Shown: positions 1 through 52,373 of the stretch, one piece after another | How positions within the stretch are numbered: position 1 is the first letter of the stretch | Layout of the letters: every line of letters starts with the position of its first letter | From: Acidobacteriota bacterium | GTDB taxonomy: Bacteria > Acidobacteriota > Terriglobia > Bryobacterales > Bryobacteraceae | Direction: 5' to 3' | Length of the DNA stretch: 52,373 nt | Assembly: GCA_016213775.1 (NCBI GenBank) | Contig: JACQZR010000103.1 | Coordinates: 1 to 52,373, forward strand | Translations under genes and position numbers: made by a program | Notes under the pieces: generated by a model | What the model was told of the DNA's origin: nothing | Database searches by the model: none | The model's input: only the letters and a program-made list of their open reading frames with translations

Positions 1-33
1 AAGATGCCGCGGATGGCAACAGCGGATTGTTTT

Positions 34-148
34 GAGGTCGAGAATAAGGCGCGCAACGCGCGACGCCTAGAACACCAGGCCGACCGCCTTTGAGGCGGCC
101 CAACTCATCAAGCCACCCGCTTCGCGGGGGGTGTCTGACTTCGACCTC
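34..148. other. Cloverleaf-like structured intergenic element
   Basis: An 8-bp perfect inverted repeat (34-41 with 141-148) encloses three small hairpins: a 5-bp stem at 50-62 with a 3-nt loop, a 6-bp stem at 84-98 (CCGCCT/AGGCGG, loop TTG) and a 5-bp stem at 116-128 (CCCGC/GCGGG, loop TTC). The whole could fold as a four-way junction of 115 nt. It is too long and lacks the landmarks of a tRNA. It might be a non-coding RNA or a mobile repeat, but in GC-rich DNA small hairpins arise by chance, so support is weak. Confidence 0.25.
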
Positions 149-226
149 GAGTGTAATGATCCCCCGGCTGCGATGCGGCAGCCGGGAGATTGCTTTTGGA
201 TGATACACTCGAAATTGGAAGTGGAT

Positions 227-547
227 ATGGCTTATCCGGCGTCCCCCTACATTCAAGAAAGAGATGGCGCTCTGTACATCGCGGGAACGCGTGTGTCCCT
301 GGACACAGTGGTCATTCGCTTTGAGGAGGGCGCTTCTCCCGAGCGGATCCTCCGATCCTTTCCGACATTGAAGAGGGCCAACGTTTACGGCGCAATCGCC
401 TACTATCTGGACAATGAAGAATTAGGTAAGGCGTACATAGCGCAAGGTCAACGCGAGCTCGAAAGAACGGTACCGCCATTGAGCCAATCCAATCCCGGGC
501 TCTTCGCTCGACTGCAAACTACGAAGCCCAATCTCATGCGCACGTGA
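227..547 (+). CDS. DUF433 family antitoxin-like protein
   Basis: A 106-residue protein of the DUF433 family, small winged/HTH-like proteins usually found as the first gene of a pair with a DUF5615 PIN-like protein. The family hallmark is the stretch around IAGTRVSLDTVVIRFEEGASPE followed by the helix pair ending in FPTLKRANVYGAIAYYLDN; this is visible from about residue 17 to 64. The start was placed at ATG 227 because a GGAAG lies just upstream and the family begins here; ATG 200 or an earlier start is possible. The gene overlaps the next by 4 bases (GTGA), so the two are almost certainly cotranslated. Role as antitoxin of a type II toxin-antitoxin module is inferred from the family and pairing. 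Confidence 0.8.
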   Translation: MAYPASPYIQERDGALYIAGTRVSLDTVVIRFEEGASPERILRSFPTLKRANVYGAIAYYLDNEELGKAYIAQGQRELERTVPPLSQSNPGLFARLQTTKPNLMRT

Positions 548-903
548 CGGTCCGTTTCCTAACAGATGAAGATGTCGATATTGACGTGGTTGCGGGGCTC
601 CGGTTGCGTGAAGCAACGATTGACATTCCTGACGTAAAGAGTTCCGGGCTGAGAAGAAGAAGCGACCCATACCTCCTCGAACTCGCCGCACTGGAACAAC
701 GAGTAGTCATCACCTGCGACCGCGGGACGATGAAAAAGCACTACGTGGATCGCCTCAAGCGTGGGAAGCCGACTTCCGGCCTCATCATCTTGCCGCAGCA
801 GGAGGCTGCTCTCGGACAGATCATCGAATCCCTGTTGATGGTGTGGTCTGCGTCCACCGGCGAGGAGTGGTCGGGGCAGATCGTGTACTTGCCCTTCCGA
901 TAG
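544..903 (+). CDS. DUF5615 PIN-like toxin
   Basis: A 119-residue protein of the DUF5615 (PIN-like) family, predicted toxin partner of DUF433. It has the typical beginning FLTDEDVDIDVVAGLR, where the acidic DEDVD run supplies metal-binding carboxylates of the PIN fold, and the mid-protein block RVVITCDRGTM, corresponding to the conserved 'T-D-x-D' region of the family (here C-D-R). The presumed start is GTG 544, inside the stop of the DUF433 gene. PIN-fold proteins are metal-dependent RNases; nuclease activity here is inference. What follows downstream is gene debris, so the pair sits at the edge of a degraded accessory region. Confidence 0.8.
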   Translation: MTVRFLTDEDVDIDVVAGLRLREATIDIPDVKSSGLRRRSDPYLLELAALEQRVVITCDRGTMKKHYVDRLKRGKPTSGLIILPQQEAALGQIIESLLMVWSASTGEEWSGQIVYLPFR

Positions 904-909
904 CGCGGT

Positions 910-1145
910 TGGAAACTCATCAGCCGCCTGCTGGCCGATTACGAGGACCGCATCACGCCGATGCCATGGACAAGCAGTTCTTCTTCGGCAGGCAGGTGCC
1001 GGTGCGGAACGGTAAGGGCCTAGAGAACGGCGGCGAGGCGGTCGTATTCTTCATCGGCGGTGATGATAGCCGGGAGGTGCTTCGCCAGAAGGCGGCCGTA
1101 TGTCTTGTGATCGAGCCGCTTTGGTTCTTCGGAGAGTAGAGACAT
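910..1145 (-). pseudogene. HigA-like antitoxin remnant, partly inverted
   Basis: On the minus strand from ATG 1145 a 41-residue piece (MSLLSEEPKRLDHKTYGRLL..., then ITADEEYDRLAAVL) matches the N-terminus of HigA-type antitoxins (COG5499) before a TAG at 1020-1022. Reading on in the same frame past the TAG gives LTVPHRHLPAEEELL, the next part of the family (usually ...LTPEEEALLEL). The following family segment, KLISRLLADYEDRITPMP, is found on the opposite (plus) strand at about 913-966. So the gene appears broken by one nonsense codon and by inversion of about 60 bases. The text just upstream (RIYATFIFRH) loosely resembles a HigB C-terminus. The family assignment is by recall of motifs only. 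Confidence 0.45.
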
Positions 1146-1287
1146 GGCGACCTTCGCGGAGGTTGTTGGATGTCGAAAGATGAAAGTAGCATAGATGCGC
1201 GGGCAGATACACGGTGCAAATATCGGAGGCGTTGCAGCCACGGTTCGTGTTTGCGGCAGGCCGCAGGGCATACTGAAGTCCGGCAGA

Positions 1288-1336
1288 GGCTGGCCTGGAA
1301 AGGCCAGCCGCGGCCAGGATTGGCCGCCCCACACAA
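1288..1336 (-). repeat. Twin-hairpin REP-like element, copy 1
   Basis: Minus-strand copy of a dispersed element found three times in the window (also 21728-21781 and 38870-38923). The 42-43-base core is identical in all three. It consists of two adjoining perfect hairpins, a 7-bp stem (GCGGCCA/TGGCCGC, loop ATCC) and a 9-bp stem (GGCTGGCCT/AGGCCAGCC, loop TTCC), with no spacer between them. In this copy the stems are at 1310-1327 and 1288-1309. It lies between two gene fragments. Confidence 0.85.
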
Positions 1337-1341
1337 GACAG

Positions 1342-1444
1342 GTGGAATGCACAAAGTTCTGGGCGATCACGACGTGGGCATGCGAACCGACCCAGAATTC
1401 GGTAATGACGACGGCAATGCGCTTGGTGTTGTTGCACATGTTCG
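1342..1444 (-). pseudogene. Fragment duplicated from the 3022-4251 gene family
   Basis: The minus-strand peptide KRIAVVITEFWVGSHAHVVI is a close copy of the segment KRIAAIITEYWLGSHADVVI near the N-terminus of the intact protein encoded at 3022-4251. The resemblance also holds at the nucleotide level (about 1366-1434 against 4130-4193). No start, no signal peptide and none of the remaining ~370 residues are present; the similarity ends close to the twin-hairpin repeat at 1288-1336. It is best read as a truncated relic of a paralogue. Confidence 0.6.
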
Positions 1445-1573
1445 AGACTGGTCGGTCTGTCGCAGAAACGGACACTGAAAGCGCGAGCCATCTCATCTCT
1501 GGCGCTATAAGTTTCAACCGCTTACACTTGGCACGCGACGTGCGTTGGTAGCGCGCAGCAGAGGAGAATGCCG

Positions 1574-3007
1574 ATGAACAAGCAACTGTGGACTGGGACG
1601 AGTTTGCTTCTGGTTGCATTGACACCAATCATTGCGGCAGAGTTGGAAAGCCATCTGCTTCCTCGATACCAGTTGGAAGGCCGCAAACCCCTGGCCTACG
1701 GCCTCACGGACCGGATGAAGCACTACCGAGTGCCCGCTATCTCGATCGCGATCATTCGCGCCGGAAAGATCGACCGCGTTGAGGCATGGGGTGTGGCGGA
1801 AGCGGGTGGGCGCAAGGTGGACCGCGACACTCTGTTTCAGGCCGCGTCAATCAGCAAGCCAGTTTCGGCGTTGGCGGCGGTCCTCATGTCGCAAGACGGC
1901 AGCATTGGCCTGGATGACGACGTTAATGCAAAGCTCAAGAGCTGGAAAGTGCCGAAGTCTGAGTTCAACGGCAGCGTAACGCTACGGCGGCTACTGAGCC
2001 ACTCGGCCGGATTGACGGTCAGCGGATTTCCCGGTTACGCGTCCACGGCGGAACTCCCCACGATTCCGCAGATTCTCGACGGAGCAAAGCCCGCAAACAC
2101 GGGCGCTGTTCGCGTCGATGTAGAGCCGGGTTCGATCTGGCGCTACTCGGGGGGTGGCTACACGGTGATGCAGCTTCTCCTCAGCGACGTGAGTAAGACG
2201 GCTTTCCCAGAGCTGATGTACAGAATGGTGCTCAGCCGGATTGGTATGACTCGCAGCACGTATGCGCAGCCGCTGCCGGAACGATGGCACGAGAACGCGG
2301 CACGCGGGCATCATGGAGATGGAAAGATGGTGGAGGGACGCTGGCACACGTATCCGGAGATGGCCCCGGCGGGCCTTTGGGCCACGCCCGGCGATGTGGC
2401 GCGATTTGCGATCGAGGTTTGGCGGTCGTCGCGGGGCGAATCGAACAAGGTGATTGAGAAAGCGTCGGCGCTGGAGATGCTCAAAGTGCAAAAGGGCGCA
2501 TACGGCCTGGGATTCAGCATCGAAGGCGAAGGCACGTCGCTACGATTCGGGCACGGCGGATCAAACGACGGATTCAAATGCAACTTCGTGATGTTTCGCG
2601 AATCGGGCGACGGGATTGTCGTGATGACCAACGGCGACAATGGACCGAACCTGGCGAATGAACTGGTGCGCGGCGCAGCCGATCTGTATAGTTGGCCGGC
2701 GCTCAAGCCGGAAACCAGGAAAGCGGTCACGCTACCGGCGGCGGAGCTTGCGAAGTATGCAGGCACGTTCGAATTTGGCGGGCAGTTTAACGGAGCGCAG
2801 GTGCGTGTAGCTTTCGAAGACGGCCGTCTCTGGGGCTATCCGCCCGGCGACCGCCCACGAGCGGAGTTGGTTCCGGAATCCGCCGAGTCATTCATCCCTC
2901 TGGGCGATACGCTGCCTCCCGTCAAGTTTGTTCGCGGCGCGCAAGGGCAGTGGGATGAACTGGCGATCCCTTCCGGGGCAAAGGCAAAGCGGATTCCCGG
3001 GAAGTAA
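1574..3007 (+). CDS. Secreted serine hydrolase, class C beta-lactamase-like fold
   Basis: A 477-residue exported protein of the beta-lactamase/D-Ala-D-Ala-peptidase-like (penicillin-binding) family. An N-terminal signal peptide (LLVALTPIIAA) precedes the catalytic domain. The nucleophile motif SxxK is S92-I-S-K95, the second motif is YSGGGY near residue 190, and the third is HGG in FGHGGSNDGF near residue 325. A C-terminal beta-rich domain of about 100 residues follows, as in many acidobacterial and planctomycete members. ATG 1574 was chosen because GAGGAG at 1561-1566 gives good spacing; ATG 1568 would be only one base from it. Likely acts on esters or peptides outside the cytoplasm; the substrate cannot be read from sequence, and a role in drug resistance should not be assumed. 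Confidence 0.85.
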   Translation: MNKQLWTGTSLLLVALTPIIAAELESHLLPRYQLEGRKPLAYGLTDRMKHYRVPAISIAIIRAGKIDRVEAWGVAEAGGRKVDRDTLFQAASISKPVSALAAVLMSQDGSIGLDDDVNAKLKSWKVPKSEFNGSVTLRRLLSHSAGLTVSGFPGYASTAELPTIPQILDGAKPANTGAVRVDVEPGSIWRYSGGGYTVMQLLLSDVSKTAFPELMYRMVLSRIGMTRSTYAQPLPERWHENAARGHHGDGKMVEGRWHTYPEMAPAGLWATPGDVARFAIEVWRSSRGESNKVIEKASALEMLKVQKGAYGLGFSIEGEGTSLRFGHGGSNDGFKCNFVMFRESGDGIVVMTNGDNGPNLANELVRGAADLYSWPALKPETRKAVTLPAAELAKYAGTFEFGGQFNGAQVRVAFEDGRLWGYPPGDRPRAELVPESAESFIPLGDTLPPVKFVRGAQGQWDELAIPSGAKAKRIPGK

Positions 3008-3021
3008 GAAGCCCACCTCGG

Positions 3022-4251
3022 CTACATGTCGAGGCGTTTGCCGTCGGGCCCCCAGCCCTTCGCGCAGAAATGTGATGCGTTCGGCGCCTTGTAGCGCACC
3101 TGCGCGAGACCGGGTGTTTCGAGCTTCTTGTGGCCTTGAATTCGCGATTCGAGTGCGAAGTCGAGCATGCCGCTGGTGAGCAGGGTGCGCTCCACCGGGT
3201 ACGGAGCTTTGCCGGTCTCAAACATCACTTCGATGTTCTTCACCAGACATCCAAAATGATGATGCGGACGGCGCTCCTGTAGATACATCAGCGTGGAGAA
3301 CGGTTGCGATTGACCGTCGACGTCGATGGCGACGGTGAAGTCTTCGACCAGACCGGTCATGAGAAACGCCGCACCAAGCAGACCGTCGTTGTATTCCATC
3401 ACGAAGACCGACGGATCCTTGACGAGGTCTTTGGGTGAGCCCGGCCTGCGGGTTCTACTATGCGTGAGCGCCTGCTCGAAGAGGCGCTTCACCCAGGCGT
3501 TGCCATCGATGTAGCGCCAGCAATCCTGACGTTCGAGACACTGCACGGAGCGCACTCCGGACTCGCCGCCTTTACGCCGTTCCACCACAGATTGCAGCGA
3601 TTCGAGCACGTGAAAGCCGTAGATGTCGAGGCCGCTATACGAGATGGCAACGGCATGTTTTTGCGGCGCGCCGAATGGGGTGTCGATTGCCGGGACGCGA
3701 TGAGCAACAGGGACCGACGATCCGGCGAGTATGGGGAACTTGAGTTCGCGGGAGATCTCCACCATACGCCGCGACTGGCGCCAACTATAAGAAAGATGCT
3801 TGTCGTTGAAGACGGGCACCGAGCGGCGGCTCTGGCGAAACACGTCGGTGATCTTGAGGAACATCTCGAAGCGTGGGAAGAGCGTCTGCTCTTTGTCGTT
3901 CACCGGGTAGTCGCCGTGTTCGCCGATGAGAATGACACCATCGACGGCAAGCTTGTCGCCACCCAGTGTGAGCGCTTCGTCCACTGTGCGAAAGATGGGG
4001 ACGCCGTACTTCCTGCCCATGGCGCGCGACATGTCGTTCTTCGGAACATGCTCGGTGAACATGGAGACGATTTTGGAGCGCGGGTAGGGCGGCTTGTCAT
4101 CCTGGTTGTAGCCTTCCAGGTACTTGCCAATCACGACGTCGGCGTGCGAACCCAGCCAGTATTCCGTAATGATGGCAGCAATGCGCTTGGGCGGCCCTGC
4201 CGCGGGTAGTAAGGCGGCCGGCATGGTGGTCAGAAAGCTGCGGCGATTCAT
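3022..4251 (-). CDS. Tat-exported conserved protein of unknown function
   Basis: A 409-residue protein with a twin-arginine-like leader (MNRRSFLTTMPAALLPAAG) and no membrane segment afterwards. I recall uncharacterised proteins of this kind in Acidobacteria and Planctomycetes. The N-terminal part (KRIAAIITEYW...SHADVVIGKYL) and the VDGVILIGEHGDYP segment look like a Rossmann-type alpha/beta domain resembling the front half of Gfo/Idh oxidoreductases, but I see no clear glycine-rich cofactor loop. His and acidic residues in IGEHGDY and MEYNDGLLGAAF may be functional. It is convergent with the serine hydrolase (14-base gap) and divergent from the sulfatase at 4305. A fragment of a paralogue lies at 1342-1444. 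Function unknown. Confidence 0.75.
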   Translation of the reverse strand: MNRRSFLTTMPAALLPAAGPPKRIAAIITEYWLGSHADVVIGKYLEGYNQDDKPPYPRSKIVSMFTEHVPKNDMSRAMGRKYGVPIFRTVDEALTLGGDKLAVDGVILIGEHGDYPVNDKEQTLFPRFEMFLKITDVFRQSRRSVPVFNDKHLSYSWRQSRRMVEISRELKFPILAGSSVPVAHRVPAIDTPFGAPQKHAVAISYSGLDIYGFHVLESLQSVVERRKGGESGVRSVQCLERQDCWRYIDGNAWVKRLFEQALTHSRTRRPGSPKDLVKDPSVFVMEYNDGLLGAAFLMTGLVEDFTVAIDVDGQSQPFSTLMYLQERRPHHHFGCLVKNIEVMFETGKAPYPVERTLLTSGMLDFALESRIQGHKKLETPGLAQVRYKAPNASHFCAKGWGPDGKRLDM

Positions 4252-4304
4252 TCGAGTCAGGCTAGCAAATGCGGCTGAGCGGAATGGAATACGATGGACA
4301 CACC

Positions 4305-5690
4305 ATGTTGACGAGACGACAGTTCCTCCCGCTCACCCTCGCTCTGCCGCTAGCTGCACAGGCGCGCAAACCCAACCTCATCGTCATCCTCGCCGACGAC
4401 ATGGGCTACGGCGATATCGGATGTTACGGATCTCCGGATGTACCGACGCCGCACATCGATGCTCTGGCACGCGGAGGCACGCGCTTCACCGACGCTTATG
4501 TGTCGTGCGCGGTGTGCAGCCCATCGCGCGCGGCGTTGCTGACGGGGCGGTATCAACATCGTTTCGGGCACGAGTTCAACTCCGGGCCGATCGAACGCGA
4601 GGCGGTGATCAACTTTGGGCTGCCGGCATCAGAGAAGATCATCCCGCAGTATTTGAAGCCGGCCGGATACCGAAGCATGGCGGTGGGCAAGTGGCACCTG
4701 GGAGTGCGACGCGGCTATCATCCGCAAGAGCGCGGCTTTGATGAGTTCTTCGGGTTCCTCACGGGCGGCAATGCGTTCGTGACGAAGAAAACCGCGAATG
4801 CCAAGGCGGTGGGAAGCGATGGCGACGGCGCACGCATTCCAGCCGAGCGAGCCGATCCGATCCGGCGCGGGAACACACCGGTGGAAGTGGAGCGCTACCT
4901 CACCGATGTGTTTGCCGAAGAAGCGGTCGCATTCATAGAACGCAACCGGACGAATCCGTTTTTTCTCTACTTCGCGCCGAACGCGATTCATACACCGCTG
5001 CACGCCATCGAGAAGTATGTCGACCGCGTGGCATCGATCAGGAACGAGAGGCACCGGCTGCTGGCCGCGATGACCATTGCATTGGATGAAGCTGTGGGCG
5101 CGATCATGACAAAGCTGAAACAGACAGGCTTGAGCGAGAGCACCATGGTGGTGTTTCTGAGCGACAACGGTTGTCCGGTGGTGACTGGGGCGGGCACCAA
5201 CGGGCCGTTGAACGGTGAGAAGGCTACCTATTATGAAGGCGGGATTCGTGTGCCGTTTGTGATGCACTGGCCCGGCAAAGTTCCGGCGGCCCATGTGTAC
5301 CGGAAGGCCGTCGTTTCGCGCGACATCCTCCCGACGTTTCTTGCCTCCGCCAACATCCGCGCCGACACAGCCCTCGATGGCGTGAACCTCCTTCCATTTC
5401 TGCGCAACAATGCGACACCGCATGAGACGCTGTTCTGGCGCGGCGGCAAGGGGCGTGCCGTGCGTAAGGGCAAATGGAAGCTGGTGGAGTTCGGTGATCA
5501 GCTCTCTGCGTTGTTCGATCTCGAAGCAGATATTGGCGAACGAAAGGATCTCAGCGCGAACCACCCGGAGGTGGTGCGCGAGCTACGAGCAGCGTGGAAA
5601 GCATGGAGCGATTCGATGGCGAAGCCGGCTTGGCCGCCGCGTTCCCGCGACATCACGGTGAACGGACAAAAGCTGACGTGGGAACTGTAG
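4305..5690 (+). CDS. Secreted type I sulfatase
   Basis: A 461-residue arylsulfatase-family enzyme that hydrolyses sulfate esters. The Tat-type leader is MLTRRQFLPLTLALPLAAQA, which decided the start at ATG 4305 over two upstream ATGs. Metal ligands D31-D32 (ILADDMGYGD) and the formylglycine site C71-S-P-S-R75 are intact; the latter is the CxPxR motif of Cys-type sulfatases, so a formylglycine-generating enzyme should exist elsewhere in the genome. GKWHLG near residue 130 and SDNG near residue 288 complete the active site. A large TonB-dependent receptor follows 105 bases downstream, suggesting capture and desulfation of a sulfated polysaccharide; that link is inference. Confidence 0.93.
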   Translation: MLTRRQFLPLTLALPLAAQARKPNLIVILADDMGYGDIGCYGSPDVPTPHIDALARGGTRFTDAYVSCAVCSPSRAALLTGRYQHRFGHEFNSGPIEREAVINFGLPASEKIIPQYLKPAGYRSMAVGKWHLGVRRGYHPQERGFDEFFGFLTGGNAFVTKKTANAKAVGSDGDGARIPAERADPIRRGNTPVEVERYLTDVFAEEAVAFIERNRTNPFFLYFAPNAIHTPLHAIEKYVDRVASIRNERHRLLAAMTIALDEAVGAIMTKLKQTGLSESTMVVFLSDNGCPVVTGAGTNGPLNGEKATYYEGGIRVPFVMHWPGKVPAAHVYRKAVVSRDILPTFLASANIRADTALDGVNLLPFLRNNATPHETLFWRGGKGRAVRKGKWKLVEFGDQLSALFDLEADIGERKDLSANHPEVVRELRAAWKAWSDSMAKPAWPPRSRDITVNGQKLTWEL

Positions 5691-5795
5691 CCACCTGTAG
5701 CCACCTGCAAGCGCTTCCACCCCTGGCTGCGCGGTGCTATTCTGGAGTCACGTTACGCTTCAAGGTCCTTTATGAATCGATGGGAGGAGCAAACC

Positions 5796-8700
5796 ATGCT
5801 TCGTCGCATTTTCTCGCTTTGCGCGATCTTCTCACTGCTGATTGTGTCTCAGTCCTGGGGTCAGGACTCTCGCGGTACTATCACCGGACGCATCAGTGAT
5901 CAAACCGGCGCGGTACTTCCAGGCGCCACCGTGGTGGTTACCAACACCGCCATGGGAACCAAAACACTACTCAAAACATCGGCAGACGGGTTGTATCAGG
6001 CGGCGTTGCTGCAACCGGGTGTCTACAACATCGAGGTGACCGCAACCGGTTTCAAGAAGGCCGTGAGGCGTGGAGTGGAAGTCCACGTAGCCGATCGTCT
6101 CGATATCAACATCGTGATGGAGATCGGAACCTCCGAACAACAGATCACGGTGACCGCCGAAAACCCGCTGCTCAATACAGAGAGTGCATCATTAGGCACG
6201 GTAGTTGACGCAAAGCGCGTCTCCGACCTGCCTCTGTCATATGGCAATCCTTTTCTTCTGATCGGCTTGACAGCAGGCGTGACATTCAACGGGAGCGTGC
6301 GCCTGGACCGTCCCTTCGAGCCGACTCATATTGTGAACTTTTCGATGGGCGGAACGCGTGGCAACCTCAACGACATCACCATCGACGGCGCGCCGTCGAC
6401 AGCGACTGCGAATGCCAACGAAGTGACGGCATCCTATGTCCCGCCGACAGACATCGTGCAGGAATTCAAGGTGCAGACCAACACGTTCGATGCGCAGTTC
6501 GGCCAGACACAGGGGGGCGTCACCAACATCAGCATCAAGGCCGGAACGAACGCATTTCATGGCAGCGCCAATTATTCGTTCCAGCGTCCCAGTTTCTGGG
6601 CGAACGATTTCTTTCTGAACAAGAGCGGCACACCGCGCCCCAACTTTTCCTTTGACCGCTGGGGTGGATCGTTCAGCGGACCGGTACGCATTCCGAAGAT
6701 TATCGACGGACGCAATAAGACGTTCTTTCTGTTCGGCTATGAAGGAATTCACGATTCGCGCCCGCGGCACGACGATACGACTAATTCGATTCCGAGTCCC
6801 GCGATGGTGAACGGCGACTTCTCGTCACTGCTTGCCAATGGGGGCGCATCGTACACCATCTATGATCCGGCAACGCGCGCGGCGATCGCAGGCGGACGGT
6901 TCCAACAGACACCGTTCCCCGGAAACAAGATCCCGTCCAACCGTTTTGACAAAGTGGGGTCGGCGATCCTCGGCTACTATCCCAAGACCGAGCTGACCCC
7001 TGGCGACCCGCTGGGGCGGTCCAACTACCAGGACGCAGGGCTGGCGGAGAAAGCGAAGTATTACAATCTCACCACACGCGTGGACCAGAACCTCGGCGAC
7101 AGGCAGCGCTTCTTTGTTCGCTACAGCACGTACACGCGCAATAGCACGTACAACAACTACTTCGACAATGCGTTCGTGGGCCAGCAGTTCTACTTCCTGT
7201 CGAAGGCAGCGGCGTTCGACCATGTCTACACGCTTTCGCCGACGATGGTGCTGAACTCGCGGTACAGCTACAACCGCTTCATCCGCGGATCGGACCAGCC
7301 CCCTTCAGCGATCGGATTCGACCTCGCCTCCCTGGGTTTCTCGCCGACATACGTTGCGCAGGTGCCGAAGGATCAGGTACGGTTCCCCCGCATCAATCTC
7401 ACCAGCTACATCAGCAATGGAGCGACGAATGAAAACCGCCCGGTGAACAACCACACCGTGGCCTCGACACTCACCAAGTCGACGGGCGCGCACTCGATTC
7501 GAGCGGGATTTGAGTTCCGTGCCTATCAGGAAACGGACCAGTTCAAGAGCAACCAGCAGACAGGCCAATTCACGTTCGGCACGACGTGGACGCGCGGGCC
7601 GCTGGACAATTCGGCGGGTTCGCCGAGCAGTATCGGGCAGTCTGTTGCGGGTCTCCTGCTGGGGCTACCCGATTCGGGCAGCATCACAAGGGCGGCGGAT
7701 TATGTGGAACAGTCCGATTCCTGGGGCTTCTTCGTCCAGGACGATTGGAAGCTGACCCCGCGGCTGACGTTGAATCTCGGGTTGCGTTACGAGTTCGAGG
7801 TGGCGCTCCGCGAGCGGTTCAACCGCAGCGCACTTGGCTTCGATACCACGTACGTGCAACCGATTTCGGCCGCGGCTCAAGCCGCCTACGCGAAAATCTA
7901 TCCGACGATTTCCGGCGGCTTCGCGCAATTGCCTCCGGCCGCATTTGGCCTACGCGGGGGAATGACGTTCGCCGGGCAGCATGGCAACGACGGAAGCCTC
8001 TACAACACGCCGAAGAACATCTTCATGCCTCGGCTCGGCATCGCCTATCGGCTGAACAATAAGACCGTGCTGCGTTCGGGCTTTGGCGCGTTCGCTGGAT
8101 TCCTTGGCGAACGCCGCGGTGACGTGTTGCAGAACGGGTTCACGCAGAACACGAACATGGTGCTGACGAACAACAATGGGCTCACGTTCCTGACGAACCT
8201 CGCCAATCCGTTCCCGAACGGTGTCGCCGAGCCGGTGGGAAGCGCGGCGGGTCCGCAAACCTTCCTCGGCCAGGGCTTCTCGTTTTTCAACCAGAACCCG
8301 AAGGTGCCGATTACAATGCGCTGGGAAGCGAGCTTGCAGCGGGAGTTCCGCAGCTTCCTGTTTGAAGCCAACTACATCGGCAACAAGACCAACCATATTG
8401 AACTGACGCGCAACATCAACACGCTGCCGTACGAGTATCTGAGCACTTCAAAGATTCGTGACGATGTCTACAACAACCTGCTGACGGCGACGTTCCCGAA
8501 CCCGATGGTGGGCCTGGTTCCCGGCAATTCGCAAGGCATCTATACCGGAACAACGACGTCGCGGCAAACGCTGCTTTCGCCGTATCCCGCCTTTGGCGCC
8601 AACGCGATCAACACCACCGAGAACACGGGCTATGCCTGGTATCACAGCTTCCAGTTCACAGCCTCGAAGCGTTTCCACAAAGGCTACACGATTCAGGGAA

Positions 8701-9344
8701 GCTACACCTTCCAGAAATGGAGGCAGGCCGTGAACCTGCTGAACGCAGCGGATCTGGCGCCAATACGCGAGATCTCGGATGCCGATGCTCCGCACCGCAT
8801 CAACATCTCCAGCGTGTGGGCGCTGCCATTCGGCAAGGGCCGCGCATTCCTTTCCGACACCAACGCGTTGGTGTCGCGGCTTGTGGGCGGATGGGAAGTC
8901 TCCGGCATCTGGAGCGTCCAGAGCGGATTCCCACTGGCGTGGCAGAATGTGATCTACTACGGCGATCCGGCAAACATAGTGCTTCCGCTGGGACAGCGCT
9001 CGCCTGACAAGTGGTTCAATCAGGCGAATTTCGAAACGGCGGCCAACCGGCAACTGCTGGGCAACCAGGTACGGACATGGCCGTTCCGGTTCTCGACAAT
9101 TCGCGGACCGCGGCAGAACAACCTCGATCTGGCGCTGATCAAGCAGACGCGGATCAATGAGGGAAGGAACATTGAGTTCCGTGCCGAGGGACTCAACATG
9201 GCGAATCATCCGTTCTTCCCCAATCCGAACATGACGGTGACTGCGGCGGAGAGCACACGCAATACCGGCTTCGGGCAAATCAGCGCATCGACAATGAGCA
9301 ACTATGCACGACGGTTGCAGTTGACGATTCGCTATATCTTCTAA
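5796..9344 (+). CDS. Oar-like TonB-dependent receptor with carboxypeptidase-regulatory domain
   Basis: A 1182-residue outer-membrane protein of the acidobacterial Oar-like type. Order: signal peptide (to about residue 22, ending SWGQ), carboxypeptidase-regulatory-like beta-sandwich (about 25-105, GTITGRISDQTGAVLPGATV), plug domain (about 110-260, with DLPLSYGNPFLLIGLTAGV and ITIDGAPSTAT), then a beta-barrel to the end, closing with the aromatic C-terminus LQLTIRYIF. ATG 5796 is preceded by GGAGG at correct spacing. Such proteins are thought to import large substrates; the ligand cannot be told, though the neighbouring sulfatase hints at a sulfated glycan. It has a damaged relative at 35068-38365. 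A terminator follows at 9372-9409. Confidence 0.92.
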   Translation: MLRRIFSLCAIFSLLIVSQSWGQDSRGTITGRISDQTGAVLPGATVVVTNTAMGTKTLLKTSADGLYQAALLQPGVYNIEVTATGFKKAVRRGVEVHVADRLDINIVMEIGTSEQQITVTAENPLLNTESASLGTVVDAKRVSDLPLSYGNPFLLIGLTAGVTFNGSVRLDRPFEPTHIVNFSMGGTRGNLNDITIDGAPSTATANANEVTASYVPPTDIVQEFKVQTNTFDAQFGQTQGGVTNISIKAGTNAFHGSANYSFQRPSFWANDFFLNKSGTPRPNFSFDRWGGSFSGPVRIPKIIDGRNKTFFLFGYEGIHDSRPRHDDTTNSIPSPAMVNGDFSSLLANGGASYTIYDPATRAAIAGGRFQQTPFPGNKIPSNRFDKVGSAILGYYPKTELTPGDPLGRSNYQDAGLAEKAKYYNLTTRVDQNLGDRQRFFVRYSTYTRNSTYNNYFDNAFVGQQFYFLSKAAAFDHVYTLSPTMVLNSRYSYNRFIRGSDQPPSAIGFDLASLGFSPTYVAQVPKDQVRFPRINLTSYISNGATNENRPVNNHTVASTLTKSTGAHSIRAGFEFRAYQETDQFKSNQQTGQFTFGTTWTRGPLDNSAGSPSSIGQSVAGLLLGLPDSGSITRAADYVEQSDSWGFFVQDDWKLTPRLTLNLGLRYEFEVALRERFNRSALGFDTTYVQPISAAAQAAYAKIYPTISGGFAQLPPAAFGLRGGMTFAGQHGNDGSLYNTPKNIFMPRLGIAYRLNNKTVLRSGFGAFAGFLGERRGDVLQNGFTQNTNMVLTNNNGLTFLTNLANPFPNGVAEPVGSAAGPQTFLGQGFSFFNQNPKVPITMRWEASLQREFRSFLFEANYIGNKTNHIELTRNINTLPYEYLSTSKIRDDVYNNLLTATFPNPMVGLVPGNSQGIYTGTTTSRQTLLSPYPAFGANAINTTENTGYAWYHSFQFTASKRFHKGYTIQGSYTFQKWRQAVNLLNAADLAPIREISDADAPHRINISSVWALPFGKGRAFLSDTNALVSRLVGGWEVSGIWSVQSGFPLAWQNVIYYGDPANIVLPLGQRSPDKWFNQANFETAANRQLLGNQVRTWPFRFSTIRGPRQNNLDLALIKQTRINEGRNIEFRAEGLNMANHPFFPNPNMTVTAAESTRNTGFGQISASTMSNYARRLQLTIRYIF

Positions 9345-9371
9345 ACTGAAGATCCCTGCAATTGGACTCCG

Positions 9372-9409
9372 GGCGGGGTGCGGAAACGTACTCCGCCTTT
9401 CTTGTTTTT
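9372..9409 (+). terminator. Rho-independent terminator after the receptor gene
   Basis: An 8-bp stem (GGCGGGGT at 9372-9379 with ACTCCGCC at 9390-9397, one G-U pair) has a 10-nt loop and is followed by a T-rich tract to 9409. It lies 27 bases past the stop of the receptor gene. Confidence 0.75.
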
Positions 9410-9505
9410 ATGCGGGCCTATTCAGCTTCGGCAATTCGCGGCCAGGGTGTACACACAGGCACCACCATGGAGTATTGGAAGAAGAAGGAAGCCTGACCGC
9501 CGGCG

Positions 9506-10141
9506 CTACTTCGCGGGAGATCGCTTCGTGGCGATGGCTTTCCGCTGCGATTTGCCGGGCTCTTCCAGCATCGCCGCAAGTGTCCCGTCCTTGTTCGGCT
9601 CCAGTTCCAGCACCATCGCCCGGACGCCGTCAAAGTAGTGGAGGGAAAACTGCAGCCCGTCGAACCGCCCCCCCAGCGGTCCGATCTCATCCGCGCCGCG
9701 CCGCAACGTAGCATATGTGTCCTCGCCCTGTCGCCGCAGCGTGACCGTAGCGGCCCCGTCGTCGAAGGTCCAAAGCCCGCTCACATCCGGTCCAGCCTCC
9801 CCTTCATAGGAACAGGAACAGTACGGCGCGGCTTCCAGAGAATACGCTTTCCCGTTCAGCGCGTACGTGCCTTTGAACACGGTTTCGTTGAAGCGCGCTT
9901 CCAGTTTCCCGCTCGCGAATTCGATCCGCAGCGCGCCGTCCGCGAAGCTCCCTTTTATTGACGCCGTGCGCCGGTCGCCGTTGACCCAGGACGCGCTTAC
10001 CGCGGACCCTTCCGCCGTCATCTGGAGTTGCAGCGGCACCTTCACCATCTCCACCGTAATCGAACCGTCCCACCTGCCGTTGAGCTTTTGCGCGGAGGCA
10101 ATGGTGCAGTAAGCGGCGGCAATGAGCAACGCGGTCTTCAT
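9506..10141 (-). CDS. Secreted beta-rich protein, function unknown
   Basis: A 211-residue protein with a clear signal peptide (MKTALLIAAAYCTIASAQ). The mature part is rich in alternating hydrophobic/polar strands (GRWDGSITVEMVKVPLQLQM, GALRIEFASGKLEARF, GLQFSLHYFDGVRAMVLEL), suggesting a lipocalin- or jelly-roll-like beta-barrel. A short CSC motif (PYCSCSY, about residues 106-112) and a lysine-rich tail are the only distinctive features. It stands alone, followed downstream by nothing cotranscribed. No family recognised. Confidence 0.6.
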   Translation of the reverse strand: MKTALLIAAAYCTIASAQKLNGRWDGSITVEMVKVPLQLQMTAEGSAVSASWVNGDRRTASIKGSFADGALRIEFASGKLEARFNETVFKGTYALNGKAYSLEAAPYCSCSYEGEAGPDVSGLWTFDDGAATVTLRRQGEDTYATLRRGADEIGPLGGRFDGLQFSLHYFDGVRAMVLELEPNKDGTLAAMLEEPGKSQRKAIATKRSPAK

Positions 10142-10192
10142 GGCGAATAGTGTATCGCGTGGGGACCCGTTCTTCCCGTCCTCGGCTCCCGC

Positions 10193-10231
10193 AAAAACAC
10201 ATCAGGCCGCGCCGGTCATCCCGAAGCGGCC
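10193..10231 (-). terminator. Possible terminator of the metallophosphoesterase gene
   Basis: On the minus strand GGCCGC (10231-10226) can pair with GCGGCC (10210-10205) across a 15-nt loop, followed after a few bases by a run of five T (10197-10193). It is 31 bases beyond the stop of the gene at 10262. The loop is long and the T run short, so this is tentative. Confidence 0.4.
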
Positions 10232-10261
10232 TTGGTGCTACTTGCAGTGAAGCGAATCTGG

Positions 10262-11338
10262 TTAGTTGCCCGGAACCACCATCGGCGTGAACGAGAACAG
10301 ATCGGCATCCTTGGAATCGACGCTGATCCTGGTCCAATGGACATCGGCCTGCGCGAATACCTCATGCCGGGTGAAGGATACGATGCGGGCTCCGCCGGGC
10401 GTCAACACGGTCGGGGAAGGATACGTTGCGGTCAGCGGCTTGTCCACGCGGAAGTAGTGGGTGTCTCCGCCGATATAAAGGATCCGCTTACCGGACGTTT
10501 GGGCATAGCCGCGAACGGTGGTGATGAACTCCTTGTAACCGGAATCCGTGTAGCCCTGTCCCCCTTCCAGAAAGCGCTCGAACGGGTTCGCCTGGGCGAT
10601 AATGACGACACCCTTGATCTTCGAACTGGCGGCGGCCACCGTGAAGGCGGCGTTGAGCCAGACGATGTTCGCATCGCGGCGTGCCGTGTACTCGGCTTCG
10701 TTGTCAGTGATGGCGGCCGGTGTACCGTAGATGGCCGCGTTGCTGGCGGTAACGTTGCGCTGGTGGTTGTTGTTGCTTCCGGGCTGGTTGATAGTGACGA
10801 ACACTATCGGGCCGTAAACCCAGCGGGCGTTCTCCGGATACCCGGCCTGGCGGGTGAGGTTCAGCGTGTCCTTGCCCAGGCTCTTGTTGGTGGAGAAGAA
10901 CGTCGACCGGATAAGCGCCAGACGGCCGATGGGGTCGATGCCGCCGTTGTTGTTCCGGTGGCAGTCAGTCCATTCGTTATCCCCGGGCGTGTAGATAAGC
11001 GGCTTCTTGAAAGTGTTGAAGTAGACTTTGTTCTGTGTGTATACGTTGTCTTCGCAGAGAGTATTCCCCGCCTTGATATCGCCTGCATGAACGGTGAACG
11101 AGACTTCCGCTTTGTTGATGTCCGCGATCAGACGTTCGTACGCCGGCGCCGGGTAGGATTGGTGCAGGCCGGCTCCGTCACTGAATGTCGGATCGTAAGG
11201 TTGGTCCCCGATTGCCGCGAACGAAAACCTCTTGTCGCTGCCTTTGTCATCATCATCGTCGTCGAATGCATAGAGCCCAATTGGAACCGCTGCCACGACT
11301 AGCGTGATCATCCCATATGTCCAGGTTCTTCGCGCCAT
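10262..11338 (-). CDS. Exported metallophosphoesterase
   Basis: A 358-residue protein of the calcineurin-like phosphoesterase superfamily. An uncleaved or cleaved hydrophobic N-terminal segment (ITLVVAAVPIGLYAF) is followed by a run of six aspartates, then the catalytic domain. Metal-binding motifs are in order: G44-D45 (AAIGDQPY), GD at 86-87 (HAGDIK), G-D-N-E at 119-122 (TPGDNEW) and a C-terminal GGDTHYF that stands in for the usual GHxH. Probably hydrolyses a phosphate ester outside the inner membrane; substrate unknown. It is transcribed alone, with 361 bases of non-coding sequence upstream. Confidence 0.75.
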   Translation of the reverse strand: MARRTWTYGMITLVVAAVPIGLYAFDDDDDDKGSDKRFSFAAIGDQPYDPTFSDGAGLHQSYPAPAYERLIADINKAEVSFTVHAGDIKAGNTLCEDNVYTQNKVYFNTFKKPLIYTPGDNEWTDCHRNNNGGIDPIGRLALIRSTFFSTNKSLGKDTLNLTRQAGYPENARWVYGPIVFVTINQPGSNNNHQRNVTASNAAIYGTPAAITDNEAEYTARRDANIVWLNAAFTVAAASSKIKGVVIIAQANPFERFLEGGQGYTDSGYKEFITTVRGYAQTSGKRILYIGGDTHYFRVDKPLTATYPSPTVLTPGGARIVSFTRHEVFAQADVHWTRISVDSKDADLFSFTPMVVPGN

Positions 11339-11699
11339 AGTTTGTTTTCATCTCCAGTTTCCGAGTTTTCGAGAGAACAAGGCCGCAGTAGCCTTGCGTT
11401 GTTAACTGAGCATAGAAGCCGATCGGGAGAAGGGCAATAGAACCTCAGTCCTGCGTTGCAGCGTGAGCCATTTGTTTGCAACCGCTTGCAAGAAGTCCTG
11501 GGCTCGGATTAGGGGAAGATTGCATTTGAATTACGGTTTCTCCCTAGCGCCGATTTCATGCCTCCCTCGGGTCCCCAAGGAGTTTCGCCTCAATTGCCCA
11601 CCTCGCCTTATCATAGCCCTTCATCGGAATCGGCGCGAGCGCAATTCTCCCGCTGCTCTGCCAGGTGATGTGTATACCCGCCGCGCGTGACTTGTCCGC
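11339..11699. other. Intergenic region without a recognisable gene
   Basis: About 360 bases between the PilZ gene end and the metallophosphoesterase start. Short open frames here have neither a ribosome site nor any recognisable motif. It should hold the promoter of the metallophosphoesterase gene, whose start is preceded by GGAG at rather long spacing; I cannot point to convincing -35/-10 boxes. Confidence 0.4.
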
Positions 11700-12128
11700 T
11701 TATTCGACCTTCTTCTTGGGCACCACCCGCGAAGGGTCGATCATATGCCTGGGACGGAACATCGATTCCTCCCACTTGCAGCCTTCCTTCAGCATCACCC
11801 CCACGAAGTAGCCCTCTTCGCGATATACGCAGTAGCGGACTTCCCCTTCCACCTTCCATTCCGGGTGTTTGATGCGAATCCCGCAGCCGGTGCTGATCGG
11901 TGTTTCCAGTTGGACGCAGGCTCCGGAGTGCGAAATATCCTCGAGCACACCAATCCCTTTTCGCCGCCACCGGGCGTTATCGTGCCACCAGATCTGCACA
12001 AGATCGGAGCACCAAAGTCGAGGTTCGCTACGACGATCCACGAATAATGCCTGCTTCCGGTCACCGTCTGCCCGGTTCAAGGCTGCGGCAAGCTTTGCTA
12101 GATTGGCTGCCATTTGCTCCTTACTCAT
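11700..12128 (-). CDS. PilZ domain protein
   Basis: A 142-residue cytoplasmic protein. The PilZ signature is present in its two parts: RRSEPR (about residues 32-37, the RxxxR arm) and D64-I-S-H-S-G69 (the D/NxSxxG motif), which together bind cyclic di-GMP in the family; a beta-barrel continues to about residue 120. A basic tail (VVPKKKVE) ends the protein. The start ATG 12128 has GGAGG eight bases upstream; a TTG three bases earlier is less likely. Probably a c-di-GMP effector of surface or motility functions. The next minus-strand gene upstream ends or begins elsewhere, so it seems monocistronic. Confidence 0.85.
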   Translation of the reverse strand: MSKEQMAANLAKLAAALNRADGDRKQALFVDRRSEPRLWCSDLVQIWWHDNARWRRKGIGVLEDISHSGACVQLETPISTGCGIRIKHPEWKVEGEVRYCVYREEGYFVGVMLKEGCKWEESMFRPRHMIDPSRVVPKKKVE

Positions 12129-12200
12129 CAATTCGGCCTCCGCGCCTCGGAACTTGAGCGGGAGAATTCCCTTAGCTCCCTCCCTTAAGAAGTACTGTCT

Positions 12201-13613
12201 TTACCATATCCCGAGAATCTTCCACCACGCAAACCCCACCGTCGACCACACCGCCAGGTTCAACAGCGACACCAGCACGCCCACCTTGTACCACTCCTGC
12301 ATCGAGACAAAGCCTTTGCCGTAGTACATGGGGGATGGCGTTGTCCCATAAGTTGTCAAACCCGCTGAAAAATTCACGAAGATGGCGAAGGAATACGCCA
12401 CCAGCCCAATCGGTGCGCCCTTCACCGCCAGCACCGCAAGGAACGGCGGGTACATGGCCAGTACGTGCGCGGTAATACTGGCAAACATGTAATGCGCATA
12501 GAAGTAAATGAGTAGGGCGACGACGAAAATCAGTACCCAGCCCGAATCGTGAAAAATATCCCCCACCCATTTTGCGAAACTTTGCGTAACTCCGCTTTCA
12601 TTGAGACTCTTGCCCAACTTCACCATGCCCCCGTACCAGATGAACAGATCCCAGAGTGCTTTCTCGCTTTTCACGTCCTCCCACTTCAGGACGCCGGTGA
12701 GCAGCAGTACCGTACACCCGATCAGCGCAGTAACAGTAATCTCTACCTTGTGCAGCCAGCCGTTGGTCATCCACCCGAAGCACACCCCTATGAACACCAC
12801 CGCGAGAATGCACTCCGCCTGGCTCAGAGAGCCCATCTTTGACAGTTCGCTGCGGGCCATCTCGGCTGCTTCCGGAGTACGTGTGAGGCCGGGCCGCAGA
12901 ATCTTGCTGACGAGAAGGGGCGCCAGCAGAATCGCTGCCAGGCCCGGAACGCTGCCCGCGACAAACCAACTCGCCCATGTGATGGGGACACCCGCCTGCG
13001 TGGCAAAGCCCGCCGCAATCGGATTGCTCGCCTGCCCGGTGAGGAACATCGCCGTGCTAATGCAGATGCTCTGATAGACGCTTGCAATGAGAAACGTGCC
13101 GAGCATGGCGGCGGTAGGCCCCGGGCGTGATCCGTACAACTCGCAGATCTGTTCCAGGATCGGAAGCACCACTCCGCCCGACCGGGCCCCGTTCGATGGA
13201 ATCACCGTTGCCAGCGCCACGTCGGAAAAAGCAAGCGAGTAGCTGATGCCGAGCGGGCTCTTGCCAAACATCCGCACGAACACCAGTGCGATTCGCCGCG
13301 CCAGTCCGGTGTTGATCAGCGCCCGCGAAATCATGAACGCGCACGTCACCAGCCACACCGCCGGATCGGCATAGCCGCTGAGGGCATTCACCGGTGTGAG
13401 GCCAGCCAGTAGCGTGCTCATCGTCACGCCAATCAGCACCACCACCGCGCCGGGCAGTGGCTCCAGTATCAGCCCGGTCACCGTGGCCAGAAACACGCCC
13501 AGCAGCCGCCAGCTTTCGGGTTTGATGTTCTCCGGCTTCGCCAGCCCGTAGACGACGGCGCAATACACCGCCACCACTACCGCCAGGCGCCACGCGCGTT
13601 GTTTTGGGGTCAT
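12201..13613 (-). CDS. DASS (SLC13) family sodium/anion symporter
   Basis: A 470-residue inner-membrane transporter with about 12 hydrophobic segments, of the divalent anion:Na+ symporter family (CitT/SODiT1 branch). The two family signature regions are recognisable: IPSNGARSGGVVLPI near residue 140 and NFSAGLTTYGTTPSPMYYG near residue 420, equivalent to the paired SNT-like substrate/sodium sites. Family substrates are dicarboxylates, citrate, tartrate or sulfate. It is the last gene of a three-gene operon behind a glycosidase-like protein (about 20-base gap) and a sulfite-oxidase-like enzyme, so an organic acid or sulfate released by them is a plausible substrate (inference). ATG 13613 is preferred to GTG 13616. 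Confidence 0.85.
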   Translation of the reverse strand: MTPKQRAWRLAVVVAVYCAVVYGLAKPENIKPESWRLLGVFLATVTGLILEPLPGAVVVLIGVTMSTLLAGLTPVNALSGYADPAVWLVTCAFMISRALINTGLARRIALVFVRMFGKSPLGISYSLAFSDVALATVIPSNGARSGGVVLPILEQICELYGSRPGPTAAMLGTFLIASVYQSICISTAMFLTGQASNPIAAGFATQAGVPITWASWFVAGSVPGLAAILLAPLLVSKILRPGLTRTPEAAEMARSELSKMGSLSQAECILAVVFIGVCFGWMTNGWLHKVEITVTALIGCTVLLLTGVLKWEDVKSEKALWDLFIWYGGMVKLGKSLNESGVTQSFAKWVGDIFHDSGWVLIFVVALLIYFYAHYMFASITAHVLAMYPPFLAVLAVKGAPIGLVAYSFAIFVNFSAGLTTYGTTPSPMYYGKGFVSMQEWYKVGVLVSLLNLAVWSTVGFAWWKILGIW

Positions 13614-13632
13614 CACAAGCCTGGAGTCTCGT

Positions 13633-14709
13633 TTAGACGCCAGTCACTTCCTTCAACAGCGCAAAGAACTGCTTTTTGCGTTCGGAATTGAGTCCCCATT
13701 TCACTGGCGGGCACTGGTAGCCGTCGTCATAATCGTTCTTGCCGGGGTCAAAGTAGCCCCAGCCGGCATATGCTTCCAGGGCCTTGCGCATGTTGTTCAA
13801 CGGTTTGTCGAAGTCGAAATGGTCGTCTTCATTAAAGAGGATGGGCATCGGCCGGTATTCGGGCATCTTGCGCACCAGCTCCACCATCTCCTTGATGCGA
13901 TTCGGATCCTTCACTCCATTTCCGTGGAGCAGGATGTAGTCCGAGTTCTTTACGACATCGGCATGCGGCAGCGTGTTGCCGTTGAAACTCGCGCCCACCA
14001 GGAAGCGCTGCGAACCGCGTTGCATGCCCTTCGCCTGCAGGATCAGCTCGCTGATCCGGTCCTGCTTGATGATGGGGTGGTCATAGGAGCGGTTGTTGCA
14101 CTCGTTGGCGATCTCGAGCAGCACGTTCCGGTAGCCGCGGTCAAAGAGCCAGTTCACCGTGTTCGTTAACGCCGCCTTCACGGCCTTTTCGTCAGTCAGC
14201 CGCTGGTCCTGGCCAAAGTAGAACAGTCCGACGATGGGCGCCATGCCGAGCTCGTCGGCGCGGTTGAGAATCCTCTGCAGACGGCTCATGTAGGCGGGCT
14301 TCAACGAACCATCCGCGCGGTAGGCGCTGTTGTGCCATGGTTGTATCTTCGAATAGCCCTCCGGACTGCCGCCCTGCAGGCAGATCGTGAAGCTGAGCAG
14401 ACCATGCTTGCGCCACTCCGGCATCGCGGCCAGAAATTCGCGCGTGTTGCGCTCGGCGTCCCACTTGCCGGTGTCGGGATACTTCCAGCGGCTCACCGTC
14501 TCCGCATTCTCATCGTCGAAGATGCCCTGGACCATTCGCGAATTCATCAGCAGGCCTTCAACCTTCATCCCCTGCCAGGTACGCCCCGCGTAGGTGACTT
14601 TCCCGTTGATGAGGAAGCGCTCCTTTTGAATGGCGACCTGTGTTTTCGAAGCCGCCCGCAACAGTGGCGATGACAAGGCCGTGGCCAGCACGGCGCGCCG
14701 CGAGATCAT
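13633..14709 (-). CDS. Exported GH5/cellulase-like glycoside hydrolase
   Basis: A 358-residue protein with an N-terminal leader (MISRRAVLATALSSPLLRAA) and a TIM-barrel of the cellulase-like glycosidase superfamily. Candidate acid/base is E203 in LLEIANECN (the N-E motif after beta-strand 4) and candidate nucleophile is E294 in PILFNEDDHF (after strand 7); their spacing suits a retaining clan-A hydrolase. Aromatic and Asn residues expected in the cleft (WHNSAY, HGNGVK) are also present. Exact CAZy family and substrate are not determinable by eye. It overlaps the upstream sulfite-oxidase-like gene by four bases (ATGA), implying coupled translation. Confidence 0.65.
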   Translation of the reverse strand: MISRRAVLATALSSPLLRAASKTQVAIQKERFLINGKVTYAGRTWQGMKVEGLLMNSRMVQGIFDDENAETVSRWKYPDTGKWDAERNTREFLAAMPEWRKHGLLSFTICLQGGSPEGYSKIQPWHNSAYRADGSLKPAYMSRLQRILNRADELGMAPIVGLFYFGQDQRLTDEKAVKAALTNTVNWLFDRGYRNVLLEIANECNNRSYDHPIIKQDRISELILQAKGMQRGSQRFLVGASFNGNTLPHADVVKNSDYILLHGNGVKDPNRIKEMVELVRKMPEYRPMPILFNEDDHFDFDKPLNNMRKALEAYAGWGYFDPGKNDYDDGYQCPPVKWGLNSERKKQFFALLKEVTGV

Positions 14710-15824
14710 ATTTTGATTTTCCTTACCGCCTGCTGGTTGGCTTCCCAGTAGGTCTTCTTGAGCGTGATGAATGGATCGTCGGGCGAGGGCTGCAGGTTAC
14801 CCTTGGCATCCACGGCGCGCGAGGCAACGGTGTGTTCCCCGGGCGATGCGCCTTTCCAATCGTATGTCCAGAACCGCCAGGTGTGCGGTGTCGAGCGGTC
14901 CTTCGCAATCTGGGCGGGCATCCACTGCCCGTTGTCGATGCGCACCTCCACCTTCTGCACCGCGTTCTCTCCGGACCATGCCGCACCCTGCACTCGCAGC
15001 GTGCCATCGGCGAGTTTCGTCACCCGCGCGGGCACGGACTTGAGGTTCATCTTCCCTACGGACGACTCGCGCCAGATGGTCTGATCGCCATGCTTCTCGC
15101 CGCGAATGGTGACATAGTCACGGCCCATGAAGCGGCCCAATTGCGCGCGATCATGCAGTTCAATGCGCGTCAGCCACTTTACCCACGCCACGCCGTACCA
15201 GTCGGGAACCACCATGCGCAGCGGCGCGCCGTGCTGCTTGGTGAGTGGCTCGCCATTCATTTCCCAGCACAGCAGGACGTCCTCTTTCATCGCATCCTTG
15301 AGCGCCAGCGACCGTGCGAAGTTCTGCGGATAATCGGCTCCGCGGATCTTCTCCACCCCGCTGTCCGCCGCCCAGAACACCACTTCCATGCCTTCTGGCT
15401 TCACGCCGGCTTCCTTGAGAATCGGACCGAGTGGCGTGCCTTTCCATTTGCCGTTGTAGATCAACCCGCCCGTGGGCGAGTTGCCCGAGCACTCCATGGT
15501 GACGGTCAGTTCCTTGGCTTTGCGCTTCTTAATGTCATCCAGCTTGAGCGTGAGCGGGCGGTTCACCAGGCCTTTTACTTCCAGTGACCATTTGGCCAGA
15601 TCGACATCAGGAAACCCGTAATGGCCCACGCGGAAGCGTTGGTCCGGCGGCGTGATCCAATCCGACAGCAGCTCCCACTTCAGCGTGGGACGCTCGGGAT
15701 TGTACGGCCGGATGTCGAGGAACGGTACATCCTGTCCGCCCTCGGCGGCATTGGAAAAACGGGCAAAGGCGGCGCCAATGGCAGTCGCAGCCATCATTTC
15801 ACGGCGGGGCATCTGAGAACGCAT
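14706..15824 (-). CDS. Sulfite-oxidase-like molybdenum enzyme
   Basis: A 372-residue protein of the sulfite oxidase family. Order: Tat-like leader (MPRREMMAATAIGAAFA), molybdopterin domain from about residue 40 to 245 with the Mo-ligating cysteine at C112 (TMECSGNS) and HGAPLRMVVPDWYG, then an immunoglobulin-like dimerisation domain to the end (VRIDNGQWMPA, TWRFWTYDW). It resembles soluble periplasmic SorA-type or SoxC-like enzymes that oxidise sulfite or related species; a separate cytochrome would accept electrons. First gene of an operon with a glycosidase and an anion transporter, which fits handling of sulfite from sulfated or sulfonated compounds (inference). Confidence 0.85.
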   Translation of the reverse strand: MRSQMPRREMMAATAIGAAFARFSNAAEGGQDVPFLDIRPYNPERPTLKWELLSDWITPPDQRFRVGHYGFPDVDLAKWSLEVKGLVNRPLTLKLDDIKKRKAKELTVTMECSGNSPTGGLIYNGKWKGTPLGPILKEAGVKPEGMEVVFWAADSGVEKIRGADYPQNFARSLALKDAMKEDVLLCWEMNGEPLTKQHGAPLRMVVPDWYGVAWVKWLTRIELHDRAQLGRFMGRDYVTIRGEKHGDQTIWRESSVGKMNLKSVPARVTKLADGTLRVQGAAWSGENAVQKVEVRIDNGQWMPAQIAKDRSTPHTWRFWTYDWKGASPGEHTVASRAVDAKGNLQPSPDDPFITLKKTYWEANQQAVRKIKI

Positions 15825-16141
15825 ATGGGTTTTATGATATGCGACAACGAGCGCGCCGTGTTGGCGTTTGGGGACGCGGAGGCGGATCGCCGTTATTTCA
15901 CGGCTCGCCTCCTCCTCGGCTCGAACGGCGCCACAATCAACTTCTCTTTCACGGGCGCGCCTCCGGCTGCGATATGCATTCGCCGGGAACTTGCCCGCTG
16001 CCCATTCGGCGGATAGTGATCGGCGCGGACCCAGTAGTCACAACATTCCCAGATTGTGAAGCGCCGCTTCTCAAGCAGTCTTCGGCAAGCGCTCTCAAGT
16101 ATGTGCGAGGAATCCGGCGAGGATCATTCTGTCGAACCGGA
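15825..16141. other. Intergenic region without a recognisable gene
   Basis: About 317 bases between the end of the ADOP permease gene and the start of the sulfite-oxidase-like gene, both on the minus strand. It should contain the promoter of the three-gene operon that runs to 12201. No convincing gene, terminator or repeat was seen. Confidence 0.4.
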
Positions 16142-18778
16142 TCACTCATGCCGCAGGGCAACGACTGGGGAAATCCGTGTCGCCCGAAGCGCAGGAACGA
16201 ACGTGGCCAGCAACACCACAAGCATGATTCCCACGGTTGCTGCCACGAAGGTCAGCGCGTCCTTGACACCGATACCGAACAGCATTGCCTTCAGCAACCG
16301 CGTGAGAATGAACGCTCCGCCCAGGCCAACCATTATTCCGATGGCAGCGAGTGACACGCCTTGCCGGACCACCATCCGCATGACATCCCCCCGGGCTGCT
16401 CCTAGCGCCATGCGCACGCCGATTTCACGCGTGCGCTGCGCGACGGAGTAGGCGATCAGACCGTAGATTCCGATCGCGGCCAGCAGCAGTGCGATTCCCG
16501 CGAACAACGTCAGTAGCCCGGTGTTGAAGCGCGGCCGGGACATCGACAGGTTTAAGGCCCGCTCCATGGTGCCGATTTGAGCCAAGGTCACACCCGGATC
16601 AATGGATTGAATGTCCCGCCGAAGTGCCTCCGCCAGGTGCGCGGCATCGCCCGATGAGCGCGTAACGAGGTACATCCGCGGACTGTACATCTGGGCGAAC
16701 GGCATGTAATAGGCTGGGTCCGTGTCGACTGTCAATCCTAGGTACTTCACATTGCCGACCACACCCACGATCTCCATCCACGCTGCGCCCTGCCGGATGC
16801 GTTTGCCAATGGCATCCTGATCAGGAAAGAATCGCCGCACAAAGCCCTCGCTAACGATTGCCACCGGTGTCGCGCCCTGCCTATCGTGATCCGTAAAGTA
16901 TCGGCCCTTGACCAGTGGAATGCGGAGGGCTTGAAAAAGGTTCGGACCGGCAGTGACTGCCGAGACAACCGGATTCATCTCACCTGGCGCCAGAGTCTGC
17001 CCCTCAATTTGGAAGCTGTCAGCGTCTCCTTGCCGGTCGGGCGGTAGTGAATCCGTGACTGCGGCTAACTCTACTTCAGGCACGTTGCGTGCGTGGCGGA
17101 GCACCTCATCATAGAAGGCAAGACCGGCGGCAGCGTCATTGTACTTGCGGTCGCCGGGAGAGATCAACATCGTCAGGATCTGTTGCGGAGGGGTGAAGAA
17201 TCCGCCCGTGACCTGCTGCAGTTTGACGAAGCTACGGAGAAGGAGTCCCGCGCCGATAAGGAGTATCAGCGAAAGGGCGGTCTCGGAGACTACCAGAAGC
17301 CTGCGAGCACGCCCACGGGCATGACCGGCGCTGCTGCTGCGTCCGCCCGCTTTGATTGTCGAGTTCAGGTCCGCACGCGCGCTTGCCAGCGCAGGTGCCA
17401 AGCCGAACAAAACGCCAGTCAGGGTTGAAACAGACACGATGAAGCCCAACGCAGCCCAATCCAGGCGGATGGAATCGATGAGCGGAAGATTCCCTGGATT
17501 CTCGGCTCGGATGAGCTGGATGCCGCCCCAAGCGAGGCCAAGTCCTGCCGCGGCGCCGATGAGGGAGAGAAGTATGCTTTCGGTCAGCAACTGACGCACC
17601 ACCCGGCCGCGACCGGCGCCGAGACTGAGCCGAAGGACCATCTCCCGGTGGCGAACCGTCGCCCGCGCCAGCATCAGGTTCGCTACGTTAACCACAGCAA
17701 TCAGCAGGACGAGTCCTACCGCGCCGAACAGCACCAGGATCGCCGGCTTCACCGTGGTTCCCACGAGCGCATCGCGGACGCTGAGTATAGGGAACGTCAC
17801 GCGCTTGTAGTAAGGATTGTCCTGTACCAGGCGCAGCCCGATGCTGTTCATCTCGGCTTGTGCCTGCTCAAACGTCACGCCCGGCTTCAGTCGCGCGATC
17901 CCGCGATAGAACCACGGGCCGTACCTCGTCGGGGGATTGAGCGGTAGGTTGGTCCAGACCTCCGTCTCCCTCCGCGGAAACTGAAACGCGCTCGGCATTA
18001 CCCCGATCACAGTGGCCGGAGTGCCATTCACGACGACCGTCTGGCCCAGCACACTGGAGTTGGCCGCGAAGCGCCTTCTCCAGATCAGTTCGCTCAGCAC
18101 GACTAAGGAACTCGTGCCCGGCTGGTCGTCGCCCGTCGCGAACGTCCGTCCGATCAGCGGACGCACTCCCAGCATAGGAAAGAAGCTGGAGGTGACAGAT
18201 GCACCCTGCACCTGCTCCGGAACACCTTCCTTTCCGCCGATGTCCATCCGAAGAGTGCGGAGCAGAGCAGGCTCCTCAAACGCGCGATTGTTCTCCTTCC
18301 ACGTCAGGTAGTCGCGAACGCACATCGTGCCGTACTGAAAGTCTCGCGGACCGTAGTTCATGAAAACCATCGCGACGCGATCGGCGTCCGCATAGGGAAG
18401 GGGCCGCAGCAGTAGGCCGTAGGCGACGCTGAACATCGCGGTGTTGGCTCCGATGCCTAGCGCCAGCGCGAGAACCGCAACGATACTGAACGCAGGATTC
18501 TTCCGCAGCGTGCGGGCGGCATAGCGGAGATCCTGGATAAGGTCCTCGATCCAACCCACGGCGCGCATCTCCCGACACTCCTCTTTGCTCTGCGCGATGG
18601 CCCCCAACTGGCGCAACGCAGCGTACTTTGCCTCTTCCGAGGCAAGCCCGCGGGTGAGACCCGCGTGGATTTGACGGTCCAGATGGTACTCCAGCTCCTC
18701 GTCGAGCTCCTGCTCGACTCTGCTTCTGTGGAACAGCGAGCGCAGGCGAAGCCGGAGCTGCGCAAACAAACGCGACAT
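16142..18778 (-). CDS. ADOP-type ABC transporter permease (MacB/FtsX-like)
   Basis: An 878-residue inner-membrane protein of the acidobacterial duplicated orphan permease family. The N-terminal ~85 residues (SRVEQELDEELEYHLDRQI...EEAKYAALRQLG) form the family-specific prefix; then the first FtsX/MacB unit begins with a membrane helix near 95-115 (SIVAVLALALGIGANTAMFSV), a periplasmic MacB-like core, three helices (ILVLFGAVGLVLLIAVVNVANL onward), and a second complete copy ending in three helices and TRISPVVALRHE. No ATPase domain is encoded nearby, hence 'orphan'. It lies 12 bases behind a PadR gene, the usual arrangement, and probably moves peptides, lipids or small toxic molecules. Confidence 0.92.
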   Translation of the reverse strand: MSRLFAQLRLRLRSLFHRSRVEQELDEELEYHLDRQIHAGLTRGLASEEAKYAALRQLGAIAQSKEECREMRAVGWIEDLIQDLRYAARTLRKNPAFSIVAVLALALGIGANTAMFSVAYGLLLRPLPYADADRVAMVFMNYGPRDFQYGTMCVRDYLTWKENNRAFEEPALLRTLRMDIGGKEGVPEQVQGASVTSSFFPMLGVRPLIGRTFATGDDQPGTSSLVVLSELIWRRRFAANSSVLGQTVVVNGTPATVIGVMPSAFQFPRRETEVWTNLPLNPPTRYGPWFYRGIARLKPGVTFEQAQAEMNSIGLRLVQDNPYYKRVTFPILSVRDALVGTTVKPAILVLFGAVGLVLLIAVVNVANLMLARATVRHREMVLRLSLGAGRGRVVRQLLTESILLSLIGAAAGLGLAWGGIQLIRAENPGNLPLIDSIRLDWAALGFIVSVSTLTGVLFGLAPALASARADLNSTIKAGGRSSSAGHARGRARRLLVVSETALSLILLIGAGLLLRSFVKLQQVTGGFFTPPQQILTMLISPGDRKYNDAAAGLAFYDEVLRHARNVPEVELAAVTDSLPPDRQGDADSFQIEGQTLAPGEMNPVVSAVTAGPNLFQALRIPLVKGRYFTDHDRQGATPVAIVSEGFVRRFFPDQDAIGKRIRQGAAWMEIVGVVGNVKYLGLTVDTDPAYYMPFAQMYSPRMYLVTRSSGDAAHLAEALRRDIQSIDPGVTLAQIGTMERALNLSMSRPRFNTGLLTLFAGIALLLAAIGIYGLIAYSVAQRTREIGVRMALGAARGDVMRMVVRQGVSLAAIGIMVGLGGAFILTRLLKAMLFGIGVKDALTFVAATVGIMLVVLLATFVPALRATRISPVVALRHE

Positions 18779-18790
18779 TTCATCTCTCCT

Positions 18791-19120
18791 TCAAGTAGTG
18801 CGTACGATCAGGGAGATCGCGGCCGAGAGCCGCTCCCACTGAACCGCTTCCTTGGCTAGCGCCTTCCGTCCGGCGCGCGTGAGTGAATAGTACTTGGCCC
18901 GACGGTTGTTTTCTGACACTTTCCACTCGGCCTCGATCCAGCCTTGTTGCTCCAGCTTGTGAAGTGCCGGGTAGAGCGCACTCTGGCCCACCTGCAACAC
19001 CTCGTTCGACATCTGGCTGATCCGATGAGCGATTGCCCAACCGTGCATGGGCTCCAGGGCGATGATCTTCAGGATCAGCAGGTCCAGCGTGCCCTGCACA
19101 AGGTCCGTCGGCTTGCTCAT
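18791..19120 (-). CDS. PadR family transcriptional regulator
   Basis: A 109-residue DNA-binding protein. The PadR signature is plain: LVQGTLDLLILKIIALEPMHGWAIAHRI, the winged helix SALYPALHKLEQQGWIEAEW, NNRRAKYYSLTRAGRKAL and a short C-terminal dimerisation helix. It belongs to the short PadR-s2 type common ahead of ADOP permease genes and likely represses itself and the permease until an inducer binds. Start ATG 19120 follows a close AAAGGAG. An inverted repeat at 19148-19169 upstream is a candidate operator. Confidence 0.93.
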   Translation of the reverse strand: MSKPTDLVQGTLDLLILKIIALEPMHGWAIAHRISQMSNEVLQVGQSALYPALHKLEQQGWIEAEWKVSENNRRAKYYSLTRAGRKALAKEAVQWERLSAAISLIVRTT

Positions 19121-19147
19121 AGCTCCTTTCCCTCAGTTACTGACATA

Positions 19148-19169
19148 AGCATACCTCAGCAGGGATGCT
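19148..19169 (-). promoter_or_regulatory. Candidate PadR operator
   Basis: AGCAT and ATGCT form a 5-bp inverted repeat separated by 12 bases, 28-49 bases upstream of the padR start codon. On the minus strand TATGCT next to it could serve as a -10 box. Autoregulation is usual for PadR proteins, but the match is short and unproven. Confidence 0.3.
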
Positions 19170-19219
19170 CTTTGCAAGAGGAACACAGTCTTTGACCTGT
19201 TTAGATCTCGTGCCACAAC

Positions 19220-19450
19220 CCGGAGTCTCCGGTACGCTATATCGTCGCGTACGTGCTGGATCGCATCGATGGCAATCGACGTATGATACTCGTGTATGAA
19301 ATCGGCGTTGCCGAGGATGTGATGAAAATGTGGGTACTGACCAGCCGGTCCAATATCGCAGCTACGCAGTTGTATTCGCGTACGGGTGCAGTGCCTCTGT
19401 CCGCCGCGGACGGCCCTCGCGAGAGCTTGGAGGTATCGGAAAACCCATGA
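19220..19450 (+). pseudogene. Remnant of a GNAT (AAC(3)-like) acetyltransferase
   Basis: In one frame the sequence reads ...PVRYIVAYVLDRIDGNRR then MILVYEIGVAEDV followed directly by MKMWVLTSRSNIAATQLY and SRTGA. These are the N-terminal strand block and the C-terminal block (strand 6, N-x-x-A-x-x-L-Y helix) of GNAT acetyltransferases such as AAC(3)-I-like enzymes. The middle part with the acetyl-CoA pyrophosphate loop (R/Q-x-x-G-x-G/A) is missing, and so is the normal N-terminus: a stop lies a few codons upstream. Its stop codon overlaps the start of the APH-like gene (ATGA at 19447-19450), so it was once translationally coupled to it. Confidence 0.65.
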
Positions 19451-20340
19451 CGGTTTCGGGCCAGGTGTCTGAGTGTGACGCTATTGTCCGTGAGATTCTG
19501 TCCCATCACGGAATTCAGGGAGGGTGGCAATCGCTGCCGGCGACCGGGTTAGCGAACCGCATTTATGCTACCAGCAATGTGGTGTTGCGAATCGCAACCG
19601 ACCATCCGGAGGCAGTGGAAGACGCGCGCACCGAATCGGTTGCGGCGCCAATAGCTCACGCCGCTGGCGTCCTCACGCCAAGGCTTCTGGTCTTCGATGA
19701 TTCACGAACGCTGGTGGATCGTCCGTATTCGCTTTGGGAGCGAGTGCATGGGCATACGCTCGGTCTGTTGACGGAGTCTGAGCGGATGCGGCCGCAGACC
19801 TGGAGCGATGTCGGGCGGCAGCTTTCGTTGCTTCACAGTCGAGTGGAAGAGTGTCCAGACCCGCTCGGCTGGTTGGACAAACCGGGCAGAGATCTTGATC
19901 TGGCAGAGCGTGTCGAAGAACTCGCCCTGATCGGCGCAATTGACTCCGAACAGACGAGGCAGCTCCAAAATTGGATCGCAACGCTCAGACCCGCTGTCGC
20001 GACGAAGGTCAGGGAACGGTTCATTCATAACGATGTGCACGAGATGAATTTGATGTGCAGTGAAAAGTCGGGATCGTTGATCGCTCTGCTCGACTGGGGA
20101 GATGCCGGTTGGGGCGACCCGGCGCTCGAGCTCGCTCAGATTCCTTGGCCCGTACTTCGCTTCGTTCTTGATGCATACGAGGAAGCCGCTCCGGGCTTCC
20201 TCGGCGAAGGAGCCGAGTCGCGCATTATCTGGGATCACCTCGCGTACTCAATGGAGCGGATGCCGACCGATGCCCGTGCATTCGACGACATGTATCGTTT
20301 CGTTCGAACCGCCGACGCGCGCTGGCGTATGACGGTGTAA
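19447..20340 (+). CDS. APH-type phosphotransferase (aminoglycoside/choline kinase-like)
   Basis: A 297-residue protein with the APH kinase fold. The catalytic loop H194-N-D196-V-H-E-M-N201 matches HxDxxxxN and the metal-binding Asp is D216 in LLDWGDAGWGDPALELA. The N-lobe has VVLRIA (about 45-50) where most members have Lys, i.e. Arg replaces the ATP-contacting lysine. ATG 19447 overlaps the stop of the upstream acetyltransferase remnant, so the longer open frame upstream is not used. The substrate is unknown: members phosphorylate aminoglycosides, macrolides, choline, homoserine or fructosamines. Loss of its partner may leave this kinase without its original role. Confidence 0.75.
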   Translation: MTVSGQVSECDAIVREILSHHGIQGGWQSLPATGLANRIYATSNVVLRIATDHPEAVEDARTESVAAPIAHAAGVLTPRLLVFDDSRTLVDRPYSLWERVHGHTLGLLTESERMRPQTWSDVGRQLSLLHSRVEECPDPLGWLDKPGRDLDLAERVEELALIGAIDSEQTRQLQNWIATLRPAVATKVRERFIHNDVHEMNLMCSEKSGSLIALLDWGDAGWGDPALELAQIPWPVLRFVLDAYEEAAPGFLGEGAESRIIWDHLAYSMERMPTDARAFDDMYRFVRTADARWRMTV

Positions 20341-20396
20341 CGGCTGTGGTCCTTTCGGATCACTCGACGGCTGGACCGCCCATGGCATGATGCGGG

Positions 20397-20696
20397 TCAA
20401 AAGGGCCGAGGTGGCATTCCTCGCTTCAGCCATACCTCGTAGGGCACCAGAATGTTGAATTGATACAGAAGCCAAACACCGAGCACCGAGGCCAGGCCGG
20501 TCCAGAGCGATAGCCGCTGGCCGCTCCAGACCCCGTATGCCGCGCTGCAGGCGAAGAACGGTATCAGCCACAAAACGTTCAGTGCAGTATGCGGGGCCGG
20601 ATATCGAACCACACGGTATAGTACACCAAGCCAGAACAAGCCGCACAGCACTGCCAATGAATAATCTGTCAGTACTGACCAGGAAGTTTTATTCAT
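20397..20696 (-). CDS. Small three-helix membrane protein
   Basis: A 99-residue protein with three hydrophobic helices (about 10-27, 38-56, 64-85) and a short basic tail (LKRGMPPRPF). No family recognised. Its start overlaps the stop of the caspase-like gene by four bases, so the two are translated together. A role as membrane partner, anchor or immunity-like protein for the caspase-like protein is conceivable but unproven. Confidence 0.65.
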   Translation of the reverse strand: MNKTSWSVLTDYSLAVLCGLFWLGVLYRVVRYPAPHTALNVLWLIPFFACSAAYGVWSGQRLSLWTGLASVLGVWLLYQFNILVPYEVWLKRGMPPRPF

Positions 20697-21541
20697 GGTT
20701 TGAATACTGCTCCTTCCATCCGTGCACCGCTGCCGAGAGCGCCGTTCTTACCCCGGCTGTAGGCCCAAAGATAGATTCCTGTGCAAGTGGCATCTATCTC
20801 ATCGTACGTCGTCCATTGTCTGGAGAAGTATGCGTATCCGGTTTGCCCTGTCGTGGGCACTCCCTGTGTCTTGGCGAACGCTCCGGCGGGCGTCCACCCC
20901 CGTCCGCCTGACAGCCCCGTGTTGCACCCGTGGAGGACCAGCCGGCCGGTCGCGCTCCAGTTCAGCTTCGCCAGCGAAATCATCTCCTTCTGGGACACCG
21001 TTCCGTCCTCGCCGCCTCCGCCCATGAACTCCAACCCGTCCTGCTTATCTCCCTTTGAAGCATGGCTGAAGATTCGCCCCTCCGCAACCTTCCAGCCGCT
21101 TTTGTTGCCTTCCTTCAGCAGTGTTTCCCAAGCGGTTTTGAATTCGCCCTCGCTTTTCACCTCGATCATCTGCACGGTGTCGTTGCCCTTGTCCATCTTG
21201 GGCTGGATCTCCGCTTTCCAAGTGTCCGCGGCCCGTTTGAACGCGTTGTCCGCGGCGGTATAGTAGATGGCGAAGTACAGGTATTTCACCTTGTCGAGCA
21301 GGATGTTTACGGAAACGCTGCCCGTGGTCACCGTCGCGGTCGCTTTGGCAATGAAGAACCCGCCTAACTCGGCGGTGATGGTGTAGTCCCCCTCGAGGAT
21401 GTTCTCGAACGTCTTGATGCCTTGGGCATTGGTGTTGCCGGTGTCGCTGCACTTTTGCGGTCCGTTGATGGTGATCTTGACATTCTCCAATGGAGTGTTG
21501 CCGGTCCTGTTCCTTACGACTACGCCGAGTGAGCCTGCCAT
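20693..21541 (-). CDS. Caspase-fold-like protein with N-terminal beta-sandwich
   Basis: A 282-residue protein without a signal peptide. Residues 1-83 form a carboxypeptidase-regulatory/PEGA-like beta-sandwich (LGVVVRNRTGNTPLENVKITI ... GDYTITAELGGF). Residues 85-282 look like a caspase-type alpha/beta domain: strand YLYFAIYY, a candidate catalytic His at H160 in RIFSHASKGD and candidate Cys at C206 in LVLHGCNTGLSG, resembling the HG / A-C-x-T-G dyad of CHAT and related clan CD proteases. A glycine-rich loop (EFMGGGGEDGTVS) lies between them. It may be a protease or a degenerate relative. Coupled to a small membrane protein by a 4-base overlap. Confidence 0.55.
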   Translation of the reverse strand: MAGSLGVVVRNRTGNTPLENVKITINGPQKCSDTGNTNAQGIKTFENILEGDYTITAELGGFFIAKATATVTTGSVSVNILLDKVKYLYFAIYYTAADNAFKRAADTWKAEIQPKMDKGNDTVQMIEVKSEGEFKTAWETLLKEGNKSGWKVAEGRIFSHASKGDKQDGLEFMGGGGEDGTVSQKEMISLAKLNWSATGRLVLHGCNTGLSGGRGWTPAGAFAKTQGVPTTGQTGYAYFSRQWTTYDEIDATCTGIYLWAYSRGKNGALGSGARMEGAVFKP

Positions 21542-21678
21542 TTGTTACCACTTGCTCCCTATCCTCTACTCGCGGAAATTGCGGGCCGAAGCCATCACGA
21601 AAAGCTGAGAATTTCCGACTGAAATGTCGGGGGTAGTGCTGAATCCGGCTGGAGAGTCCGCGGGAATCACACCATACT

Positions 21679-22149
21679 TCAGACAGCGACAATAGCGGCT
21701 TCACCGCCGGCTGGAGTCTGCACATTCCGCCGTCGTGTGGGGCGGCCAATCCTGGCCGCGGCTGGCCTTTCCAGGCCAGCCAATACGGCGGCTTCGCCGG
21801 CGGAAGCCCTCACCAGCCGTTTCATGTCGACCGGATCGCTGGTGAGAATCACGGCCTTATGTCGTACAGCAACCGTCACCACCACGGCATCGACGACATC
21901 CGCCGTCCTGGTCCTGCCCAGCAGTCGTCCCGCCTCGTGTGCATCGCTCTCGCCAAGAGCCACCACCACGCAGCCCGCCAGGAAACGCCGCAACTGCGCT
22001 TGCTGTGGGGACCGGCTGGCCTGGGCGACCACCGGCGCCGGGACCAATGGGAGAAAGCCAAGTTCCAGGCGGGCCTTATGTTCAGCCCAACACCGCCGGT
22101 CGTTTCTATCCGCGGCCACAAGAACGGTGGCGTCGTAGACGAAATTCAT
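21679..22149 (-). CDS. vapC: PIN domain toxin VapC with repeat-derived C-terminus
   Basis: A 156-residue PIN-domain RNase-like protein. Catalytic acidic residues are visible at D6 (VYDATVL), in TADVVDAVVV and in LTSDPVDM, as in VapC toxins. The family-like part ends near residue 122 (SAGEAAVLA); the last ~33 residues (from about GLERPAAARIGRPT) are encoded by the twin-hairpin repeat at 21728-21781 and flanking sequence, so the repeat has replaced or extended the 3' end. ATG 22149 overlaps the vapB stop (ATGA), so the pair is coupled. Whether the toxin is still active is unclear. Confidence 0.75.
   Translation of the reverse strand: MNFVYDATVLVAADRNDRRCWAEHKARLELGFLPLVPAPVVAQASRSPQQAQLRRFLAGCVVVALGESDAHEAGRLLGRTRTADVVDAVVVTVAVRHKAVILTSDPVDMKRLVRASAGEAAVLAGLERPAAARIGRPTRRRNVQTPAGGEAAIVAV
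21728..21781 (+). repeat. Twin-hairpin REP-like element, copy 2 (inside vapC)
   Basis: Stems at 21742-21759 (7 bp, loop ATCC) and 21760-21781 (9 bp, loop TTCC), with the same core as the copies at 1288-1336 and 38870-38923. The leader TCCGCCGTC-x-TGT-x-GGG upstream is shared with copy 3. This copy lies within the 3' part of the vapC reading frame. About 20-base imperfect direct repeats (around 21690-21710 and 21781-21803) flank it, which could be a target duplication. Confidence 0.85.
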
Positions 22150-22391
22150 GCCGGACGCCGCGCTTTTCGCGCCAATCCCGACTGCGCTCGCACGCTGCGG
22201 TGAGCTTCATTCATTTCCTCCGAGGTGAATTGCCCGTGTTGCTTCTCCCACCGCGCCACCGCGTCCAATCCGGCCCGCCGTTGAAGCGCCTCGCGCGCCG
22301 CTGTTGTCATCCAGGCGGAGACACTCAAACCGTCAAGTGCGGCAGCCGCAAGGACATTCTTGTGAACGTCAGGGTCGATGGTGATCGCCAC
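22146..22391 (-). CDS. vapB: VapB-type antitoxin
   Basis: An 81-residue protein with a short N-terminal beta strand (MAITIDPDVHKN) and two helices (VLAAAALDGLSVSAWMTTAAREALQRR), a ribbon-helix-helix-like DNA-binding head, followed by a charged C-terminal tail of the kind that wraps the toxin. The start is GTG 22391 with AGGAG at good spacing. It directly precedes and overlaps the PIN toxin gene. By analogy it neutralises the toxin and represses the operon. Confidence 0.75.
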   Translation of the reverse strand: MAITIDPDVHKNVLAAAALDGLSVSAWMTTAAREALQRRAGLDAVARWEKQHGQFTSEEMNEAHRSVRAQSGLARKARRPA

Positions 22392-22403
22392 CGCATCTCT
22401 CCT

Positions 22404-23654
22404 CTACACCATGCCGGCTGTGGGAGCGGCTTCCGCAGTGCGTCCATCGTCATTCATCCACTGGACAAAAGCACGCCAGCCGCGCCCGAGCCGGAGGTCG
22501 TGCGGGCCCCCCGCGCCGAGCACCCGCGCCATCTGATCTTCCTGTTTGCGATAGCGCGGCAGAAACCAGATGACGGTTTTGTTCGATCCTTTTTCGACAA
22601 GCAAGGGATAGAAGAGCCCGCGGCCGACATCGAAGCCGCTCGTCGCCAGCGTGCATTCCTGCTTCCTGCCGGCGAGGAATGGCCGGTAGGTAACAACGAG
22701 GTTGCCGGCGTCGCGCCGCATCTTGATCAACCCGCGCTTGGGAATTCCGTTCCATTTGCGCGCCGCAAAGCCGCTGACGGTTTCGCCGGCCAGCGGTTCC
22801 GTGAAGGCGCCCCAAAGCAACGTCCGCATCAAATCGGATGAGAAGATGGCGCCGAATACCGCGAGCCGGAACGTCCAGCCCACCATCAGCAGCGAGATCA
22901 AAATGAGGAAACCCGAGAGCACCGCGGCAATGCGAGGGTCGAACACTGTGAGGGCGGCAAGCACTGCGAAGAGGGCGGCCCGGACACCCTTTATGAGAAG
23001 GTCGATCATCGGAAAAGGGTTGAGCAGCAGCAGCACATCCATCGCATGACTGAAGAGCCACACGGCGGTGGTGATGACGAGCCCCGCGATCACGAGCAAC
23101 AGCGCCATGCCGCCTTCGCCGGTTTTCTGCAGCACGCCGTCCTGCGCGTAAACGACCGGTTCGAGTGAGGCGAAGATTTGCGCTAGGGAATCGAGACCCA
23201 TCATTCGCGCCGCTTCGTGGAAGACGACGGGGAAACCGATGAGCAGCAGCGACGCCTTGTTGACGAGGAGCACCTCGGCAGCGTCGAGCGGTTTTTTCAA
23301 GAGCGGCATGTGGCTGCCCACCGAATCCTTGAAGAAGATCACCAGCAGCAGCACAATCACCGGCGACCAGAACCAGGGTTTGGTATAGGCCGGCAGTTTG
23401 GTGCGACCTTCGGCCGGCGTGTGGAAGTATTCGTAGGCGCCGAGCACGCAGACGCCGAGAAGCGGCGAGACGGCGGTGCTTGTGACGGTGGAGATAGCGA
23501 CCGCAAACCTGGTGCCGCGCTCCAGTGCTTTCTTCGATTGCGGATCGAGAGGCTGGTCGACCATCGGGTTTCGTGGCGACTGCGCCATCGCCCCCACCGC
23601 CAGCAGTGCTGCCAGGAGCAACGAAATGATGAGAAGGACCCTTTTGCCGCGCAC
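22404..23654 (-). CDS. Polytopic membrane protein of unknown function
   Basis: A roughly 416-residue protein with a signal-like N-terminus (KRVLLIISLLLAALLAVGAMAQ) and about six or seven further hydrophobic helices up to residue ~285, then a soluble beta-rich C-terminal domain of about 130 residues (RGLIKMRRDAGNLVVTYRPFLAGRKQECTL ... IWFLPRYRKQEDQMARVLG). No family recognised. I placed the start at GTG 23654, directly before the signal-like segment; an in-frame GTG at 23693 would leave only five bases to the divergent DsbA-like gene. Transcribed divergently from that gene. Confidence 0.6.
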   Translation of the reverse strand: MRGKRVLLIISLLLAALLAVGAMAQSPRNPMVDQPLDPQSKKALERGTRFAVAISTVTSTAVSPLLGVCVLGAYEYFHTPAEGRTKLPAYTKPWFWSPVIVLLLVIFFKDSVGSHMPLLKKPLDAAEVLLVNKASLLLIGFPVVFHEAARMMGLDSLAQIFASLEPVVYAQDGVLQKTGEGGMALLLVIAGLVITTAVWLFSHAMDVLLLLNPFPMIDLLIKGVRAALFAVLAALTVFDPRIAAVLSGFLILISLLMVGWTFRLAVFGAIFSSDLMRTLLWGAFTEPLAGETVSGFAARKWNGIPKRGLIKMRRDAGNLVVTYRPFLAGRKQECTLATSGFDVGRGLFYPLLVEKGSNKTVIWFLPRYRKQEDQMARVLGAGGPHDLRLGRGWRAFVQWMNDDGRTAEAAPTAGMV

Positions 23655-23698
23655 AGAGACGATGCTACCACCCTCCGCGATATGCGATAACACGGGTG

Positions 23699-24238
23699 AT
23701 GTCCTTATTTGATTCTGCTTTGGTGGAGGGCGCGGCGGAGAGTCCGGTACGCGCCATCATTTATGAAGACCTGCAGTGCGGCGACTGCGCCTATCTTCGC
23801 CGCAAGCTGGATGAACGTCTGCTGCCCGCGTACGGAGGGCACGTCGCGTTTGAGCATCGTGATTTTCCCCTGCCCCAGCACAGTTGGGCGCGTGCGGCGG
23901 CGATTGCGGCGAAGTATTTTCATTCGATCGACGCGGCGCTGGCGGTCTCCTTCCGGCGCGAAATCTTCTCCGACCTCGCACAGGTGACCGTCGAAGCGTT
24001 CCCCATCTGGGTGCGCGCCTTCGCCAAGCGCCATGCCCAGGATCCTGATGCGGCGCAGGCGGCCCTGCTGAACACCAAGATCGCGGAGGCCGTGGAAGCC
24101 GATTACCAATCCGGGCTGGCGCGCGACGTGAAGAAAACGCCGACTGTGTTTGTAGGCGACACGGTGTTCATCGAGTGGGTTCCGTTGGATGAACTGATGA
24201 ACGTGCTGGACGCGGCGCTGCCGGAAGGTGCGCGATGA
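23699..24238 (+). CDS. DsbA-like thioredoxin-fold protein
   Basis: A 179-residue thioredoxin-fold protein of the DsbA/FrnE-like type. The active site C27-G-D-C30 sits after strand PVRAIIYEDLQ, a helical insertion covers about 65-130 and the cis-proline loop is KKTPTVFVGD near residue 142. No signal peptide is visible, so it probably works in the cytoplasm as an oxidoreductase or isomerase. The start ATG 23699 is preferred over GTG 23696. Its stop overlaps the start of the SDR gene by four bases. Confidence 0.8.
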   Translation: MSLFDSALVEGAAESPVRAIIYEDLQCGDCAYLRRKLDERLLPAYGGHVAFEHRDFPLPQHSWARAAAIAAKYFHSIDAALAVSFRREIFSDLAQVTVEAFPIWVRAFAKRHAQDPDAAQAALLNTKIAEAVEADYQSGLARDVKKTPTVFVGDTVFIEWVPLDELMNVLDAALPEGAR

Positions 24239-24969
24239 AGCCGGTTGTGATTGTGACCGGCGCGAGCCGCGGGATCGGTCGCGGCATTGCCTTTGAGCTT
24301 GCGCCGACCCATCAGGTGATTGCCACCTATCGTGGCAGGCGAGATGCGGCCGAGTCGCTGCGGGCGGAGACCGGGGCGGACATTGTGCAGTCCGATGTAT
24401 CGTCGCCGGCGGATCGCGCCGCGCTCATCGCCCACTGCAAAGAGAAATACGGGAGGCTCGATTTGCTGGTGAACAACGCCGGCATCACGCAGCGTGTGCG
24501 CGCGGATATCGTGGATGCGACGGAGGAGAGTTTCGATGAACTGATCGGGGTTAATTTGAAGGGTCCGCATTTTCTAACGCAGCTTGCGGCCCGGATGATG
24601 CTGGAACAGCGCAGCGGGCGGGTGGTGTTTATTACTTCCATTTCGTCGTATGCGGCGTCGATCAACCGCGCGGAGTACTGCATGTCGAAGGCGGCGTTGA
24701 GTATGAGCGCGGCATTGTGGGCCAGCCGTTTGGCCCCGGAAGGGATTCCCGTGTTTGAGGTGCGGCCTGGGGTGATTCGAACCGATATGATCGCGACGGT
24801 GGAGAAGCTGTATGAGGAGCGGATTGCGGACGGGCTGGTGCCCCAGCGGCGGATGGGAGAGCCCTCAGATGTAGCAAAAGCCGTCCGCGCGATTGCGGAC
24901 GGCTATTTGGATTATGCTGCCGGTCAGGTGTTGAACGTGGACGGCGGGTTTCATTTGCGGCGGCTGTGA
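24235..24969 (+). CDS. Short-chain dehydrogenase/reductase, FabG-like
   Basis: A 244-residue NAD(P)-dependent oxidoreductase of the classical SDR family. Cofactor motif TGASRGIG (8-15), NNAG (80-83), catalytic Ser at 137-138, Y148 and K152 (YCMSK) and the C-terminal VLNVDGG. Closest in feel to 3-ketoacyl-ACP reductases, but substrate cannot be decided; no other fatty-acid genes are near. Coupled by an ATGA overlap to the DsbA-like gene. It is convergent with the DUF4097 operon, with a 15-base gap. Confidence 0.9.
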   Translation: MKPVVIVTGASRGIGRGIAFELAPTHQVIATYRGRRDAAESLRAETGADIVQSDVSSPADRAALIAHCKEKYGRLDLLVNNAGITQRVRADIVDATEESFDELIGVNLKGPHFLTQLAARMMLEQRSGRVVFITSISSYAASINRAEYCMSKAALSMSAALWASRLAPEGIPVFEVRPGVIRTDMIATVEKLYEERIADGLVPQRRMGEPSDVAKAVRAIADGYLDYAAGQVLNVDGGFHLRRL

Positions 24970-24984
24970 GCCGACGCAGAACGC

Positions 24985-25782
24985 CTACTTCTTTTTGCGG
25001 ATGTAGATGGTCCCGTTGAGCGTGCTGAACTGGATCTCAGGGCCGCCGCCGTTAATGGTGCCGTAGAGAGCCGAGTCGAAGCGCACGCGCCGCCGTCCCG
25101 ATTTGGATTCCTCGACGGGCCTCGGTTGCGAGCCGCGGGTCACGATATCGAAGTCGCTAAACGTTTCGCCGTGACCGCTCTTGATCTTCAGATTCGCCTT
25201 CAGGTCGGCGGGCAGAGTGACATCCACTTCGCCGTTGAGCGTGCTGAAGCTCATCGCTTTGTCTGTCGTCACTTTGTCGATCGCCACCATGACCTTGCCG
25301 TTCAACGTATCAGCCACCACGGCTCCGGACACATTTCTCACGGTGATGTTCCCGTTGAGATTGTGAGCATCGATCTCACCGGTGAGCCCTTCCACTTCGA
25401 TGTTGCCGCCACTGGTGGTGCTGAGCTTCACCGAAGTGTCGGCGGGCACCATGATCGTGATTGCCGTTCCGTTCTTGGGGACGCCCACGCCCACCTTCAT
25501 CTGATTCTTGGACTCGTCCACCGTGAGACCGAAGGCATTGTGATCGATGCGACGCATTCCGGCGGGCGCCGGCCTCGAAGAGGACTTCGACCCAGTGCCC
25601 TTCGCCTCGATAACGGCTTCCTTGGCCGCATGCGCTTTTACGGTAATGCTGCCGTGCACCAGCGAGACTGTCAACTTCTTGGGTGCGTTCGGATCGCTGA
25701 AAGGAACGGTGGCCCGTTCCACGCCGTCCTGTGCCAGTAGCGCGGACGCGGCGATCAACGCACAGAATAGTAACCGGTTCAT
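24985..25782 (-). CDS. DUF4097-type secreted beta-helix protein
   Basis: A 265-residue protein with a signal peptide (MNRLLFCALIAASALLAQ). The mature part is a right-handed beta-helix-like series of short strands separated by L-N-G or S-G-G turns (VHGSITVKAHA, TSGGNIEVEGLTGEIDAHNLNGNITVRNV, DTLNGKVMVAI, STLNGEVDVTL, STLNGTIYIRKKK), typical of DUF4097/putative adhesin proteins. Located outside the cytoplasm. Last gene of a four-gene minus-strand operon led by an ECF sigma factor; only two bases separate it from the preceding DUF4097 gene. Confidence 0.8.
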   Translation of the reverse strand: MNRLLFCALIAASALLAQDGVERATVPFSDPNAPKKLTVSLVHGSITVKAHAAKEAVIEAKGTGSKSSSRPAPAGMRRIDHNAFGLTVDESKNQMKVGVGVPKNGTAITIMVPADTSVKLSTTSGGNIEVEGLTGEIDAHNLNGNITVRNVSGAVVADTLNGKVMVAIDKVTTDKAMSFSTLNGEVDVTLPADLKANLKIKSGHGETFSDFDIVTRGSQPRPVEESKSGRRRVRFDSALYGTINGGGPEIQFSTLNGTIYIRKKK

Positions 25783-25784
25783 GA

Positions 25785-26618
25785 CTAATTGCGCTCCTTG
25801 ATCTCAATGCTGCCGTTCACCGTGGAGAAGCTGAAGTCCGGCCCGCCCGCGCCCAGCTTCACACGTGTCTTCCCTTTCGATCGGATGCGTGTTCCACGGT
25901 CGCTTCGTTCCACTGTGGGCGGCTCAGGCGACAGGTCCTGCATCAGGTTCGCGGGGAAGTTGGTGAAGACGCCGCCGTGCAGGGTGTTGAACTGCAGCAC
26001 CGCGTTGGTAGTGCGCGGGAAAGCTACGTCAATCGCGCCGTTCACCGTCTTGGCTTCCACCGCGCCCGTGGGTGCGCTCACAAACGAGAGGTGCACCGCG
26101 CCGTTCACCGTGTGCACGACCCCCGCACCCGCAACGTCGAGCACCGAAACCGTTCCATTGACGCTCTTCACATCGAAGTTGCCGTGCACCGCCTTGGCTT
26201 CGATTCCGCCGTTCACGTTCTTCAGGTTGACGTTCAGATTGGTGGGCACCCTGACAGTGACGTCGAAGTGGACCGAGTAGCCGCGGCGGCAGTCGTCGCG
26301 ACAGCCATCATTCTTCTTACCGCAGCCGCCGTAAGGGCCTTCCTCGCAGACGCGCAGCCGGTCGCCGTTCATATCCATGTTCAGCTTTACTTCGCGCTTG
26401 CCCAAGTCGAGCGCGCTCTGGTCGTCGGCCCGGACCGTCTTGATGGCTTCCACTTCGATGGCGTTCGAGGTTCCACCCATCACGCGGATCTTGCCGCTGA
26501 TGATGCTCACCTCGAGCCCGCGCGATACGGCGTGGGTCTGGCGGATAGTTTCTTTGTCCTCCACGCTGGCCAATAGTGCCGTCGTGGAAATGAGTACCAA
26601 AGCGAGTGTTGCTTTCAT
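25785..26618 (-). CDS. DUF4097-type secreted beta-helix protein
   Basis: A 277-residue paralogue of the downstream protein, with signal peptide MKATLALVLISTTALLA. It has the same repeating V-N-G/L-H-G turns (VNGGIEAKAVHGNFDVKSVNG, HTVNGAVHL, KTVNGAIDVAF, NTLHGGV, STVNGSIEI). An inserted cysteine-rich loop (CEEGPYGGCGKKNDGCRDDCRRG, broken here as five Cys within about 20 residues near position 90) is absent from its partner and might bind metal or form disulfides. ATG 26618 has GGGAGA upstream; a longer upstream reading frame lacks a signal peptide and was rejected. Confidence 0.8.
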   Translation of the reverse strand: MKATLALVLISTTALLASVEDKETIRQTHAVSRGLEVSIISGKIRVMGGTSNAIEVEAIKTVRADDQSALDLGKREVKLNMDMNGDRLRVCEEGPYGGCGKKNDGCRDDCRRGYSVHFDVTVRVPTNLNVNLKNVNGGIEAKAVHGNFDVKSVNGTVSVLDVAGAGVVHTVNGAVHLSFVSAPTGAVEAKTVNGAIDVAFPRTTNAVLQFNTLHGGVFTNFPANLMQDLSPEPPTVERSDRGTRIRSKGKTRVKLGAGGPDFSFSTVNGSIEIKERN

Positions 26619-26640
26619 GCTGATTCTCCCTGAAGTTTGT

Positions 26641-27456
26641 TCACTGCAGACGTTGGAGCGCGCTGGCCAGCCGCACTCGTACGTCCGGATGAAGTTCTGA
26701 CTGTTTGGAAAGTTGTTGCAGCGATCCCAAGGCCCCGCGGTCTTTGTTCTGCGTTGCCCAGTCGATGAGGGCGATTTGGACAAGCGGGGAATCCTGCCGT
26801 GGGATGGCACTGCGCAGGCCCTGCCGCACGGGGACTCTGGAGGAGAGCTGCGCCAGGGCATCCACTGCCGCGAGGCGCACGTTCACGTTGGAATCGGTAT
26901 TCAAAGTAGTGAGGAGCGCGGAGACGACTTCATCATCCGCGGGTTCGAGTTGGACGCTGTAGCTGACGCCGCGAAGGCGGTCGCTCGCTGACTGCTGCTG
27001 CATTAGGGACAGCGCTACAAGTTGTCGCATTTGCTGCATCTCCGTTGTCATTTGCACAAGGCTCTGGCGGTCCTGATCGCGCGAGGTATACAGATGGCCC
27101 ACACCGAGGCCAACGACGAGCGAGGCTGCCACCGTGGCGGCTGCAAAGGCGTGGCGGCGGAGCCAGGAGCCGGTGGCCCGAACGGGCAGGGCGATCACTT
27201 TCGGCTTGGGAGGCTGCGAGGATTCCGCGCCGAGGCGGTACGCCTCCATCATGTAGTGGAAGTTGGCGCGCAGGTTGGGGCTGGGCTCCTCCTGCGGCAT
27301 CGTACCCAGGTCATGCCACAGACCGTTCAATACCTCTGCCTCCTCAAAGCAGGCGGAGCAATCACGCAGGTGCCCGTCGAGCGCCATCCGCTCGGGTTCG
27401 GGCAGCCCCTGGCTCCATCGTGTCGCCAGTTGTTCACGCGCCTCATCGCAAGTCAT
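26641..27456 (-). CDS. Anti-sigma factor with zinc-finger and HEAT-like repeats
   Basis: A 271-residue membrane protein. The N-terminal anti-sigma zinc finger has H29-x3-C33-x2-C36 plus C3. One membrane helix (AFAAATVAASLVVGLGVGHLY) lies near residues 105-125. The extracytoplasmic part contains HEAT-like helical repeats (VVSALLTTLNTDSNVNVRLAAVDALAQLSSR; PLVQIALIDWATQNKDRGALGSLQQL), an unusual sensor. The start has AAGGAG eight bases upstream. It lies 16 bases behind the sigma factor and ahead of two DUF4097 genes, so it should sequester that sigma factor until an envelope signal is sensed. Confidence 0.85.
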   Translation of the reverse strand: MTCDEAREQLATRWSQGLPEPERMALDGHLRDCSACFEEAEVLNGLWHDLGTMPQEEPSPNLRANFHYMMEAYRLGAESSQPPKPKVIALPVRATGSWLRRHAFAAATVAASLVVGLGVGHLYTSRDQDRQSLVQMTTEMQQMRQLVALSLMQQQSASDRLRGVSYSVQLEPADDEVVSALLTTLNTDSNVNVRLAAVDALAQLSSRVPVRQGLRSAIPRQDSPLVQIALIDWATQNKDRGALGSLQQLSKQSELHPDVRVRLASALQRLQ

Positions 27457-27472
27457 TGCCGCGCTCCTTTCT

Positions 27473-28042
27473 TCACGACGCCTGCCGGCCCGCGAGCCGG
27501 TGGAAAATCTCGCCCAACAGTTTCATGGTGCGGAACACCCGCGACTTCACCGCCGCCGGGTCGCACTGCAAAATCTCGCCGATCTGCTCGTAGGTCAGAT
27601 TCTGCCAGCGGCACAGCACCAGCAGTTCGCGCTTGTCGGCGGGCAGGCGCTGGAGTGCTTTTCGCAGCGTCGCCAGATCGGATGCGCGCATCAGTTTCCG
27701 TTCCGCGGAAGCATCCGGGTCGGCCGCATCAAAGTCGCGGCCCTCGCGATCGTCAAACAGCGGCATCTCGTGCTGGCGCTTCCGTAGATGGTCAAAGTGA
27801 ACGTTGCGCGCGATCTGGTACATCCAGGGTGTGAAGCGCGCGCCGCTTTGGAAGGTCTCGCGGAAGCGGAGCATCCGGAAAAAGACCTCCTGGGTCAAAT
27901 CCTCAGCCAGCGTCGATGAGCCGGCGGACAGCGAAAAAAAACGAAACAGGGCGCGATGGTGGCGCTCAAACAACACCGCGAATTGGCTCACGGCGCCGGT
28001 GCGCACTTCCATCATCAATTGATCGTCGGTCTGCGATGCCAA
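27473..28042 (-). CDS. ECF RNA polymerase sigma factor
   Basis: A 189-residue sigma-70 family protein with regions 2 and 4 only. Region 2 runs from about 15 to 95 (AVLFERHHRALFRFF, DLTQEVFFRML, TPWMYQIARNVHFDHLRKR) and region 4 from about 125 to 180 (LQRLPADKRELLVL, LTYEQIGEILQCDPAAVKSRVFR). The presumed start is TTG 28042; ATG codons at 28015/28012 would trim the first helix. First gene of a four-gene operon with its anti-sigma factor and two DUF4097 proteins, divergent from serA. Confidence 0.92.
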   Translation of the reverse strand: MASQTDDQLMMEVRTGAVSQFAVLFERHHRALFRFFSLSAGSSTLAEDLTQEVFFRMLRFRETFQSGARFTPWMYQIARNVHFDHLRKRQHEMPLFDDREGRDFDAADPDASAERKLMRASDLATLRKALQRLPADKRELLVLCRWQNLTYEQIGEILQCDPAAVKSRVFRTMKLLGEIFHRLAGRQAS

Positions 28043-28154
28043 GGTCGTTGCCTGCCCGTTGTGCTTGTCCTTACATTAGAGAATACTGGCTGCCGGGGCG
28101 ATGGTTTCACAAGATTTCGCCTACATGACGCTAAACTGGAAGTCTACCCTCCTC

Positions 28155-29393
28155 ATGACGAAAAAGTCCCTCGACAAACACAAGATTCGTGTCCTGCTAC
28201 TCGAAGGTGTCCATCCCAGTGCCGTGGAAGCGTTTCGGGCGGACGGCTATTCGGACATCGAATACCATCAGAAATCGCTCGCCGAGGACAAACTGCGGAA
28301 GGCGATCCGCGAGGCCTATATCGTCGGCATCCGGTCGGCCACCAACCTGACCGCCAGTGTGATCGAGAATTCCCCCCGGCTCATCACGATCGGCTGTTTC
28401 TGTATTGGGACCAACCAGGTGGATCTGCCTGCGGCCGAAGCTCGCGGCATTCCCGTGTTCAACGCGCCGTTTTCGAATACACGCAGCGTGGCCGAACTGG
28501 TGATCGCCGAGATCATCTTCCTGATGCGTGGAGTGCCGCAGCGCAATGCCCGCGCCCATCGCGGCGTGTGGGAGAAGAGCGCCAGCGGATCGCAGGAAGT
28601 GCGCGGCAAAACGCTCGGGATAATCGGATACGGACACATCGGAACGCAGGTGGGCATCCTGGCGGAGTCGCTGGGGATGCAGGTGATCTATTACGACATC
28701 GAGACCAAGCTCGCGTTGGGCAACGCGCGGCCGACGCCGACGCTGGGTGCGATGCTGGAAGCGTCGGATGTGGTGACACTGCATGTGCCGGAGACGCCGC
28801 AGACCAACCGCATGATTGGCGGCGAGCAGATCCAGCAGATGAAGGCCGGAGCGCGGCTGATCAATGCCGCTCGCGGGACGCTGATTGACATCGACGAACT
28901 GACCGCGGCGTTGGAATCGGGTCACCTGGCGGGGGCGGCGCTCGATGTTTTCCCGCAGGAACCGAAGGGCGCGGGCGAGGCATTTTCCTCGCCACTGTGC
29001 GGGATGGACAACGTGATCCTCACCCCGCACATCGGCGGCAGCACCGAGGAAGCGCAACAGAATATCGGCGTCGAAGTGGCCAGCAAGTTGATCAAGTACA
29101 GCAATAATGGATCGACGCTGTTTGCGGTCAATTTTCCCGAAGTCTCGCTGCCTGAGCATCCCGGCAAACACCGCCTGCTGCACATCCACCGCAATCAACC
29201 CGGCGTACTATCGCAGCTCAATACGATTTTCTCCGAGCGTCGGATCAATGTGGCGGGGCAGTACCTGCAGACCACGGCCGCCATCGGGTACGTGGTCATC
29301 GACATTGAGACGAAGAAGGTGGAGGAGTCAGTGGCCCTGAAGAAAGCGTTGGAGAGTGTGAGCGGGACGATCCGGACGCGGATTCTGTATTAG
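28155..29393 (+). CDS. serA: D-3-phosphoglycerate dehydrogenase
   Basis: A 412-residue enzyme, NAD-dependent oxidation of 3-phosphoglycerate, first step of serine synthesis. It closely follows the E. coli SerA pattern and length: FCIGTNQVDL, FNAPFSNTRSVAELVI, the dinucleotide-binding loop GIIGYGHIGTQ near residue 157, catalytic Arg in NAARGT, Glu in FPQEP and His in TPHIGGST, then a C-terminal ACT domain (about 340-412, HIHRNQPGVLSQLN) that mediates serine feedback inhibition in the family. The start MTKKSLDKHKI matches E. coli SerA; upstream in-frame starts were rejected. Monocistronic and divergent from the sigma operon. Confidence 0.97.
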   Translation: MTKKSLDKHKIRVLLLEGVHPSAVEAFRADGYSDIEYHQKSLAEDKLRKAIREAYIVGIRSATNLTASVIENSPRLITIGCFCIGTNQVDLPAAEARGIPVFNAPFSNTRSVAELVIAEIIFLMRGVPQRNARAHRGVWEKSASGSQEVRGKTLGIIGYGHIGTQVGILAESLGMQVIYYDIETKLALGNARPTPTLGAMLEASDVVTLHVPETPQTNRMIGGEQIQQMKAGARLINAARGTLIDIDELTAALESGHLAGAALDVFPQEPKGAGEAFSSPLCGMDNVILTPHIGGSTEEAQQNIGVEVASKLIKYSNNGSTLFAVNFPEVSLPEHPGKHRLLHIHRNQPGVLSQLNTIFSERRINVAGQYLQTTAAIGYVVIDIETKKVEESVALKKALESVSGTIRTRILY

Positions 29394-29405
29394 CGGACCG
29401 GGCAG

Positions 29406-29771
29406 TCAATTCAGCAAGGATAATGCCAGCCGGATAGCTTGATCGACCTCTGCCAGTCGAGTTGGCTGGAGCCTGCCAGCGGGCTTTGCGTGCCGGCCGG
29501 AAGACTCCAGAAACCTGCTGTGATCCAGAGAACGAAACTGAAAACAGAGGAACACGGTTTCTTTGGATAGTCCACTCTCGCTGGCTGGAACTCGAACGTT
29601 CGTTGGGTAGTCTTCCGGCCATCTGTCTCCGCTGGAGCCCACCACGACTGTCACCACTAACGGCTTTGAATTAATAGAGTCATCGGAAACAACCAACACC
29701 GGGCGGCGGCCCGCCTGCTCACGTCCTGTCGCAGGGTCAAGCGTAACGAAGTAGATCTCTCCCCGTCGCAT
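29406..29771 (-). CDS. mazF: MazF/PemK-type endoribonuclease toxin
   Basis: A 121-residue CcdB/PemK-fold protein. The family start MRRGEIYFVTLDPATGREQAGRRPVLVVSDD is clear, with the conserved Arg in the first loop, GRRPVLV and the mid-protein block (SGLSKETVFLCFQFRSLD) equivalent to the usual 'L-x-K-x-S-x-A-x-x-x-Q-x-R-x-x-D' stretch. Expected to cleave mRNA at specific sites. ATG 29771 is one base after the antitoxin stop, so the pair is coupled; the open frame extending further upstream is not part of the protein. Confidence 0.88.
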   Translation of the reverse strand: MRRGEIYFVTLDPATGREQAGRRPVLVVSDDSINSKPLVVTVVVGSSGDRWPEDYPTNVRVPASESGLSKETVFLCFQFRSLDHSRFLESSGRHAKPAGRLQPTRLAEVDQAIRLALSLLN

Positions 29772-29772
29772 G

Positions 29773-30054
29773 CTACCAGGATTCCAGGGAAGGGAGCCCA
29801 TCCGCATCCGCCGGTTGAAATTCCTGCTGGATGCCCGTAATCTCCGCTTTGGCCGCGGGATCGGCTGCCATTCGCGCCATCGCTCGATCAAACTCCATCC
29901 GCTCCCTCGATCGAACGAATTCGCGGAGCGCGGTGATGATCAGGCGGTTGAAATTCGAGCGCAGTTCGGGGGGGGAGGAGGTCTTCAGCGCGTCGATCAA
30001 AGACTGCGGTAAGGCGACACTGCGTCGAACGGTACGATCGGCAGGTGACTTCAT
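29773..30054 (-). CDS. MazE-like ribbon-helix-helix antitoxin
   Basis: A 93-residue protein. The N-terminal strand-helix-helix (RRSVALPQSLIDALKTSSPP...NFNRLIITALREFVRSRERMEF) is a ribbon-helix-helix DNA-binding unit, followed by an acidic tail (QQEFQPADADGLPSLESW) suited to bind the toxin. ATG 30054 is preferred; an in-frame GTG at 30063 would add three residues. Likely neutralises the MazF-like protein and represses the operon. Confidence 0.8.
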   Translation of the reverse strand: MKSPADRTVRRSVALPQSLIDALKTSSPPELRSNFNRLIITALREFVRSRERMEFDRAMARMAADPAAKAEITGIQQEFQPADADGLPSLESW

Positions 30055-30063
30055 ATCACCCAC

Positions 30064-30386
30064 ATCGTAACACCTTCCCGCACCCCGATAGTGGAGTTTG
30101 GCTTCACTCCCAACCGGTGGCGGCTCTTGGCGAGAACCTCATTCTGCTCGTTCGTGGTCGGCGTGGCTCATGCGCGCTTCCTGCGTCGCCGGGGCTCGTT
30201 TGCCCACCTGGAGCGATCACAGATCGCCTATCTGCCCTGCACGCCGTATGGGCCGCACTGGTGGTTGTGATGTTCCCGCCCGTGCAGGACGGCGGGCCAA
30301 CCGATTCTCCGCGTCTTGTGAAAACCTCGCGCCATTGCGTTTTTCCGGCGTTATACTGGTGCAGGGCATCGCGAAAGGGTAGCGCC
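30064..30386. other. Intergenic region without a recognisable gene
   Basis: About 320 bases between the divergent antitoxin and secreted-protein genes. It is open in the frame of the following gene, but that extension (rich in Pro, Gly and Arg) has no signal peptide or motif and looks non-coding. It must hold two divergent promoters; I see no convincing boxes. Confidence 0.35.
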
Positions 30387-31973
30387 ATGACGAGCGTCTC
30401 GCAGTGCGTTTCTCTGACCTTCATCCTCGCCCTTCTTTCGAGCGCACCAATCCTCACCAGCGCGGCCACGGCGTTCAAGCATCCCCAGGGCCTCTTCACG
30501 GTGGAGGTACCCGATGGCTGGTCCGTCCACTCCGGCGGGCTTGTCTTCCGCTTTCAGAAGCTGGATTTCCTTGTGAAAATCATCGTCCAGGCCACGCCCG
30601 ACCACTCGGCCATAGGGAAGATCTGGACGGGCCAGGCACTGGAGGGCTTGCGCGACGTCCGCAAGCTGCCCGGCTCGGATCTGCGCTGGGGCGGCGCCGA
30701 ATCTGGCCGCTATGACATTTACAGCGGCAGCGGTCCCGGCGGCGAATCGATGAAGATCGAAATCGTCTCGGCTACCGACGGGGTGAATTCCTACATCATG
30801 GTGCTCTCGGCGCCGCGCCAGACCTGGGAAGATCTGAATCGGGAGTGGCGCAATTTCGTATATGAATTCCACCTCTGCCGCGTCCCCGCGGCACAATGCA
30901 CTCCGCAATCCCAGCCTGCACGGCGCGCCACGCCCGCCCCTGCCCCAGCACCCGCTCCGCCACCGGCCGGTTCCGGCGGCTCACTGTTCGGCGATCCCAA
31001 ACAGCGCTTCCACCTGCGCGTCCCTGCCGGCTGGACGGCCACCGCCACCCAGGAAGGAGCCGTTCTCTCCCGTGCCTCTGCCTATGTCAACGTTCTGGTG
31101 TTCGACGGCCGCCGGCCGCCCCGCTCGCTGGTGGAAGCGCTCAGTTCGCAGGTGAGCGGGCAGTGGCGCAACTTCCAGGAAATGCAGGGTGGCGAAACTT
31201 CCCTGGCCGGGCTGGCGGCAGATTTCTCGCTCTCCGCCGGCGTCAATCCAAAGGGCGTTCCGGCTGTGCTCAAAGTGGTGGCCGCCGCGGATACCCAGCG
31301 TTCCTACACTCTGCTCGCTTCCGTCTCACGTGCTGATTTCGAATCTCTGCGCGGCGATCTCGACATGATCGAATCCTCAATCACCACCGGCGCGCCGGCC
31401 GCGCGGCAACCTGCCCCGGCGTCCCGGGAACAGACCCCGGCTCCACAGCCCGCCGCTCCCGTGCCTTTGATGCCACCTGCCATCCCATCGGCGCCGCCCA
31501 GTTCCACCCTGAAGGCGTTCCTATGCGCCGGGTTCAGCCTTTCTCTGCCCGACAATTGGAAACGCCACACCGTCTCCGGCAATTCTTTGTTGTACTTCAC
31601 GACCGGGGATGGCCTTCACACCCGTGCCGGAGGCGTGTCGGTTCTCACTGGCCTCATCGCCGGCTTCTCTCCGATGGGTGCTTCCGATCTCCGGGGCGCC
31701 ACCGACGCGCTCGTGCAACGAATCCTCGCGGAGAATCCGGGCGCTCGCCTCTCCGCGGCGCCGCGCGAGCAAACTGCCGTCGCCGGACTCCCTGCCGAGT
31801 CCCTTCTGCTCGAAGGGCAATCCCTTCTCACCGGTGAGCCCGAAGTCACCTGGCTCATCACCGTTCGCAGGCCGCAGGGCCTGTTTCACCTGATGCTGGT
31901 CAGCCCGCGAAGCGACTTCTCCAACCTTCGCACCCTGTTTGGCCGCATCGCGACTTCGGTCCGGTTCCCTTAA
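30387..31973 (+). CDS. Secreted protein with three related beta-rich domains
   Basis: A 528-residue exported protein; signal peptide about 1-26. It contains three copies of one domain of roughly 130-150 residues, each opening with a similar phrase: HPQGLFTVEVPDGWSVHSGG (about 31), DPKQRFHLRVPAGWTATATQ (about 203) and CAGFSLSLPDNWKRHTVSG (about 380). They are joined by Pro/Ala-rich linkers (around 175-200 and 335-375). The pattern 'F-x-x-x-x-P-x-x-W' followed by strands resembles PsbP/Mog1-like proteins, but I cannot assign it firmly. ATG 30387 with AAAGGG upstream was chosen. The next gene carries two more copies of the same domain. Confidence 0.65.
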   Translation: MTSVSQCVSLTFILALLSSAPILTSAATAFKHPQGLFTVEVPDGWSVHSGGLVFRFQKLDFLVKIIVQATPDHSAIGKIWTGQALEGLRDVRKLPGSDLRWGGAESGRYDIYSGSGPGGESMKIEIVSATDGVNSYIMVLSAPRQTWEDLNREWRNFVYEFHLCRVPAAQCTPQSQPARRATPAPAPAPAPPPAGSGGSLFGDPKQRFHLRVPAGWTATATQEGAVLSRASAYVNVLVFDGRRPPRSLVEALSSQVSGQWRNFQEMQGGETSLAGLAADFSLSAGVNPKGVPAVLKVVAAADTQRSYTLLASVSRADFESLRGDLDMIESSITTGAPAARQPAPASREQTPAPQPAAPVPLMPPAIPSAPPSSTLKAFLCAGFSLSLPDNWKRHTVSGNSLLYFTTGDGLHTRAGGVSVLTGLIAGFSPMGASDLRGATDALVQRILAENPGARLSAAPREQTAVAGLPAESLLLEGQSLLTGEPEVTWLITVRRPQGLFHLMLVSPRSDFSNLRTLFGRIATSVRFP

Positions 31974-32001
31974 GCAACCCTTCGCAAAGGAGGTTCCCCT
32001 C

Positions 32002-33486
32002 ATGTTCTCCCGATTGCGTCCCGCGAGCCTGCTGCTGTTCCTGTTTCCGTGCTCCGAATCCGCCTCTTGTCCCGCACCGGCCGATCCGCTTTCGCGCTAC
32101 GTTTCGGAACGGCCCCCGTTCACCGTGCTGCGCCCGGAATCCTGGAAAGTACGCTACGAAGCCTCTCCCGAGTTCTTTCGCGTGTGGGTCTCCGACGCCG
32201 GCCTGGCTTCCCAAGTGGAGATTTCCCTCGAGGACAATCGCAGCGCGCGGTCCGATTCTGTCGCCCTTCTTCGCGCGAAGGCCCGCGATCTGCGCTCGCG
32301 CTTTCCCGATCTCGCTCTCACGGAGGTGGTCGCCTGCGAAGACCTTTCGTGCGCCGCCGCCACCGTCGCCTTCACGCGCGAGAGGGTCCCGTTCAAAGGC
32401 CGGTTTTACTTCCAGTCCGACCCCATGCAAACAGTCATTCGCGGCTATGCCGCCCCGCTCGCCCGCCTCGAAGGCGAACGAAACCTGATGCTGAACATCC
32501 TGGCCAACATCCGCTGGGGCAATCCCCGTTCCGCCGATCAGCCGGCCGCCGCTCGCGCTCCGCAAGCCCCGCCGGTTCAGATGCAACTGGTGAAGCGCCG
32601 CTCCGCCGACGGCTCGGTGTCTCTTCTGCTGCCCGCGGACTGGACTTTCCAGGGCCAGAGCGGTCGCGTGCTCGCGGTGGCGCCGGAGGGAAGCGTGTGC
32701 GCCGGATTCATCTTCACCAGCTTTCAGGTGATCCCTCCCCAGCTTCGCATCCCCGTCACTCCCGATGTGATCCAATCGCCTTACCTTGCTCCCTCCCGTT
32801 TCCTCCCGCTCGTGTTCCAGAAATTCGGCAACCGCAACATGCGCATCCTCCAAGCCACGCCCGATCCGCAGGCGGCGGCAGCCTATATGCAGCACTCGCG
32901 CACCCGGTGCGTGGCGGAGAAGGTGGTGCTTAGTTGGGATTCTCCGCGAAGCCAACCCTGTCTCGGCGGCTTCCTCGTCTTCAACGGGCAGCCCGGTGTC
33001 AGCGGGATCTGGACAAGTCTCGTGGCCGGGCTCTGGGGGCCTGGGCAGGAGATCGACCGCTATATCCCCGTACTCGACCAAATCGGCAAATCGTTTGGCA
33101 TTAACGACCAATACGCCGCCAACTACATTCGGGAAGGCCTCGATAATCTCCGGCGCCAGCAGGCGCGCACCCAGGAGGCCATGCGCGACCTCAACCGGGC
33201 CCGTGAAGACAATCAACGCGCCTGGGAGGCACGCCAGGAACGCAAGGACGCATCCAACGCGCGTTGGGACGACTACCGGCGCGGCAACAGCTACTGGATC
33301 TCCGAGCTCGAGGGCGGGAAGATCTACCAGACTGACCCCTGGGGTACCCGGGACACGGTCACCGGAGACCGCTGGGAAGGCGCTCCCCACGACTACATCC
33401 GCTTCGAGGGCCAGAATCCACGGCACCCGTCGGAAAACATGCGCGAGCTGAGCAGCCACGAAGTGCAGAAGCTCACCGGACGCTGA
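32002..33486 (+). CDS. Secreted protein with PsbP-like domains and coiled-coil tail
   Basis: A 494-residue exported protein beginning MFSRLRPASLLLFLFPC; the start has a perfect AAAGGAGG at 31986-31993. Two domains related to those of the preceding protein begin at PPFTVLRPESWKV (about 36) and GSVSLLLPADWTFQG (about 207). The C-terminal third holds a charged helical stretch (LRRQQARTQEAMRDLNRAREDNQRAW, split here, about 395-430) likely to form a coiled coil, then a Trp/Tyr/Gly-rich tail. The signal cysteine (FPCSES) might be a lipoprotein site but the context is poor. It lies 28 bases after its relative and is probably cotranscribed. Confidence 0.65.
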   Translation: MFSRLRPASLLLFLFPCSESASCPAPADPLSRYVSERPPFTVLRPESWKVRYEASPEFFRVWVSDAGLASQVEISLEDNRSARSDSVALLRAKARDLRSRFPDLALTEVVACEDLSCAAATVAFTRERVPFKGRFYFQSDPMQTVIRGYAAPLARLEGERNLMLNILANIRWGNPRSADQPAAARAPQAPPVQMQLVKRRSADGSVSLLLPADWTFQGQSGRVLAVAPEGSVCAGFIFTSFQVIPPQLRIPVTPDVIQSPYLAPSRFLPLVFQKFGNRNMRILQATPDPQAAAAYMQHSRTRCVAEKVVLSWDSPRSQPCLGGFLVFNGQPGVSGIWTSLVAGLWGPGQEIDRYIPVLDQIGKSFGINDQYAANYIREGLDNLRRQQARTQEAMRDLNRAREDNQRAWEARQERKDASNARWDDYRRGNSYWISELEGGKIYQTDPWGTRDTVTGDRWEGAPHDYIRFEGQNPRHPSENMRELSSHEVQKLTGR

Positions 33487-33489
33487 ATC

Positions 33490-34443
33490 TCAGCTCGGAT
33501 CCACCCCGAAATCGTAGATCCTGCCGCTCGGCTTCTTCATTTCGCTGGCGCCCGCCGCCGGATAGAAGCCGTACTCGCCCGCCTCCAGTGCCGTCTTCGG
33601 CGTCACGAGGTACAGTCGCGGCTTCACGCGCTCGACCGAGAAATCCACTTCGCTGCTCTGATCCACTCCGGCCTGCGATTTGAAGAACCGGCTTTGCCCC
33701 ACTTCCAGTTGGCGCACATCGGAGCGCTGCACGAGCCGCAGCAGCAGATAATCGCCCGCGCTTGCATCTTCAGGCAGGTACAGGTAGAACCGCGGCTGCT
33801 TCTCACGAATCCGGGACTCGGCGCGCGGCCCCCGGAGTTGGGCGTTGATCCGCATCCGCTTGACCCCCAGTGTGAGGGAATGCGTCAGCATGTTCCCGGT
33901 GCGGATGTTGCTCAGTGCCTTTCCTTCGATCCGCACCAGCTCCCGTCCGTCTTTGAGCCAGTAGATGCCATTTTCTTCGGGAACCCGTCCTGTCCCCGCC
34001 GGGGTGATGACCTCTGCCGGGGCGTGCGCCGCGGGCGTCGAAGCCGCCGCTACCGGCGCGGCCACTACCACGGCTGGCGAAGGGGTCGCCGGCGTATCGC
34101 GCGGCAGCTCCGGCGGGACCAGCACCGTGCCAGGCTGCACTTCCGCGGCAGGATCCAGCATCACCTTGATCACGGCATCGCTCACCGCCGCCTGCTTCAG
34201 TTGCAGCACCTGTGGCGTCGTCAATTGGAAGGCCTTGCCGTTCTTGCGCACCAGCGCCAAAATCAGGTCCTCGGACAGGCCCGCCTGCGCCAGTTTGCAG
34301 ACCTCCTCCACGGTCAGCCCCGCTCGCAGTGCCGGCTTCGCGGGAGCGGGAACACTCCCCGCTTGCTTCTGCTGCCCGGTGGCCGTTCCGATCCATCCGA
34401 TGAAAACTATGCCGGTAAGGATCCGGCGGAGGTATGAATTCAT
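33490..34443 (-). CDS. Secreted protein with N-terminal helical repeat, function unknown
   Basis: A 317-residue protein with a signal peptide (LRRILTGIVFIGWIGTATGQ). Residues about 40-95 (LTVEEVCKLAQAGLSEDLILALV..., TTPQVLQLKQAAVSDAVIKVML) form two similar helical units, each 'V-x-x-L-x-x-A-G/A-x-S-x-x-x-I', often seen in acidobacterial secreted proteins. An Ala/Pro-rich linker (100-150) precedes a beta-rich C-terminal domain (LKDGRELVRIEGKAL, YLYLPEDASAGDYLLLRLV, LYLVTPKTALEAGEYGFYP). ATG 34443 has GGAGGA upstream. Convergent with the previous gene, three bases between stops. Confidence 0.65.
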   Translation of the reverse strand: MNSYLRRILTGIVFIGWIGTATGQQKQAGSVPAPAKPALRAGLTVEEVCKLAQAGLSEDLILALVRKNGKAFQLTTPQVLQLKQAAVSDAVIKVMLDPAAEVQPGTVLVPPELPRDTPATPSPAVVVAAPVAAASTPAAHAPAEVITPAGTGRVPEENGIYWLKDGRELVRIEGKALSNIRTGNMLTHSLTLGVKRMRINAQLRGPRAESRIREKQPRFYLYLPEDASAGDYLLLRLVQRSDVRQLEVGQSRFFKSQAGVDQSSEVDFSVERVKPRLYLVTPKTALEAGEYGFYPAAGASEMKKPSGRIYDFGVDPS

Positions 34444-34689
34444 GCGTCCTCCTTGCGTGCCGCGGAATCGTACACTGTCCACACAAGGAGCCGCTTCCGC
34501 GGCGCATCGACCGCCTCCATTGTACCCGGCAGCCCAGCCTGCGACAAGGACTCGCTTGTCAGCAAAACGAACACCACTATGGTGCAAGTGGCACGGACTC
34601 CAGATGAGTGCGGCTTTGCGATCTTGGCGATTCTCTGCCTCTTTGCGAGATCGTCGATGCCGCATAGCCGAAATGGAATTGTTGCGCGC

Positions 34690-35057
34690 CGGGGACCGGC
34701 GCTCGATTCCTACAAACGTCCCGGCGAACACTACGTCACCGGGAAGGCCGAATTCTGTTTCGAATCTTCGGTGGCGGAAATGGCGTATCCGGCGATGCTG
34801 CGCCAGGCCGGCGTTGCGGTCCGCTACGGCCGGCGCGTGGAGAAGGCTGCCTCTGCCGGCAACCGCGTGGGCGCGATCACGCTCACGGACGGAACAACAT
34901 TGGAAGCGCGGGTGTTTGTCGATGCCGGTTATGAAGGCGACCTCATGGCGCGCGCCGGGTGCGGGCGGTCTCCGGCCGCGAGAGCCGCGAGGAGTTCGGC
35001 GAAGACGGGGGAGCCGAGCGATCCGAATCCACCGGCGGCCCCCTCGAGATCTGACGA
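34690..35057 (+). pseudogene. Remnant of an FAD-dependent oxidoreductase (PF12831-like)
   Basis: The plus-strand reading YKRPGEHYVTGKAEFCFESS, VAEMAYPAMLRQAGVAVRYG, TLEARVFVDAGYEGDLMARAG is characteristic of secreted FAD-dependent oxidoreductases of the PF12831 type, in which '...FEPHVAE...ML.EAGV...' and 'F-I-D-A-T-Y-E-G-D-L-M-A-x-A-G' are conserved. The match then continues in the next frame as GRESREEFGE, so a frameshift lies near 34962-34975. The N-terminal FAD-binding GxGxxG part and the whole C-terminal half are absent. A relic of a larger gene. Confidence 0.6.
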
Positions 35058-35067
35058 ACCTTGCCGG

Positions 35068-38000
35068 TTAGAACACGAACTTCGCGCCCAACTGAATCAC
35101 CCGCGTCGTGATGCCTTGCACCCCTCCGCCTACGGCACCGAACGTGGCCGAACGGAGGTTGCGATCCACCGTGCCCGGATCCGGATTGTAGTGGTTCGTC
35201 ACGTTGAAGAACTCCGTCCGGAACACAATGTGGCGCTGCTCGGAGAACTTGAACATCTTGTTGACTGAGAAGTCGCCATTGATGATACCGGGCAAACGGA
35301 ACGCAGCCGTGCGAGGCGATGTCCCGTAGCGGCCGAAAGGCGCTTGACTGAACGCCCCCGTGTTGAACCACTTGGTCCACGTGCGAGCATCGCCATCGAG
35401 GTTGCCGTTGCCGTTCTGATCGGGACGCGAGTTGATGCCCGTGCCCGTGGTATCGACGTTGTTCGTCACCGGGGCGGGGAAGCCGCTCTGGAACGTCATG
35501 ATCGTCGACACCTGCCAGCCCGACAGCAGGAACCGCGTCACGCCGGTGGTGCTTCTGAAGAACGGCAGATCGTAGAGCACGGTCTGCACAAAGCGCTGCG
35601 TTACGTCGAAGCCCGATACCGATCGCTCGCCCTGCAGATAATAGATGTCCTGCGGCGCGCCGATGAAGTTGCCGCCGCCCACCTGTCCCCCGATGTCGTT
35701 CGGCCCGGAGATGGACTTGGACCACGTATATGCCGTAACGAACGTGAAGCCGCGCGCCATGCGGCGTTCGGCCTTCACTTGCAAGCCGTGATAGATGGCG
35801 TTGCCGATGCTCTTGTCGGAACGCACGTTGCGCTGGTAGGCCTGGTTAGGACGCCGCGCGTTGAGCGAGGGCAAGCCCGGTGTGCGCGGATCCACAAGTG
35901 TCACCGGACGGTTGAGATCCTCAATGGTGACGATCAGGCGAGTCGATTTCGTGCCCACGTAACCCGCATCGAGCAGGATGTTGCCCGGAAGCTTCTTCTG
36001 CAATCCGAAGTTCCACTGCTGGATGTAGGAATCGCGCAGGTTCTGGTCATTGCTGACCGCGAAGTTGAGCGCGCCCGTGGTCACCGCCGAAGAAAACGGA
36101 TCGTTGAAGAAGATGTTCGGCGAGCCTGTCAGATTGCCAATCACGGCCGCACCGGCTGTGGCCTGCGCGCCTTCGGCCATCGCGAAAATGGCATTGGAAA
36201 TCTGTGGCGTGTAATAGAAGCCGTAGCCGCCGCGCAGCACCATGTCGTTGGAGAAGCCCGGGCGGTATGCAAAGCCGACGCGCGGCGCAAAATTGTTGCG
36301 GTCAGGGGCAATCAGCGCACGGTCGTACTTCGACGTTTGCGGATTGGTGAGCCCGGCCACGATGAAGCCGTTCTGCTCGATGTTGACGAACTTGTCATCC
36401 GCCTGTTTGTACGGCTGGAAGTAGTCATACCGCAACCCGAAGTTCAGTGTCAGGCGCGGGCTGACTTTCCAGTCGTCGTTCATGTAATAGGACTGCCACC
36501 AGTTCCACAAATTCGTCGACGTGTGCGCCGGGTTGATGCTCGCGTTGCGCACGTAGCCGAGCATGAAGTCGGCCAGCGCGCTTCCAGTGTACGTGCCGTC
36601 AAACCCGAAACTGCCGCGCGGCGCGCGCGCCTGTTCAAAGGTGACGTGGCGTTTGGCGATGTCGGCGCCGAACTTGAAGAAGTGCTTGTTGCGCTGCCAG
36701 CTCAACGAATCGACGAACTGGAAAATCTCGTTGGCCCGGTCGCGCGGGCCGATCTGGCGCTGCAGGTCGTACATGGAGAAGGCGCCGTCCGGCCCGTTGA
36801 TTGTAATCGTCGGAGGACCGTACTCCTGCGGCAGGCGTGACACCAGCGGCAGACCCATCTTGCCCACGATGTCGTACGCCGGATCGTTGGTGGTGCCGAA
36901 GATCTCCACCTCGGAAAAGCGGTGCCAGCCGCCTCGGACCTCATTGATGAGCGAGGGGCCGAAGGTGTGGGTCCAGTTGGAGGCGAAGTTCTGCGCGCGT
37001 CCGAGATTGTTGCGCTCATCGTGGCCCCAGAACGGCACGCCGGCTTCATACGTGTCGTTGAAAATGTAGCGTCCGGAAACGGAGTCTTTGTCGGAAAAGA
37101 CGTGGTCAATACGGGCGTTGTAGTTGTCCTGCTTCGACACTGCGCTCGCAGGCGTGCTCGCGTAGTTGAACGTACCAACTTGCGTATTCGGTTGCGGCAT
37201 GAACTCCAAAAACACCTGCGCCTGCTTGCTGAGCCGCGAGGTGGGGATCACGTTGTTAACGATGCCGGCGTTGAGCGGATCGCGCAGCACGATGGGTGCG
37301 CCGGTGCGGGCGTTGACGAGTCCGCGAAAGTCGCCTGTGCGGACGGGCATCGAGGGGATCAGGCGGAAGGCACTCGCCGCGCCTTGCGCCAGCCGCCCGG
37401 CTTCCCAGTTGAAGAAGAAGAAAGTCTTGTCCTTACCGTTGTAAAGCTTGGGCAGCAGTACGGGACCGCCGATGTTGGCTCCGAACTGATTGCGATTGAG
37501 GCGCGGCGGCGTGACGTCCTTGCCGCCAATGGCGTCATAGGCCTGCGTGAGAGCGTTGTTTCTGTTTGAACTCCCATAACGTGCCGTTGAAACGGTTGCC
37601 GCCACGCCGCGTCAGCATGTTCACCTGACCGCCCGGAGCGCCGCCGGTTTCCGCCGATGAATTGCTCGTCTCCACTTTGAACTCGGCGAGCGAATCGACC
37701 GATGGCGAGAACGCGAACGTCATCGCGTCATAGTCCATGAACTCGATGCCGTCGATGAGGTAGCGGTTTGCCGTGTCGCGCGATCCGTTGGCGGACATGG
37801 CGGTGGAACCGAAGGGCGAATCCTGCTGCCCTATGGATCCCCGGCCGCGGCGTACGGTGATCGATCCCGGCGTCCCGGCCTGCACGCCCGGGATCAGTTG
37901 CGCGAGTTGGACGAAGTTGCGGCCGTTGAGTGGCAATTCCACAATCTTGGTGCCGTCGATGACGCCGCCGAGCGTGGCGTTATCAGACTGCAACTCCAGA

Positions 38001-38365
38001 CTGCGCGCTTCCACCGTGATGGTCTCGGATACTTCACCGACTTTGAGTTGCAGATCGAGCCGCGAGACCTGCTGGACCTGCAAGATGACCTTGTCGAACT
38101 TCTGCGTTTGGAAGCCGGACGCGGAAGCAGTGACGGTTTACTCGCCCGCGGGCAGGAACGGTAAGCTGTAACTCCCGTTGTCGCTGGTCTTTGCTTCGCG
38201 CACCGCGTTGGTGGCGTTGTTGACGGCTTTGACGTTGACACCGGGCACGGCGGCTCCAGTGGGGTCAGTGACAAAGCCGGTTAAAGTTGCTGTGGTTTGC
38301 TGGCCAAAGCCAGTAGGGGAAAGAAAAAGTGCCGCGAAAAAGGCGGTTACGACATGGTGTTTCAA
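35068..38365 (-). pseudogene. Oar-like TonB-dependent receptor, broken by nonsense and frameshift
   Basis: The three pieces together give one complete receptor of about 1098 residues: signal peptide and carboxypeptidase-regulatory domain (38365-38141, ...GSYSLPFLPAGE), a TAA at 38138-38140, then in the same frame TVTASASGFQTQKF and the plug (to about 37570, ...GGNRFNGTLWEF), then a one-base shift and the rest (NRNNALTQAYDAIGGKD ... to VIQLGAKFVF). The TAA stands where the family has Tyr (AGEY), so one base change explains it; the shift is one extra A in the run at 37565-37567. The total length, 3298 bases, is one more than a multiple of three. All other domains look intact, implying recent loss or sequence errors. 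Confidence 0.85.
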
Positions 38366-38416
38366 GTTAACCTTCCAAAGCGATTAGCTATATGTCGTAG
38401 TATATCCTCTGTAGCT

Positions 38417-38836
38417 ATGCCTGACTTGCCGCCGCCCTTCCTTTATCCCTCCCGAATCCGTTTTGTCGACACCGACGCTTCGCAGCGGATCCACTATACG
38501 GCGATGTTCCGGCATTTTGAAGCAGCCGAGATGGAATGGCTTCGCGCGGGTGGATGCCCCTACTCAGATTCGCGCATGGCTGGGGTGACGTTCCCGCGTG
38601 TGCATGTGGAATGTGATTTTCAGGCGGAGTTGCGGTTCGACGATCTGGTAACGGTGGCGCTGACGGTAGAGCGCATTGGAACGTCCTCGTTCACGATGGT
38701 GTTTGCCGTTAGCAGTGGAGACAGGCAGTGCGCGCGAGGCAAGATCGTCGTCGTCTGCATCGACCGCGGGACGCAGCGGCCCTGTCCGATACCATCGGCC
38801 TTGCTGGACAGTATTCAGCGCCAACTCGCTAAGTGA
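38417..38836 (+). CDS. Acyl-CoA thioesterase, 4HBT hotdog fold
   Basis: A 139-residue hotdog-fold protein of the 4-hydroxybenzoyl-CoA thioesterase/YbgC type. The N-terminal block RIRFVDTDASQRIHYTAMFRHFEAAEMEWLR is the family signature, with the catalytic-type Asp in D-T-D-A-S and Tyr in H-Y; VECDFQAELRFDDLVTVAL and FTMVFAV follow. It hydrolyses an acyl-CoA or acyl-ACP thioester; the acyl group is unknown. Divergent from the broken receptor with a 51-base gap. ATG 38417 is the start that fits the family; the reading frame before it is not coding. Confidence 0.85.
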   Translation: MPDLPPPFLYPSRIRFVDTDASQRIHYTAMFRHFEAAEMEWLRAGGCPYSDSRMAGVTFPRVHVECDFQAELRFDDLVTVALTVERIGTSSFTMVFAVSSGDRQCARGKIVVVCIDRGTQRPCPIPSALLDSIQRQLAK

Positions 38837-38869
38837 CGACTATATCCCACTCATTCGCCCGCTGCGTTC

Positions 38870-38923
38870 CGCCGTCTTGTAGGGCGGCCAATCCTGGCCG
38901 CGGCTGGCCTTTCCAGGCCAGCC
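38870..38923 (+). repeat. Twin-hairpin REP-like element, copy 3
   Basis: Stems at 38884-38901 (7 bp, loop ATCC) and 38902-38923 (9 bp, loop TTCC), the same core as at 1288-1336 and 21728-21781, with the leader CCGCCGTCTTGTA. It lies 34 bases past the thioesterase stop and upstream of the nine-gene operon, where it could also stop or shield transcription. Confidence 0.85.
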
Positions 38924-38968
38924 TATCGTACGGGTGCGTAACCGTTTGGGGATTCTCACGGAAACCGT

Positions 38969-39027
38969 CTCCCTAACGGTCGCGGCTCGGAATCGGTCGT
39001 GTTTCTGAGCCGCGAGCGTAAAGCGAG
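38969..39027. repeat. Imperfect inverted repeat upstream of the nine-gene operon
   Basis: Arms at 38969-38988 and 39007-39027 pair through a perfect 9-bp core (TCGCGGCTC/GAGCCGCGA) with weaker outer pairing and an 18-nt loop. From memory, intergenic repeats with this GAGCCGCGA-type core are abundant in Solibacter-like and planctomycete genomes, but only this one is seen in the window. It could be a transcript end for the thioesterase gene or a regulatory hairpin before the operon. Confidence 0.4.
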
Positions 39028-39115
39028 CCGGACGCATTCCCCGAAATCGTTAAGTACCCCTATCGCACGCGCTGTGACCACATAGCGGCGGCAACATGGG
39101 ACAATACGAAATTGC

Positions 39116-40252
39116 ATGCCAGTCTACCTCGATTGCGCCGCCACCACGCCCCTGGACCCGCGCGTAATCGAGGTGTGCCTCCGCTACATGCGTGACGATT
39201 TCGGCAACGCGCACTCGCGCACGCATGACTTTGGAGCGGCCGCACGCCGCGCGGTGGAGCGGGCGCGCGATCAGGTTGCAGCGGTGGCAGGGGCCAACCG
39301 GGGCGACGTCATCTTCACCAGCGGGGCAACGGAGAGCAACAACCTGGTGCTGCTAGGACTGGAGACCGCCGCGCGCGCTACCGGCCGCAACCACATCGTC
39401 AGTACGGCGATCGAACACCAGGCGATCCTGGAACCATTGCGCGAGTTGGAACGCCGGGGCTTGGCCGTAACCCTGATCGCCCCTGGCCCCGACGGAGCCA
39501 TCGCCGCAGAGGCCGCGCGCGAGGCATTGCGGCCGGAAACACTGCTTGTATCGGTGATGCACATCAACAACGAAACTGGCGCAATCCAACCGCTGGACGC
39601 CATCTGCGACGCACTCAACGGCCACGACGCGCTGCTCCATACCGATGCCGCGCAAGGCTTCGCAAAACAGTTGAATCCTTTGCGCAATCCCCGCATCGAC
39701 TTCATCAGCGTGAGTTCTCACAAGATTTGCGGACCCAAAGGAATCGGCGCCCTGATCGCCCGCAAGCGGTCGCGCGATCGCGCCGCACTGTCCCCGCTTT
39801 TGTTCGGCGGCGGTCAGGAACGCGGTCTTCGGCCCGGCACGCTGCCCGTGCCGCAAATCGCCGGTTTCGGACTCGCCGCGCAACTGTGGGCCGGCGAATC
39901 GCAACGGCATTGGCGCAACGCGGAAAACTTCCGCGACCAACTGCTCACCGCACTCGCCCCGTTACATCCGGCCATCAACGGCGCCACGCACGCGAGTTCG
40001 CCGTTTATCCTCAACCTCTCGTTTCCCGGTTGGGACGCCGATTCTGTCATGGAAGCATGGGCGGGTATTGCCGCCGTAAGCGACGGCGCGGCCTGTTCCT
40101 CGCAATCCTACACATGCAGCCACGTGTTGGCGGCAATGCAGATCCCGCCCGATCAGGCAGCCGGTGCCATTCGCATGTCGTGGTGCCCGCTGACCCCGAT
40201 GCCCGATACCGCCGCGATGGTGGCCGCACTGCGGGAGGTCGCCGTCCGTTGA
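39116..40252 (+). CDS. Cysteine desulfurase (NifS/IscS family)
   Basis: A 378-residue PLP enzyme that removes sulfur from cysteine as an enzyme-bound persulfide. The front matches the family (VYLDCAATTPLDPRVIE). H101 (STAIEHQAI) and the PLP-binding lysine K203 in SSHKICGPKG are present. The sulfur-carrying cysteine is probably C327 in DGAACSSQ, in the short loop of class II-like or C333 of the TCSHVL segment. First gene of the nine-gene operon; the next gene starts within its stop codon. It probably supplies sulfur either for the Fe-S proteins of the operon or for a product; a housekeeping isc/suf role is less likely because no scaffold gene is adjacent. Confidence 0.9.
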   Translation: MPVYLDCAATTPLDPRVIEVCLRYMRDDFGNAHSRTHDFGAAARRAVERARDQVAAVAGANRGDVIFTSGATESNNLVLLGLETAARATGRNHIVSTAIEHQAILEPLRELERRGLAVTLIAPGPDGAIAAEAAREALRPETLLVSVMHINNETGAIQPLDAICDALNGHDALLHTDAAQGFAKQLNPLRNPRIDFISVSSHKICGPKGIGALIARKRSRDRAALSPLLFGGGQERGLRPGTLPVPQIAGFGLAAQLWAGESQRHWRNAENFRDQLLTALAPLHPAINGATHASSPFILNLSFPGWDADSVMEAWAGIAAVSDGAACSSQSYTCSHVLAAMQIPPDQAAGAIRMSWCPLTPMPDTAAMVAALREVAVR

Positions 40253-40752
40253 ATCCCGCCACGCCCTACCTGTCCTTCAAGCGCTCACGCTTCTCCATTC
40301 GCATCCCGCTCGACCGCGTTTATACGCGCGCGCACTATTGGCTGCGCGAATCGTCACCGGGCGTCTGGCGAGTCGGCTTCACCAAGTTTGCTACTCGCAT
40401 GCTGGGAGATATTGTTGAGTACCAGTTCGATGCGAACGCGGGCGACACCATCGCCGTGGGCGACAAAATCGGGTCAATTGAGGGTTTTAAGGCGCTGAGC
40501 GAGATTTATGCGGTGGCTGACGGCCTCTTTCAGGTAACGAACCCCACCCTTCGTGACGACATTACATTAATTGAAACCGACCCCTTTGAACGGGGGTGGC
40601 TCTATGAGGTCCAAGGCAAGCCGGAATCTGGTTACGTCGATGCCAATGGCTATGCCGCGATTCTGGATGCCACAATAGAGAAAATGCTGGCCAGCCGTCA
40701 TGAGCTCAGCCAGAGCGAGGATGCGGAAGAGAGTAGCGACAACGATGAGTAA
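40249..40752 (+). CDS. GcvH-like lipoyl-carrier protein
   Basis: A 167-residue protein of the glycine-cleavage H-protein family. The fold pattern is complete: TRAHYWLRE, VGFTKFATRMLGDIVEY, GDKIGSIEGFKALSEIYAVADG with the lipoyl-accepting lysine K81, and DPFERGWLYEVQG. An acidic C-terminal tail of about 40 residues is additional to usual H-proteins. The start is TTG 40249 (TTGA overlaps the upstream stop) with GGGAGG upstream. No gcvT, gcvP or lipoyl ligase is nearby, so a role in glycine cleavage is unlikely. Lipoate-binding H-like proteins (LbpA) carry sulfur in sHdr systems; with a desulfurase and an HdrA-like protein beside it, that analogy is attractive. Confidence 0.88.
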   Translation: MNPATPYLSFKRSRFSIRIPLDRVYTRAHYWLRESSPGVWRVGFTKFATRMLGDIVEYQFDANAGDTIAVGDKIGSIEGFKALSEIYAVADGLFQVTNPTLRDDITLIETDPFERGWLYEVQGKPESGYVDANGYAAILDATIEKMLASRHELSQSEDAEESSDNDE

Positions 40753-41836
40753 AGCTGTCTACCTGATGGTGGGTGGGTTCCTTGGAGCGGGAAAAACGAC
40801 CGCTATCTCCAAAATTGCCGCCATGCTCACCGCACGCGGCGTGCGCGTCGGGCTCATCACCAACGACCAGAGCGTCGGGCTGGTGGACACGGCCATACTT
40901 GCGCACGGCGATTTCCCGGTGGAGGAGATTACCGGCGGATGCTTCTGCTGCCGGTTCAACACGCTGGTGGAGGCTTCTGAGAGGCTCACCGCCAGCAGCC
41001 GTCCTGGCGTCTTCATCGCCGAGCCGGTGGGTTCGTGCACGGATCTGGTTGCTGCCGTCACCTTCCCGCTGCGCCGTATCTACGGCGAATCCTACCGCGT
41101 CGCGCCGTTGAGCGTCCTCATCGACCCAACGCGCGCCGAACGCATTCTCGGGTTGGAAAAGGGTGGCAACTTCTCGCCGAAAGTCCTCTACGTATACCGC
41201 AAGCAGTTGGAAGAAGCGGACATCATCGTCATCAACAAATGCGATCTGCTGAGCGACGAGCGTCAGGACCGGCTGGAACTGGCGTTGCGCGCTGCTTACC
41301 CCAAGTCCGACGTGATTCGTATTTCCGCACGCAGCGGCTCCGGGTTGGAGGCGTGGCTCGATCGCATCATGGGCGAGGAGGAAACCGCCGAGACCGCGCC
41401 CGATGTCGATTACGAAATCTACGCCGAGGGAGAAGCCCTACTGGGCTGGCTGAATGCTTCGGTGATCGTCGAGTCCACTGACGAGTTCGACGGCAATGAC
41501 CTGCTGCGCGGCATTGCCTCTCGCATCCAGACCGCGCTTGCATCCTATGAAGTTGCCCATTTGAAGATGACGCTCACGCCGGAAGAGAGGGGCGGGGACA
41601 TCGGCGTTCTCAACCTCGTGCGCACCGATGGCAGGCCCGAACTCGCTTATCAACTGCAGGAACCGGTGCTGGGCGGAGAACTGCTCATTAACCTTCGCGC
41701 CGAAGCCGACCCTGAGATCCTGAAGGCCGCAGTCACCAGCGCGCTTGCCGGATGCAGGTGCCGCGTGAAGGTGGATCACCTGGAACATTTCCGGCCCGGC
41801 AAGCCGCAACCCACCTACCGGATGGCACACGTATGA
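40745..41836 (+). CDS. CobW/COG0523 family GTPase
   Basis: A 363-residue P-loop GTPase of the G3E family. Walker A G11-FLGAGKT-18, the metal-binding CxCC in EITGGCFCCRFN (near residue 60), and the G-specificity NKCD (IIVINKCDLL, about 170) are intact. Family members deliver metals such as Zn, Co or Ni to client enzymes. The C-terminal CobW domain is divergent. It overlaps the H-protein gene by eight bases and the next gene by four. Its client may be another protein of this operon, for example one of the Fe-S proteins or the terpene enzymes that need Mg or other metals (inference). Confidence 0.88.
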   Translation: MSKAVYLMVGGFLGAGKTTAISKIAAMLTARGVRVGLITNDQSVGLVDTAILAHGDFPVEEITGGCFCCRFNTLVEASERLTASSRPGVFIAEPVGSCTDLVAAVTFPLRRIYGESYRVAPLSVLIDPTRAERILGLEKGGNFSPKVLYVYRKQLEEADIIVINKCDLLSDERQDRLELALRAAYPKSDVIRISARSGSGLEAWLDRIMGEEETAETAPDVDYEIYAEGEALLGWLNASVIVESTDEFDGNDLLRGIASRIQTALASYEVAHLKMTLTPEERGGDIGVLNLVRTDGRPELAYQLQEPVLGGELLINLRAEADPEILKAAVTSALAGCRCRVKVDHLEHFRPGKPQPTYRMAHV

Positions 41837-42159
41837 CGCCGCGCATCCTTTATTGCCATTGTGCGTATGCGCGGGTGCTGGCGCCGGAGGTGAAGCAGGC
41901 GGTGCTTGCGGGACTCGCCGATGCCGGCGTGGAATTTGAAGCGGTGCCCGATCTGTGCGAGATGTCGGCGCGGCGCGATGAGCGGCTGCAGGCACTGGCG
42001 GCGGAAGGTCCGGTAAAAATTGCGGCCTGTTTTCCGCGCGCGGTGAAGTGGCTGTTTCATTCGGCGGGCGCGCCTCTGCCCGAGGAAGCCGAGGTGCTCA
42101 ACATGCGGGAACAATCGGCGGAAGCCGTCTTGCACAACATCGTAGGAGTGAAAGTATGA
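41833..42159 (+). CDS. Stand-alone HdrA N-terminal-domain protein
   Basis: A 108-residue protein that matches only the N-terminal cysteine domain of HdrA-type heterodisulfide reductase subunits. Correspondences are C8-H-C10 (RILYCHC), C42 (PDLCEM, HdrA 'M/LCS'), C66 in KIAACFPRAVKWLF (HdrA 'VVAACSPR..HEPxF') and VLNMREQSAE (HdrA 'MANIREQCS'). The FAD and ferredoxin parts of HdrA are missing; the next gene encodes a ferredoxin. Four cysteines suggest Fe-S or persulfide binding. Start ATG 41833 within the upstream stop (ATGA). The assignment rests on pattern recall and deserves a profile search. Confidence 0.6.
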   Translation: MTPRILYCHCAYARVLAPEVKQAVLAGLADAGVEFEAVPDLCEMSARRDERLQALAAEGPVKIAACFPRAVKWLFHSAGAPLPEEAEVLNMREQSAEAVLHNIVGVKV

Positions 42160-42827
42160 GCGCCGTCCTTCAGGTAGTGATGCAGCCCGGAGCCAGTGCG
42201 CAGGCATTGAGCGCCCTGCTCGAAAAAGGCTACTCCGTTCGCGTCACGCAGGATGCGCCGAGGACCGCTGTGTCCGATCCCACCGAGGTTGCGCCGTCGC
42301 CCAGCAAGTGGAAACCCTGGTTTCCCGTCATCGACTATCAACGCTGCACCAACTGCATGCAATGCCTTTCGTTCTGCCTGTTCGATGTGTACGGCGTCTC
42401 GAAGGAAGGCAAGATCCAGGTACAGAATCAGACCAACTGCAAGACCGATTGTCCGGCCTGTTCGCGCGTCTGCCCCGAAGTGGCGATCCTCTTCCCCAAA
42501 TACCGTCACAACCCGATCAACGGCAGCGAAGTGCAAGCCGACGACCTTCGCCGCGAGGCAATGAAGGTGGACATTTCGGCGCTGCTCGGCGGCGATATTT
42601 ATTCGATGTTGCGCGACCGTAGCGCCAAGGCCAAATCGCGATTCTCCAAGGAACGCGACGAGGATCGTGCATTGAAAGAACGGTTGAACTGCCTCAACAA
42701 ACTTCAGCAGGCGATGGACATCCCGGGCGAAGTGTTAGCCGCGCTTCCCAGCGTGGATGAGATCCGGCGCAAAGCCGAAGTCGCGAAGGCAAAGGCAGAA
42801 GAAGCAAAAAGGCAGTTCCCTTCATGA
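42156..42827 (+). CDS. 2x[4Fe-4S] ferredoxin-like protein
   Basis: A 223-residue protein. Cluster 1: C64-x2-C67-x2-C70-x3-C74 (CTNCMQCLSFC); cluster 2: C95-x3-C99-x2-C102-x3-C106 followed by Pro (CKTDCPACSRVCP). Residues 1-50 may form a small alpha/beta domain; residues 130-223 are a charged helical region (RDRSAKAKSRFSKERDEDRAL..., KAEVAKAKAEEAKRQF) that could dock to partners. It probably feeds electrons to the radical SAM enzyme encoded next, or couples with the HdrA-like protein before it. Overlaps both neighbours by four bases (ATGA). Confidence 0.85.
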   Translation: MSAVLQVVMQPGASAQALSALLEKGYSVRVTQDAPRTAVSDPTEVAPSPSKWKPWFPVIDYQRCTNCMQCLSFCLFDVYGVSKEGKIQVQNQTNCKTDCPACSRVCPEVAILFPKYRHNPINGSEVQADDLRREAMKVDISALLGGDIYSMLRDRSAKAKSRFSKERDEDRALKERLNCLNKLQQAMDIPGEVLAALPSVDEIRRKAEVAKAKAEEAKRQFPS

Positions 42828-44011
42828 TGTACCAATTCGCCAAACGCGTCGTCACTGGCTGCGACCCCAAGGTCCTCTCCAAGTTCGTATGGAACTTCGG
42901 AGTCAAAGGGGTTCGCTCGGTGGAGATGTACAAATCGCGGCTCAAACGCGGAGAACATTTCCCACCGTTTTTGTTTGTCTCGGTCATCTCCAGTTGCAAT
43001 CTCCGCTGCCAGGGCTGTTGGGTGGACGTGGACAAGCCGTCGAAGAAGATCGAATTCGACGACATGAACCGCATCCTCAACGATGCCAAGCGGCGCGGCA
43101 ATTCCTACTTCGGCATCCTCGGTGGCGAACCGTTTCAACACCCGCAACTGCTCGACATCTTTGAAGCCCATCCCGACGCGTATTTCCAGGTCTTCACCAA
43201 CGGACAGATGATCACCGACGAAGTGGCGGCGCGCCTGCGCAAACTCGGCAACGTCTCGCCGCTCATCAGCATTGAAGGCAACGAAGTCATCAGCGATGAA
43301 CGCCGCGGAAGGCTCAACGTCTTTAATCACACGCTCGCTGGTCTCGAAGCCTGCCGCCGCAACAAGCTGCTGATCGGCGTAGCCACCAGCGTCTGCCAGA
43401 CCAACTTCGAGCTCGTCAGCGAAACGTGGCTGCGCCGCCTCATCGACCTTGGCGTCCACTACGCCTGGTTTCACACCTACCGTGTCGTTGGCCCCAAGCC
43501 CAACCCGCAACTCGCGCTCACTCCGGAACAAGTCCGCCACATTCGACGTTTCATAGTGCAGATGCGCAACAAGCTCCCCATCGCCATCGTCGATGCCTAT
43601 TGGGACGACAAAGGCGAAGCTCTCTGCCCCATGGCCACCGGCGTCAGTCATCACATCAGCCCGTACGGCGATATCGAGCCTTGCCCCATCATTCAGTTCG
43701 CCAAAGAGACGATTCATGACGGCGATCTCTTTGAAGTGATGAACAGGTCCACCTATCTGAAAGAGTTTCGCCAGACCTCCGCGAACGCTACCCGCGGTTG
43801 CGTTATGCTGGAACGACCGGACCTGGTGCGCGGCCTTGTAGAAAAGCATGGCGCCCGCGACACCACGCAGCGTCAGGAGGCCCTTGTCGAGCTGAACGCG
43901 TTGCAGCCGCGCAGTTCACAATACGATCCTGGGAACGAAATCCCGGAAGAGAATTGGATGTATCGTTTCGCCAAGAAGCGCTGGTTTTTCGGATTCGGAG
44001 CCTACACGTGA
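42824..44011 (+). CDS. Radical SAM/SPASM enzyme
   Basis: A 395-residue radical S-adenosylmethionine protein. The cluster motif C58-x3-C62-x2-C65 (SSCNLRCQGCW) is followed by the usual GGEPF motif (ILGGEPFQHPQL) and (beta/alpha) barrel. A C-terminal SPASM-like region with Cys in EALCPMATGVSHHISPYGDIEPCPII and TRGCVML near 265-325 would hold an auxiliary cluster. Not close to HpnH in feel. Between a ferredoxin and a prenyl synthase, it may modify the terpenoid product, attach sulfur or form a C-C bond, but no substrate can be named. Two ATGs adjoin at 42824 and 42827; both overlap the upstream stop. Confidence 0.85.
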   Translation: MMYQFAKRVVTGCDPKVLSKFVWNFGVKGVRSVEMYKSRLKRGEHFPPFLFVSVISSCNLRCQGCWVDVDKPSKKIEFDDMNRILNDAKRRGNSYFGILGGEPFQHPQLLDIFEAHPDAYFQVFTNGQMITDEVAARLRKLGNVSPLISIEGNEVISDERRGRLNVFNHTLAGLEACRRNKLLIGVATSVCQTNFELVSETWLRRLIDLGVHYAWFHTYRVVGPKPNPQLALTPEQVRHIRRFIVQMRNKLPIAIVDAYWDDKGEALCPMATGVSHHISPYGDIEPCPIIQFAKETIHDGDLFEVMNRSTYLKEFRQTSANATRGCVMLERPDLVRGLVEKHGARDTTQRQEALVELNALQPRSSQYDPGNEIPEENWMYRFAKKRWFFGFGAYT

Positions 44012-45714
44012 GCAGCCAACCTACAACCATCTTCCCCATGATCACGCTGCCCAAGCGGATCCCGGTGCTGCCCGAACGCGCGCCACAAACCAACATCCCG
44101 CAAACGCGTTGGGAGCGCGAAGGCATCAAGCAGCTTGCCGCGGATTTTGTCCGCAACAACAGTGCGCGTCTCACGCCGCCGTTGGTGCTGGACGAGCTCA
44201 AAACATTTTCCGATGAGCTTGTTGCACAGGCGAAGATCAATCCCGTCTATTCCAACTACGTCGCCATCATTCTGAACAACGAAATCTGGCGGGATCATCT
44301 GGCCACGGTGCCCTATGAGCGGCGGTTGCTGTTGCTGCCCAAGTGCCTGCGTGTGGAAGACCGCTGCCCCGCGCCGTTCGATGAGTTCGGCCTGCTCTGC
44401 AAACAATGCGGGCTGTGTTCGATTCAGGATCTGCAGGAAGAAGCGGAGAAACTCGGTTATGCTGTGCTGGTGGCCGAGGGCTCGGCACTGGTGATGGCGC
44501 TGATTCAAACCGGAAAGATCGACGCGATCGTCGGGGTCTCGTGCATTTCCGTGTTGGAGCGCGCGTTTCCGTACATGGAAGCAGCCGCGATCCCCGGTAT
44601 CGCGATTCCGCTGCTGCAGGATGATTGTAAGGACACCTCGGTCGACATCGAGTGGGTGTGGGACATGATCCACATGACCGCCGAAGACAAGACGCGCCGG
44701 ATGGATCTCGACGCTCTGCGCTCCGAAGTGCAGACCTGGTTCTCAGCCGCCGCTCTTGAGGAATTGATGGGCCCCTCCGACGGCAGCGAGACGGATCGCA
44801 TCTCCCGCGAGTGGCTCACGCGCGCCGGGAAACGCTGGCGTCCGTTCCTCACCGTCTGCGTGTGGAAAGCGCTTCAAGAAGACCCTGAGGCCGAAATCCC
44901 CGCGTCGCTCAAGAGGCTCGCCATCGCGGTGGAATGCTTCCACAAAGCCTCGCTTATTCACGACGATATTGAGGACGACGACGCAGAACGCTACGGGGAA
45001 GCGGCGCTCCATGTCAGCTTTGGCGTTCCTGTGGCTCTCAACTGCGGCGACCTGCTTGTGGGCGAAGGCTACCGGCTCATCGCCGAAAGCGGAGCAGAGC
45101 CGCAAGTGACGTCGCGGCTGCTGAAGATAGCCTCGGTTGGCCACCGGAATCTCTGCCTCGGCCAGGGCGCTGAACTGTGCTGGCTGCGCGATCCCAAGCC
45201 GGTGTCCGCCCTCGAAGTGATCCAGATCTTCCGTCAGAAAACAGCTCCGGCATTCGATGTAGCGCTGCAGATGGGCGCGGTGCTCGCGGGCGCTGACGAT
45301 GAGCTGCTCGCGGTGCTGGCGAAGTACAGCGATGCACTGGGCATTGCCTACCAGATTCGCGACGACCTGGAAGACATCGCGCCTGCCGACACGCGGCCCG
45401 CGCTCCCTCTCGCAATCGCCTACGAACGCGCGAAGGGCGAAACCAAGGCCGCAATCGCACGTGTCTGGCGGCGTGAGCAAACGGCCTCGCCGTTGCTGAT
45501 CGCCGAACTGGCCGAAGAGCGCTGCAAGGAACTCCTCGAATCGTATAAAGAGGAAGCCGTCCGCTCTCTCCCATCATTGGAAAATGCGAGCTTGAAGGGA
45601 CTGCTGCGCCGCGTGGTGGGCAAGATCTTCCAGGTCGAGATTCGAGGTTGGTGCAGTGAGTTTGAGGCTGGAAATGCTGCAAATCGCCAGGCTGTCACCG
45701 AAGCTGCTGGGTGA
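44008..45714 (+). CDS. DUF116-polyprenyl synthase fusion
   Basis: A 568-residue two-domain protein. Residues ~60-215 are a DUF116 domain with cysteines C113, C120, C131, C134 and C137 (LPKCLR...RCP...CKQCGLC), plausible Fe-S ligands. Residues ~260-545 are a trans-polyprenyl synthase: GKRWRP (274-279), first Asp-rich motif IHDDIEDDD (about 317-325), GDLLVGEGY, and second motif YQIRDDLEDIA. It should join IPP and an allylic diphosphate into FPP/GGPP-length chains. A GTG start at 44008 within the upstream TGA fits the overlap pattern of the operon; ATG 44038 is an alternative. Fusion of these two families is unusual and ties the redox part of the operon to terpenoid synthesis. Confidence 0.88.
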   Translation: MSSQPTTIFPMITLPKRIPVLPERAPQTNIPQTRWEREGIKQLAADFVRNNSARLTPPLVLDELKTFSDELVAQAKINPVYSNYVAIILNNEIWRDHLATVPYERRLLLLPKCLRVEDRCPAPFDEFGLLCKQCGLCSIQDLQEEAEKLGYAVLVAEGSALVMALIQTGKIDAIVGVSCISVLERAFPYMEAAAIPGIAIPLLQDDCKDTSVDIEWVWDMIHMTAEDKTRRMDLDALRSEVQTWFSAAALEELMGPSDGSETDRISREWLTRAGKRWRPFLTVCVWKALQEDPEAEIPASLKRLAIAVECFHKASLIHDDIEDDDAERYGEAALHVSFGVPVALNCGDLLVGEGYRLIAESGAEPQVTSRLLKIASVGHRNLCLGQGAELCWLRDPKPVSALEVIQIFRQKTAPAFDVALQMGAVLAGADDELLAVLAKYSDALGIAYQIRDDLEDIAPADTRPALPLAIAYERAKGETKAAIARVWRREQTASPLLIAELAEERCKELLESYKEEAVRSLPSLENASLKGLLRRVVGKIFQVEIRGWCSEFEAGNAANRQAVTEAAG

Positions 45715-46543
45715 GGCGGCGGAACTCGTAGCCAACTTCCTTCGATCCCAACAAAACCCGGACGGCGGCTTTCGCAACCGTTCCGGCGACAGTGACCTCT
45801 ACTACACCGTCTTCGGCATCGAAGGGCTCATCGCGCTCGATCAGAAGATCGCCGCCGGCCTCGTAGCCGCCTATCTCGAACCCTTCCGCAACGGCGAGCA
45901 ACTCGACCTCGTCCACCTCGGCTGCCTCATCCGTTGCTGGGCCAACATCGAACGCGGTCCGCTCCCATTGAATGCGGACACCATCGCCGCCGCGATCGAG
46001 CAGCACCACACCCGCGATGGCGGCTACAACACCGCGCTCATGGAAGAAGAAGGCACGGCGTATGGATGCTTTGTCGCGATGGCGGCGTATCAGGATCTGC
46101 GCCGCGAACTGCCCGATCCGGATGGTGTGTTGCGCTGCCTCCGCCGCATGCGCGCCGAAGATGGCGGTTACGCCAACCAGCCCGATCTGCCGTTTGGGTT
46201 GACGCCGTCATCGGCCGCGGTAGCCACGCTGTATCGACATCTTGGCGAGGAGGCGCCTGCCGAGTTGCCCGAATGGATGCTCTCGCGTTGTCATGCCGAG
46301 GGCGGATTCTATGCCACGCCGGTGGCACCCATTCCCGATCTGCTCTCCACGGCAACAGCGCTGCACGCCCTTGCTGGAATGAAGGCGTCCATCGCTGCTG
46401 TGCAGGAGCCCTGCCTCGATTTCATCGACACGCTTTGGACCAACAAAGGCGGTTTCTACGGCAACTGGACCGAAGACACGCTCGACTGCGAATACAACTA
46501 CTACGGCCTGCTCGCGCTCGGACATCTCAGCCTGCCGTCATGA
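45656..46543 (+). CDS. Prenyltransferase/squalene-oxidase-repeat protein
   Basis: A 295-residue alpha/alpha-barrel protein built from repeats with P-D-G-G-F, RDGGYN, EDGGYAN, EGGFYA and KGGFYGN signatures of the protein-prenyltransferase-beta/terpene-cyclase superfamily. No DxDD motif is present; the C-terminal TLDCEYNYYGLL resembles the D-x-C zinc-ligand area of prenyltransferase beta subunits. It may be a partner or a second cyclase-like barrel for the class II cyclase encoded next. Starts GTG 45656 or ATG 45674 both overlap the upstream gene by 40-60 bases; each has a GAGG in front. Overlaps the downstream gene by ATGA. Confidence 0.82.
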   Translation: MSLRLEMLQIARLSPKLLGEAAELVANFLRSQQNPDGGFRNRSGDSDLYYTVFGIEGLIALDQKIAAGLVAAYLEPFRNGEQLDLVHLGCLIRCWANIERGPLPLNADTIAAAIEQHHTRDGGYNTALMEEEGTAYGCFVAMAAYQDLRRELPDPDGVLRCLRRMRAEDGGYANQPDLPFGLTPSSAAVATLYRHLGEEAPAELPEWMLSRCHAEGGFYATPVAPIPDLLSTATALHALAGMKASIAAVQEPCLDFIDTLWTNKGGFYGNWTEDTLDCEYNYYGLLALGHLSLPS

Positions 46544-48234
46544 ACCGGACCCTCAATACGTTGACGGAGCGGTTGCTCGCGGAACGCAACGCGGACGGCC
46601 ACTGGGTGGGCGAGTTGTCGAGTAGCGCGCTTTCCACCGCAACGGCGTGCATCGCGCTCACGCTGGCAGGTGAGACGACTTTGCCCGCAGCGGCGCTCGC
46701 GTGGTTGGAACGCACACAGAATACCGACGGCGGTTGGGGCGACACAGTACTCAGCATCAGCAACATCTCCACAACGGCGCTGTGCTGGTCGGCGTTCGCA
46801 ATTGCAGAACGCGAAGGGACAGTGGCGTCGAAGGCGGAAGCATGGCTGCGCGCGCAGGCAGGATCGTTGGAACCGCGGCAACTCGCACAGGCGATTGCGT
46901 CGCGGTATGGGAACGATCGCACGTTCTCGGTGCCGATACTGACGGTGCTGGCGCTGGCGAGAAAAGTCCCGTGGAGCATCGTGCCGCAACTGCCCTTTGA
47001 ACTGGCCGCGTGTCCGCAGTCGTGGTTCCGGTGGCTGCAGCTTCCGGTGGTAAGCTACGCACTGCCGGCGCTCATCGCCATCGGTCACGTGCATCATCGA
47101 CTGCACCCCACGTGGAATCCGCTGGCGCTGGCGGTGCGCGGGATGACCGCCGCGGCCACACTGCGAGTGCTCGATCGCATTCAGCCACCGAATGGCGGGT
47201 TTCTCGAAGCCACGCCGCTCACGAGCTTTGTGGCCATGAGCATCAAAGCAGCGGGCTATCACGACAGTCCGGTGCTGCGGCGCTGCCTCGAGTTTCTGCA
47301 ACACTCCGTGCTGGCAGGCGGCAGTTGGCCCATCGACACCAACCTCGCTACGTGGGTGACCACGCTGTCCATCAATGCACTGCGCGGCCGGCTCCCCGCG
47401 GAGGATCGCGCCGTCATCCGGCAATGGCTTCTGAAGCAGCAATATCGCGGTACGCATCCATACACGGGTGCTCCTCCCGGTGGATGGGCGTGGACCGATC
47501 TCCCCGGCGGAGTTCCCGATGCCGACGACACGTCAGGCGCACTGCTCGCGCTCGACACACTCGGCGCGCACGATGACGTAGACGTAGCCGAACGCGGCAT
47601 CACCTGGCTGCTCGATCTGCAGAACCGCGACGGCGGCATTCCCACATTCTGCCGCGGTTGGGGCAAGCTGCCGTTTGACCGCTCGAGCCAGGACATCACT
47701 GCGCACGCGTTGCAGGCTTGGGCCGCGTGGCAGCCGCGCGTCAATCCCACGCTGCAGTCGCGCATTACCGCGGCAACGCAGCGGGCCATGAGTTACCTCG
47801 CTCTTTCACAACGCCGCGACGGAGCCTGGGTCCCCCTGTGGTTCGGCAATGAACGCGCGCACAACGACGAGAACCCGGTCTATGGAACCTCCCGCGTCCT
47901 CCTCGCACTGTCCCCGGAAAGCCCCGAAGCCCAACGAGCCACAAACTGGCTCACCGCCGCGCAGAACAAAGACGGCGGTTGGGGTGGGGACGCGAACATT
48001 GCCTCGTCGATTGAAGAAACCTCGCTCGCCGTGTCCGCCCTATCACGCTCCACACCCCACGCTGCAAAGCGCGGAATAGACCGGCTCATCGAAGCCACGC
48101 ACCACGGCACACACACACCACCTACGCCCATCGGCTTCTACTTCGCGCGTCTTTGGTACTACGAACGCCTCTACCCGCTCCTCTTTGCCACCGACGCCCT
48201 GCGGCGGTTTGCGCAATCACAAAATGCCATGTGA
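46540..48234 (+). CDS. Class II terpene cyclase, squalene-hopene-cyclase-like
   Basis: A 564-residue protein with two alpha-barrel domains. The protonating motif D327-A-D329-D330 (VPDADDT) sits after GGWAWTD as in squalene-hopene cyclases. QW-type repeats occur at NTDGGWGD (61), GGSWPI (260), NRDGGIPTFCRGWG (about 370) and KDGGWGGD (about 476). It is shorter than typical squalene-hopene cyclases (~630-720) and lacks a visible membrane-insertion segment, so the substrate may be a shorter polyprenyl or a modified one. Last gene of the operon and coupled by ATGA to the previous. It begins cyclisation by protonating an alkene or epoxide. Confidence 0.85.
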   Translation: MNRTLNTLTERLLAERNADGHWVGELSSSALSTATACIALTLAGETTLPAAALAWLERTQNTDGGWGDTVLSISNISTTALCWSAFAIAEREGTVASKAEAWLRAQAGSLEPRQLAQAIASRYGNDRTFSVPILTVLALARKVPWSIVPQLPFELAACPQSWFRWLQLPVVSYALPALIAIGHVHHRLHPTWNPLALAVRGMTAAATLRVLDRIQPPNGGFLEATPLTSFVAMSIKAAGYHDSPVLRRCLEFLQHSVLAGGSWPIDTNLATWVTTLSINALRGRLPAEDRAVIRQWLLKQQYRGTHPYTGAPPGGWAWTDLPGGVPDADDTSGALLALDTLGAHDDVDVAERGITWLLDLQNRDGGIPTFCRGWGKLPFDRSSQDITAHALQAWAAWQPRVNPTLQSRITAATQRAMSYLALSQRRDGAWVPLWFGNERAHNDENPVYGTSRVLLALSPESPEAQRATNWLTAAQNKDGGWGGDANIASSIEETSLAVSALSRSTPHAAKRGIDRLIEATHHGTHTPPTPIGFYFARLWYYERLYPLLFATDALRRFAQSQNAM

Positions 48235-48250
48235 AGCCACGTCCGATCCC

Positions 48251-49561
48251 TTACCCCCGGATTTCCAGCCCCCGCATTGTCCCTGTCGCCGTCGAGAATT
48301 TGTCCGTCTCAATCCCCAGCCGCTGCAGCACGTTCACAAACAAATTCGGCAGCGGATAATTCCGCTCCAGGTTGAACGCGAGGTGCTGCCCGTGGTTAAA
48401 CCCGCCGCCGGCGAACAGCACGGGGAGGTTGGTCGTCACATGTGTATTCGCGTTCCCCATGTTGCTGCCATACACAATCATCGTCCGGTCTAGCAGCGTC
48501 TGCCCGCCTTCTTTCCGTTGCTTCAAATCGGCAAACAGTTTCGCCAGCAGTTTCATGTGACCGCGATCAATCATCTCCAACTGCCGCAGCTTTGCCGGAT
48601 TCTTCCCGTGATGCGAGAGGTTGTGATAGCCATCGTTGGTGGGCTGATCATCCACTGTGATGGCCGGTGAATTCACACTATCCAACAGCAGCGCCACAGA
48701 CCGCGTGGAATCGGTTTCAAACGCCAGACGCGTGATGTCGTACATCAACCGGACTTTCTCCATGTACGCCCGAGGATCCGTGGGGTCCACTGGCGCAGCT
48801 TCCTTCACCACCGGCTTAGGCTTCTGTTCCCACTGGGCCGCCGAAGCTAGCCGGCCTTCCAGATCGCGCACGCCGGTCAAATACTGATCGAGCCGTTCGC
48901 GGTCCGCCGCGCCGACATTGCGTTGCAGACTCTTCGTCTGACCCGCGACCGTATCGAGGATGCTCTGCCCAAGCGACAGCCGCCGCATCTGCGCCTGGAT
49001 CTCCTCGGGAGAGCCGGTGAGGAACAGCCGCTTGAACACCTCCGAGACTCTTTCCTCGCCGGGAATCAACACGCCGCCACGCGTCCACGAAAGACTGCGC
49101 TGGCCCTGCTGCACATTCACACCCAGCGTCAGCGAAGAGAACCGCGTCCGGTTGCCGATGCGCTCGCCGATGAGTTGATCGAGCGAAATAGTATTCCGGA
49201 ACCCGCCGCTGCCGGGATGCGGCGCTGCCGTCAGGAAGCAGTTGTCCGCCGGATGTCCGCCATCCACATCCGGATGCCACACGCCGGAGAATACCGTGAA
49301 GTCGTTGCGATGCTCGCTCAGGTGCTCCAGATAAGGGGACGGCCGGTATTCGCGTCCCGTCGAATCGGCCGCCGGGAAGAACAACTCCGGCAACAGTCCG
49401 AGGTTGTTGCAGATGCCGAAAAACCGCCGCGGCACCGGTGCGCTTGCCGCATGCGAAAGGGCCGGCGTCATCGCATCCAAAACCGGGAGGGCAACGGCCA
49501 CTCCAGCGCCGCGCAGAAAGTGACGGCGCGAAAGCGAACGGGGAACGAGTACGTTGGACAT
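48251..49561 (-). CDS. DUF1552 family Tat-exported protein
   Basis: A 436-residue secreted protein with a Tat leader ([22 protein letters not shown]). The rest fits the DUF1552 family: [59 protein letters not shown], and a C-terminal part with [26 protein letters not shown] and FNHGQHLAF, reminiscent of the alkaline-phosphatase-like DUF1501 group. In Acidobacteria and Planctomycetes it is almost always paired with the multi-domain cytochrome encoded upstream. Function unknown, probably periplasmic oxidation or complex-carbohydrate use. Confidence 0.88.
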
Positions 49562-49610
49562 GTGTGAGCTTGTCTCCAGAACTTGCCGCTATTATTTCAC
49601 GCTTCGTTAA

Positions 49611-52145
49611 TCATTTCCACCGGAACACTTCGCTCTGGACAATCTCTTCTATCAGCGACGCGACGCCGTATCCCTTGCTGGCGGTGCGATCCAGGATCGC
49701 CTCCACTTGTGGCCGGTCGGCGAAACCCACCGGTGCGCCGGTTGCATAGGTGACCAACTGGTTCACCAGGGTGCGCGCGATCTGCCGTTCGTCCGCCAAC
49801 AGCAGCCGCTTCAACTCGCGTACATCGGTGAACGCCCGGCCATCGGGCAACTGTCCGGAAGCGTCCACCTGCAGCGCGTAGTGAAACTCAAACGGATGCC
49901 CGCCCTTACCGATGCCCGGCGCGTGCTGGCCCTCTCCCAATGCACGGTAACGGTCACGCCACCCGCCGGCGACATCGAAGTTCTCAAGGGCAAACCCCGT
50001 GGGGTCGATCTTCGCGTGGCACGCATTGCATGTGGGTTCGGTGCGATGCTTCGCCAGTTGGTCGCGAATGGTGGTGGCGCCGCGCGTGTCCGGCTCCACC
50101 GCGGGAACAGCGGCAGGCGGAGGTGGCACCCGCTGCCCGAGAATGCGCTCGACAATCCATACGCCACGCAACACTGGCGACGTGGTGGTTCCATTGGCTG
50201 TCACCTTCAACACGCTGGCCTGCGTCAACAGACCGCCGCGTGGCGAATCCGCGGGCAGCGCCACCCGCCGGAACTTTACCCCTGTCACATCCGGCAGTCC
50301 ATAATGCCTCGCCAGCCGCTCGTTCAGCATCGCGAAATCGGAGCCGATCAGGTTACGCGCCGGAAGATTGCCGCGCAGCAGTTCAGTAAAGAATGCGCGT
50401 GTTTCGTCGCCCGCCGATTCCACCAGGTGATCATCGAGGTAGTAGTCCGGGTAGAGCGTCGAATCGGGAGCGGTGTTGTTGATCTTGCGCAGATCAAGCC
50501 AGTAGTCCAGAAAGGCCGCGACAAAGCTCTCCACTTTGCGGTGCGCGAGCAGCCGGGCCACTTGCGTACGAAGCACAGCCGGATCGCGCAGCCGGTTGCG
50601 CGCGGCAAGGTCCCGCAACTCGGCATCCGGCTCCGAGTTCCATAGGAAATAGGAAAGCCGCGACGCCAGCGCGTAGGAATCCAACGCCCCAGGCTTCTCC
50701 TCCAATGTCACAAACGCAGGCGCGCACAACACCGCCGAATACGTCGAGATCATCGCATCGGTGAAACTGAACCCGCTCGCCATCGCCTGATCAGCCAACC
50801 TCGCAAACCGCTCGACATCTTCCGCCGGAACCGGCCGCCGGTAGACACGCGTCAGAAACGCACGCAGCAATCGCCGCGCATCCGACTTCGCATCCTTGGC
50901 CACCACCTCCACCCGGCCCTTGTCATCCTCCCGCAGGGGCAGATCCGCGAACAGCAACCGGTACCCTGGCGTGGGCCACTCGTCCACCAGCGGACCTTCC
51001 ACCTCCAACCAGCGGAACGACACACCGGGTTGGCCATCTTCAGTCGCCAGTGGATTGCGCCACGTGCCTGGCGGCCGCGACCGGAAGAACCGTACAGCAT
51101 CGGGCCGAATGGATTCGCCCGGGAGCAGGTAGGTCTCGATTTCATTCACTGACGCCTCAGGGTGCACATCAAAGTTGCCGAGCCGCCGCATCTGACGCGG
51201 CGGTTTCTCTGAATACACAGTCACGGGTTCATGCGTGCGGCCCGCCGAAATCACCTCCGGGTCGGCCTTCCACCAGCGCGGCCCCTTTGCCGGTGCAATC
51301 CAAAAGGTGTGTGCATTCACGCGCAGTTTATAGCGCCCCGCCGTCTTGGCGACGAAGTTGTTGAAGCGGATCTCCAGTGGCTCATACGTACTCGCAATCA
51401 CGCCGATGCCTTCGCGTTCCCGATCCGCCGGATTGGCGGCGCCCACCGTCGCCGGCGCCTGCCTGCGCAGCACCGCTACGTCCGCCCGGTCGCCGATCAC
51501 CGCGAACGTGTTGCGCTCGGGCGCGTTGCCAAACTGTATCTTGCGTGCCAGCGACCCTTGCTCGCGGGCATAGTAACGGCGGGTGACCGTTTCCGGCCTG
51601 TTGACGGTCTTTGGCAAAACTTCGCGCAAGGCGTACTCGGCCGCGGCCATCCAGCGGCTCATCTGCACATGCGAGACATCCAGCGCTTCACCGATCTTGT
51701 TGTAGCGGTGCGCCTCGCCGTCCTCCGGCAGCATCTCTTTGATCTGCAGCCACGGGGCATGCAAAACATCGCGCAAAGTACTCTCGTACTCGTAGCGATT
51801 CATCCTCCGCCACCGCGACCGCCCCTCGCGCAACGTCCTCTGCTTCGCCGCCTCCATAAGCGATTGTGCCAGCGCTGTCACAAACCCACGCCGCGCACCG
51901 GCAGTCATGCTCGCAGGAGCGCCGGGAGGCATTTCGCCGGACTGAACACGGTCATGCACCTTCACCCACGTCGCAAAGTAATTGGCATTCTTCAGATCAA
52001 ACGGAAGCGCGGTCAAATCGAGCCCGCCCTGCTTCACCCGTTCGTTGTGGCAGGCGGTGCAGTGTGATGCAACAAGACCCGGGACAGCCGCGGGCTGCTG
52101 GGCGTGACCAGGGACCGTGAGCAAAAGAAGAAGAAGGAGGTGCAT
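49611..52145 (-). CDS. Multi-domain haem protein (DUF1587/1592/1588/1585 type)
   Basis: An 844-residue exported protein; hydrophobic leader [12 protein letters not shown]. An N-terminal cytochrome-c site (C-T-A-C-H in [16 protein letters not shown]) is followed by the DUF1587 segment ([14 protein letters not shown]), DUF1595/1592 region ([18 protein letters not shown]), DUF1588 ([36 protein letters not shown]) with a second C-N-A-C-H site ([21 protein letters not shown]), and DUF1585 at the end ([19 protein letters not shown]). Start ATG 52145 or GTG 52163. It lies 49 bases upstream of the DUF1552 gene as an operon. Probably an electron-transfer or oxidative enzyme outside the inner membrane. 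Confidence 0.88.
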
Positions 52146-52163
52146 TGACAAGAAGGCTATCAC

Positions 52164-52373
52164 ATCATCTTTTCTTTCGCGCGGTGTAGTAGATTGCGCG
52201 TGTCGAGGGTCTTAGTAGTGTAGTTAGATGATACCTGAATTATGCACTCCAGTGGCCCGGCGGCCGGGCCACCTTGCTGCTCGTGATGTTGGCTGAATCG
52301 CCATCAGCGCGACTTGCTCCGTAAAATTCGTTCTACTTTTCGCCTCCCTCCCTACATGTTATTGATTTGTCTG
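52164..52373. other. Window end: intergenic with a perfect hairpin
   Basis: The last ~200 bases contain no recognisable gene. A perfect 9-bp stem with 3-nt loop lies at 52252-52272 (GTGGCCCGG/CCGGGCCAC). It is not followed by a T run and does not match the twin-hairpin element. The promoter of the minus-strand haem-protein operon should be within this stretch. Confidence 0.45.

Follow-up and report, generated by a model that had tools for sequence, protein, structure and literature searches.

A nine-gene operon with a DUF116-polyprenyl diphosphate synthase fusion and a class II terpene cyclase, predicted to encode a terpenoid pathway in three bacterial phyla

The DNA examined here (the window) is the 52,373-nt contig JACQZR010000103.1 of assembly GCA_016213775.1, from an Acidobacteriota bacterium of the Bryobacteraceae. 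Positions 39116–48234 hold nine genes, designated A to I, all on the plus strand and with translations free of internal stops. Every junction between neighboring genes overlaps, by 4, 8, 4, 4, 4, 4, 59, and 4 bases in the order from A to I, and both coordinates and translations confirmed the preliminary description of eight overlapping junctions, seven of 4–8 bases and one of 59. The start of gene C was taken as the ATG at 40745, and the 59-base overlap between G and H hinges on the GTG start of H, with an in-frame ATG lying 18 bases further on. A sigma-70-like scan of positions 38700–48400 returned two sites, against a mean of 2.0 in shuffled sequences, and none in the 279 bases before A; the promoter and terminator scan as a whole gave nothing beyond the shuffle level. 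Since no promoter was called before A, it is the packing of the genes that points to transcription of A–I on a single mRNA. The gene families previously assigned hold for all genes other than D, judging from Pfam and NCBIfam matches and from motifs.

Gene A (39116–40252; 378 aa) encodes a class V aminotransferase of the IscS/NifS/DndA-like cysteine desulfurase type (Pfam Aminotran_5, 6.7e-68). Its top NCBIfam model is DndA, at 453.7 bits and under the cut-off of 480, and Cys327 is invariant in all 29 alignment rows. Gene B (40249–40752; 167 aa, TTG start) encodes a GcvH-like lipoyl carrier (Pfam GCV_H, 3.8e-21) whose candidate lipoyl lysine, K81, is present in 42 of 42 rows and in 5/5 divergent planctomycete copies. 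Despite this lysine, its scores below the NCBIfam gcvH cut-offs (73.9 vs. 115.85 and 80.9 vs. 117 bits) ruled out a housekeeping glycine cleavage H protein, and we refer to it as GcvH-like instead. Dihydrolipoyl is too weak a reductant for the direct reduction of ferredoxin, so B may carry something else. Gene C (40745–41836; 363 aa) belongs to the CobW/COG0523 family of GTPases (Pfam cobW, 2.3e-23), has a GGCFCC motif, and keeps C66, C68, C69, and C98 in 46/46 rows.

Gene D (41833–42159) encodes a small four-cysteine protein of 108 aa from no named family, with a predicted flavodoxin-like alpha/beta fold; the window copy had no Pfam or NCBIfam match, and C8, C10, C42, and C66 are present in 53/53 rows. 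It had been described as an HdrA N-terminal domain, a likeness in cysteine pattern, and our searches left this label unsupported. The structure model (pLDDT 91.1) gave no Foldseek match at E ≤ 0.001, the top rows being Rossmann- and flavodoxin-like, and HdrA was absent from the best 50 of 889 rows, none of which was significant. In a Pfam search with 45 D proteins, each family was matched by at most three of them, HdrA not being among these families, and the NCBIfam HdrA model was touched weakly by one of the 45 relatives (E = 0.024). The top rows of a PDB profile search with gene D were designed repeat proteins. The Pfam Se/S-carrier model was weakly touched by three of the 45 D proteins (best E = 0.014), which would fit sulfur handling. 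Gene E (42156–42827; 223 aa) encodes a 2x[4Fe-4S] ferredoxin of the 4Fe-4S dicluster type (Fer4_2, 2.1e-05, just over the Pfam cut-off; Fer4_10, 2.6e-05, under it), with its eight cluster cysteines and C179 conserved in 54/54 rows and an N-terminal domain shortened in the window relative to the 10 relatives compared. It reaches HdrA models by its ferredoxin part alone (28.3 vs. 1400 bits).

Gene F (42824–44011; 395 aa) belongs to the radical SAM superfamily (Pfam Radical_SAM, 3.9e-14; 53.6 bits vs. a cut-off of 29.5). Seven of its cysteines are invariant in 64/64 rows, namely C58, C62, and C65 of the CxxxCxxC motif, C191, and the SPASM-like C268, C287, and C326; there was no SPASM match among the Pfam matches listed, and none of the best 25 of 48 NCBIfam matches reached its cut-off. 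The following gene, G (44008–45714; GTG start), encodes a fusion of DUF116 with a polyprenyl diphosphate synthase. DUF116 membership is clear from a Pfam match over residues 77–221 (3.2e-35; 121.3 bits vs. a cut-off of 25), and the domain has seven invariant cysteines, found in 85–86 of 86 rows and in all eight divergent copies. The other half matches polyprenyl_synt (1.2e-38) and carries the motifs of trans-polyprenyl diphosphate synthases, D319-D320-x-x-D323 and D452-D453-x-x-D456, in at least 95% of the 86 rows; the second reads NDxxD in the eight divergent planctomycete copies (8/8). A Foldseek search with the DUF116 model, which has a pLDDT of 73.9 and a poorly modelled cysteine region, yielded nothing significant. 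The fusion itself was recorded earlier as Psta_0175 of Pirellula staleyi (arCOG02078), and the DUF116/arCOG02078 family was predicted to be metal-binding and flavodoxin-like, with a role in electron transfer (Makarova et al., 2015; PMC5898192).

Gene H (45656–46543; 295 aa, GTG start) encodes an alpha-alpha toroid protein with the prenyltransferase fold (Pfam Prenyltrans, 1.1e-12), and its PDB profile matches include the beta subunit of RabGGTase (9.6e-11). In the beta subunits of protein prenyltransferases, the catalytic zinc is bound by D, C, and H ligands. No cysteine of gene H is invariant among 58 rows (C90 occurs in 49, C253 in 48, C94 in 44, C278 in 33, C138 in 28, C161 in 26, and C212 in 21); it therefore has no D-C-H zinc site, and a function as protein prenyltransferase was rejected. 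Gene I (46540–48234; 564 aa) encodes a class II terpene cyclase of the squalene-hopene cyclase (SHC) type. Both SQHop_cyclase_C (7.9e-32) and SQHop_cyclase_N exceed their Pfam cut-offs, and the DxDD motif (327–330) has D327, D329, and D330 in 35/35 rows and recurs in 8/8 divergent copies; together these features place I in the squalene/oxidosqualene-cyclase superfamily. Its nearest solved structure in the PDB profile search was SHC (1gsz, 8.2e-37).

The operon was compared with 85 relative loci, most of them from acidobacteria, planctomycetes, and verrucomicrobia, in a set that leans to the window's own kind (80 loci are the best 80 of 404 relatives) and in which the organism names of MAGs, such as “Akkermansia muciniphila” or “Bacteroidales,” are those of the submitters and are in some cases probably wrong. 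Genes B–I lie in the window order in 30 of the 85 loci (19 of the 35 whose flanks are sufficiently long on both sides) and the whole of A–I in 17 (14 of the 35); many other loci are interrupted by contig ends. Counts of neighbors refer to the 53 loci with adequate upstream DNA or the 47 with adequate downstream DNA. Gene A heads 17 of the 30 loci with B–I in order; it precedes the other genes in 18/53, sits downstream of the cyclase in some loci, and went undetected on the locus in 26/53. The desulfurase gene is the least conserved gene of the operon. On the locus itself, H is not near G in 9/47 cases and I in 21/47. In some verrucomicrobial loci, B–E do not adjoin G; loci of the Chthoniobacteraceae type have F or H near G and no B–E in the neighborhood, and Chthoniobacter flavus has G, H, and I together on one locus and D elsewhere in its genome.

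Divergent planctomycete operons are rearranged, with B, E, I, and G on one strand in four of the eight read, and all eight copies keep the DUF116 cysteines, DDxxD, and DxDD. The lipoyl lysine and the eight ferredoxin cysteines are kept in 5/5 of those neighborhoods, among the eight read, that have B and E nearby. Gene F was found in all eight genomes, no gene A was detected in the eight neighborhoods, and a D-like domain read in one of them (L138) lacks the cysteines of D. Other ORF groups around the 85 loci occur in at most 12 loci each, and of five inspected, the largest consists, judging by position, of shadow ORFs of gene A, the rest being ABC-transporter or clade-specific genes. Alignments of chosen rows comprised 45/53 for D, 32/35 for I, 32/58 for H, and 43/86 for G, with six rows each for two others (A1 and A2). 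The tree of gene G, from which one locus (L092) was left out, mostly follows phyla: Verrucomicrobiota fall on one side of a branch, and there are five label changes, the minimum possible being three. The occurrence of eight to nine of these genes together across three phyla of soil and water bacteria and a G tree that mostly follows them suggest that the pathway is probably old and its product worth keeping.

Whole-genome samples of other organisms were searched with D, F, G, and the SQS_PSY family, and gene I was searched in the window's own genome alone; the resulting co-occurrence depends on thresholds and on first-pass scoring of limited numbers of candidates per genome. Among 199 Planctomycetota genomes, G was found in 47 (E ≤ 1e-40), D in 28 (E ≤ 1e-6), and F in 41 (E ≤ 1e-100), and every carrier of D (28/28) or F also has G. 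The 194 genomes of Verrucomicrobiota gave 31 with G and 21 with D, the latter all within the G set (21/21). At the same thresholds for D and G, none of the 315 G-negative genomes of the two samples had D. Conversely, D was unmatched in 19/47 planctomycete and 10/31 verrucomicrobial G genomes, and F was unmatched at E ≤ 1e-60 in 6/47 planctomycete G genomes, five of which have D. The conserved order and the co-occurrence reject a chance neighborhood, and the absence of D from all 315 G-negative genomes rejects the chance attachment of an sHdr or generic Fe-S locus, a possibility that the preliminary description had allowed for. It had also allowed that the genes might be scattered in relatives: this is true of some verrucomicrobial loci, where B–E stand apart from G, but of the 11 genomes lacking D beside G, 10 still had the gene elsewhere.

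These observations bear on whether B–E might serve the maturation of an enzyme of general metabolism that depends on lipoyl or Fe-S groups, with the prenyl genes F–I as an adjoining side branch. The Chthoniobacteraceae-type neighborhoods, where F or H accompanies G without B–E, would agree with this, and a GcvH-homologous lipoyl protein dedicated to another pathway instead of glycine cleavage is known in LbpA of sHdr sulfur oxidation (PMC10332631). We consider such a division of the operon very unlikely, however, given the restriction of D to genomes with G (D being the one gene of B–E searched for in the G-negative genomes), its persistence in genomes where it is unlinked to G, and the presence of B and E near I and G in 5/8 divergent neighborhoods. 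Strong support for the proposal that the genes serve one pathway comes from an order kept across three phyla and from the occurrence of the genes in the same genomes even when they are not linked.

We consider it fairly probable that the operon encodes a single biosynthetic pathway for a predicted polycyclic terpenoid that bypasses squalene. According to its motifs, the synthase half of G would form an all-trans polyprenyl diphosphate. The DUF116 half, a putative Fe-S protein tethered to the synthase, may then act with F on the chain, modifying it by reduction or through radical chemistry, and the fold and DxDD motif of I suggest that it would cyclize the chain by protonation, possibly with the toroid protein H as a partner. 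The lipoyl protein B, the four-cysteine protein D, and the ferredoxin E would constitute a dedicated redox module serving the modification step, and A and C may build or load the Fe-S or metal centers of this module, functions presumably replaceable from elsewhere. Because the fold searches with D and DUF116 gave nothing significant, the redox role suggested for them draws on their cysteines, their neighbors, and the 2015 prediction. The cyclized polyprenoid originally envisaged is, as a predicted product, supported by the synthase and cyclase motifs.

The same proposal had offered sulfuration as one possible fate of the product, with A passing sulfur via B and D, and F introducing the sulfur into either the prenyl chain or the cyclized product in the manner of LipA or BioB. 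One operon does bring a desulfurase together with a four-cysteine protein and a lipoyl carrier whose lysine is invariant, A comes first in more than half of the loci with B–I in order (17/30), and the faint Se/S-carrier matches of D proteins point the same way. We nevertheless judge a sulfurated terpenoid quite unlikely and do not favor it, since no gene of the operon is less conserved than that of the desulfurase, which lies upstream in about a third of the informative loci and downstream in others and is undetected in about half; the divergent neighborhoods likewise yielded no A, and the D-like domain there is without D's cysteines. The absence of A near a locus does not equal absence from the genome, as a housekeeping desulfurase may exist in all these genomes. 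The other option originally put forward, a dedicated supply of sulfur and electrons to the radical SAM/DUF116 step, fits better.

The relation of the operon to hopanoids and squalene also needs consideration. The window's own genome has SHC, HpnH, and two SQS_PSY genes, including one of the HpnC type, on another contig apart from the operon, and these hopanoid-locus copies score 623.1 (SHC) and 408.9 bits (HpnH). Gene I reached 97.6 bits with the hopene_cyclase NCBIfam model (cut-off 431.1) and gene F 31.4 bits with the HpnH model (cut-off 225.05), and none of the nine operon proteins has a Pfam SQS_PSY match. With these low scores, no SQS_PSY gene within, and a separate hopanoid locus, identification as a hopanoid operon was rejected. 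An earlier report (PMC8692599) interprets as hopanoid a verrucomicrobial gene cluster that includes a squalene-hopene cyclase; this cluster may or may not be the present operon. No SQS_PSY gene was detected at E ≤ 1e-10 in 12/47 planctomycete carriers, which may include incomplete genomes, nor in 4/13 carriers searched individually, one of them 99% complete. The family was somewhat commoner in planctomycete carriers (35/47) than in non-carriers (85/152; Fisher p 0.027, ignoring relatedness), and this speaks against full independence from squalene. An SHC-dependent hopanoid variant, in which I cyclizes squalene and F adds adenosine like HpnH, could draw on this excess, on SHC as the closest solved structure to I, and on the weak HpnH match of F. 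We regard it as highly improbable in view of the canonical SHC, HpnH, and HpnC already in the genome, the distance of F from the HpnH cut-off, the carriers where SQS_PSY went undetected, and the prenyl synthase fused into the operon.

Beyond the fairly probable squalene-bypassing pathway in general terms, a third, squalene-synthase-free route can be outlined, which we consider unlikely: the DUF116 Fe-S domain, with the redox module and F, would reductively strip an allylic polyprenyl diphosphate of its diphosphate group, or couple two such molecules, and the SHC-type cyclase would close the resulting hydrocarbon. If true, this would represent IspH-like chemistry on a whole chain, and the product would be a class of polycyclic lipids new to these three phyla. 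More generally, our analysis places DUF116, one of the Pfam families without a known function, in a concrete chemical context and predicts that cultured bacteria, for example, Chthoniobacter flavus, contain a cyclic terpenoid lipid. If sediments preserve such a lipid, it could add to hopanoid biomarkers or be mistaken for them.

No description of an operon of these nine genes was found in the literature searched, so the claim of novelty survived; the DUF116-prenyl synthase fusion alone was noted in 2015, in Psta_0175, which has the same domain pair as gene G, and the account of the family in section 3.6 of that paper is without an operon, a radical SAM partner, or a cyclase (PMC5898192). The sHdr-LbpA system resembles the operon in having, like gene B, a GcvH-like lipoyl protein with a pathway of its own (PMC10332631). 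In contrast to sHdr, the operon has no HdrB or HdrC among the matches listed and no full-length HdrA (D has 108 aa), and its genes travel with terpenoid genes. In sesquarterpene/sporulene-type and class II diterpene cyclization, the polyprenyl chain of a dedicated synthase is closed by an SHC-related DxDD cyclase, and the operon shares both components with these systems; we know of no radical SAM, DUF116, or lipoyl genes in the described ones. Like the hopanoid pathway of bacterial lipid synthesis (HpnC/D/E, SHC, and HpnH), the operon combines a radical SAM enzyme with a DxDD cyclase of the SHC fold, but it has a prenyl synthase fused to DUF116 in place of SQS_PSY and additionally includes genes for a lipoyl protein, a ferredoxin, D, CobW, and NifS.

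The nine plus-strand genes of the operon (A–I, window 39116–48234) lie where the preliminary description had placed them, and their junctions overlap by 4, 8, 4, 4, 4, 4, 59 and 4 bases. The family labels given there were upheld in outline by Pfam and NCBIfam for eight products: a cysteine desulfurase (A), a GcvH-like lipoyl carrier (B), a CobW GTPase (C), a 2x[4Fe-4S] ferredoxin (E), a radical SAM protein (F), a DUF116–polyprenyl synthase fusion (G), a prenyltransferase-fold protein (H) and a DxDD cyclase of the squalene-hopene cyclase (SHC) type (I). The window's D, a small four-cysteine protein labeled as an HdrA N-terminal-domain protein, matched no family. All NCBIfam matches listed for the nine products (best 25 of 26 for E and 25 of 48 for F) stayed below their cut-offs, which indicates that these proteins are not typical members of pathways already known. 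Upstream of A, beyond a gap of 279 bases, a Pfam match marks a thioesterase-like gene (4HBT_2); a convergent DUF1552 gene lies 16 bases downstream of the operon. The minus strand there (48251–52163) encodes a DUF1552 (HXXSHH) protein and a DUF1592/1588/1585/1587/1595 protein, a pair common in planctomycetes. Elsewhere in the window, a sulfatase gene adjoins that of a large beta-barrel protein of the outer membrane that includes a carboxypeptidase regulatory-like domain (4269–9344). What appears by eye to be a further protein of this type occupies two frames of the minus strand at 35068–38083 (35068–37605 and 37535–38083), perhaps through a frameshift or an assembly error.

A close form of the DUF116 domain (56–70% identity) was found in five of the 296 other genomes sampled from the phylum and only a distant form in a further 27; in the same sample, DUF116 was not found in the two other genomes of the window's own family. 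A scan of 84,980 species genomes revealed 404 relatives of G, and the best 80, together with the five close-form genomes, gave 85 loci. Most of the best 80 had titles naming Acidobacteriota, Planctomycetota or Verrucomicrobiota; one was titled Bacteroidales and two just “bacterium.” Of the 85 loci, 30 had genes B–I arranged as in the window, with 6.4–8.3 kb between the starts of B and I, and 17 had the complete A–I order; for the 35 loci with long flanks on both sides, the counts were 19 and 14. On the same strand and in place were, upstream of G (n = 53), A in 18 loci, B in 38, C in 39, D in 42, E in 42 and F in 47, and downstream (n = 47), H in 38 and I in 26. Beyond the operon genes, the commonest ORF groups were present in at most 12 of the 85 loci, and the five inspected comprised genes for ABC transporters, clade-specific genes and, judging by position, shadow ORFs of gene A. 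The conserved order, the per-gene counts and the rarity of other ORF groups together show that the boundaries originally drawn are those of the conserved unit. In six verrucomicrobial loci (L058, L059, L072, L075, L088, and L094), a transporter-like gene, MFS-type by eye, follows G.

In a tree of 85 G proteins, built by a quick method, the Verrucomicrobiota fell to one side of a branch with support 99, and the window clustered with three acidobacterial loci (support 100). Four labeled groups required five changes on this tree against a possible minimum of three, which fits old inheritance with few transfers.

Several motifs and cysteines are kept in all or nearly all aligned rows: the candidate lipoyl lysine of B (42/42 rows), GGCFCC in C (46/46), four cysteines in D (53/53), eight cluster cysteines plus one more in E (54/54), seven cysteines in F (64/64), seven in the DUF116 half of G (85–86 of 86) and DxDD in I (35/35). 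Compared with 10 relatives, the window's E has a shortened version of their extra N-terminal domain. The structure of D was predicted confidently (pLDDT 91.1); Foldseek returned nothing significant for it, the top rows being flavodoxin- and Rossmann-like, and three of 45 D proteins weakly touched the Pfam Se/S-carrier model. The DUF116 model was less certain (pLDDT 73.9) and poor near the cysteines. Small residues ahead of the first DDxxD are typical of synthases making more than C15; in G, A314-S315 occupy this position, which may point to a product longer than C15.

The genes also co-occur where they are not linked. Among 199 Planctomycetota genomes, counted without regard to kinship, G was present in 47 (E ≤ 1e-40), D in 28 (E ≤ 1e-6) and F in 41 (E ≤ 1e-100); every genome with D or F at these thresholds also had G, and the genomes with D were the same 28 that had the stronger G matches. 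In two further planctomycetes without G, F matched weakly, near 1e-61, and F was not found at E ≤ 1e-60 in six of the 47 G genomes. In Verrucomicrobiota (n = 194, kinship likewise ignored), all 21 genomes with D fell within the 31 with G, and the other 10 lacked a D match. Where D was not beside G, it lay elsewhere in the genome in 10 of 11 cases, and in two planctomycetes (G467 and G496) F lies on the same contig as G, hundreds of kilobases away. Selection thus seems to keep these genes together in one cell, beyond mere adjacency.

An SHC-type cyclase might point to hopanoid synthesis. In the window's own genome, however, another contig, C175, holds the canonical genes, with SHC scoring 623.1 bits, HpnH 408.9 and HpnC 349.7, and the squalene/phytoene synthase family (SQS_PSY, HpnC/D) was undetected in part of the carriers; we therefore consider this assignment unlikely. 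That hopanoid locus (about 12641–20312; L117 and L146) also holds a second SQS_PSY gene. At E ≤ 1e-10, no member of the family was detected in 12 of the 47 planctomycete carriers, whose completeness is not given, and in four of 13 carriers searched individually, all four acidobacterial and 99, 96, 91 and 80% complete. Gene I in these carriers seems independent of squalene made by SQS_PSY, with the operon's own prenyl synthase the likeliest source of its substrate. Against such independence counts the somewhat higher frequency of SQS_PSY in planctomycete carriers (35/47) than in non-carriers (85/152).

Nineteen of the planctomycete G genes belong to a distant form, and a profile search found no D in their host genomes. 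Eight of these neighborhoods were mapped, two of them (L138 and L143) ORF by ORF. In L138, L140, L144 and L145, genes B, E, I and G are consecutive and share a strand; L139 has B and E on one strand and I, G and H on the other, about 5 kb away. B and E were not found near G in L141, L142 and L143, and F adjoins I divergently in L141 and L143. The seven DUF116 cysteines, DDxxD and DxDD are kept in all eight, the second prenyl-synthase motif being NDxxD, and the lipoyl lysine and eight ferredoxin cysteines in all five with B and E. The ferredoxin of L138 (5546–6685) bears an N-terminal stretch that resembles D but lacks its cysteines, suggesting that D and E act as a single complex. Common to all eight are G and I nearby and F in the genome, with B and E often near; A and C, undetected in every one of these neighborhoods, are the most dispensable. 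This pattern argues that sulfur incorporation, one of the options raised in the preliminary description, is not what the operon is for, and it favors a redox function for B, D and E as a module.

From these sequence comparisons, we consider it reasonably probable that the operon encodes a squalene-independent pathway to a polycyclic terpenoid. G would make the prenyl chain, its Fe-S domain and F would modify it with electrons supplied by the B-D-E module, and I, together with H, would cyclise it. A more specific proposal, which we regard as rather unlikely, is that DUF116 reductively removes the diphosphate from an allylic polyprenyl diphosphate or couples two such molecules; if true, this would account both for an Fe-S domain fused to a prenyl synthase and for an SHC-type cyclase without squalene synthase.

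No description of the operon was found in the mostly open-access literature searched. One study assigns DUF116 a predicted role as a flavodoxin-like protein in electron transfer and notes, in one sentence, the DUF116–polyprenyl synthetase fusion in Pirellula staleyi (PMC5898192). For the recruitment of a GcvH-like protein into another pathway, LbpA of the sHdr system offers a precedent, as outlined in PMC10332631: LbpA and gene B are both GcvH-like, and LbpA serves a pathway other than that of GcvH.
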